Assembly: GCA_020060235.1 (NCBI GenBank)
Contig: JAGVAO010000059.1
Span: 1-34,198, forward strand
Direction: 5' to 3'
Length of the DNA: 34,198 nucleotides
DNA from: Anaerolineales bacterium
GTDB lineage: Bacteria > Chloroflexota > Anaerolineae > Anaerolineales > Villigracilaceae
In this document: positions 1 to 34,198 of the stretch, in pieces
How positions within the stretch are numbered: the first letter of the stretch is position 1
How the letters are laid out: the number at the start of each line of letters is the position of its first letter
Notes under the pieces: model-generated
Seen by the model: the letters and a program-made list of their open reading frames with translations, nothing else
What the model was told of the DNA's origin: nothing
The model's database searches: none
Translations under genes and position numbers: made by a program

Positions 1-581
1 CCCTGCTCGATACGCGCCTGCTGCACCTGACCGGCATCACCCCTGCGCTTTCGCCCTCCTGCCGGGAAGTTGCCGCCGAGGCCCTGCGCCGCGCCAGGCT
101 GGCAAATGTCCCGGTCAGTTTTGATGTCAACTATCGCCAGAATCTATGGGGCGAATCCGAAGCCGCCGAGACTCTTTCTCCTCTCATCAGAGGCGTCGAT
201 TTGCTGTTCTGTTCTGCTGCTGATGCGGCGCGTCTGTTCGGTTTTACCGGCGATATGCAGGCTGTCGCCCAGGCCATGCTCGAATACAGCCAGGCGAGGT
301 CGGTGGTGGTCACTTTTGGCGAGCAGGGAATCCTGTTCTGGGATGGGCAGTCCTGGCGGCGCGAATTTGCCCGTCCGACCCAGGTGATTGACCGTCTTGG
401 GGCGGGCGATGCGCTTGCCGCGGGGGTGATTCACGGCTGGTTGGATGGCGACCTGGCTGCGGGGGGCCGTTATGGCGTCACCCTGGCCGCGCTGGCCCTC
501 AGCCAGTTTGGTGATATGGTGGTGACAACCCGCGCCGAACTGGAATCGCTGCTTGGGGGACAATCTATTTTGGTACGATAG
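1..581 (+). CDS. PfkB-family carbohydrate kinase, 3' part (5' end outside window)
   Basis: About 192 codons are readable from base 3 to a TAG at 579-581; the start lies upstream of the window. The fragment covers the C-terminal two thirds of a ribokinase/PfkB-type sugar kinase, which phosphorylates a small sugar or sugar acid with ATP in the cytosol. Visible family marks are HLTGI near the left edge, SFDVNYRQNLW (a typical PfkB segment seen in 2-keto-3-deoxygluconate and fructokinase-like members), and the signature DRLGAGDALAAG. The Asp of GAGD, encoded at 408-410, is the expected catalytic base; the usual Phe after GAGDA is Leu here. The FDxNYR segment and the overall look favour a 2-dehydro-3-deoxygluconokinase-like enzyme, but the substrate cannot be settled without the N-terminal part. 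Confidence 0.85.
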   Translation, partial: LLDTRLLHLTGITPALSPSCREVAAEALRRARLANVPVSFDVNYRQNLWGESEAAETLSPLIRGVDLLFCSAADAARLFGFTGDMQAVAQAMLEYSQARSVVVTFGEQGILFWDGQSWRREFARPTQVIDRLGAGDALAAGVIHGWLDGDLAAGGRYGVTLAALALSQFGDMVVTTRAELESLLGGQSILVR

Positions 582-632
582 GAGATTATTTATATCGTAT
601 AATCAAAGCATCTTGTGACAGATTGTACGATA
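573..632. promoter_or_regulatory. Candidate promoter with three GTACGATA-like motifs
   Basis: Between the kinase stop and the next start there is a perfect -10 box TATAAT at 598-603 without a convincing -35. The 8-mer GTACGATA occurs at 573-580 and again at 625-632, and an inverted copy with one mismatch (TATCGTAT) lies at 593-600, touching the -10 box. Centre-to-centre distances are 20 and 32 bp, close to two and three helical turns. This looks like a repressor operator set for the membrane protein/MFS unit that starts at 648. The promoter role is inferred; the repeats are seen directly. Confidence 0.45.
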
Positions 633-647
633 AAAGGAGGGAATAAA

Positions 648-1061
648 ATGTCTGCTATCGCATTTCGTATTTTTCTCATAGTCTGTTTGATAGTCTGGAT
701 TTTCTTGTTACCGGGTTTGCTTTCATATTTGGCGGGGCCGCATCACTCAGCAAAAAAGGTCTTGCAAGCGATTTCTTTCTTTTCTTCCCCGATTGCTTTG
801 CCGGTGGGCGGGTTGCTGGTGTTGAGCTGGTGGGCGTTGGTGGTTGTTTTTGGGCTTCTTGCCCTCATACTTATTTACCCGTTTTACTGGCTGCAGGTTC
901 GATTGTCCTCGGGCTGGTTGTTCAAAGCCTGGTACAATCTGTCCTTGCGCCTGCTTGGCTGGGTGCGCCGTCATATCGAACTTTTGCTTGGCCTGTTTCT
1001 GTTGCCTGAAAGCCATAGCGAAAGTGAAAAATCCCCAGGACTTACATTCCCAATCAGATAA
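648..1061 (+). CDS. Small hydrophobic membrane protein of unknown function
   Basis: The product is 137 residues. I chose ATG 648 because AAGGAGGG lies just upstream at 634-641; a GTG at 615 in the same frame has no ribosome binding site and would include that site in the coding region. The protein has a hydrophobic N-terminal segment (about residues 5-29), a long hydrophobic stretch at about 43-83 that can hold two helices, and an amphipathic, Arg/Trp-containing segment around 85-120. The hydrophilic tail is rich in Ser and Glu. I recognise no family. The next gene, an MFS transporter, starts only 5 bases after the stop, so both are almost certainly cotranscribed and this may be an accessory to the transporter, though nothing in the sequence proves it. 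Confidence 0.7.
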   Translation: MSAIAFRIFLIVCLIVWIFLLPGLLSYLAGPHHSAKKVLQAISFFSSPIALPVGGLLVLSWWALVVVFGLLALILIYPFYWLQVRLSSGWLFKAWYNLSLRLLGWVRRHIELLLGLFLLPESHSESEKSPGLTFPIR

Positions 1062-1066
1062 AGAAC

Positions 1067-2212
1067 ATGTCGTCTTTCTTCCCTTCCGCATTCTATTTTG
1101 CCTTCTTTGCGGGAATGGCGTTCCTGATGCCGTTCCTGGCCCTGTATTACCAGAGTATCGGTTTTAGCGGAACCCAAATCGGCCTGCTGACCGGTATCGC
1201 GCCGCTGGTTACGCTGGCCGGCGCGCCTTTCTGGACCGGGATTGCCGACTCGGCCCGCCGCCACAAAGCGGTGATGGTTTTGGCGATGCTGACGGTTATT
1301 AGCGCCATGCTGCTCATGCCCCGTTTTAGCGCGTTTGCCATCCTGTTTGCCCTGGTTGTTGTGTTTGCCTTCTTTGGTGCGCCGGTTGTTTCGCTGGCAG
1401 ACAGCGCCACCATGAACATGCTGGGCGAGAACAGGCAAAATTACGGAAAAATCCGGCTCTGGGGCGCGGTCGGGTGGGGACTGGTTGCGCCGGTGGCGGG
1501 CTTGGTGGTCGAGCGTCTCGGCCTTGCCTGGCCTTTTTACGGTTACGCAATCGGGATGGGTTTTGCGCTTTTGACTGCCCTGGCCTTCCATTTTCCATCC
1601 AGCCAGGTGGTTGTGCAATTCAGGGCCGGGATGCGTTCGCTATTAACCAGCCGCCGCTGGATGTCTTTCCTGTTGATGGTGCTATTGTGCGGGATAGGGA
1701 TGGCGACCGTAAACAGTTACTTATTTCTTCACATGCAGTCGCTGGGAATGAGCAAGACCCTGATGGGCCTTGCCTTGACGGTCTCGACATTTTCCGAGAT
1801 ACCTGTCATGTTTTTTGCGGGCCGATTCTTGAAGCGTTTTAATCCGCGCGATTTGCTCCTGCTGGCCTTGCTGGTGGTTGGGGCGCGCTTGCTGCTTTAT
1901 GCTGTCTCGGGCCAGGGTTGGCAAATCCTGCTGATTCAACTGGTGCATGGGTTCACCTTCCCGATTATCTGGGTGGCGGGTGTTGCCTATGCCGACAAGG
2001 TTGCGCCGCCGGGCCTTTCTGCCAGCGCGCAGGGCATGTTCAGCAGCACCCTGATGGGCGTGGGGGCGGCCCTGGGAGGCTTGCTGGGTGGCATTCTCTT
2101 GCAGGCATTCGGTTCCATCGGGATGTACTCTGTCGTTGGCGCGGGATTAACCGTTGTCGGGCTTTTCTTGCTTTTGCCCCGATTTTTGCCGGGAAAGAGA
2201 CAATCGGAGTAA
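1067..2212 (+). CDS. MFS transporter (MFS_1-like / LacY-HcaT-like)
   Basis: The 381-residue protein has about twelve hydrophobic segments with the two-half layout of the major facilitator superfamily. The loop after helix 2 reads GIADSARRHK, a diverged form of the MFS motif A (G-x-x-x-D-R-x-G-R-R). The opening pattern (a Phe-rich start, then ALYYQSIGFSGTQIGLL) is typical of the MFS_1-like/3-phenylpropionate transporter-like group, in which helix 1 is followed by a G-x-x-Q-I-G motif. The substrate is unknown. It starts 5 bases after the upstream small membrane protein with no strong ribosome binding site, which suggests translational coupling. A clean terminator hairpin follows the stop. Confidence 0.85.
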   Translation: MSSFFPSAFYFAFFAGMAFLMPFLALYYQSIGFSGTQIGLLTGIAPLVTLAGAPFWTGIADSARRHKAVMVLAMLTVISAMLLMPRFSAFAILFALVVVFAFFGAPVVSLADSATMNMLGENRQNYGKIRLWGAVGWGLVAPVAGLVVERLGLAWPFYGYAIGMGFALLTALAFHFPSSQVVVQFRAGMRSLLTSRRWMSFLLMVLLCGIGMATVNSYLFLHMQSLGMSKTLMGLALTVSTFSEIPVMFFAGRFLKRFNPRDLLLLALLVVGARLLLYAVSGQGWQILLIQLVHGFTFPIIWVAGVAYADKVAPPGLSASAQGMFSSTLMGVGAALGGLLGGILLQAFGSIGMYSVVGAGLTVVGLFLLLPRFLPGKRQSE

Positions 2213-2215
2213 TAC

Positions 2216-2250
2216 AAAAAAGATGACCTTGTGAACGGTCATCTTTTTTT
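2216..2250. terminator. Bidirectional intrinsic terminator
   Basis: A-rich AAAAAAGATGACC at 2216-2228 pairs with GGTCATCTTTTTT at 2237-2249 around an 8-base loop. Both strands end in a T-run, so it can stop the rightward MFS transcript and the leftward transcript of the gene ending at 2273. Confidence 0.85.
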
Positions 2251-2272
2251 GTCTAATTTTCAAAAATTGATT

Positions 2273-3298
2273 TTACGGGGTTGGCTCAGGGCTTGGTTCT
2301 TCTGTGACTTCAGGAGTAGCGGTGAACGGCTCCGGTGTTGCTGTCGGCGGGAAGCATTCGAGAACCAGGGCGTTATATTTGGCCTGGTATTCGGCGTCCA
2401 GTGCGCCGATAGCGGCGGATTGCTTCCACAGGTCAACGGCCCGGCAGCGGTCGCGCAGGTTTTGGTTTTCGTTGAATTGGTCGCCATATTTTAGCAGCGC
2501 AATGCGATAGCGTTCGGCGGCGGTTATGTTCGAGCCGTCGCGCAAGTTGGGGGTGAAGCGATACACCTCGCCGAAGAAGTTGACCGCCTGTGCCCAGTCC
2601 AGTTCCCAGTAAGAAGCGCCCTGGATGTACATGCGCGCAAAGTTGCGGTAGCCCGCGGCTTGCCCGTCCAGTGGGCCAAAGCGTTCGGCCAGCGTCAGGT
2701 CGTAGATGCCGCCTTCGAGGTTGGGGGGGTTGGCATAAATGCCTTGTCCAAGAATTTTTGCAGCTCCGCGATTGCGATAGGCCATGTAGTACATGCCATC
2801 CACCTGGGCGGTGCGATAAGTGACGTCTTTTTTGCGCAAGCTGTCAAGGGTGGCAATGGCGCCGTCCCAGTCAGATGCAGCCATCTGCGCCCGGGCTTGC
2901 TCGAAAATTGCTTCCTGGGCGCGCAGGTCGGGGGTCGGGGTAATGGTCGGGGTGGGTGTAATCGTCGGGCTGGGAGTAATTGCCATCTGGATTAGGATTT
3001 GCGCCAGCAGGTCGGCCCCGCCAGGGTAGGACGGGTCGTTTTTCAGGACATACTCGAGCCTTTGGCGGGCAACGTCGAAGCGTTTTGCGGCGAAATCTTC
3101 CTGCGCCATGGTAAATTGTTCGCCCAGCGCCTGTGAGCGGGTCGCATCGGCGGCCTGGACCCGGTCATTAACTCCCAGGCCGTACCCGCTCATGGTTCCG
3201 AGAACGAGCGAGACGGTCAGAATCAAGATTCCAATCAGGAATCCCAGGCGGGCTTTTTTGTGAATACGGGTTGGTTGTGTGTCAGATAAGTTGGTCAT
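2273..3298 (-). CDS. Membrane-anchored TPR-like protein with Thr/Pro-rich linker
   Basis: The 341-residue protein has a basic N terminus, one strong hydrophobic helix at about residues 18-42, and otherwise a soluble body, so it is probably a single-pass protein with its C-terminal part outside the membrane. Residues 57-105 and 126-185 resemble tetratricopeptide pairs (AxxxFAAKRFDVARQRLEYVL; ARAQMAASDWDGAIATLDSL). They are separated by a linker with three hexapeptide repeats of the form I-T-P-x-P-x at 107-124. A second Pro/Thr/Glu tail (TATPEP, TEEPSPEPTP) closes the protein. Such TPR proteins usually serve as scaffolds; no enzymatic motif is visible. It follows murJ on the same strand after 82 bases, with a candidate promoter in or near that gap. 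No clear ribosome binding site precedes ATG 3298. Confidence 0.65.
   Translation of the reverse strand: MTNLSDTQPTRIHKKARLGFLIGILILTVSLVLGTMSGYGLGVNDRVQAADATRSQALGEQFTMAQEDFAAKRFDVARQRLEYVLKNDPSYPGGADLLAQILIQMAITPSPTITPTPTITPTPDLRAQEAIFEQARAQMAASDWDGAIATLDSLRKKDVTYRTAQVDGMYYMAYRNRGAAKILGQGIYANPPNLEGGIYDLTLAERFGPLDGQAAGYRNFARMYIQGASYWELDWAQAVNFFGEVYRFTPNLRDGSNITAAERYRIALLKYGDQFNENQNLRDRCRAVDLWKQSAAIGALDAEYQAKYNALVLECFPPTATPEPFTATPEVTEEPSPEPTP
2927..2980 (-). repeat. Three 18-bp tandem repeats encoding I-T-P-x-P-x
   Basis: Three consecutive 18-base units (2963-2980, 2945-2962, 2927-2944 read on the minus strand) encode ITPSPT, ITPTPT and ITPTPD. They form the flexible linker between the two TPR-like regions and could change copy number by slippage. 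Confidence 0.75.
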
Positions 3299-3360
3299 TT
3301 TTTTGTTACGCTTTCGGGTTCTGCCGGCATTTTTAGCCAGCCTGGTTATGCAAGTCGGAT

Positions 3361-3366
3361 ATTATA
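3361..3366 (-). promoter_or_regulatory. Candidate -10 box for the TPR-like gene
   Basis: On the minus strand this reads TATAAT, 62 bases before ATG 3298 and just beyond the murJ stop. No good -35 is seen at the right distance, so the promoter is only a candidate. Confidence 0.35.
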
Positions 3367-3380
3367 CACGATTGGGATGA

Positions 3381-4901
3381 TTACAATCTGAAAAGCAATT
3401 TTACTTCAGTCCAGATGATTGCCAGGGCAACCAGCCCGCCGGTGGTAATTCCTATCAGCGCGGTGGAAATGGCCCCGCCGGGCAGGTAAACGGCTATTAA
3501 ATAGGCCAGCGTTCCGCCAACTGCCGCAGCCAGGATGCCGAGTGTGATTGGCCTGCCGACCTGCAAGGTGTGTTCGGTGCGGCGCGAGAGCAGGATGTAA
3601 AGCAGAGTCGCCTCGACGAGCAGGGATATTTCTGCGAGGGCAATCATCGGCGCGCCGATGGGGCGCAGGAAGTTGATGGTCAGCAGCCCCATGATACTGA
3701 ACAGGACGACGCGAAACAGCACCGCAAAAAGTGGAATGAGAGGCTCTTTGCGGGCATAGAAGGAGCGCCCGGCCAATTCGTGAATGTTATACCCGAGCAA
3801 GGTGAGCAGGAAGGCGCGGGTAGTCCAGGTGACGAGTTGGGACATTTCCTCGCCAAAACCAAAGACACCGCGCACCAACGGGTGAAGGCCGGTTGCCATA
3901 ACGGCCGCAATCGGCAGGCTGAGGGCAATCAGCACGCGCAGGGCACGCTCGACGGTTTGCATGAATGCCGTCCAATCTTTCCGGGCTGCAATCTCTGATA
4001 AGGCGGGAAGCATGACGATGGCTATCGCCGTGCCGATGATGGTTTGCGGCACCTGCATAATCATCCAGCCAAAGGTCAGGGCCGTGACTGCTCCATCCTG
4101 CTGCAATCGGGATGCAAAATTGTCGCGCAGTATCACAATCATCTGGATGCCACCCATGGTTAGCAGGCGCGGCCACATCAGGCGCAGGGCTTCGAGCAGG
4201 CCGCTGTTTGAAAGGTCGAGCGAGGGCGTCCAGCGAAATCCGTATTTAACCAGGGCCGGAACCTGGATGAGCAGGTGCATCAACGCGCCGATGATGACCC
4301 CGTACACCAGCCCCTGGATGCCAAAATGGGGAACGAGGAAGACTGCGCCGAAAATTTGACCCAGATTGTAGGCCGAGGGGGCCAGGCCGGGGGCCAGGAA
4401 GTGCTGGTTGGCCTGCAAACTCGCCATTACCAGCCCGCTGATTGAGAAAATAACCGTTGCGACCAGGTTGAGGCGCATCAGGTCGGCCAGCAGGTCGAGC
4501 TGTTCGGGCGGAAATCCCGGGGCGATAACCCGCGAAGCGATTTGTTCGGCAAAGAGCGCGACAATCAGCGCCACGCTACCGGTTACGACAAAGGCCAGGT
4601 TGGCGACCCGCGAGAACAGGTCCCAGGCGGCGGCGCGGTCTTTTTGGGTCAGGTATTCGGTCAGGAGGGGGATAAAAGCCATCGACAACGCGCCGCCCGA
4701 TATAAGGGCGAAAAGCACATCCGGCAGGTTGTTGGCGGCGTTGAAGGTGTCGAGCAGGTGAACCTCGTCCCGATACTGGAGCGAGATAATCCTTGTATGG
4801 ACAAAGGCCAGGATTTTGTTGATGCCAAACAGGAAAATGACCAGCAGGGCGTTCAGACTGGTGCGGGTTAGTTTGAATTTTTCGAGTATCGCAGGAATCA
4901 T
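3381..4901 (-). CDS. murJ: MurJ-like lipid II flippase (MVF family)
   Basis: The 506-residue polytopic protein, with about fourteen hydrophobic segments, belongs to the MurJ/MviN branch of the MOP flippases, which move lipid II across the cytoplasmic membrane for peptidoglycan synthesis. The signature region reads DTFNAANNLPDVLFALISGG then ALSMAFIP (residues 51-78), matching the family pattern D-x-F-x-A-x-x-x-P-x-x-x-x-x-x-x-x-x-G-A-x-x-x-A-F-x-P. Asp51 lines up with the conserved acidic residue of helix 1-2. The Arg found at the following position in E. coli MurJ (R52) appears to be Ala65 by my hand alignment, as in many Gram-positive-type homologues. GAGGTAA precedes ATG 4901 at a good distance. 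A related polysaccharide or O-antigen flippase is the alternative, but the signature favours MurJ. Confidence 0.88.
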   Translation of the reverse strand: MIPAILEKFKLTRTSLNALLVIFLFGINKILAFVHTRIISLQYRDEVHLLDTFNAANNLPDVLFALISGGALSMAFIPLLTEYLTQKDRAAAWDLFSRVANLAFVVTGSVALIVALFAEQIASRVIAPGFPPEQLDLLADLMRLNLVATVIFSISGLVMASLQANQHFLAPGLAPSAYNLGQIFGAVFLVPHFGIQGLVYGVIIGALMHLLIQVPALVKYGFRWTPSLDLSNSGLLEALRLMWPRLLTMGGIQMIVILRDNFASRLQQDGAVTALTFGWMIMQVPQTIIGTAIAIVMLPALSEIAARKDWTAFMQTVERALRVLIALSLPIAAVMATGLHPLVRGVFGFGEEMSQLVTWTTRAFLLTLLGYNIHELAGRSFYARKEPLIPLFAVLFRVVLFSIMGLLTINFLRPIGAPMIALAEISLLVEATLLYILLSRRTEHTLQVGRPITLGILAAAVGGTLAYLIAVYLPGGAISTALIGITTGGLVALAIIWTEVKLLFRL

Positions 4902-5046
4902 GCGTGTTTACCTCGTGTCATTGTTGGGTTGGAGGGCGAACCCCGCAATGATACCAGATGGCGGCTTTTGTATTGAGTTTATGATAGCCGGGCAGCCTGA
5001 TTGGGTTATTGCGCCGAAAACGTTTCCCAAATAACCAAAAGTACTA

Positions 5047-5075
5047 TTGACATCTATCCGCAACGGGAGAATAAT
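5047..5075 (+). promoter_or_regulatory. Sigma-70-type promoter of the subtilase gene
   Basis: TTGACA at 5047-5052 is followed after exactly 17 bp by AATAAT at 5070-5075. It is the best housekeeping promoter match in the window. Start of transcription is expected near 5082, giving a leader of about 60 bases before ATG 5142. Confidence 0.75.
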
Positions 5076-5080
5076 GACTC

Positions 5081-5102
5081 TACCTTTCATTTTTGAAAGG
5101 TA
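5081..5102 (+). other. Stem-loop at the expected 5' end of the subtilase mRNA
   Basis: TACCTTTC (5081-5088) and GAAAGGTA (5095-5102) form a perfect 8-bp stem with a 6-base loop. It coincides with the predicted transcription start and may stabilise the 5' end of the message, or be a regulator site in DNA form. Confidence 0.5.
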
Positions 5103-5141
5103 AGTTCCCCATACTTATCCCCACCCAAAGGAGAGAAATTC

Positions 5142-7049
5142 ATGAAACGCTTCACCCTGTTTGTCAGCATTGCGTTGATGCTTGTCCTTGTCCTTGGGCT
5201 GGCTGGTGTTTCCCAGGCTGCCCCCGATAAGAATGGCAAGACCCGTGTCTTTGTGCAGTTCGCGCCGAACGGGAAAGGCGTAGTGCAGAAAGCCCTGCAA
5301 AATGCGGGTGCTGAATTTCACTATGAATTTGACGACCTGAACACTTTCGCGGTTTCGCTTCCTGCCGCCGCTCTCGACGGCATCAGCCGCAACCCGAATG
5401 TTGTCCTGATTGAAGAGGACAGCCTGCGCTTTCCGATTGGCGTGATGGAATCTTCTTACTCCTCGCCTGCCGGGCAGGAAATTCCCTATGGCATCGACAT
5501 GGTGCAGGCCCGCGATGTCTGGGATGTAAACCGTGATGGCGTGGTGGATGATGGGGCGGTGACCGCTTCGAATCGCAAGTTGTGCATTATCGACTCGGGC
5601 TTTTACACCGGGCATGAAGATTTCCAAGGGTTGACAGTTTCCGGCTATAACGGCAACCTGCCCTGGAACCAGGATGGTTCCGGTCACGGCACCCATGTAG
5701 CCGGGACGATTGCGGCCGCCAATAACGCCCTCGGCGTGGTCGGCGTCACCCCCGGCACTGTCCAGCTTTATATCGTGCGCGTTTTTGGCAACGATGGCGC
5801 CTGGGCCTACTCTTCGAGCCTGATTGACGCCGCTTACAAGTGTCGCGATGCGGGCGCGAACATTATCAGTATGAGCCTGGGCGGCAGCCGTTCGAATCGC
5901 ACGGAGATGAATGGCTTCAATGCTCTTTACAATACCAATGGCATTCTTTCAATTGCGGCGGCCGGCAATGAAGGCACGAATGCCCATTCTTATCCCGCCT
6001 CCTATGATAGTGTCGTTTCTGTGGCGGCCATTGACAGCAACAAAGTTGTTGCCGATTTCTCGCAATATACCAACCAGGTTGAATTGGCTGCGCCGGGCGT
6101 GGGCGTGTTAAGCACCGTTCCGTACCTTGATAGCACCTCCATTACGGTGGATGGCGTTACTTACGCAGCCGGGCATGTGGATTTCTCGGCGCGCGGCACG
6201 GCCAGCGGCGCGCTTGCCAATGGCGGTTTGTGTGACACCACCAACTCGGCCTGGTCGGGTAAAGTTGTGCTCTGCGAACGCGGTGTCATCTCCTTCTATG
6301 ACAAAGTTCGCAATGTTCAGTTGAGCGGCGGCGCGGCGGCGGCGATTTACAACAATGTCCCCGGCGGTTTTCTTGGAACCCTGGGAGACGGCAACTCCTC
6401 GACCATTGTCGGCATCAGCCTGAGCCAGGAAGACGGTCAGTTCCTGGTCGCCAACAAATTGGAACAGTCGGCCACCGTTTCGAGCACCTATTCTGCCCCG
6501 GCCAGCGGCTATGAATACTACGACGGCACCTCGATGGCGACCCCGCATGTATCCGCAGTGGCGGCCCTGGTGTGGAGTTCTAAGCCGACGGCTACCAATG
6601 CTGAAATCCGCCAGGTTTTGCGCGATACGGCCGAAGACCTGGGCGCAGCCGGGCGTGACAACTACTATGGTTATGGTTTGGTGCAGGCCAAGGCCGCGAT
6701 TGACGCCCTCGGCGGCGGTGGCGGAGGAGAAGACCCGCTGGAACTGCATGTAGGCGATATGGCAGGTGTTAGCTCGGTTAAAGGCAAAAACTGGAGCGCG
6801 ACGGTAACGATTACCGCCCTCGACCAGAATAACCAGCCTGTTTCTGGTGTGGTTGTGACTGGCGCATGGAGCGGCGCCAAGACTGGAGCGGCATCCTGTA
6901 CGACGGGCAGCAACGGCGCATGCTCGGTTGCCACAGGCAGCATGAAATCTGGCACCAGTGTAACGTTCAGCGTGACCAACCTGGCCAAAGACGGTTATGT
7001 TTATAACGCCTCGGCCAATACCGTCTCCAGTGTTACAGTTCTAAAGTAA
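5142..7049 (+). CDS. Secreted subtilisin-like serine protease (S8) with PA insert and C-terminal Ig-like domain
   Basis: The 635-residue precursor has a clear signal peptide (MKRF, hydrophobic 6-22, cleavage likely after VSQA at 26). Residues 34-98 look like an I9-type propeptide that would guide folding and inhibit the enzyme. The catalytic domain shows Asp151 (CIIDSG), His182 (GSGHGTHVAGT), the oxyanion Asn276 (AAAGNEG) and Ser464 (GTSMATPHV), so the full triad is present. Between Asn and Ser, about residues 330-450, sits a protease-associated (PA) type insert with SGKVVLCERG, often involved in substrate access. A Gly6 linker (524-529) leads to a C-terminal beta-sandwich-like domain with two Cys (586, 594) that may form a disulfide. 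AAAGGAGAG lies before ATG 5142. The enzyme probably degrades extracellular protein. It is monocistronic: promoter and terminator are both visible. Confidence 0.93.
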   Translation: MKRFTLFVSIALMLVLVLGLAGVSQAAPDKNGKTRVFVQFAPNGKGVVQKALQNAGAEFHYEFDDLNTFAVSLPAAALDGISRNPNVVLIEEDSLRFPIGVMESSYSSPAGQEIPYGIDMVQARDVWDVNRDGVVDDGAVTASNRKLCIIDSGFYTGHEDFQGLTVSGYNGNLPWNQDGSGHGTHVAGTIAAANNALGVVGVTPGTVQLYIVRVFGNDGAWAYSSSLIDAAYKCRDAGANIISMSLGGSRSNRTEMNGFNALYNTNGILSIAAAGNEGTNAHSYPASYDSVVSVAAIDSNKVVADFSQYTNQVELAAPGVGVLSTVPYLDSTSITVDGVTYAAGHVDFSARGTASGALANGGLCDTTNSAWSGKVVLCERGVISFYDKVRNVQLSGGAAAAIYNNVPGGFLGTLGDGNSSTIVGISLSQEDGQFLVANKLEQSATVSSTYSAPASGYEYYDGTSMATPHVSAVAALVWSSKPTATNAEIRQVLRDTAEDLGAAGRDNYYGYGLVQAKAAIDALGGGGGGEDPLELHVGDMAGVSSVKGKNWSATVTITALDQNNQPVSGVVVTGAWSGAKTGAASCTTGSNGACSVATGSMKSGTSVTFSVTNLAKDGYVYNASANTVSSVTVLK

Positions 7050-7066
7050 ACCGCTGTTGATTTTAC

Positions 7067-7105
7067 GAAAACGGGATGGCTGCTCAAGGCAGTCATCCCG
7101 TTTTC
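7067..7105. terminator. Strong intrinsic terminator between convergent genes
   Basis: The arms 7067-7083 and 7089-7105 form a stem of about 17 bp with one G-T wobble and a 5-base loop. The outer part is GAAAACGGGATG/CATCCCGTTTTC, so both directions end in a T-rich run. It serves the subtilase and the oxidoreductase gene whose stop begins at 7105. Confidence 0.88.
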
Positions 7106-8118
7106 TATTTCCTGAATTCCCCAAGTAATTCTTGCCACCAGGTGTCTTTTTTCCCAGGTTCAAAGGGGATGTAAAGCGTCAGGCGTTCGGCCAGGGGGCC
7201 GTATCGCGCCCTGAGGGCTTGGGCCAGTTCCCGGGGGCTGCCAGCCTCGGTCACAAACGCGGACAGGATTTCGTCGCTGACGAGGCCCGGCATCGCGTCC
7301 CATTCGCCGCGCGCGGCCAGCAACGAGAGTTTTTCGGCGGTTTCCTCCCAGCCGTGCAAGGCCATGACCGGGCGGTAGGAGGGTGTCGAAGCGTAGAATG
7401 AAACCTGCTGGCGGCAGAATTCTCGCTCCTTCTCGTCGGTCGCGGCAAAAACGGAGGCCGAGACAACAATCTTCGCCTTGTCGCGGCCCTCCTTTGCCGC
7501 TCCCGCCGCAATGGCCGGATGCAGGATTTCGCGCAGGTAATCGGGGGTGTGAAACGGGTGGACGAGAAATCCGTCGCATAGTTCCCCGGCCAGTTTTGCC
7601 AGCCCCGTATTCACCCCGGCAATGTAAATCGGGATGCCCGCTTCGCCCACTTTAGGCAGCGGACCAGGATTGAAGAACGGTGCCATGAGCGTAATTTTGT
7701 AATACTCGCCGCGCTGGTTAAGTGGCGCGCCGGTTTGCCAGGTGTTCCACAGGGCGCGCATGACCAGGATTTGCTCGCGCAACTTTCCCGTGACCGAGTC
7801 TGGCCAGGCCATGCCAAAGCGGCGTTCGATATGCGCCTTGACCTGTGTCCCCAGCCCGAGAATAAATCTGCCCTTCGATTGCGCGGCCAGGTCCCAGGCG
7901 GTGTAGGCCAGGGTGGCCGGGGAGCGGGCAAAGGAGACGGCAATGCCCGTGCCGAGCAGGATGCGGCTGGTGTGTTCCGCCGCCAGGGCATGTGGCAGGA
8001 AAGGGTCGTGCCGGGTTTCGGTCGTCCAGAGCGCATCGAAGCCGGTGGATTCGGCGGCTTTGGCGATGGCGGGCACGTCAGCAAGGCGTGTCGGGGGGAG
8101 CGCTGCATCCAGTTTCAT
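7105..8118 (-). CDS. LLM-class F420-dependent oxidoreductase (MSMEG_2256-like)
   Basis: The 337-residue protein has the luciferase-like monooxygenase fold pattern: an N-terminal strand MKLDAALPP, GFDALWTTETRHDPFLP (residues 26-42), then RILLGTGIAVSFARSP and GRFILGLGTQVKAHIERRFG. These segments match the F420-binding subfamily modelled as the MSMEG_2256 family, so a hydride transfer with coenzyme F420 is likely; FMN-dependent relatives cannot be excluded. The downstream AGELCDGFLVHPF segment is also typical. It is the last of a leftward run and starts 9 bases after the M42 peptidase stop, so the two are cotranscribed. Presence of F420 chemistry fits Chloroflexota or Actinobacteria. The substrate is unknown. 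Confidence 0.85.
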   Translation of the reverse strand: MKLDAALPPTRLADVPAIAKAAESTGFDALWTTETRHDPFLPHALAAEHTSRILLGTGIAVSFARSPATLAYTAWDLAAQSKGRFILGLGTQVKAHIERRFGMAWPDSVTGKLREQILVMRALWNTWQTGAPLNQRGEYYKITLMAPFFNPGPLPKVGEAGIPIYIAGVNTGLAKLAGELCDGFLVHPFHTPDYLREILHPAIAAGAAKEGRDKAKIVVSASVFAATDEKEREFCRQQVSFYASTPSYRPVMALHGWEETAEKLSLLAARGEWDAMPGLVSDEILSAFVTEAGSPRELAQALRARYGPLAERLTLYIPFEPGKKDTWWQELLGEFRK

Positions 8119-8127
8119 GGCGATTCC

Positions 8128-9183
8128 TTAATCCAGCAGGTAGGCGACAATCCAGTTTGTCGTCGCTTCGAGCGCATTCATGTGGGTGCGTTCGTAGTTA
8201 TGGGAGGCATCGACGCCCGGGCCGATGAGGGCCACCGCCACGTTGCCGCCCGCGCGCCAGAATGCGCCGCCGTCAGACCCGTAATTGGGGTAAATATCCA
8301 CTTTGTAGGGGATGTCGTATATCCCGGCCAGGCGGCGCAATTTTTGGCTCAGGCCGTGATGGTAAGGCCCGCCGCTGTCCTTGACGCACAGGGTGGCATG
8401 GGATTCGTCCGACTCCTGGCCCTCGCCGACGGCGGCCATATCGACCGTCACCAGTTCATGTACCTCGTCGGGAATCCCGGCGGAGGCGCCGTGCCCGACC
8501 TCCTCGTAATTGCTAAAGTGGAAGTAGGTTGTCTGGGCAGGTTTCATCCCGGCTTCGGTCAGGGTCTTGATGGCAGAGACCAGGTTGGCGACGCAGGCTT
8601 TGTCGTCAAGAAAGCGGGAGCGGATGAAACCTTCGGTGATTTCGGTGCGAGTGTCGAAAACCACGAAGTCACCCACCCGAATGCCCAGGGCGCGGGTTTC
8701 GTCGGCGCTGGCGGTTGGCGCATCAAGGCGGACTTCCATCGTTTCCTCACTGCGTTTGCCTTCGTGCGCCGCCGCCCCGTAAACATGCCCGGAGGCCTGT
8801 TGGAACAGGTATGAGCCACGCACCCGTTTGCCGTCCTGGGTCAGCACCCAGCAGCCCTCGGTTTCGACCCCGCCCATGACAAGACCACCAATGCGGGTCA
8901 GTTTCAGGCGTCCGCTGGGCTTGATTTCCTTGACCATTGCGCCGAGGGTATCCACATGGGCGGTCAGGGCGCGCGGGGCGTCGTTCTTGCGGCCCTCCCA
9001 ACGGGCCACGAGCGCGCCTTTGCGCGTGCGGCTCATCGTCAAGCCGGGAATGTTGAAAGATTCCAGTTCATCCTCGACAAGCGCTATCGCCGCTTCGGCG
9101 TGGCCGGTGGGCGAGGGCGTGTTCAGCAGGCGGACGAGGAAGTCAATCTGGTAGGGAGTGTTGACGGGGGGCAGGGAAGGCAT
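8128..9183 (-). CDS. M42-family metalloaminopeptidase-like protein
   Basis: The 351-residue protein belongs to the M42 (glutamyl/tetrahedral aminopeptidase, FrvX-like) group of cytosolic two-metal peptidases. Metal and catalytic residues are in order: His76 and Asp78 (TAHVDTLG), Asp193/Asp194 (FLDDKAC), Glu227/Glu228 (NYEEVGHG), Asp248 (VTVDMA) and His334 (YERTHMNALE). The insert between about 85 and 175 has the usual position of the M42 oligomerisation domain. All key residues being kept, the enzyme should be active on peptides; the exact specificity is not visible. It lies 24 bases after the thioesterase stop with AAAGGA upstream of its ATG, in the same leftward set. Confidence 0.88.
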   Translation of the reverse strand: MPSLPPVNTPYQIDFLVRLLNTPSPTGHAEAAIALVEDELESFNIPGLTMSRTRKGALVARWEGRKNDAPRALTAHVDTLGAMVKEIKPSGRLKLTRIGGLVMGGVETEGCWVLTQDGKRVRGSYLFQQASGHVYGAAAHEGKRSEETMEVRLDAPTASADETRALGIRVGDFVVFDTRTEITEGFIRSRFLDDKACVANLVSAIKTLTEAGMKPAQTTYFHFSNYEEVGHGASAGIPDEVHELVTVDMAAVGEGQESDESHATLCVKDSGGPYHHGLSQKLRRLAGIYDIPYKVDIYPNYGSDGGAFWRAGGNVAVALIGPGVDASHNYERTHMNALEATTNWIVAYLLD

Positions 9184-9207
9184 TTAACAGTCCTTTCGGA
9201 GGAGGAT

Positions 9208-9624
9208 TTACGCTTCAAAGCGGGCAATTTTTTCACGCCACGTCGCTGGGATGGGCAGTGTGGTACCGCTGTGGTAATCGTAGGTGACCAGCACGACCTC
9301 GCCTTCGGCCATCATCGGGCCGCCGGGGCCGTTCATCAGGCATTGTGCGACGGTCAAGGATTTGTTGCCCATCTTGACGGTTTTGACCCCGACGCGGGCG
9401 TCCATGCCCCATAGTACTGGGGCGCGAAAAGCAATATGGACATCGGCCAGGATGACGCCGATGTCCATAAAAGATTGTTCGCCTGAAAAAAGCTCGAGAT
9501 GACGCAGGTATTGGATGCGGGCTTGCTCGAAGTAAGTCAGGAATTTTGCGTTATTGAGATGCCCCTGCGCGTCGATATCGGCATAGCGCACCTCGATGGG
9601 ATGATAAAAGCGGTAGTCGGTCAT
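9208..9624 (-). CDS. Hotdog-fold acyl-CoA thioesterase (4HBT-like)
   Basis: The 138-residue protein is a full-length 4-hydroxybenzoyl-CoA-thioesterase-type single hotdog domain. The helix signature R-Y-A-D-I-D-x-Q-G-H-L-N-N at residues 13-25 followed by YFEQARIQYL is diagnostic; the Asp in it is the catalytic carboxylate in this family. The enzyme hydrolyses an acyl- or aryl-CoA in the cytosol; the substrate cannot be read from sequence. The gene lies 21 bases after the CRP-like regulator, but has a TATAAT exactly 7 bases before its ATG and no ribosome binding site, so it may also be transcribed alone as a leaderless mRNA. Confidence 0.88.
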   Translation of the reverse strand: MTDYRFYHPIEVRYADIDAQGHLNNAKFLTYFEQARIQYLRHLELFSGEQSFMDIGVILADVHIAFRAPVLWGMDARVGVKTVKMGNKSLTVAQCLMNGPGGPMMAEGEVVLVTYDYHSGTTLPIPATWREKIARFEA

Positions 9625-9631
9625 GCCGGGA

Positions 9632-9637
9632 ATTATA
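9632..9637 (-). promoter_or_regulatory. Leaderless-type -10 box of the thioesterase gene
   Basis: On the minus strand TATAAT is followed by 7 bases and then ATG 9624. A start of transcription at or next to the A of ATG is expected. No -35 match is seen at the normal spacing. Confidence 0.5.
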
Positions 9638-9645
9638 CATAAAAA

Positions 9646-10359
9646 CTACCTGCAATACTTTGCCAGTCCGTCGCGGCTTTGCACGACGATTTTACCTGCC
9701 GCGGTCAGCGAAATAAATTCCTGCTCGCGGAAGAAGACCATCACCTGGTTGACGCGTTTGCGCGAGGCCCCGACCAGGTCGGCGATGTCGCTCTGGGTCA
9801 GGTGAATGGGAATCAGCACCGATTCGTCTTCGCCGCGCTCGCCGTATTTTTCGGCAAATGCCAATAGCTGGCGCGCCACCCGCCCGTAAACATCCATTGT
9901 TGCCAGGGCCTGGATGAGTTCGTTGTTCAGCCGCACCCTGGCGGTCAGAATCCGCACCAGGTTGTGGGCCACCGGCGGGAAGTCGGACAGGATTTGCTGG
10001 AAAGCGGCCTTGTCCATCCATAGCAGGAGCGAATCTTCGAGGGTAATGGCGCTGGCCGAGCGCCCGGCGCTGTCTATCAGGCTCATTTCGCCTAGGGTGT
10101 CGCCAGCGCCGATGATGGAAAGCACCACGTCGCGCCCGTCAGCCTGCTCGATGTGAATTTTGACCGTGCCGTGCAGGATGACGTAGACGGCCTCGCCCGG
10201 CTGCTCGGCGGTGATGATACTCGCCCCGGCGTTGAACAGGCGTCGGTGGGCGCGCGCGGCTATCCAGTTCAGTTCCGAATCTTTCAGGCCTTCAAAAAGC
10301 GGAATGAAGGAGAGGATGTTGCGGGTATCGTCTGTGCGGGTCTCGGTCATACGTAACAT
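9646..10359 (-). CDS. CRP/FNR-family transcription regulator, CRP-like
   Basis: I start at ATG 10359 (237 residues) because AAAGGA precedes it at a good distance and the start falls 4 bases after the stop of the preceding gene; a start at 10407 would overlap that gene by 44 bases. Residues 14-135 form a cyclic-nucleotide-binding domain with the phosphate-binding cassette GEMSLIDSAGRSAS (90-103). In it Glu91, Arg100 and Ser101 match the residues that hold cAMP in E. coli CRP. Residues 150-230 hold the winged helix-turn-helix (LTQSDIADLVGASRKRVNQV at 187-206). There are no N-terminal cysteines, so it is not an FNR-type Fe-S sensor. It probably controls its own gene cluster in response to a nucleotide or to redox state via another route. 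Confidence 0.9.
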   Translation of the reverse strand: MLRMTETRTDDTRNILSFIPLFEGLKDSELNWIAARAHRRLFNAGASIITAEQPGEAVYVILHGTVKIHIEQADGRDVVLSIIGAGDTLGEMSLIDSAGRSASAITLEDSLLLWMDKAAFQQILSDFPPVAHNLVRILTARVRLNNELIQALATMDVYGRVARQLLAFAEKYGERGEDESVLIPIHLTQSDIADLVGASRKRVNQVMVFFREQEFISLTAAGKIVVQSRDGLAKYCR

Positions 10360-10363
10360 GATT

Positions 10364-11344
10364 TTACATCCTTTCCTCGCTGAGCGAGAGATTATCTCGT
10401 TGGACAATTTTGGCTGTGGACAGGGCGGCTTCCTGTTCCCTGGCTGTCAGCGACACTTCCAACCCTTCGCGGGCCGAAAATGCGGCGGGGAAGATAGCCT
10501 GGGCTTGCGCTTCCAGCCCTTTCAGGGTGGCGTCGTCGTAGTTTGGGTCGTGGTGAAAGAGCGCAAGTTGCTTTGCCCCGGCGGCCAGGGCCAGTTCGCA
10601 GGCCATTTGCGGGGTCGAGTGGCCGAATCCCTGGGTGGCAGGCAGGCCGGGGATTTGGCCGTGATAGTGCCCTTCGGCGTACTGCGCGTCGTGGATGAGC
10701 AGGTCGGCGTTGCGGGCAAAGGCTGCCAGCCGCCGGTCGCCGCCGACGTAGCCTTCGGTGTCGCTGGCGTAGACCACCGAGAGTCCGCGCCACTCGATGC
10801 GATAGATGAAGACGCCGCCCGGGTGCGCATAGGATTTCATTAATCGGATGCACAGGCTCCGGGCGCAGTCTGCCCCGTTTTTTGCCAGCCGCACCTCGTC
10901 CTCCACCAAAATGACATCCGTCTCGGTCAGTGAACGGAACTCTTTGGCGGCGTTCATATCCCGCAGGGTGACGGGGAAGGCCGGCGGCTGCTGGTTGTGG
11001 GCCAGCAAATCTTCGAGCGCCTGTTCCGAAGCGCCGGGGCCGAACAGGTGCAGGCGCGATGCCGGGTTGTAGGCCGGGCTAAAAAACGGAAATCCCTGGG
11101 TGTGGTCATGGTGAAGGTGGCTGAAAAGCAGCACGGCCCGAAGCGGCTGCCTGTTCTGCGCGGTCCGCCGGGAGAGTTCGCGCCCCAGCGGGATGATGCC
11201 TGTTCCGGCATCCAGGATGACGACCTGCGCCCCGGCGCGGATTTCGACACAGGCGGTGTTGCCGCCAAACGCGACCGTGTCTTGCCCCGGCGTGGGATAA
11301 CTGCCGCGCACGCCCCAGAATTTGACTGTCAGGTTATCGTTCAT
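10364..11344 (-). CDS. Metallo-beta-lactamase-fold hydrolase (PhnP/RNase Z-like branch)
   Basis: The 326-residue protein starts with VKFWGVRGSYPTPG, a hallmark of the Lactamase_B_2 group that includes PhnP and cyclic-diester phosphodiesterases. Metal ligands are visible: His76-x-His78-x-Asp80-His81 (SHLHHDH), then His173 or His218, Asp195 (YASDTEG), His242 (GHSTP) and His264/265 (FHHDP). This suggests a two-zinc cytosolic phosphodiesterase, possibly acting on a cyclic nucleotide or cyclic phosphate. Because the gene is directly upstream of, and nearly touching, a cAMP-type regulator, a role in removing that regulator's ligand is an attractive but unproven idea. AAGGAGG precedes ATG 11344. It is the first gene of the leftward set. 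Confidence 0.85.
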   Translation of the reverse strand: MNDNLTVKFWGVRGSYPTPGQDTVAFGGNTACVEIRAGAQVVILDAGTGIIPLGRELSRRTAQNRQPLRAVLLFSHLHHDHTQGFPFFSPAYNPASRLHLFGPGASEQALEDLLAHNQQPPAFPVTLRDMNAAKEFRSLTETDVILVEDEVRLAKNGADCARSLCIRLMKSYAHPGGVFIYRIEWRGLSVVYASDTEGYVGGDRRLAAFARNADLLIHDAQYAEGHYHGQIPGLPATQGFGHSTPQMACELALAAGAKQLALFHHDPNYDDATLKGLEAQAQAIFPAAFSAREGLEVSLTAREQEAALSTAKIVQRDNLSLSEERM

Positions 11345-11422
11345 CGCATCCTCCTTGCTTGTTTGTGACTATATTGTCCGTTTTTGCGCGAATGTTCACA
11401 AGGAAAGATGGCACATGCCGGG

Positions 11423-11438
11423 TGGGAAATATTTCCCA
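11423..11438. promoter_or_regulatory. Perfect 16-bp palindrome in the divergent intergenic region
   Basis: TGGGAAATATTTCCCA is a perfect inverted repeat between the hydrolase/regulator cluster and the glycosyltransferase gene. Its centre is about 70 bp upstream of the expected glycosyltransferase start and about 85 bp before the leftward ATG. It may bind a dimeric regulator; the CRP-like protein is one candidate, though the half-site differs from the TGTGA of E. coli CRP. Confidence 0.45.
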
Positions 11439-11488
11439 GAGACTTTTGCGATTTCAGACAAAAATGCGCAAATTACGGGTGGGGCGGG

Positions 11489-11494
11489 TATAAT
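11489..11494 (+). promoter_or_regulatory. -10 box of the glycan cluster, near-leaderless
   Basis: TATAAT lies 11 bases before ATG 11506, so the mRNA leader would be about 4-5 bases, and no ribosome binding site is present. No -35 box is evident, which fits activator-dependent transcription. Confidence 0.55.
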
Positions 11495-11505
11495 CGCTCA
11501 ATCCT

Positions 11506-12663
11506 ATGAAAATCCTGACCGTTCTCACTTATTATCGCCCGCACACCTCCGGGTTGACGATTTATGCCGAACGGCTGGCTGAGGCTTTTGCCCGGCGCGG
11601 TCACCAGGTCACCGTTTTGACCTCCCACTTCGACAAGTCGACCCCGGCGGAGGAAGTTTGCAACGGGGTACGGATTGTGCGCGCCCCGGTCATGTTCCGG
11701 GTCAGCAAGGGCGTCATCATGCCAACCTTCGGCTGGCTGGCCTGGAAGTATGTTGCCGGGCACGATGTGGTGCAAATGCACCTGCCGCAGTTCGATGCGC
11801 CAGGTTTTGCCATGCGCGCCCGCTTGATGGGCAAACTTGCTGTGCTGACGTACCACTGCGACCTGCTGCTGCCGAAGGGACTGCTCAATCGGGTTGTCAA
11901 TACGGTGGTTGATTTCCAGAACCACATGGCAGCCCTGCTCGCCAACCACATTGTGACGTACACCCAGGATTACGCCGACCACTCGCCCTTTCTCTCGCGC
12001 TATGCCGATAAACTGACTCCCATCCTGCCGCCGGTGGTGTTGCCCACCCCGCCCGACGGGGCAGTGGAGGCTTTTGCGCGCGAGCACAAGGTTGCCGAGC
12101 GCCGCCCCGTGATAGGCATGGCGACCCGTTTTGCCAGTGAAAAGGGTGTCGAAATCCTGCTGGCGGCCCTGCCTGCTATTTTGGAAAAATATCCCAACGC
12201 CCAGGTTTTATTTGCCGGCCAGCACGAGAATGTGATGGGCGAGCAGGCATATTTCGAGCGACTTGCGCCGACCATCCGCAAGTATGAGGCCAGCGGCAAT
12301 TGGACGTTCCTCGGCGTGCTCAATCCGGCCCAGATGGCAGCCTATTACCCCAACCTGGATGTGCTGGTGGTTCCGAGCCTGAACTCGACCGAAGCCTTTG
12401 GCCTGGTGCAAATCGAGGCAATGATGAATGGCACGCCGAGCATCGCCTCGTCGCTGCCGGGGGTGCGTCGCCCGGCCCAGATGACCGGCATGGGCAAAAT
12501 CGTCCCGATTGGCGATTCTGCCGCGCTGGCCGAAGCCATCCTGGATGTGCTGGCCGAGCCTGAAAAGTACCGCCGCGACCCGCAGGAAATTGCCCGCCCC
12601 TATGACCCCGACAGCGTTGCTGTTGCCTACGAAGAACTCTTTGCAAAATTGGGTAAAAAATAA
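11506..12663 (+). CDS. GT4-family glycosyltransferase (GT-B fold)
   Basis: The 385-residue protein begins with MKILTVLTYYRPHTSGLTIY, the first strand and Gly loop of GT4 enzymes, followed by RGHQVTVLTS. The C-terminal nucleotide-sugar domain has ATRFASEKGVEILL (Arg208 and Lys213, expected to contact the donor diphosphate) and the EX7E motif Glu296-AFGLVQI-Glu304. The enzyme should transfer a sugar from a nucleotide donor, with retention, on the cytosolic side, probably to a lipid-linked or membrane acceptor. There is no signal peptide or membrane span. It opens a 14-kb cluster of membrane glycosyltransferase-like genes and is followed after 2 bases by a methyltransferase, so both likely work on the same glycan. 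Confidence 0.9.
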   Translation: MKILTVLTYYRPHTSGLTIYAERLAEAFARRGHQVTVLTSHFDKSTPAEEVCNGVRIVRAPVMFRVSKGVIMPTFGWLAWKYVAGHDVVQMHLPQFDAPGFAMRARLMGKLAVLTYHCDLLLPKGLLNRVVNTVVDFQNHMAALLANHIVTYTQDYADHSPFLSRYADKLTPILPPVVLPTPPDGAVEAFAREHKVAERRPVIGMATRFASEKGVEILLAALPAILEKYPNAQVLFAGQHENVMGEQAYFERLAPTIRKYEASGNWTFLGVLNPAQMAAYYPNLDVLVVPSLNSTEAFGLVQIEAMMNGTPSIASSLPGVRRPAQMTGMGKIVPIGDSAALAEAILDVLAEPEKYRRDPQEIARPYDPDSVAVAYEELFAKLGKK

Positions 12664-12665
12664 CC

Positions 12666-13460
12666 ATGACTTCAGCGGACAAGGATTTTCTCTACCTGCA
12701 CACCAACAGTCTGCCCTATTTTCGCGGATTGCTGCGGGCGGTCGAATCGCGCTTCTACCTGGATATTGAACTGGCCTCGCCGACCCTCGATGTGGGTTGC
12801 GGCGATGGCCACTTTGCCAGCCTGACCTTTGACCGTCCGCTGGAGGTCGGCCTCGACCCCTGGCACGAGCCGATTCACGAGGCGAAGCAATACAACGCCT
12901 ACGACCTGCTGGTCGAAGCCGACGGCGGGAAGATGCCGTACGAGGATGGGCGGTTTGCCAGCGCGGTCAGCAATTCGGTGCTGGAGCACATTCCGCACCT
13001 GGATGTTGTTCTGGCCGAAACGGCGCGGGTTTTGAAGCCGGGGGCCTTGTTTGTTTTCTGTGTTCCCAACCATAACTTCCTGCCCAGCCTGTCGGTGGCG
13101 CGTTTTTTCGATGCCATCGGCCTGAAAGCGCTTGCTGCTTCCTACCGAGCCTTCTTTAATAAGATTTCGCGCCACCATCACTGCGACGACCCGCAGACCT
13201 GGCAGGCGCGCCTCGAAAAGGCCGGGTTTAAAATCGAGAAGTACTGGCATTATTTTTCCCCTGCCGCGCTTTCGGTGCTGGAGTGGGGACATTATTTTGG
13301 CCTGCCCTCGCTGGTCAGCAAAAAACTGTTCGGGCGCTGGCTTCTCGTGCCTGCGCGCTGGAATTTGGCCCCCTTGCTGGCCTTCCTGTGCCGTTATTAC
13401 GATGAGCCAATTCCGCAGGAGAAGGGTGCTTACACCTTCTATATTGCCCGGCGCGTCTGA
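12666..13460 (+). CDS. SAM-dependent class I methyltransferase
   Basis: The 264-residue protein has motif I LDVGCGDGHF at 41-50, the acidic residue after strand 2 (Asp64 in VGLDPW), and the segment SNSVLEHIPHLDVVLAE then RVLKPGALFVF (103-131) typical of Methyltransf_11 enzymes. The acceptor is not shown by sequence. The C-terminal 80 residues carry a long amphipathic/hydrophobic part (EWGHYFGLPSLVSKK, WNLAPLLAF) that may dock it to the membrane. It starts 2 bases after the GT4 gene, so methylation of a sugar on a lipid-linked glycan is the likely job; methylation of a polyprenyl or quinone-like lipid is possible as well. Confidence 0.85.
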   Translation: MTSADKDFLYLHTNSLPYFRGLLRAVESRFYLDIELASPTLDVGCGDGHFASLTFDRPLEVGLDPWHEPIHEAKQYNAYDLLVEADGGKMPYEDGRFASAVSNSVLEHIPHLDVVLAETARVLKPGALFVFCVPNHNFLPSLSVARFFDAIGLKALAASYRAFFNKISRHHHCDDPQTWQARLEKAGFKIEKYWHYFSPAALSVLEWGHYFGLPSLVSKKLFGRWLLVPARWNLAPLLAFLCRYYDEPIPQEKGAYTFYIARRV

Positions 13461-13508
13461 TTTTTGTCAATAATTTTTTAGCACTGCCCAAAGAGAAGAG
13501 ACTTAACT

Positions 13509-13526
13509 GGAGGAGACAGCCGTCTC
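13509..13526 (+). promoter_or_regulatory. Ribosome binding site followed by a small hairpin at the start codon
   Basis: GGAGGA at 13509-13514 is 12 bases from ATG 13527. GAGAC (13513-13517) and GTCTC (13522-13526) can pair around AGCC, which would cover the end of the binding site and bring it near the start codon. The stem is only 5 bp and may be chance. Confidence 0.35.
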
Positions 13527-15656
13527 ATGGAAGAACCGAGTGTCCTTGATTATCTAAAAGCGAAACTAACCCCCTGGTCGCATGAAAAAATAGAGATTCC
13601 TTCTGCCGAGGATGAGCCGCTGCAGGCTTCCCCGGCGCGTGAACTGCCCCTGCCTGGCAAGTCTGATTCGCGCAAACCGTTGCCCTGGCGCGCATTGCTG
13701 GCCCTGGCCCTGGCGATTGTGGCGCAGTCCTTCCTCGAGCCGCCCGCCGTGCTTGTGCCCCTGGCTGCGTTTTTGTACGCGCTGTCGCTGGGTTTTCTGG
13801 CCTGGGCGGCTTATGCGGGTGAGTGGGCCTTCCCGCGCCTGCGTGAGGAGAACCCTGCCGCAGACCCCGGACAGTTTCGCGGCATTTCGTTAATTGCGGC
13901 GGTGGTTTCGTCGGCGCTGGCTTTTATCTTTTTCCTGCTTGAAGACAATCGCTTTACTTCTCTGAATCTTTTCTTTTGGCTGGCGGCGATTGCGTTGTTT
14001 GTGCATGGATTGTGGCTTTCGGATGGCAAGAGTCTTTCCGTCCGATTCGACGATTTGCGCGGTTTCTTTGCGCGCCGTGAGTGGGTCATCCCCGTGACGC
14101 GCTGGACCCTGCTCTTGCTGGCTGTCTGGGGCCTCGCCTTGTTTTTCCGCTTTTCCGAGATTGACACCGTCCCTGCCCAGCCGTTTAGCGACCATGCCGA
14201 AAAATTGCTTGATGTTTATGATTTAACCCAGGGGCAGCACAAAGTCTTTTTCGAGCGTAACACGGGCCGTGAATTCCTCCAGTTTTACCTGACGGCCTTT
14301 GTTGCCTGGCTGTTTGGCACCGACCTGTCTTTCCTCAGCCTGAAAATCGGCACTGCTCTGATAGGATTCCTGACTCTTCCCTATATTTACCTGCTTGGTA
14401 AGGAGGTCGGCAACAAGCGCATTGCCTTGTTTGCCCTGGCCTTTGCCGCGATTGCCTATTGGCCGAACGTCATCAGCCGGGTTGGTTTGCGCTATCCGCT
14501 TTACCCGCTGTTTGCCGCGCCGGTGCTCTTCTACCTCCTACGCGGACTGCGCACCCAAAACCGCAACGATTTCATCATGGCTGGCCTGTTTCTCGGCCTG
14601 GGGCTGCACGGCTATAGCCCTTTCCGCTTTGTGCCAATTGCGGTGCTCATTATTTTTGGCGTTTACCTGCTGCACCAGCGCGCCCCTGAATTGCGCCAGC
14701 AGGTGTTAATGATGCTCTCGCTGGTAATTTTTGCTTCCACGCTGGTTTTCCTGCCCCTGCTGGCTTACGGATTGCAGAATCCCGGCGCGGTTGCTTATCG
14801 CTCCCTGACCCGCCTGGCGGAGACCGAGCGGGCATTCCCCGGCCCTCCGCTGGAAATTTTCTTCGAAAACCTGAAAAGCGCCCTGTTGATGTTCAACTAC
14901 GACAATGGCAACGTCTGGGTGCATTCCGTCACCATGCGCCCGGCGCTGGATGTCATTTCGGCGGCGCTCTTTGCCCTCGGCTTTTTCATGCTCCTGGCGC
15001 GCTACCTGTCCCGGCGCGATTGGCGCGACCTGACCCTCTTGCTGGGTATTCCGTTGCTGTTGATGCCCTCCGTCCTGTCGCTAGCCTTCCCGTCCGAAAA
15101 TCCCGCCCTGAACCGCGCGGGTGGCGCTTATGTGATTGTCTTTGTCATGCTGGCCTTCGCACTCGACGGCGTGTTTACCGGAATCCGGCGCGCGGGTTGG
15201 CGCGTCCTCGCGGCTACACTGGTAACGGCTCTCTTTCTCGTCTCCGTTGTTTTGAATTACGGGCTGGTCTTCGAGCGTTATGCCAGCCAGTTCCGCTCGG
15301 CTATCTGGAATACCTCCGACATTTCCGCGCAGGTCAACGCCTTTGAACTGGCGGGTAATTCGCGCTACAATGCCTGGGTGCTTCCATACCCGCACTGGGT
15401 GGATACCCGCCTGGTGGGAGTCATGCTTGGCGACCCGACCTATGACCCCGTTCTGTGGCCCGACCAGGTTGGTGATACGGTTTACCGGGCTGGCAATAAA
15501 CTCTTCTTTATCAAGCAGGATGATTTCGATTCGTTAACCCTGCTCCGCCAGGTTTATCCGCAGGGCGCGTTGAGTTATTACCGCGCCGCGCCTGATTTAC
15601 TCGGCAAAGATTTCTGGGTCTTTTCCGTCCCCGATAACAGAATAGGTTTGCCCTGA
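13527..15656 (+). CDS. GT39-like polytopic glycosyltransferase
   Basis: The 709-residue protein has a hydrophilic N-terminal 50 residues, then about a dozen hydrophobic helices, and ends in a soluble part (about 590-709). After the helix ending LALFFRFSEIDTVPAQPF comes SDHAEKLLDVYDL (221-233). This is the place of the acidic motif that in PMT/ArnT-type GT-C enzymes sits in the first external loop (here Asp222 and Glu225). LLGKEVGNKRIALFALAFAA and ISRVGLRYPLYPLFAAPVLFYLL are typical of GT39-like proteins. Such enzymes take a sugar from a polyprenyl phosphate carrier outside the membrane and transfer it to protein or lipid. Its last base is the first base of the next ATG, so the two are translationally coupled. 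Donor and acceptor are unknown. Confidence 0.8.
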   Translation: MEEPSVLDYLKAKLTPWSHEKIEIPSAEDEPLQASPARELPLPGKSDSRKPLPWRALLALALAIVAQSFLEPPAVLVPLAAFLYALSLGFLAWAAYAGEWAFPRLREENPAADPGQFRGISLIAAVVSSALAFIFFLLEDNRFTSLNLFFWLAAIALFVHGLWLSDGKSLSVRFDDLRGFFARREWVIPVTRWTLLLLAVWGLALFFRFSEIDTVPAQPFSDHAEKLLDVYDLTQGQHKVFFERNTGREFLQFYLTAFVAWLFGTDLSFLSLKIGTALIGFLTLPYIYLLGKEVGNKRIALFALAFAAIAYWPNVISRVGLRYPLYPLFAAPVLFYLLRGLRTQNRNDFIMAGLFLGLGLHGYSPFRFVPIAVLIIFGVYLLHQRAPELRQQVLMMLSLVIFASTLVFLPLLAYGLQNPGAVAYRSLTRLAETERAFPGPPLEIFFENLKSALLMFNYDNGNVWVHSVTMRPALDVISAALFALGFFMLLARYLSRRDWRDLTLLLGIPLLLMPSVLSLAFPSENPALNRAGGAYVIVFVMLAFALDGVFTGIRRAGWRVLAATLVTALFLVSVVLNYGLVFERYASQFRSAIWNTSDISAQVNAFELAGNSRYNAWVLPYPHWVDTRLVGVMLGDPTYDPVLWPDQVGDTVYRAGNKLFFIKQDDFDSLTLLRQVYPQGALSYYRAAPDLLGKDFWVFSVPDNRIGLP

Positions 15657-18600
15657 TGAACACACAACCTCGCCGCCGCTCGCTTTCCTTTTTCTATGAC
15701 ATTTTCCTTGTCGTTATCCTGCTGGTCGGGGCCTATTTCCGCCTGATTGGCCCCAACTGGACGCTCGAACAGGTCTGGCTTGGCCTGACCGGCCAGGCCG
15801 AATCCCCCGCCCTGGTTTCGGACTGGGACCAAAGCCAGCATCTGCACCCTGACGAGCGCTTCCTGACAATGGTCTCAACCGCCATTTCACCCGTCAAAGG
15901 CTGCTCCCTGCCGGATGTGTCGCTGCAAGACTGCCCCAATAGTGAAAAGCAGTGGATTACCCCTTCCGAATACTTCGACACCCTCAACTCCTCGCTCAAC
16001 CCCAATAATCGCGGCTACGGTTTTTACGTTTATGGCACGCTGCCGCTCTTCATCGTCCGCTATGTCGGCGAGTTCCTTGGCATGACCGGTTACGATGAAA
16101 TCAACCTGGTTGGCCGCCAGGTTTCCGCGCTGATTGACATTGGTTCGGTTTTCCTGCTTTATTTGATTGCCTCACGCCTGTACGGGCGCCGGGTTGGCCT
16201 GTTGGCCGCCGCATTTTCCGCGCTGGCGGTCATGCAAATCCAGCAGTCGCATTTTTACACGGTCGATAACTTCCCGACCTTCTTCATGCTCCTTGCGGCT
16301 TATTTTGCGCTGGATGTTGCCCTCGCGCGGCGGATGCGGGTCGATATTTCCGATTCTCCGTCCGGGGCCTGGGAGCGCGCCCTGGGCGGCCTGCTCACCT
16401 CGAGCCTGTTCTGGTATTCGATACTCTTTGGCCTGGCGACAGGCATGGCAATGGCCTCCAAACTTAATGCTGCCCCGGTGGCCGGGTTGCTGCCGCTGGC
16501 GCTCCTGATTCACTTCTGGCGTACCAAAGACCAATCCATAGAATTCTCCGTTCCGCCGCTTGAAACCGAAGACGGAGAATCCGCGCCCCCGCAACCAGCC
16601 CCTCCCGGCCCTTACGACTACCTGTGGACCCTGACCGGTTTCCTCGTCCTCGGCGCATTCCTGACAATAGTTTCCTTCCGCATTTTCCAGCCATATGCCT
16701 TCAGCGGGCCGGGCTTCCTTGGGTTTGCTCCCAACCCGGCCTGGGTACAGGTCATCAGCGAACAGCGCGCCCAGGCCTCCGGCGATGTTGACTTCCCGCC
16801 CGCGCTGCAATGGGCGCGCCGTCCGGCGACCTTCTCACTTCAGAACATTGTCGCCTGGGGGCTGGGATGGCCGCTCGGCATTTTGGCTTTTATCGGCCTG
16901 CTCTACATGGGCTGGCGCATCCTGCGTGGGGAGGCCAGGCAGCATCTCCTGCTCTGGTTCTGGACCCTGGCTTACTTCCTGTGGCAGTCCATGGAGTGGA
17001 ATCCGACCATGCGCTACCAGTTGCCCATCTACCCGCTCCTGGCAATGATGGCAGCCTGGTTTATCTTCAATGGCCCGCGTTGGAAACTGAAACCCGACCC
17101 CGCCAAGTTCGAGACGGAGTCCCGCACACACCCGGCGGCGATAGCGCTCTACTCGTTCCTTGGCGTGGCAGTCCTGCTTTCCACTTTTGGCTGGGCCTAT
17201 GCCTTTACGCGCATCTATACCCGTGAGCATTCCCGCGTCCAGGCCACGCGCTGGATATACAACAACGTCCCCGGCCCAATTAATCTGCATGTCGCTGTCG
17301 ATGGCGACATGCGCCAGCAGCCCCTGCCTTTCTCGAGCAGTTTTGTCATTAGTCCGGTTACGCCGCTGGTGACCCAGTTCAACGCTCGCCACGAGGGCGA
17401 ACTGCGCGAATTGTCTTTTGCCTATGCCCTCGACCCGCTTTTTGGCGGCGCGCAGGTGGTCAACGTCTTGCTCTCGACCGATTTTTCCTTTGCCCCTGAA
17501 TCGATTCTTACCAGCGCCACCGCCCAGGCCGATTTTTCGGCCCGTAGCCACCCGCGTGGTATCCCGTTTCGCTTGCGTTTCGAGCAGCCGATGGCCCTCG
17601 AAGCCGGGCAGACTTATTACCTGCGCATCGAGACCAGTGGCGAGTTGACCCTTTCGGGCGCGGCCCCGGCCAGTGAAACGGATTGGGACGACGGCCTGCC
17701 GCTGCGCATGGACGGGTACGATGGCTATGGCGGAATCTACGAAGGCGGCCTTAATTTCCAGATGTATTGGGACGACAACCTTGAAAAGCTGGAACGTTTC
17801 GCTACCAACCTCGACGCCGCCGATTATGTTTTCATCTCATCCAACCGCCAGTGGGGGACGACTACCCGCGTTCCCGAACGCTACCCGCTGACGACGGTCT
17901 ATTACCGCGCCCTGCTCGGCTGCCCGGCGGAGAAGGACTTGCTGTGGTGTTACAGCGTGGCCCGTCCCGGTGATTTCGAAGGGCAGTTGGGCTACGAACT
18001 GATTCAGACCTTTGAGTCGTACCCGACCCTCGACCTGGGCGCTGTCGGCTTCTGGGAATTCAACACCCAGTTTGCCGAAGAAGCCTTTACCGTGTACGAC
18101 CATCCAAAAGTCTTGTTGTTCAAAAAGAGCGATTCGTACAATCCACAGACTGTGCGCCGTATTTTGGAGGAAGTGGATTTGAGCCGTGTCGTGCGCCTGA
18201 CTCCGCGCAAGGCCGGGTCTTACAGCGGCCCGCCCTCCGGATTGATGCCCCAAACCTGTTGGGGCATGGCGGGCCTGTGCGATGCGCTCGGAGCGCCGGA
18301 AGCCTCACTGCTGGCTGATAAAAACCTGCCGCGCATGGCAAACGAGATGATGTTGTCGCCTGAGCGTTGGGCTGCCCAGCGGGCGGGTGGAACCTGGTCG
18401 GAACTTTTTTCCTATGAATCGCTCCAGAATCGCTACCCGCTGCTGGGTTTGCTGCTCTGGTATTTCTTCCTGGCTATTCTCGGCTGGGCGGTTTATCCGT
18501 TCTTGCGCCTGTTGCTGTCTGGGCTTGTCGACAAGGGCTACCCGCTGGCGCGCCTTTCGGGGCTGGTGCTGCTGGCCTGGATGGTCTGGTTCCCGGCTTC

Positions 18601-20923
18601 GGTTGGCGGGGTCTACACCCGCACGACGATAGCGGCGACTTTCGCCCTCCTTCTGACAGCCGGGCTGGTCGCTGCCTGGTTCCAGCGCGAGGAACTGAGG
18701 GCCGAAATCCGCGCCAATGGGCGTTACTTCCTGATAGTCGAAGGGATTTTCCTGGCCTTCTTTGTCATTGACCTGCTGATTCGCGTGGGTAACCCCGATT
18801 TGTGGCACCCGGCCAAGGGCGGCGAACGCCCGATGGATTTTGCCTACCTGAACGCCATCCTGAAAGGCACCACCTTCCCGCCCTACGACCCCTGGTATGC
18901 GGGCGGCTATATCAACTACTATTATTATGGTTTTGTGTTGGTTGGCACGCCGCTGAAATTGCTTGGTCTCGTGCCTTCGATTGCGTATAACTTTATTCTG
19001 CCCAGCCTGTTTGCCATGCTGGCCCTGGCAGGTTTCTCGGTCGCCTGGAATTTCTTTGCCTTGTGGCAAAAGTCCCAACCTGCCGCCCCCGAACCGGAAG
19101 AGACCACCCTCGAACTCCCAGTCGATGGGGAGGAGGCGCAGGCCGAAGTCCCCGCTGAACCTGTTGCCAAGAGTCGCACCTCCTGGCTGGATGGCCGCTG
19201 GATTTCCGGTCTGGCCGCCGCGATTGGTTTGGTGCTGATAGGCAATTTGGGTAGCCTACAACTCGTTTTCCAGCATTTACAAAAGCAGGCGGTGGACTAT
19301 GAAACCTTCGCCAGCCGCGAAACCTGGATGATTCAACGCCTGGGTTGGGCCTTGCAGGGATTGTATAAAACCCTGACAGGCCAGGCGGGCGGAATTCCGA
19401 TGGACCACTGGTACTGGAATCCAAGCCGGGTTATGCCGCCGGGCGACATCGCCATTACCGAGTTCCCGTTGTTCACTTTTCTGTACAGCGACCTGCATGC
19501 CCACATGATAGCCCTGCCCCTGACCGTACTGGCCCTGGCCTGGGCGCTCTCGGCCCTTTTCGCGCGCGGACTCAGCCCCCTGCGCTGGCTGGCGACCCTG
19601 GCTTTTGGCGGGTTGGTGCTTGGCGCATTGCGCCCGACCAATACCTGGGACCTGCCGACCTACTTGGTCTTTGCCCTGGTCGTCACCGGCTATGCCGTTT
19701 TCCGCTATGCAGGCAGTTCGCCGCGCTTTGGCCTGCACCCCCTGCTCTGGCGCGGATTGCTGGCGCTGGCGGCGATGGCCGCACTGGCCGGTTTTGCCCT
19801 GCTTTTCTACCAACCCTATGCCCAGTGGTTTGGACTGGGTTACACCGAAATCAAAATCTGGGAAAACGAGAAAACACCCATCTGGTCGTACTGGACGCAG
19901 TGGGGACTGTTCCTGTTTATCCTTGTCTTCTGGATGGCCTGGGAAACCCGTCAGTGGCTGGCCCAGACCCCGCTCTCGGCGCTCTCCAGGCTCAGGCCGT
20001 ATAAGCCTTTCATCCAGGCGGGTGTTGTGATTGCGCTGGCGGGCCTGCTGGCAATCCCGCTCTATACCAAAGCCGATGTGGCCTGGTTTAGCCTGCCGCT
20101 GGCGCTTTGGGCCTTGCTGCTGCTCCTGCGCCCCGGCATGTCCGACGCAAAACGCTTTGCGCTCTTTATGGTTGGGACTGCGCTTGTCATCACCCTGGCT
20201 GTCGATGTGGTTGCCCTGGCTGGTGACCGTATGAACACGGTTTTTAAGTTTTATGTTCAAGGTTGGGTATTGTTTGCTGTCAGCGCCGCCGCCGCCCTGG
20301 CCTGGACGTTGTCCGAATTCGAGCAGTGGCACCCCCGCTGGCGGCGTGTGTGGATGAGCGGCATGTTCCTGCTTGGCGGCATTGCCTTCCTCTTTACCCT
20401 GACGGCCACCAGCGCAAAAATCCAGGACCGCATGACCCCCAATGTCCCGATGACCCTCGATAGCATGGAATACATGGCCCACGCCCAATATTGGGACGGC
20501 GAACAAATGCAACTCAGCCAGGATTATCGCGCCATCCGCTGGATGCAGGACAACGTGACAGGCTCTCCCGTCATCGTCGAGGGCCACGCGCCGGAATATC
20601 GTTGGGGTTCGCGCTATACCGTTTACACCGGCCTGCCCTCAGTCGTCGGCTGGAACTGGCACCAGCGCCAGCAGCGCGCCCTGATGCCCGGCAGCCTGGT
20701 CTTTGGCCGGGTCGACGAGGTCAATAATTTCTACAATACTGCCAATATGCAAGAAGTGCGCGAATTCATCGCCAAATACGATGTGCGCTACGTCATCGTC
20801 GGCCAGATGGAACGCATCTACTACACCCCCGGCGGCCTGCTCAAGTTTGAATCGCAGGAAGGCCGCCTGTGGCGCGCCGTTTACCGTGACGCCGATACGG
20901 TCATCTACGAGGTTATCCGGTGA
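15656..20923 (+). CDS. Giant membrane protein: GT39-like N-terminal half fused to YYY (DUF2298) C-terminal half
   Basis: At 1755 residues this is the largest protein here. The N-terminal half (about 1-500) is a GT39-like membrane unit: Asp56/Asp58 and HPDE at 64-67 in the first external loop, and FYTVDN at about 200-205. Residues about 520-900 form a soluble, probably external beta-rich region (LEAGQTYYLRIETSGELTL). From about 925 a second polytopic unit of the YYY type begins, with YYYYG at 1088-1092, DLHAH at 1279-1283, NTWDLP at 1329-1334, RMNTVFKFY from Arg1525 and GWNWHQRQQ from 1665. All of these recur in the protein at 21276. The YYY family has no known function; its fusion to a GT39-like half suggests that it too handles polyprenyl-linked sugars. 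It overlaps the genes on both sides by 1 and 4 bases. The domain boundaries are estimates. Confidence 0.82.
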   Translation: MNTQPRRRSLSFFYDIFLVVILLVGAYFRLIGPNWTLEQVWLGLTGQAESPALVSDWDQSQHLHPDERFLTMVSTAISPVKGCSLPDVSLQDCPNSEKQWITPSEYFDTLNSSLNPNNRGYGFYVYGTLPLFIVRYVGEFLGMTGYDEINLVGRQVSALIDIGSVFLLYLIASRLYGRRVGLLAAAFSALAVMQIQQSHFYTVDNFPTFFMLLAAYFALDVALARRMRVDISDSPSGAWERALGGLLTSSLFWYSILFGLATGMAMASKLNAAPVAGLLPLALLIHFWRTKDQSIEFSVPPLETEDGESAPPQPAPPGPYDYLWTLTGFLVLGAFLTIVSFRIFQPYAFSGPGFLGFAPNPAWVQVISEQRAQASGDVDFPPALQWARRPATFSLQNIVAWGLGWPLGILAFIGLLYMGWRILRGEARQHLLLWFWTLAYFLWQSMEWNPTMRYQLPIYPLLAMMAAWFIFNGPRWKLKPDPAKFETESRTHPAAIALYSFLGVAVLLSTFGWAYAFTRIYTREHSRVQATRWIYNNVPGPINLHVAVDGDMRQQPLPFSSSFVISPVTPLVTQFNARHEGELRELSFAYALDPLFGGAQVVNVLLSTDFSFAPESILTSATAQADFSARSHPRGIPFRLRFEQPMALEAGQTYYLRIETSGELTLSGAAPASETDWDDGLPLRMDGYDGYGGIYEGGLNFQMYWDDNLEKLERFATNLDAADYVFISSNRQWGTTTRVPERYPLTTVYYRALLGCPAEKDLLWCYSVARPGDFEGQLGYELIQTFESYPTLDLGAVGFWEFNTQFAEEAFTVYDHPKVLLFKKSDSYNPQTVRRILEEVDLSRVVRLTPRKAGSYSGPPSGLMPQTCWGMAGLCDALGAPEASLLADKNLPRMANEMMLSPERWAAQRAGGTWSELFSYESLQNRYPLLGLLLWYFFLAILGWAVYPFLRLLLSGLVDKGYPLARLSGLVLLAWMVWFPASVGGVYTRTTIAATFALLLTAGLVAAWFQREELRAEIRANGRYFLIVEGIFLAFFVIDLLIRVGNPDLWHPAKGGERPMDFAYLNAILKGTTFPPYDPWYAGGYINYYYYGFVLVGTPLKLLGLVPSIAYNFILPSLFAMLALAGFSVAWNFFALWQKSQPAAPEPEETTLELPVDGEEAQAEVPAEPVAKSRTSWLDGRWISGLAAAIGLVLIGNLGSLQLVFQHLQKQAVDYETFASRETWMIQRLGWALQGLYKTLTGQAGGIPMDHWYWNPSRVMPPGDIAITEFPLFTFLYSDLHAHMIALPLTVLALAWALSALFARGLSPLRWLATLAFGGLVLGALRPTNTWDLPTYLVFALVVTGYAVFRYAGSSPRFGLHPLLWRGLLALAAMAALAGFALLFYQPYAQWFGLGYTEIKIWENEKTPIWSYWTQWGLFLFILVFWMAWETRQWLAQTPLSALSRLRPYKPFIQAGVVIALAGLLAIPLYTKADVAWFSLPLALWALLLLLRPGMSDAKRFALFMVGTALVITLAVDVVALAGDRMNTVFKFYVQGWVLFAVSAAAALAWTLSEFEQWHPRWRRVWMSGMFLLGGIAFLFTLTATSAKIQDRMTPNVPMTLDSMEYMAHAQYWDGEQMQLSQDYRAIRWMQDNVTGSPVIVEGHAPEYRWGSRYTVYTGLPSVVGWNWHQRQQRALMPGSLVFGRVDEVNNFYNTANMQEVREFIAKYDVRYVIVGQMERIYYTPGGLLKFESQEGRLWRAVYRDADTVIYEVIR

Positions 20924-21279
20924 AAATCTATCACATCGTTGCCGCAAATGACTGGCATCCTGGCCAGCCGTACCGCGCCGCCTCGCTCGTCAGCGAGGGG
21001 TTTATCCATTTCTCGCGCCTTGACCAGGTTTTGGGCGTTGCCAATGCCTTCTATGCGGGACAGCGCGGGCTGCTGCTCCTGGAAGTGGACGTTGAGTGTT
21101 TAACCGCCGAATTGCGCTGGGAGGCCCCCGTCCACCCCGCCGCGCCCGCGCCCGGAACGCTGCCGCCCGAAAGCCTGTTTCCGCATCTCTACGGGCCGCT
21201 CAATCCTGAAGCCGTCCTGGCTACCCATCCCTTTGAGCCGGGCGAAGACGGGGTCTTTACCCTGCCTGATGGACTATGA
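20920..21279 (+). CDS. DUF952-family small protein
   Basis: The 119-residue protein starts at GTG 20920, which overlaps the previous stop as GTGA; its own stop overlaps the next start as ATGA, so three genes are translationally chained. It is a full-length DUF952: IYHIV at 3-7, GFIHFSRLDQV at 27-37, a LLLLEVD strand at 51-57, Glu68, and the closing FPHLYGPL at 87-94. No signal peptide or membrane span is present, so it acts in the cytosol. Function is not established; I recall that the family has been suggested to resemble ADP-ribosyltransferase-like folds, with the conserved His residues in the pocket, but I am not certain of that. Its place inside the membrane glycosylation cluster is unusual. 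Confidence 0.85.
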   Translation: MKIYHIVAANDWHPGQPYRAASLVSEGFIHFSRLDQVLGVANAFYAGQRGLLLLEVDVECLTAELRWEAPVHPAAPAPGTLPPESLFPHLYGPLNPEAVLATHPFEPGEDGVFTLPDGL

Positions 21280-23711
21280 CTCACTTCATCCTCTGGTACC
21301 TGCTCATCACTGCCATCGGGTTGTTGACCTTCCCGCTGGCGTTTCGCCTGCTCCCGGCCCTGCCTGAGCGCGGATACGCTTTCAGCCGCGCCCTTGGCCT
21401 GTTGCTGTGGGGATTTATTTTCTGGCTGGCGGTTTCGTTTGGGCTGGCGCGCAACGACCTGAACGGCTTGTTCGTCACCCTGCTGGCCCTGGCCGCTTTC
21501 TCGTTCTGGTGGGGGCGTAGCGAATTTCCCGCCCTGCGCGATTGGTTCAAGGCGCATTCGGGTTATGTCCTGGCGGTCGAAATCCTGTTCCTGGCGGCGT
21601 TTGCCGGGCTGGCTTATGTGCGCTCCTACGCGCCCGAGGCCCTCGGCACCGAAAAGCCGATGGAGCTGGCCTTCATCAATGCCGTCCTGCGCTCTGAAAC
21701 CTTCCCGCCGCAAGACCCCTGGCTCTCCGGGTACGCCATTTCATATTATTACTTTGGCTATGTGCTGACCGGCATGATGGCCAAGACCACCGCCACGCTC
21801 GGCGGGGTGGCTTTTAACCTGATGATTGCGCTGGTCTTTGGCCTGAGCGCGGCTGGCGCGTATGGCCTGCTTTACAACCTGCTCAAGACGGTGGGAAAAC
21901 CTCGTCCCGCGCTCTTTTCTTTCTCCGGGCCTTTGTTCCTTCTGATTGTCAGCAATCTCGAAGGCTTCCTCGAAGTCCTGCGCCAGCGCGGAATTGGCTG
22001 GAACGGCGACATCGGCCCGTTTTGGGAATGGCTGAACATGAAAGACCTCAGCAGCGCACCTTCCCAACCCTACGGCTGGGAACCGGAGCGTTTCTGGTGG
22101 TGGTGGCGCGCCTCGCGTGTGTTGCACGACTATGACTTGCAAGGCCGCTTTGTCGAAGTTATTGACGAGTTCCCATTCTTTTCTTACCTGCTGGCAGACC
22201 TGCACCCGCACGTTCTTGCCATGCCGTTTGGTTTGCTGGCGATTGGCCTGGCCCTCAACCTGTACCTGGGCGGCTGGAAAGGCGAAATTGACCTGCGCCT
22301 GACCCGCCTGCCGCTTGCGCCGCAGGGTTTTGTTATTCTCGCCATTACCCTGGGTGGGCTGGCCTTCCTGAACACCTGGGATTTGCCGGTTTACCTGGCG
22401 CTGGCCGGGGCCGGGCTGCTCTTCTGGCAGGTGCGCGAATATGGCTGGAGCTGGGCGCGACTCGAACACCTGGTTGTCACCGGTTTGCTGCTGGCGCTGG
22501 CCTCGCTGGCGCTGTATTTCCCGTTTTATGCCAGTTTTTCGTCGCAGGCGGGCGGTATTTTGCCCAATATCATCTTCCCGACCCGCGGCGCGTATTTGTG
22601 GATTATGTTCGGCTCGTTGTTTGTGCCGATGTTCCTGTTCCTGGCCCACTTGCGCAGAAGTTTGGATTTGAACCTGCGCCTGGGATTCGGGCTGGCGGGC
22701 GGGTTTACGCTCGTGCTGTGGCTGGTTTCCTTGCTGATGGGGCTGCTGGCGGCGAACACCGAGGCCGGGCAGTCGCTGATTGCTTTGCAGGAGATGCAGG
22801 ATGTTTGGGAAATTTTCGGCGCCGCGGCCACCCGTAGGTTGGCGTTCGCTGGCGGGTTGTTGACGCTGGTGGCCCTGCTCGGCTGGACAGCGGCTTATTT
22901 GACGGCCACACAGGCTAAGGCTGAGTCCGCTTCGGCGGCGGGCCACTCGCGCCACGGCCGCGTCCATGCCGAATCGGCTCCGGCGGGCGACCAGCCGCTT
23001 CCTTTCCTGCTGGCGATGGTTTTGATTGGCGGCTTGCTCGTGCTTGGGCCGGAATTTGTTTACCTGCACGACGGATTTGGCAACCGCATGAACACGGTTT
23101 TCAAGTTCTACTACCAGGCCTGGACGCTCTGGGCGCTGGTTTCGGCCTATGCGCTGGCGGTTATTTTTGGCGAGTCTCGCGGTTGGACGACCTGGGCGGC
23201 GCGATTTGTGCTGGTTGCGGTGCTGGTGATGGGATTGGCCTACCCCTGGTTTGCGCTGCCCAACCGTGCCAACCGCTTCCAGGCCGAGCAGCCGACGCTC
23301 GATGCTGCCGCATACCTGGAGCGGTATACGCCCGAAGACGCGGCGGTGGTCGAGTTCCTGCGCGGGCAGCCCAACGGGGTGGTGGCCGAGGCGGTTGGCG
23401 GCAGTTACAGCGAGTATGGCCGGATTGCGACCCACACGGGCCTGCAAAATGTGATTGGCTGGGGCTGGCACCAGTGGCAGTGGCGCGGCGGCAATGAGTT
23501 GACTGCCGGACGCGAGGACGCCATGCGGATGCTTTACGAAACGCCGTCATGGAATCAGGCCAGCGAAATTTTGGCGCGTTACAATGTCCGTTATGTGGTG
23601 GTGGGCGGGTTGGAGCAGCGCACCTACCGGGTCAACGAAGCAAAATTTGCCAATTTGCGCGAAATTTTCCGCGCGGGCAATACGGTTGTCTATTTGGTTC
23701 CTGAACGCTAA
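21276..23711 (+). CDS. YYY-family (DUF2298) polytopic membrane protein, single-copy form
   Basis: The 811-residue protein is the stand-alone type of the YYY family. It shares with the C-terminal half of its giant neighbour, in the same order: NAVLRSETFPPQDPWLSGY then SYYYFG (157-161), DLHPH (308-312), NTWDLPVYLAL (366-376), RMNTVFKFYYQAW (604-616), GWGWHQWQW (728-736) and YNVRYVVVGGLEQ (769-781). The strictly shared Asp-Leu-His-x-His sits next to a membrane helix and is the best candidate for an active or metal-binding site. About 15 hydrophobic segments are followed by a soluble C-terminal part from about 660. Residues 545-575 form a short hydrophilic loop absent from the other copy. The pair probably arose by duplication; the role in glycan transfer is inferred from context. 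Confidence 0.85.
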   Translation: MTHFILWYLLITAIGLLTFPLAFRLLPALPERGYAFSRALGLLLWGFIFWLAVSFGLARNDLNGLFVTLLALAAFSFWWGRSEFPALRDWFKAHSGYVLAVEILFLAAFAGLAYVRSYAPEALGTEKPMELAFINAVLRSETFPPQDPWLSGYAISYYYFGYVLTGMMAKTTATLGGVAFNLMIALVFGLSAAGAYGLLYNLLKTVGKPRPALFSFSGPLFLLIVSNLEGFLEVLRQRGIGWNGDIGPFWEWLNMKDLSSAPSQPYGWEPERFWWWWRASRVLHDYDLQGRFVEVIDEFPFFSYLLADLHPHVLAMPFGLLAIGLALNLYLGGWKGEIDLRLTRLPLAPQGFVILAITLGGLAFLNTWDLPVYLALAGAGLLFWQVREYGWSWARLEHLVVTGLLLALASLALYFPFYASFSSQAGGILPNIIFPTRGAYLWIMFGSLFVPMFLFLAHLRRSLDLNLRLGFGLAGGFTLVLWLVSLLMGLLAANTEAGQSLIALQEMQDVWEIFGAAATRRLAFAGGLLTLVALLGWTAAYLTATQAKAESASAAGHSRHGRVHAESAPAGDQPLPFLLAMVLIGGLLVLGPEFVYLHDGFGNRMNTVFKFYYQAWTLWALVSAYALAVIFGESRGWTTWAARFVLVAVLVMGLAYPWFALPNRANRFQAEQPTLDAAAYLERYTPEDAAVVEFLRGQPNGVVAEAVGGSYSEYGRIATHTGLQNVIGWGWHQWQWRGGNELTAGREDAMRMLYETPSWNQASEILARYNVRYVVVGGLEQRTYRVNEAKFANLREIFRAGNTVVYLVPER

Positions 23712-23719
23712 CTCACGGG

Positions 23720-23725
23720 TAAAAT
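23720..23725 (+). promoter_or_regulatory. Leaderless-type -10 box within the glycan cluster
   Basis: TAAAAT is followed by 7 bases and ATG 23733; no ribosome binding site is visible between the YYY gene stop and this start. This is the same spacing as at the thioesterase gene. Confidence 0.4.
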
Positions 23726-23732
23726 ATCTGTT

Positions 23733-25487
23733 ATGGACTTCAATTTGAAAAACGAAAAACTCTGGTTTGGGCTGGCGTTTGTGCTGGCAATCGCGTTCCG
23801 CTTGCTGCGGCTGGGCGAGGTTCCGCTTTCGGATGCCGAGGCGGCCTGGGCTTTGCAATCCTTCGACCTTGCGCGCGGCCTGCCTTTCGACTTTGGCCCC
23901 AACCCCGCTTATATCAACCTGACGGCGCTGGCTTTCTTCCTTTTGCAGGCCAGCAACTTTGCCGCGCGGTTGGTTCCGGCCCTGGCGGGCGCTGCGCTTG
24001 TGCTGACCCCGTTCTTCTTCCGTGACCGGCTGGGCGGCAAGGTGGCCCTTGTGCTGGCTTTTGTGCTGGCTTTCGAGCCGGGGCTGCTGGCGCTCTCACG
24101 GCAGGCGGATGGCCCGATTATGGCGGTCAGTTTTTTCATGCTGGCCTGGGGCGTCTGGCGCAGCAATATGCCGCGCCTGGCGGGTTTCCTGGCCGGGTTG
24201 GCCCTGCTTGCGGGCAGCCCGCTCTGGTTTGGCCTGCTGGGTTTGTTTTTGGCTTTTGCGCTGGCCCAGGTTTTGACTCCTGACCTCGGGTTGTCTTTTG
24301 AGAAGGAACGCATCCGCCCGGCGGCGTACTTTGCGGCCGGGACGTATTTCATTCTCGGCAGTCTCTTCCTGCTGGCTCCCGGCGGTTTGGGCGCTGGCCT
24401 TTCGGGGTTGCTGGGGATTTTTACCACTTTCCTGACACCCGGCGGCGTTCCGGTCTGGCTGCCGCTTCTGGCCTTGTTGCTTTACCAGTTCCCGGCCGTG
24501 GTGCTGGCCCTGGTTGCGCTCGGGCGTTTGTTTGTCCGACGTGACCCGCTGGTGATTTTCCTCGGCGTCTGGCTGCTGGCCGCTTTGCTGCTGGCTGTCC
24601 TGCCGCCCTCGCGCCAGGTCGGTGACCTGGCCTGGGCCTTGCTGCCGCTCTGGACGCTGGCTGCTATCGAAGCGGCGCGCTGGCTTGAGCCTGTCCGCCC
24701 GGTGATGGAACTCCAGGTGTTTGCCTCCGAGCAAAATCCTGACGAGGCCGAGTTGCGTCCGGTGACCATTTCCACAGGCCTTTGGGAAACCATCGGCATG
24801 GCTGTCCTGACTGCCATTTTGCTGGCTTTTGCCTGGTTGAATTTTAGCGCCGCCACCCTGGTGCCGTTCCCGCCCGAGACCGCGCAGTTGCGCTGGTTCC
24901 TGGTGGCGGCAACCCTGGTGATGCTGGCGCTCAGCGTCGCCCTGGTGGCGTTTGGCTGGTCAGCCAGCGCTTCTTTCAAGGGTTTTGCCTGGGGCGGCAT
25001 GTCGATGCTTGCCGCTTACCTCATTGCAATGGCAACCTTCTCGGCTAACCTGCGCCCTCTGCCGACCGTAGAGATGTGGCCTGCCGGGCCGCAGTCTCCC
25101 GCCGCCTGGGTGATACACGACCAGATGAACGAAATTTCGCAATTTTCACGCGGCGTAAACGCCTCGCTTGAAGTTGTGCTTGTCGAGACCAATTCGCCCG
25201 CCCTGCGCTGGCTGCTGCGCGACTGGCGTGTGACCCAGGCCCAGGCCATTTCGGTCGATTCTGTGCCGGAACTTATCCTGATGCCGGCCAACACCCTGCC
25301 CCCCGAACTTGAACCGGCCTATCGCGGCGCGTCTTTCAATTTGCGGGCTTATACGGCCTGGGAGCAGGTCACGCTCGACGATTGGATGCGCTGGATAGTC
25401 AACCACACCCTGCCGCAAGGTCAGGAAAGCATCCTGCTCTGGGCGCGCGGCGACTTGTTCCCCGATGCGCAAAACCCCGCCCCGTAA
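23733..25487 (+). CDS. GT39-like membrane protein (ArnT/Agl23-type)
   Basis: The 584-residue protein has about ten to twelve hydrophobic helices and a soluble C-terminal tail from about 455. Right after the first helix stands FRLLRLGEVPLSDAEAAWAL (22-41). The Asp34-x-Glu36 pair in this position is the acidic motif of GT-C/GT39 enzymes, and the LGEVPLSDAE wording is typical of Chloroflexi and archaeal members annotated as Agl23-type or PMT-like proteins. LALSRQADGPIMAVSFFMLAWGVW (110-133) matches the next conserved region. It probably transfers a sugar from polyprenyl phosphate, as the last gene of the cluster. The gap to the YYY gene is 21 bases and holds a possible leaderless promoter. Confidence 0.75.
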   Translation: MDFNLKNEKLWFGLAFVLAIAFRLLRLGEVPLSDAEAAWALQSFDLARGLPFDFGPNPAYINLTALAFFLLQASNFAARLVPALAGAALVLTPFFFRDRLGGKVALVLAFVLAFEPGLLALSRQADGPIMAVSFFMLAWGVWRSNMPRLAGFLAGLALLAGSPLWFGLLGLFLAFALAQVLTPDLGLSFEKERIRPAAYFAAGTYFILGSLFLLAPGGLGAGLSGLLGIFTTFLTPGGVPVWLPLLALLLYQFPAVVLALVALGRLFVRRDPLVIFLGVWLLAALLLAVLPPSRQVGDLAWALLPLWTLAAIEAARWLEPVRPVMELQVFASEQNPDEAELRPVTISTGLWETIGMAVLTAILLAFAWLNFSAATLVPFPPETAQLRWFLVAATLVMLALSVALVAFGWSASASFKGFAWGGMSMLAAYLIAMATFSANLRPLPTVEMWPAGPQSPAAWVIHDQMNEISQFSRGVNASLEVVLVETNSPALRWLLRDWRVTQAQAISVDSVPELILMPANTLPPELEPAYRGASFNLRAYTAWEQVTLDDWMRWIVNHTLPQGQESILLWARGDLFPDAQNPAP

Positions 25488-25523
25488 TTTTGTGGTAACT
25501 TAACCCAACCACCCAGGAGACTC

Positions 25524-26201
25524 ATGTCAGACTTGCGCATCATCGCCATCGACGGCCCGGCGGCATCGGGCAAATCCACGCTCGGGTTTCGCCTTGCCGA
25601 GGCGCTTGGCTATCTCTACTTCGACACCGGCCTGATGTACCGCGCCGTTACCTGGCTGGCCCTCCAGCGCGGCCTCGACCTGCGCGACGAATCTGCCGTT
25701 ACCCGTCTGGCCGAGGACGTTCCCATCGAGGTCTCTCCCTCTTCCTTTGAAGACGGCCGCTCCTGCGACATCGTTGTCGATGGGCAGGACATCACCTGGG
25801 ACATCCGCAAGCCGGAGGTGGATGCCAACGTTTCTGTCGTTGCCGCTTATCCCGGCGTCCGCCAGGCCCTGACCGTCCAGCAGCGCCGCATTGGCCTGCG
25901 CGGGCGGGTGGTTATGGTCGGGCGTGATATTGGCACGGTCGTCCTGCCCGAAGCCGACGTTAAAATCTACCTCGATGCTTCGGCGGGGGAACGCGCTCGC
26001 CGCCGCTATGACGAAATCCTGCAAAGGGGCGGGACAGCCGACTTCGGCGAAATCCTGTCCAAGGTCAATGAGCGCGACCGCATCGACTCCACCCGCGACG
26101 TGGCTCCCCTTAAACCAGCCGACGACGCCGTTTTGATTGATTCCGACAAACTCAACGCCGACCAGGTTTTCCAAAAAGCCCTCGCCTTATGCAAAGCGTA
26201 G
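25524..26201 (+). CDS. cmk: (d)CMP kinase
   Basis: The 225-residue protein phosphorylates CMP and dCMP with ATP in the cytosol, feeding nucleic acid and CDP-lipid synthesis. The P-loop GPAASGKST is at residues 11-19, followed by YLYFDTGLMYRAVTWLAL (30-47), which holds the conserved Asp, Tyr and Arg that bind the CMP base and ribose. The C-terminal part has GRDIGTVVLPEADVKIYLDAS and RDRIDSTRDVAPL, the expected lid and substrate region. Length is normal for the long bacterial type. AGGAG stands before ATG 25524. plsC starts inside its last 13 bases, a pairing known from other bacteria. Confidence 0.95.
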   Translation: MSDLRIIAIDGPAASGKSTLGFRLAEALGYLYFDTGLMYRAVTWLALQRGLDLRDESAVTRLAEDVPIEVSPSSFEDGRSCDIVVDGQDITWDIRKPEVDANVSVVAAYPGVRQALTVQQRRIGLRGRVVMVGRDIGTVVLPEADVKIYLDASAGERARRRYDEILQRGGTADFGEILSKVNERDRIDSTRDVAPLKPADDAVLIDSDKLNADQVFQKALALCKA

Positions 26202-26911
26202 ACCGTTACCGGACTCCTTTCTTCAACTGGCTGGCGCGCACCCTGCTGCGGCCTGTCTTTCGCGGGCTGTTTCGTATTCTGGCGCGCATCGAACTGCACG
26301 GCCTTGAAAATGTCCCGCGCGGTACGGCGTATGTCACCGCTTTCAACCACGTCTCGACTTTCGACCCGCCCTTCCTGTTGACCTTCTGGCCTGAGAACAT
26401 CGAAGTCCTGGGCGCATCCGACATCTGGAATCGCGCCGGATTCGGCCAGAATATCCTCGTGCGCCTGTTTGGCGGCATTCCCGTCCATCGCGGTGAATAC
26501 GACCGCCAGGCCCTTGAGCGCGTGGTGCGAATCTTGAAATCCAACTACCCGCTGTTGATTTCCCCCGAAGGCGGACGCACCCGCGTCACCGCCATGCGCC
26601 GGGGCCGCCCCGGAATCTCTTACATTGTCGAAGCAGCCAACGTGCCGGTTGTCCCGGTTGGCATCGTTGGCACCACCACCGACTTTTTCCGGCGCGCCAT
26701 TCGCGGACAACGCCCGCAATTAATCCTGCGGGTCGGCAAGCCGTTCCACCTCCCGCCGGTCGAAGGCAAAGGCGACGCGCGCCGCCAGTCCCGTCAGCAG
26801 AATGTGGACCTGGTCATGCGACACATTGCCGGGCTTTTGCCCGAAGACTATCGCGGTGTCTACTTCGGTCAGGAAATTTTTGCAAACGACGCCGATGGCG
26901 GCAAAAATTAG
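26189..26911 (+). CDS. plsC: 1-acyl-sn-glycerol-3-phosphate acyltransferase (PlsC-like)
   Basis: The 240-residue protein carries the acyltransferase motif I NHVSTFDPP (Asn53, His54, Asp59; H-x4-D), motif II around GGIPVHRGEYDRQA, the SPEGGRTR motif III (usually FPEGTR) and VPVVPVGIVG motif IV. It transfers an acyl chain to lysophosphatidic acid at the membrane, giving phosphatidic acid. The N terminus (RTLLRPVFRGLFRIL) is amphipathic and can sit on the membrane. It overlaps cmk by 13 bases in another frame, so translation is coupled. A terminator hairpin follows. Confidence 0.9.
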   Translation: MQSVDRYRTPFFNWLARTLLRPVFRGLFRILARIELHGLENVPRGTAYVTAFNHVSTFDPPFLLTFWPENIEVLGASDIWNRAGFGQNILVRLFGGIPVHRGEYDRQALERVVRILKSNYPLLISPEGGRTRVTAMRRGRPGISYIVEAANVPVVPVGIVGTTTDFFRRAIRGQRPQLILRVGKPFHLPPVEGKGDARRQSRQQNVDLVMRHIAGLLPEDYRGVYFGQEIFANDADGGKN

Positions 26912-26919
26912 TTTGTTAT

Positions 26920-26942
26920 GGCGCAAGATAGTCTCTTGCGCC
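26920..26942 (+). terminator. Terminator hairpin after cmk-plsC
   Basis: GGCGCAAGA (26920-26928) and TCTTGCGCC (26934-26942) form a 9-bp stem with a 5-base loop, followed by only a short T-run (ATTTT at 26949-26953). A further small hairpin CCGCC-TTCA-GGCGG lies at 26967-26980. Confidence 0.65.
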
Positions 26943-27030
26943 GTGTCATTTTCGGCCTAAAATGTGCCGCCTTCAGGCGGTGGACAGGCCGCCCCCAAAC
27001 TTATCGTGTAGATAATCTACCTTCGTTGCG

Positions 27031-27039
27031 TGCTATAAT
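27031..27039 (+). promoter_or_regulatory. Extended -10 promoter of the histidine kinase gene
   Basis: TGCTATAAT contains the TGn extension and a perfect TATAAT at 27034-27039; no good -35 is needed with this type. Transcription should start near 27046, about 32 bases before ATG 27078. Confidence 0.6.
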
Positions 27040-27077
27040 GATTTGAAGTTTGGCGCGTTTCCCTGCAACCGGATAAC

Positions 27078-30000
27078 ATGGAACCCATTTTCTCGCTCTT
27101 CCAAGGGATGCTGCTTTCCCCGCTCTGGCCCACGCTGATGGGTTGGCTGTGGTGGCTTGTGATGCTGTCCCTGCTGGGCGGGCTGCTGTCCTCCTGGCGG
27201 GTATACCAGCCGGTTTGGGATTTTCGCGCCTGGGGGTTGGTACTTGTCCTGTCTGTGTTTGCCGTTTTTGCGACCAATTTCTTCGGCCTGCGCCTTCCCG
27301 CTGGCGATGCTCTGCCTCCGCCGGGTATTCCGCAGGAGCCGCGCGGCCCGACCCTGATGTTTCTCTCGGCCCTGCCCTGGATGCTGGCTGGCGGACTGCT
27401 TGGCCCGCAGGCTGCGGCGCTGGTTGGTTTTGCATCCGGGCTGGTGCGCTTTGGGCTGGATACCCAGTCCATCTTTACCCCGCTCGAGACTGCCATCCTG
27501 GCGACCCTGTTCAGCGTCGCGGTGCGTCAGCGCTTTCGCACCTGGCCCTATCGCTTGCTGCGCGAGCCGCTTCTTACCTCCATCCTGCTTTACTTGCCGT
27601 TTTGCGTCTTGTTTGTGCTTGACGCCTTTATGCTGGCAGACGGCCCGATAGCCATCCGGCTTGATTATTCCCTTGCGCAATTACAACCGGCCATGCTGGC
27701 CTTTGGCGGCGAAATGCTGGCCGCCGGCCTGTTTGCCCAGGTGCTGGCCCTGCTCTTTCCCGGTGCATGGGGACGAAACCTGCCGCTGCTTCCCTCGCCC
27801 GGCGAACGCAGCCTCGAGGCGCGCTTCCTGTTTGGCACGGGGACGCTCATCACCGTCCTGCTGGTGGCCCTGCTGATAGGCGGCTGGCTGGTGGCGGGCG
27901 CGTCGGCCCGCCAGATGCTACAAGTGCGTATGCAGGGCAACGCCGAACTGGCATCGCAAAGCGTGCCGTTCTTCCTTGAAACTGGCCAAAACCTGGCCGC
28001 CCAACTGGCCCAGACCCCAGAATTGCTAGAAGCCGAAGGCCCTGCGCTTTCAGAAGCCCTGGGCCGCCAAATTCGCTCGGTGCCTTTTTTCGACCAGTTG
28101 CTGGTGTTGGATGTCAACGGGCAGGTTTTGGGCCATTACCCGCCAGTTGATGCGGCCATGCAAATCCTTTCCCCACAGGAGAGCGCGGGATTGCTGCTGA
28201 CCTTTAGTGGCGTGCTGAGCCAGACTTATACCATCCCGCCTGCTGAAAGCGGACAGGCAGCGCGCGTCTCTTTTGTTATTGCTGTAGTTGACCCGCAAAG
28301 CGGATTGCCCGCGCGCGTCCTGATTGGCCGTACCAACCTTGAAACCAATCCTTTTACCCAGCCGCTTGTCAACAGCCTGAAAAGCATCCGCGAACTGGGA
28401 GGCGAGGGCATCCTGCTCGACGAAAATGGCACAATCATTTACCACGGGGTTGCATCGACCATCATGACCCGCTATGCGGGCCAAATCCCGGCTGAAGCCT
28501 CCTTTTTTGACGACACCTCCCCCAGCGGAACCCGCAATTTTGTCTATTACCAGCCCGCCCTGGGCCGCCCCTGGGCGATTGTGTTAACCGTCCCGGCCCA
28601 GCAGGCCCAGCAGATGGCGCTCGAAATTGCCGCGCCGCTCTCGCTGATGATTTTTACCCTGGCAATTGTTGCCCTGATTTCACTGCGTTTTGGCCTGAAA
28701 ACCATCACCAATTCAATGCAGACCCTCGCCAGCGAAGCAGTGCGCATTGCCCAGGGACAGCTTGACCACCCCTTGCCCGTCGAAGGCGTGGACGAGGTCG
28801 GCCAGTTCCGCCGGGCTTTCGAGCAGATGCGCTCCAGCCTGCAATTGCGGCTGGAGGAACTCAACCGCCTGTTGCTGGTCAGCCAGGGGGTCGCTTCCAG
28901 CCTCGAGATGGGCGACGCGGTCGAGCCGGTGCTCGAAGCCGTCCTGGCAACCGGCGCGAGTGCTGTGCGGGTTGTCCTGACCCAGGCCAGCTTGCAGGAT
29001 ACAGAGCAGGACGTCCCGTCCCTGTTTACCCTGGGGCCTTCCAGGGATAAATACGCCTATCTCGATTCGCAGGTCGTGGAATTGACCCAGCAGCAGGAGC
29101 GAATCGTCCTGACCAGCGTTGCCCGCGCGCGGATTTTTGGCCTGGCTCCCGGCCAACCGGTTCCGGCCTCGCTGGTGGCTTTTCCCCTGCGCCATGAAAA
29201 CCGTCACTATGGGGCGTTGTGGGTGGCCTACGACCAGCCGCGCCTTTTCTCCGAGTCGGATGTGCGCTTCCTGGCGACCCTGACGGGGCAGGCGGCGCTG
29301 GCGGCTTCCAACAATCACCTGTTCCTGTCCGCCGAGGTTGGACGCCAGCGTTTGGCCGCCATCCTCGATTCGACTCCCGACCCCGTGTTGGTTACTGACC
29401 ACCTGAACCGGCTGCTGCTCGCCAACCCGGCGGCGCTCAACACCCTGGGAGCATCCATTGGGACGGGTGAAGGCCAGCCGATTGAGCGGGTTATCGAACA
29501 CAAATCCCTGCTCGAAATCCTGCAAGTCAACTCGCCCGACAAACTCTCTGCGGAGGTGACGGTTGCGAGTGGACAGGTTTACCTGGCGACGGCTTCCCCT
29601 GTCCTGGCCGATGGCCGCTCGGTGGGCCGGGTTTGCATCCTGCGCGATGTGACCTACTTCAAAGAACTGGATACGATGAAGACGGAGTTTGTCAACACCG
29701 TCAGCCACGACCTGCGCTCGCCGTTGACCTTGATGCGCGGTTACGCTACCATGCTCGAAATGGTCGGCGAACTCAACGACCAGCAGCAGGGCTACGTTAA
29801 GAAAATTATCGCCGGGGTCGAGAATATGGCCCGCCTGGTAAACAACCTGCTTGACCTGGGGCGCATCGAGGTTGGGGTCGGCTTGCAACTGGAAAGCGCG
29901 CCGGTGTTCGATATGGTCGAGCGCGTTACCAGCACCCTGCAAATGCAAGCATCCCAGAAGAATATAGAGTTACAGGCAGACCTGCCTTCTGACCAGACAG

Positions 30001-30359
30001 CGTTGATAGAAGCCGACAATACGCTTTTGCAGCAGGCCATGTATAACCTGGTCGAGAACGCAGTCAAGTATACGCCCAGCGGTGGCCGGGTCATGGTACG
30101 CGCATGGGTCGAAGGGCAGAACTTCCGTTTTGAAGTCAAGGACAGCGGGATTGGCATCCCCCCGGCTGACCAGTCGCGCCTGTTCGAGAAGTTCTATCGC
30201 GGCGGGCAGCGCGAAGCCCGCGAACAGAAAGGCTCTGGCCTGGGGCTGGCAATCGTCCGTTCGATTGTCGAGCGGCACGGCGGCCGGGTCTGGCTGGAGA
30301 GCCAGGTGGGGCAGGGCAGCACTTTCTTCCTGGAAGTTCCACTGCGCCAGTCGGGCTGA
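27078..30359 (+). CDS. Hybrid-input sensor histidine kinase (7TM-dCache-HAMP-GAF-PAS-HisKA-HATPase)
   Basis: The 1093-residue membrane kinase begins with about six hydrophobic helices (1-245), a further span at about 252-274, a Cache-like external sensor (about 280-518), and another span (519-540). HAMP follows at about 541-595, a GAF-like domain at about 600-750, a PAS domain at about 760-868, then the transmitter. The phosphorylated His is His877 in SHDLRSP. The N box NLVENAVKY begins at 990, G1 is DSGIGIPP at 1022, and G2 is GSGLGLAIV at 1052. All catalytic motifs are intact. The multi-helix N terminus ahead of the Cache domain may be an additional membrane sensor. No response regulator gene lies next to it, so its partner is elsewhere. 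A terminator-like hairpin and the rpmH promoter follow. Confidence 0.9.
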   Translation: MEPIFSLFQGMLLSPLWPTLMGWLWWLVMLSLLGGLLSSWRVYQPVWDFRAWGLVLVLSVFAVFATNFFGLRLPAGDALPPPGIPQEPRGPTLMFLSALPWMLAGGLLGPQAAALVGFASGLVRFGLDTQSIFTPLETAILATLFSVAVRQRFRTWPYRLLREPLLTSILLYLPFCVLFVLDAFMLADGPIAIRLDYSLAQLQPAMLAFGGEMLAAGLFAQVLALLFPGAWGRNLPLLPSPGERSLEARFLFGTGTLITVLLVALLIGGWLVAGASARQMLQVRMQGNAELASQSVPFFLETGQNLAAQLAQTPELLEAEGPALSEALGRQIRSVPFFDQLLVLDVNGQVLGHYPPVDAAMQILSPQESAGLLLTFSGVLSQTYTIPPAESGQAARVSFVIAVVDPQSGLPARVLIGRTNLETNPFTQPLVNSLKSIRELGGEGILLDENGTIIYHGVASTIMTRYAGQIPAEASFFDDTSPSGTRNFVYYQPALGRPWAIVLTVPAQQAQQMALEIAAPLSLMIFTLAIVALISLRFGLKTITNSMQTLASEAVRIAQGQLDHPLPVEGVDEVGQFRRAFEQMRSSLQLRLEELNRLLLVSQGVASSLEMGDAVEPVLEAVLATGASAVRVVLTQASLQDTEQDVPSLFTLGPSRDKYAYLDSQVVELTQQQERIVLTSVARARIFGLAPGQPVPASLVAFPLRHENRHYGALWVAYDQPRLFSESDVRFLATLTGQAALAASNNHLFLSAEVGRQRLAAILDSTPDPVLVTDHLNRLLLANPAALNTLGASIGTGEGQPIERVIEHKSLLEILQVNSPDKLSAEVTVASGQVYLATASPVLADGRSVGRVCILRDVTYFKELDTMKTEFVNTVSHDLRSPLTLMRGYATMLEMVGELNDQQQGYVKKIIAGVENMARLVNNLLDLGRIEVGVGLQLESAPVFDMVERVTSTLQMQASQKNIELQADLPSDQTALIEADNTLLQQAMYNLVENAVKYTPSGGRVMVRAWVEGQNFRFEVKDSGIGIPPADQSRLFEKFYRGGQREAREQKGSGLGLAIVRSIVERHGGRVWLESQVGQGSTFFLEVPLRQSG

Positions 30360-30385
30360 TTCTTAAAAATTAGCCGTCATTCTAC

Positions 30386-30414
30386 TTCCCACTTTTTGCC
30401 CTTTACGGTATAAT
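30386..30414 (+). promoter_or_regulatory. Promoter candidate of the rpmH operon
   Basis: TATAAT at 30409-30414 lies 17 bp after TTCCCA (30386-30391), a weak -35. Transcription would start near 30421 and the message would run through rpmH, rnpA, yidD and perhaps to jag. Confidence 0.5.
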
Positions 30415-30425
30415 GTCGTGCCGAT

Positions 30426-30446
30426 TGCGCTCTTGAGCGCATTTTT
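30426..30446 (+). terminator. Hairpin plus T-run in the rpmH leader (attenuator or upstream terminator)
   Basis: TGCGCT (30426-30431) pairs with AGCGCA (30436-30441) around CTTG, followed by TTTTT. It lies downstream of the predicted rpmH start of transcription and upstream of ATG 30478. It either ends read-through from the kinase gene or attenuates the ribosomal protein message. Confidence 0.5.
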
Positions 30447-30477
30447 GTTCTTATCCTTTTGATTGTGAGGAATTTGC

Positions 30478-30651
30478 ATGGCTACAAAACGTACTTACCA
30501 ACCTAAAATCAGGCGGCGTGTGCGCGTGCACGGTTTTCGCTCCCGCATGTCAACTGCCGACGGGCGCGAGGTTTTGAAGCGCCGTCGCCAGCGCGGCCGC
30601 GTCCGGCTGTCGGTCAAGTCCAACAACCACGTTAAGAAGGTGCGCTGGTAG
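30478..30651 (+). CDS. rpmH: 50S ribosomal protein L34
   Basis: This 57-residue gene is below common ORF cut-offs. It starts [10 protein letters not shown] and continues with R[27 protein letters not shown], the unmistakable L34 pattern, at residues 12-41. The TGAGGAA ribosome binding site lies at 30466-30472. L34 is a small, very basic protein of the large ribosomal subunit. Usual bacterial L34 has about 44-46 residues; here the C terminus runs on by about eleven basic residues ([13 protein letters not shown]). Followed 39 bases later by rnpA, as in most bacteria. Confidence 0.97.
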
Positions 30652-30690
30652 GCCGCAGCGGCGTGTGCCGTTGCCAAAAGTGAGGGATGG

Positions 30691-31032
30691 GTGCAGCGTC
30701 GCTTTCGACTGACCCGGTCCACAGAGTTCAAGCGGGTGCGGAATCACGGCAAGTCTTTCGCGCACCCGCTTGTCGTGTTGATTGCCCAGTCGACTGAAGA
30801 ACCGGGCTTGCGGGTGGGGGTCGCCGCGGGCCGTTCGCTCGGCGGGGCCGTCGAGCGCAATCGCGCCAAACGCCTGCTGCGCGAGGCCATTCGGCCTGAA
30901 ATCCCATCCCTGTTCACTGGCCGAGATATTGTCCTGATAGCCCGCCCGCTTTTGCTTCGGGCGCAGTTTAGCGAAATTACAAAAGCCGTTTCGGGGCTTT
31001 TGCGGCGCGCCAACCTATACCGACCTGAATGA
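30691..31032 (+). CDS. rnpA: Ribonuclease P protein component
   Basis: The 113-residue protein starts at GTG 30691 with GAGGG immediately upstream; no other start in the frame gives a sensible N terminus. [19 protein letters not shown] (5-23) and the signature [15 protein letters not shown] (54-68) are diagnostic: the RNR-x-KR-x-x-RE helix contacts the RNase P RNA. With that RNA it cleaves the 5' leaders of tRNA precursors, such as the tRNA-Glu at the end of this window. Its stop overlaps the yidD start as ATGA. Confidence 0.95.
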
Positions 31033-31325
31033 CCATGAGCCTGAATTACCTGCCACAGGAATACCCTGACGAGCCGCGTCTGCGCGATTTGCCGCGCAGT
31101 TTGGCTTACTGGCCCAGGTTGCCCTGGCTGGCGCTGATTCGGCTGTACCAGGCCACTTTTTCTAAGGCCATGCCGCCTAACACCTGCCGTTTTTACCCAT
31201 CCTGTTCGCACTACGGATACCAGGCCATCTATAAATACGGTATTCTGAAAGGTGGCTGGATGGCTTTCTGGCGGATATTGCGTTGCAACCCTTTCAACCC
31301 CGGCGGCGTTGACCCTGTTCCGTAG
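31029..31325 (+). CDS. yidD: Membrane protein insertion efficiency factor YidD
   Basis: The 98-residue protein has [36 protein letters not shown] (36-71) and [14 protein letters not shown] at the end, the conserved core of YidD with its Cys pair and closing DPVP. YidD is a small amphipathic membrane-associated protein that helps membrane protein insertion with YidC. The N-terminal 30 residues ([18 protein letters not shown]) are an extension compared with short family members. The start is ATG 31029, overlapping rnpA; ATG 31035 is also possible. Confidence 0.93.
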
Positions 31326-31333
31326 GAGATTCG

Positions 31334-32428
31334 ATGAAGTTCAAGCGAATGGCTTTTCCCTTGATGTTGCTCTTCCTCGCGCTTGTCTTGAGCGCTTGCG
31401 GCAACATGACTGCGACCCAGGGCTTCCCTGGCGTTGTTGTGTTCGACGAAACGCTGTATCTTTCTGAAGGTTTGCATGTTTACGCCGTCAACACCGTAAG
31501 CGGGCAGGAAGTCCGCCTGGGCGATGCGCCGTTGCGTTTCCCGAAGGAAAGTGACAACAACATCAACCTGTTTGCCCCGGTAGCCCGAACCGCCTCCGGG
31601 CAGTTGATTTTCCCCAATTCGCACCCATCCGAACACAGCCTGTACAGCGTGAGCACTGAGACAGGCGCAATTGGCTGGGAATTCGAGAAATCGAAGGGCA
31701 CCTGGGTTGCCGGCGCGCTGGTGGTGGGCGACGACATCTATGCTCCCGGCGGCGATGGTATCCTATATGCCCTGGACGGCAACGGCAATGTTCGCTGGGA
31801 AGTGGAACTCTCGCCGGCCGCGCTCTGGTCATCCCCGGTAAGCGATGGCGAATTGCTCTTCCAGGCAACTATGGATGGCAACCTGTACGCGCTTGCGCTT
31901 TCCAATGGTCGCCAGGCCTGGCAACTCTCCCTTGATGCCCCGGTAGTCAGCCCTCCCGTGTTGGATGGCGAGGGGAATCTTTACGTCGGCACATTGTCGG
32001 GGAATATCTATGCCATTGATTCTGTAAACGGCAAAGTTGCCTGGCAGCAAAAACTGGAGGGGAGCATCTGGGGAGCGCCCGCGCTTACCGATGACCGTAT
32101 TTATGTTGGTACCCTGTATAGCCAGGAAGGCAGGTTTTATGCCCTGCAAAAAGCGAACGGCGCGACCATCTGGCAGCGCAGCGAAAGCGGTTCGATTATT
32201 GCCAGCCCGTTGGCTTTTGAAGACCAGGTTATCTACGTAACCGAGGCCGGGCGAGTGCAGGCACTGACCCGCGACGGCAGCCCGCGCTGGCAGGCCGATT
32301 TGAAGGGCAAGCTGCTTTCTGCGCCTGCCGCAGCCGGCGACCTGGTGATTGTTGCGCCTCTACTAGGCGATTACCTGCTGGTTGCTTTTGACGTCAACGG
32401 CGCCCAGCGCTGGACGTTCAAGCCTTAA
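31334..32428 (+). CDS. Lipoprotein with PQQ-like (BamB-type) beta-propeller
   Basis: The 364-residue precursor has a signal peptide ending in the lipobox LSAC (Cys22), so it is exported and lipid-anchored. The mature part has about seven PQQ-like blades with the repeating pattern D-G-x-x-Y-A-L-D-x-x-x-G-x-x-x-W (for example ILYALDGNGNVRWEVEL, NLYALALSNGRQAWQLSL, NIYAIDSVNGKVAWQQKL). Such propellers usually bind peptides or proteins rather than PQQ; BamB is the best known. AGGAGA precedes ATG 31334. The gene is 8 bases after yidD and 15 bases before yidC, so it is part of the membrane insertion operon, where a role in membrane protein handling outside the cell membrane is a reasonable inference. 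Confidence 0.85.
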   Translation: MKFKRMAFPLMLLFLALVLSACGNMTATQGFPGVVVFDETLYLSEGLHVYAVNTVSGQEVRLGDAPLRFPKESDNNINLFAPVARTASGQLIFPNSHPSEHSLYSVSTETGAIGWEFEKSKGTWVAGALVVGDDIYAPGGDGILYALDGNGNVRWEVELSPAALWSSPVSDGELLFQATMDGNLYALALSNGRQAWQLSLDAPVVSPPVLDGEGNLYVGTLSGNIYAIDSVNGKVAWQQKLEGSIWGAPALTDDRIYVGTLYSQEGRFYALQKANGATIWQRSESGSIIASPLAFEDQVIYVTEAGRVQALTRDGSPRWQADLKGKLLSAPAAAGDLVIVAPLLGDYLLVAFDVNGAQRWTFKP

Positions 32429-32443
32429 GAAGAGGAGTTCGTT

Positions 32444-33295
32444 ATGTGGGATACCCTTATCGTCACCCCGATGACCAACATCTTGTTGTTGATTTATGCT
32501 TTTGTTGGCAATTTCGGGGTTGCAATCATCTTGTTTACCCTGCTGATAAAAATTGCCACCCATCCCTTGATGGCCAACCAAATCAAATCTTCTGCGCGTA
32601 TGCAGGAATTGATGCAGTCCGAAGAGTGGCAGAAAATCCAGGCCAAATATAAAGAAGACAAGGAAAAGCTGGCCCAGGAGCAGATGCGTATCTACAAAGA
32701 GCAGGGCGTCAACCCGCTCGGCTCCTGCCTGCCGACCCTGATTCAACTTCCGATTATCTTCGGGCTTTACCAGTCCATCAATCGCGTTATGGGCGTTTCA
32801 CCCCTGCAATTGATTGACCTGGTGCGCAGCATTACAGACCCGCTCTGGGCCTGGCTTGGCGAGGCGGTTCCTGCCGCGTCTCTCGGCGCGTTGCTGCCCA
32901 TCAACACCCAGTTTCTGTGGATGAACCTCGGCCAGCCCGAGCGTATTCTCGCCGATGTCCTGCCTTTTGGCGGCATCCCGACCCTGGCTATTATCGTCGG
33001 CCTGACCACCTATATCCAGACCAAGTTGACCGTCATGCCATCCGCCAATCCCAACGACCAGTCGGCCCAAATGACCAAAATGATGGGCATCTACATGCCG
33101 CTGATGCTGTTCTGGTTCTCGCTCAATTTCGCTTCCGGTCTGGCGGTCTATTTCATTGCCAGCAACCTGGCAGGTATTGCCCAGTATGCCGCGCTTGGCA
33201 AAGTTAACTGGAGCAACCTGTTCAGTTTTAGCTCAGAACCGGCCAAACCCGTCCCTGCGGCGGCTGGCAAATCCAAATCGAAGAAACAGGGGTAA
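32444..33295 (+). CDS. yidC: Membrane protein insertase YidC/Oxa1
   Basis: The 283-residue protein is the short type without the large periplasmic domain of Gram-negative YidC. The first helix is at about 11-35, with the positively charged residue of the hydrophilic groove at Lys36 (LLIKIATHPL). A basic/acidic cytosolic helical hairpin follows (50-85), then the motif GVNPLGSCLPTLIQLPIIFGLYQ (88-110) that marks the family, and helices at about 175-195, 215-235 and 235-255. It inserts membrane proteins alone or with SecYEG. The C-terminal tail (SKSKKQG) is basic, as needed for ribosome contact. GAGGAG precedes ATG 32444. Confidence 0.95.
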   Translation: MWDTLIVTPMTNILLLIYAFVGNFGVAIILFTLLIKIATHPLMANQIKSSARMQELMQSEEWQKIQAKYKEDKEKLAQEQMRIYKEQGVNPLGSCLPTLIQLPIIFGLYQSINRVMGVSPLQLIDLVRSITDPLWAWLGEAVPAASLGALLPINTQFLWMNLGQPERILADVLPFGGIPTLAIIVGLTTYIQTKLTVMPSANPNDQSAQMTKMMGIYMPLMLFWFSLNFASGLAVYFIASNLAGIAQYAALGKVNWSNLFSFSSEPAKPVPAAAGKSKSKKQG

Positions 33296-33299
33296 CTCT

Positions 33300-34022
33300 A
33301 TGGAACGAACCACACTCGAAGTAATTGCCCCCTCGGTTGAAGAAGCAGTCGCAAGCGGCCTTGAGCAATTGGCCGTCACTGAAGACCGTGTGGATGTGGA
33401 AGTGCTGGACGAGGGCAATCGCGGCTTTTTGGGATTCGGCGCACGACAGGTGCGTGTCCGCCTTACCCTCAGGCCTGATGGTGTGGCCGACCGGCCGGGT
33501 TCCAAATCCGGGCCTGTCGCTGCCCACCCTGAACCCGAAGCGCAAACCGGCGACCCGCTGCTCGACTTCAGCGCCAAAACTGCCCGCGAGTTGCTCGAGA
33601 AGATGAAACTTCCGGCGCGAGTCTCGGCAGTTTACGGTGAGCCGGACGAAAGCGGCGATACACCTATCCTGGTCGATATCCGCGGTGACGAACTCTCCAT
33701 CCTGGTTGGACGCCGCGCCGAGACCCTGAACGCTCTGCAGTACATCTTGGGCCTGATTGTCAGCAAGGAGGCCCAGCGCTGGGTGCAGGTGGTTGTGGAT
33801 GTGGAAGGCTATCGCGCCCGCCGCGAAAAGCAGTTGCGCCAACTGGCGCGCCGCATGGCCGAACAGGCTGTCCGCACTGGCAAACGCCAAATCCTGGAGC
33901 CGATGTCCTCCGCCGAGCGGCGCATCATCCACCTCGAATTGCGCGACCACGCGGATGTCTTTAGCGAAAGCATCGGTGAAGACCCGGCCCGCAAAGTGAC
34001 TATCCTGCTCAAAAAACAATAG
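33300..34022 (+). CDS. jag: RNA-binding protein Jag/KhpB
   Basis: I start at ATG 33300 (240 residues), 4 bases after the yidC stop; an earlier ATG at 33156 in this frame lies well inside yidC. The Jag-N domain (1-50) ends GFLGFGARQVRV. An acidic/Pro-rich linker (70-95) follows. The KH domain covers about 100-170 with GDELSILVGRRAETLNALQY (133-152). The R3H domain at 180-240 has ERRIIHLELRDHADV with its Arg and His. KhpB binds RNA, often with KhpA, and affects cell division and elongation in Gram-positive bacteria. Position after yidC is the rule in bacteria. Confidence 0.94.
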   Translation: MERTTLEVIAPSVEEAVASGLEQLAVTEDRVDVEVLDEGNRGFLGFGARQVRVRLTLRPDGVADRPGSKSGPVAAHPEPEAQTGDPLLDFSAKTARELLEKMKLPARVSAVYGEPDESGDTPILVDIRGDELSILVGRRAETLNALQYILGLIVSKEAQRWVQVVVDVEGYRARREKQLRQLARRMAEQAVRTGKRQILEPMSSAERRIIHLELRDHADVFSESIGEDPARKVTILLKKQ

Positions 34023-34031
34023 GCTGTTTTT

Positions 34032-34073
34032 CCCGGCGCAACCCCGCATTTTGTTTGACGATTTTGCGCCGGG
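34032..34073 (+). other. 10-bp inverted repeat after jag, overlapping the tRNA promoter
   Basis: CCCGGCGCAA (34032-34041) and TTGCGCCGGG (34064-34073) pair perfectly around a 22-base loop. There is no T-run after it, so it may stabilise the jag mRNA end rather than terminate. The -35 box of the tRNA promoter lies in the loop. Confidence 0.55.
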
Positions 34074-34083
34074 GTGATAAAAT
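34055..34083 (+). promoter_or_regulatory. Sigma-70-type promoter of the tRNA-Glu gene
   Basis: TTGACG (34055-34060) and TAAAAT (34078-34083) are separated by 17 bp. The expected transcription start, near 34090, is about 35 bases before the tRNA. Confidence 0.7.
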
Positions 34084-34104
34084 CCAACCCGCTTAAGTGC
34101 CCGC

Positions 34105-34121
34105 CCTTGCCACAGGCAAGG
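34105..34121 (+). other. Small hairpin in the tRNA leader
   Basis: CCTTGCC and GGCAAGG (34105-34111 and 34115-34121) form a 7-bp stem with a 3-base loop, ending 3 bases before the tRNA 5' end. It could help processing by RNase P or another nuclease. Confidence 0.5.
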
Positions 34122-34124
34122 CAA

Positions 34125-34197
34125 GCCCCCATCGTCTAGCGGCCCAGGACGGAGCCCTCTCAAGGCTCAAACAGGGGTTCGAGTCCCCTTGGGGGCA
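34125..34197 (+). tRNA. tRNA-Glu (anticodon CTC)
   Basis: A full cloverleaf can be drawn. The acceptor stem is GCCCCCA (34125-34131) with TGGGGGC (34190-34196), and the discriminator is A34197. The D stem is GTC/GAC plus a T-G pair. The anticodon stem GAGCC/GGCTC carries the loop CTCTCAA with anticodon CTC, reading GAG. The T stem AGGGG/CCCCT carries the loop TTCGAGT. The window ends one base after the discriminator, so it cannot be said whether CCA is encoded. Confidence 0.95.
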
Positions 34198-34198
34198 C

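Follow-up and report, generated by a model that had tools for sequence, protein, structure and literature searches.

Two proteins of the YYY family (DUF2298, PF10060; TIGR03662, Chlor_Arch_YYY), whose names give no function, are encoded close together in the window (the whole stretch of Anaerolineales DNA that was analysed, 34,198 nucleotides), which raises the question of what they do there and what the surrounding genes make. A preliminary description had proposed that seven rightward genes form an undescribed glycosylation system with a GT4, a methyltransferase, two GT39-like and two YYY proteins. We detected seven consecutive + strand ORFs that span exactly 11506-25487, and Pfam and TIGRFAMs matches confirmed the GT4, the methyltransferase and both YYY proteins. 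We read the locus as an extracytoplasmic glycan-assembly system in which YYY is a distant STT3/AglB-like branch of the GT-C enzymes, with a probability of about 0.7.

Gene content and predicted GT-C modules of the operon

The features are as follows.

11506-12663, +, GT4 glycosyltransferase, 385 aa (PF00534/PF13439; Glycos_transf_1, E 5.6e-29)
12666-13460, +, SAM-dependent methyltransferase, 264 aa (PF13489/PF08241; Methyltransf_23, E 3.8e-16)
13527-15656, +, PMT_2 (GT39-like) GT-C membrane protein, 709 aa (PF13231, E 6e-10)
15656-20923, +, long YYY protein, 1755 aa (DUF2298, E 2.9e-104; TIGR03662, E 1.2e-140, residues 930-1753)
15656-18439, +, predicted N-terminal GT-C module of the long YYY protein, residues 1-928 (AlphaFold2 model, Foldseek)
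18440-20923, +, YYY (DUF2298, TIGR03662) domain of the long protein (TIGR03662, E 1.2e-140)
20920-21279, +, DUF952 protein, 119 aa (PF06108, E 1.1e-24)
21276-23711, +, short YYY protein, 811 aa, predicted STT3/AglB-like GT-C (DUF2298, E 1.4e-103; TIGR03662, E 5.6e-149)
23733-25487, +, GT-C-like membrane protein, 584 aa, weak TIGR03663 (Agl23) relative (E 4.9e-13)
25524-26201, +, cytidylate kinase, downstream neighbour of the operon (PF02224, E 1.2e-69)
26189-26911, +, PlsC-type acyltransferase, downstream neighbour (PF01553, E 1.7e-21)

The genome belongs to Chloroflexota and lies closest to Anaerolineae. The seven ORFs are separated by gaps of 2, 66 and 21 bp or overlap by 1, 4 and 4 bp. The GT4 protein is one that we infer to be cytosolic. 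The methyltransferase matches the DVU_1556-type model NF045667 below its cut-off, and the DUF952 protein, which the title of the preliminary description omits, has the hypothetical protein CC0527 (2o0p/2o0q) and 2jqn as relatives in PDB. We found neither a polyprenyl-phosphate sugar synthase nor a clear flippase in the operon itself; GT2 genes of ArnC-, PgfS- and AglJ-like type lie elsewhere in the genome, none of them reaching its curated cut-off. The cytidylate kinase downstream is probably a housekeeping gene.

Closer inspection of the 1755-aa protein showed a fusion that had previously been missed, with a GT-C module (residues 1-928) ahead of the YYY unit. The predicted model of this module (AlphaFold2, pLDDT 87.7) has an HPDE motif (64-67), a beta-strand-rich insert and a C-terminal soluble domain, and is clearly of the GT-C type: Foldseek returned 28 matches at E <= 0.001, the best to AglB (6.9e-10), and re-alignment gave Z 25.8 for AglB, 24.1 for ArnT (rmsd 3.6) and 23.9 for Pmt4 (rmsd 3.8). 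By sequence, this half of the protein matches the archaeal STT3 model TIGR04154 weakly (E 1.2e-5). Its core is common to PMT and ArnT (GT39/GT83), from which it differs in being fused to a YYY unit and in its beta-strand-rich insert.

Two further operon proteins match the same module in profile comparisons, namely the PMT_2 protein (98%; 40.0 bits against a PF13231 cut-off of 26.1) and the last protein, 23733-25487 (94%). The latter has no Pfam match at E <= 0.001 and scores 48.9 bits against TIGR03663, below the cut-off of 126.25; a full TIGR03663 member with NHL repeats is encoded on another contig of the same genome. Of the two proteins previously called GT39-like, the first is thus upheld by Pfam and the second by distant profile similarity only. 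Computation supports five or more membrane modules of GT-C-like type, spread over four operon proteins. The assignment is based on Pfam for the PMT_2 protein, on predicted structure for the short YYY protein and the N-terminal half of the long one, on homology to the short protein for the long YYY unit, and on distant profile similarity for the Agl23-like protein.

Predicted fold and invariant residues of the YYY unit

Both YYY proteins are full members of TIGR03662 (470.4 bits for the long and 498.0 for the short, cut-off 300.25), with matches spanning profile positions 3-726 of 727. Searches of PDB gave no significant sequence relative, and in Pfam at E <= 0.001 DUF2298 alone was matched and STT3 (PF02516) was not. 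The AlphaFold2 model of the short protein (pLDDT 95.8) has five Foldseek matches in PDB at E <= 0.001, all of them GT-C enzymes: AglB (2.7e-6), DPY19 (three entries, 2.5e-5) and AftA (9.3e-5), with low TM-scores of 0.32-0.39 by query length. No sequence relation to the AftA arabinosyltransferase or the DPY19 C-mannosyltransferase was found. VIA, which re-aligned Foldseek's own top chains alone, gave its best Z of 14.8 with yeast OST (STT3), at a level that helical bundles may approach (Z ~13) through common arrangement. The first 44 rows listed (Z 14.8 to 7.4) are GT-C chains, GT-C-like chains or AglB domains, taking the subunit identity of chains within large complexes as we assume it to be, and the next match has Z 6.6. 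The preliminary description had made its proposal depend on a YYY structure related to GT-C or lipid-carrier enzymes, and the short YYY model is indeed GT-C-like. Because the TM-scores are low and the whole-chain rmsd in VIA is about 5-9 A, the kinship is distant. The model predicts that YYY shares the multi-helix core of the solved GT-C members, and homology to the short protein supports a GT-C-like long YYY unit. The predicted fold proves no activity, and some of the GT-C chains matched, PIG-U for one, are accessory subunits. A GT-C assignment of YYY was not found in the literature searched.

Like STT3, AglB and PglB (GT66), the YYY model combines a GT-C core with a soluble C-terminal domain. 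In the predicted model this domain aligns with the AglB domain 3vu0_C over 110 residues (Z 10.0, rmsd 2.7, 18% identity), and its profile scores 32.4 against Chloroflexota STT3, a value that none of 200 column shuffles reached (maximum 22.7). Profile-profile comparison of YYY with STT3 gave 36% for the whole protein, 58.6% for the C-terminal part and 0.6% for the membrane part, and the profile of the membrane half matched neither STT3 nor the other GT-C modules significantly. A WWD motif after residue 660 is present in 1 of 123 YYY rows, compared with two of the four Chloroflexota STT3 rows (L188 and L190). As this sequon-binding motif is not conserved in the C-terminal domain of YYY, the N-glycosylation sequon is probably not the acceptor.

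Eight residues (E126, R281, E298, D308, H310, R604, N606 and K610) are identical in all 123 YYY rows of both subfamilies, and the candidate active-site residues are kept in 47/47 long-type rows. The comparison used D47, R154 and D161-x-H163 of Archaeoglobus fulgidus AglB (PMC7226087), which also has an acidic residue ahead of a D-x-H motif; equivalences were set by motif and order, without coordinates. E126, R281, D308, H310 and R604 can be read as a candidate AglB-like metal and lipid-phosphate site, in which E126 would correspond to D47, R281 to R154 and D308-x-H310 to the metal-binding D161-x-H163, and the lipid phosphate would be bound by R604. E126, the candidate catalytic acid of the first outer loop, follows helix 95-117; most STT3 structural matches leave out some 85 residues at the N terminus and begin near E126, at model residues 79-99.

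Conservation of the neighbourhood and spread of the family

The gene neighbourhood is conserved, as the preliminary description required, in loci of the same family, where the PMT_2 protein and the short YYY protein are each present in 20/20, and more widely in reduced form. Outside this family, PMT_2 matches were obtained for 26 of 122 proteins encoded in the flanks. GT-C profiles match 36 of 309 ORFs near YYY loci versus 0 of 186 control ORFs. Another GT-C-profile gene is absent from 8/28 phylum-wide loci (10/31 with three loci that had first been left out). Among named loci with enough flank, the complete gene set was identified in only 17/36, the cytidylate kinase lies downstream in 32/52 and the acyltransferase in 19/52. 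In locus L183, YYY and the GT-C module are separate yet adjacent genes. Other genomes carry the gene set as well, so the cluster is not a product of chance.

Strong YYY matches were found in 134 of 201 sampled Chloroflexota genomes, 131 of which also have a strong TIGR03663 member; conversely, all 131 genomes with strong TIGR03663 have strong YYY. This co-occurrence was reportedly noted by TIGRFAMs. In the 14 control genomes YYY was detected in two, both archaea (Haloferax volcanii and Methanosarcina acetivorans), and TIGR03663 in four including these two, with two above the cut-off. The expected restriction of YYY mainly to Chloroflexi and Archaea agrees with the controls but not with a Bacillota plasmid, which holds one copy above the cut-off. 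One YYY copy on a haloarchaeal plasmid has no annotated glycosyltransferase nearby. Strong STT3 (E < 1e-15) is present in only 4/201 Chloroflexota genomes, three of them without strong YYY; at Pfam's low cut-off STT3 is identified in 27/201, 23 of these by weak matches alone.

Proposed route and alternative readings

A glycan made inside, methylated, flipped and transferred outside, as previously proposed, is a reasonable inference. GT2 enzymes from genes outside the operon would make polyprenyl-phosphate sugars on the inner side, and these would then be turned outward. The GT4 and the methyltransferase would act on the cytosolic portion of the glycan, building or capping it, and the GT-C modules would transfer sugars outside with the help of an acidic residue, putatively placed in the first outer loop. 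The carrier of the product could be protein, lipid or polysaccharide.

The YYY units could instead be true oligosaccharyltransferases that move a ready-made lipid-linked glycan en bloc onto protein or some other acceptor at the surface, replacing AglB/PglB in a phylum mostly lacking STT3, which we consider improbable though the best placed of the alternatives. STT3 and AglB are among the best structural kin of YYY, the C-terminal domain included, and the D-x-H motif and the scarcity of strong STT3 are consistent with it. However, WWD is nearly absent from YYY, its membrane half has no profile match, single-sugar GT-C enzymes match equally well (ALG12, Z 14.5), and three genomes out of four are too few for complementarity between STT3 and YYY, the more so with 27 genomes above the low cut-off. 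With equally small odds, YYY may be a separate OST-like class common to Chloroflexota and some archaea, by which a methylated lipid-linked glycan reaches a surface acceptor in a final transfer step that needs no sequon.

Somewhat less likely still, the operon would make a lipoglycan laid out like actinobacterial PIM, lipomannan and lipoarabinomannan, with a PimA-like GT4, a PlsC-like acyltransferase, GT-C elongases and a methyl cap. PimA is the second of the nearest PDB sequences of the GT4, after Tll1590, AftA aligns with nearly the whole of YYY (residues 16-810, VIA), and the adjoining PlsC homologue recurs downstream of other loci; but GT4 matches are generic, and a PlsC gene beside cytidylate kinase may serve a housekeeping role.

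That the YYY and TIGR03663 proteins form a flippase or scramblase of lipid-linked sugars, with the GT-C fold serving lipid handling rather than transfer, is a slim prospect. TIGR03663 is named after Agl23, to which the last operon protein is weakly related, and PMC11182771 reports that Agl23 of Haloarcula hispanica translocates lipid-linked oligosaccharide in liposomes and suppresses yeast rft1 loss; the near-perfect co-occurrence of the two families points the same way. That claim nevertheless concerns Agl23 and not YYY, and the acidic, Arg and His residues invariant in YYY are placed in keeping with a GT-C active site, a set that a flippase could do without. With these archaeal data, and with YYY and TIGR03663 already curated as families, the system is undescribed only in part.

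That the adjacent genes do not form one pathway and the membrane proteins have unrelated roles is very improbable, as the incomplete sets and the loci without other GT-C genes are outweighed by the fusion of YYY with a GT-C module, the GT-C matches near YYY and the co-occurrence with TIGR03663.

Surface glycosylation in Chloroflexota looks little studied. Under the glycan-assembly reading, a domain of unknown function found in two thirds of the sampled genomes of this phylum gains a concrete, testable role as a predicted GT-C transferase, akin to STT3, that would take part in assembling glycans at the outer surface, and both YYY and TIGR03663 are also present in the tractable laboratory archaea Haloferax volcanii and Methanosarcina acetivorans.

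Gene content and conservation of the operon

The interval 11506-25487 is packed with seven plus-strand ORFs, separated by gaps of at most 66 bp or joined by one of three short overlaps. Two of the products carry the YYY domain (DUF2298, PF10060, TIGR03662). The genes are, in order:

plus strand, GT4 (domain profile match)
plus strand, methyltransferase (domain profile match)
plus strand, PMT_2 protein (domain profile match)
plus strand, long YYY protein of 1755 aa with the YYY domain at its end (profile match)
20920-21279, plus strand, DUF952 protein (profile match)
plus strand, short YYY protein of 811 aa (profile match)
plus strand, 584-aa protein (weak match to TIGR03663, the Agl23-named family)
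directly after the operon, cytidylate kinase, then PlsC-type acyltransferase

Downstream of the acyltransferase lies a large sensor histidine kinase (27078-30359), and further on a PQQ beta-propeller protein (31334-32428) sits between rnpA (30691-31032) and yidC (32444-33295), to our knowledge an unusual arrangement.

TIGR03662 matched in each of the 61 same-family genomes searched, above its cut-off in 60, mostly as one long and one short copy near each other. Across 20 same-family neighbourhoods, where some absences fall at contig or region ends, we found the PMT_2 protein and the short YYY in every one, the DUF952 gene in 15 and a homologue of the 584-aa protein in 13; the long YYY appears as an ORF in 19, and a family profile search located its copy at the remaining locus, L047. 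The methyltransferase was present in 18, one of them weak, and the GT4 in 13; on these counts we dropped an obligate partnership of the two. Outside the family the pair occurs at locus L184 and the methyltransferase at L176.

A search of contigs for relatives of the short YYY gave at least 590 stretches, 572 of them confirmed, and the best 80 of the 572 were used as named loci. Their titles are Chloroflexi, Chloroflexota or Anaerolineae-level taxa, and the closest named contig among these 80 stands at 71%. Where at least 9 kb lies upstream of the short YYY (48 named loci), the long YYY was found in 42, the PMT_2 protein in 35, the GT4 in 29 and the methyltransferase in 26. Where at least 4 kb lies downstream, the 584-aa homologue was found in 37 of 52. 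The full gene set is present in 17 of the 36 named loci with enough flank. Named and unnamed counts are not independent because the loci partly overlap (judged by length, L051 and L082 represent one contig). In 26 of the 52 named loci with enough flank, a histidine kinase homologue follows the short YYY downstream.

Predicted fold and candidate active site of YYY

The structure predicted for the short YYY protein (pLDDT 95.8, pTM 0.95, 123 aligned rows) had five Foldseek matches in PDB at E <= 0.001, namely AglB, DPY19 (three) and AftA; all are GT-C, with low TM-scores of 0.32-0.39 when scaled to query length. A second structural comparison, restricted to Foldseek's top 1000 chains, gave OST/STT3 (Z 14.8), ALG12 (14.5), AglB (13.0), AftA (12.9), DPY19 (12.8), PMT (12.3) and ArnT (11.6). 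GT-C chains, GT-C-like chains and AglB domains fill the top 44 rows, and the first row of another kind falls to Z 6.6. Because helical bundles can reach Z 13 by shared arrangement, it is the coherence of this list and the drop behind it that carry the GT-C argument. The enzymes named here are members of GT-C; among the GT-C-fold chains, PIG-U is an accessory subunit. The soluble domain (residues 679-809) on its own matched the AglB C-terminal domain with Z 10.0 and an rmsd of 2.7, and the trace of STT3 detectable by sequence is limited to this domain (P 9.5e-5, score 32.4; maximum in 200 column shuffles, 22.7). PDB sequence searches with YYY, the long protein, an alignment of its N-terminal part and an alignment of the last protein returned no meaningful match. 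The kinship to PDB entries appears only in the predicted structure. Profile comparisons of YYY were likewise negative against the N-terminal module of the long protein (residues 1-928; 10%), the PMT_2 family (16%) and the STT3 membrane part (0.6%).

That N-terminal module (model pLDDT 87.7) had 28 Foldseek matches at E <= 0.001, headed by AglB (6.9e-10), with structural scores of Z 25.8 for AglB, 24.1 for ArnT (rmsd 3.6 over 355) and 23.9 for Pmt4. Its profile is related to those of the PMT_2 family (98%), the 584-aa family (94%) and STT3 (96%). Since the module is GT-C-like and has the PMT_2 and 584-aa families as profile kin, the operon is predicted, from models and profiles, to encode at least five GT-C-like modules.

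Eight residues (E126, R281, E298, D308, H310, R604, N606 and K610, numbered in the short protein) are invariant in every YYY row, 76 of the short type and 47 of the long. For Archaeoglobus fulgidus AglB, PMC7226087 gives the site as D47, R154, D161, H163 and E360. Compared by motif and order, YYY agrees with AglB in residue order, in D-x-H spacing and in the position of E126, following the helix near the start of the STT3 matches. The pairing of R281 with R154 is loose, as R281 lies 27 residues ahead of D308 as against seven in AglB, and we propose no YYY counterpart of E360. The YYY motif itself (157-159) comes shortly after E126, on our reading where other GT-Cs start their second transmembrane helix. 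WWD, the sequon-binding motif, occurs in one of 123 YYY rows.

Distribution and neighbourhoods in Chloroflexota and beyond

Among 201 Chloroflexota genomes, each at least 80% complete, TIGR03662 matches 146 (131 above cut-off) and TIGR03663 matches 168 (130 above cut-off). With strong matches set by us at E < 1e-20, YYY was found in 134 genomes, TIGR03663 in 131 and both in 131, leaving YYY alone in three, TIGR03663 alone in none and neither in 67, in a sample uncorrected for kinship.

Non-YYY GT-C profiles matched 36 of 309 ORFs near YYY, in 20 of 28 loci of 11-20 kb, and none of 186 ORFs in 20 control loci of 10 kb from the same genomes or phylum. Three of the 31 fetched loci (L179, L180 and L181, whose families another genome or contig already represented) had first been omitted; with them the figures are 37 of 332 ORFs and 21 of 31 loci. 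At L222 and L224, longest-ORF picking yielded no YYY ORF, and hence no flanking genes were counted. A Pfam scan of 122 of the 127 flanking proteins (five ORFs of L220, of the same order and operon type, were omitted) matched PMT_2 in 26, and this family was absent from the 25 listed of 142 families matched by 98 control proteins; one PMT_2 match may lie among the unlisted families. LPG_synthase_TM (PF03706) also recurs beside YYY, in five of the 122 (e.g., L177:1435-2451), and is absent from the same 25 of 142 listed for the 98 control proteins; these proteins are possible candidates for lipid-linked sugar flippases.

In other families, YYY repeatedly has beside it a large NHL-repeat protein of TIGR03663 (e.g., L223, L228 and L237; the L228 reference sequence started a codon late). 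The full TIGR03663 protein of the window's genome (L170:6426-9797, contig C166) is GT-C-like with C-terminal NHL repeats and is encoded on a different contig from the YYY operon. Contig C22 of this genome encodes a 1730-aa protein with two PMT_2 stretches (L171:4545-9734), a tandem GT-C. At L183 the N-terminal module and YYY occupy two neighbouring genes, while at L175, which we take to be Chloroflexus, the module is fused to two YYY units and a carotenoid ketolase-like gene, rather than a GT-C, adjoins YYY.

Outside the phylum, plasmid pNP95 of Pseudobutyrivibrio xylanivorans (Bacillota) has a YYY gene (L186:9917-12172, 432 bits) within a polysaccharide gene cluster, and its place among these genes supports a glycan role. 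By contrast, the one haloarchaeal plasmid copy (Halarchaeum) has no annotated glycosyltransferase among the flanking genes shown on either side (the gene table is incomplete), which counts against a universal neighbourhood. A YYY pattern search of viral contigs gave no match.

Prior knowledge and a proposed scheme

TIGRFAMs reportedly remarked on the co-occurrence of YYY and TIGR03663, and Lu et al. 2020 is said to describe work on Agl22/Agl23. YYY and TIGR03663 are already known families. As far as our searches reach, the GT-C/AglB-like model of YYY, its invariant site, the module-YYY fusion and the operon conservation are apparently new. Among 5.39 million papers, only two mention DUF2298, Chlor_Arch_YYY, TIGR03662, TIGR03663 or PF10060, and no function for YYY was found there; one of the two, PMC8756737, does so in an appendix gene list. 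H. hispanica Agl23, the namesake of TIGR03663, is reported to move lipid-linked oligosaccharide (PMC11182771). PMC10202920 concerns an anammox S-layer and is uninformative here.

We propose a tentative scheme. GT2 enzymes would load sugars onto polyprenyl phosphate in the cytosol, the polyprenyl-linked sugars would be flipped across the membrane, and GT-C modules would use them on the outer side, with the GT4 and methyltransferase acting inside. The window's genome has ArnC-, PgfS- and AglJ-like GT2 genes, all under equivalog cut-offs; the scan covered seven of its 21 GT2 matches. A homologue of MurJ-type lipid II flippases (3381-4901, minus strand; PF03023, 4.8e-68), which may be a flippase, is encoded some 6.6 kb before the start of the operon.

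STT3 (PF02516) matches 59 of the 201 genomes at E <= 0.001, 27 of them above Pfam's low cut-off, and at E < 1e-15 only four (L188, L189, L190 and L191); the remaining matches, all weak and incomplete, may stem from other GT-C proteins. Strong YYY is missing in three of the four genomes with strong STT3. This distribution is suggestive, and no more, of a replacement of STT3 by YYY in the phylum.
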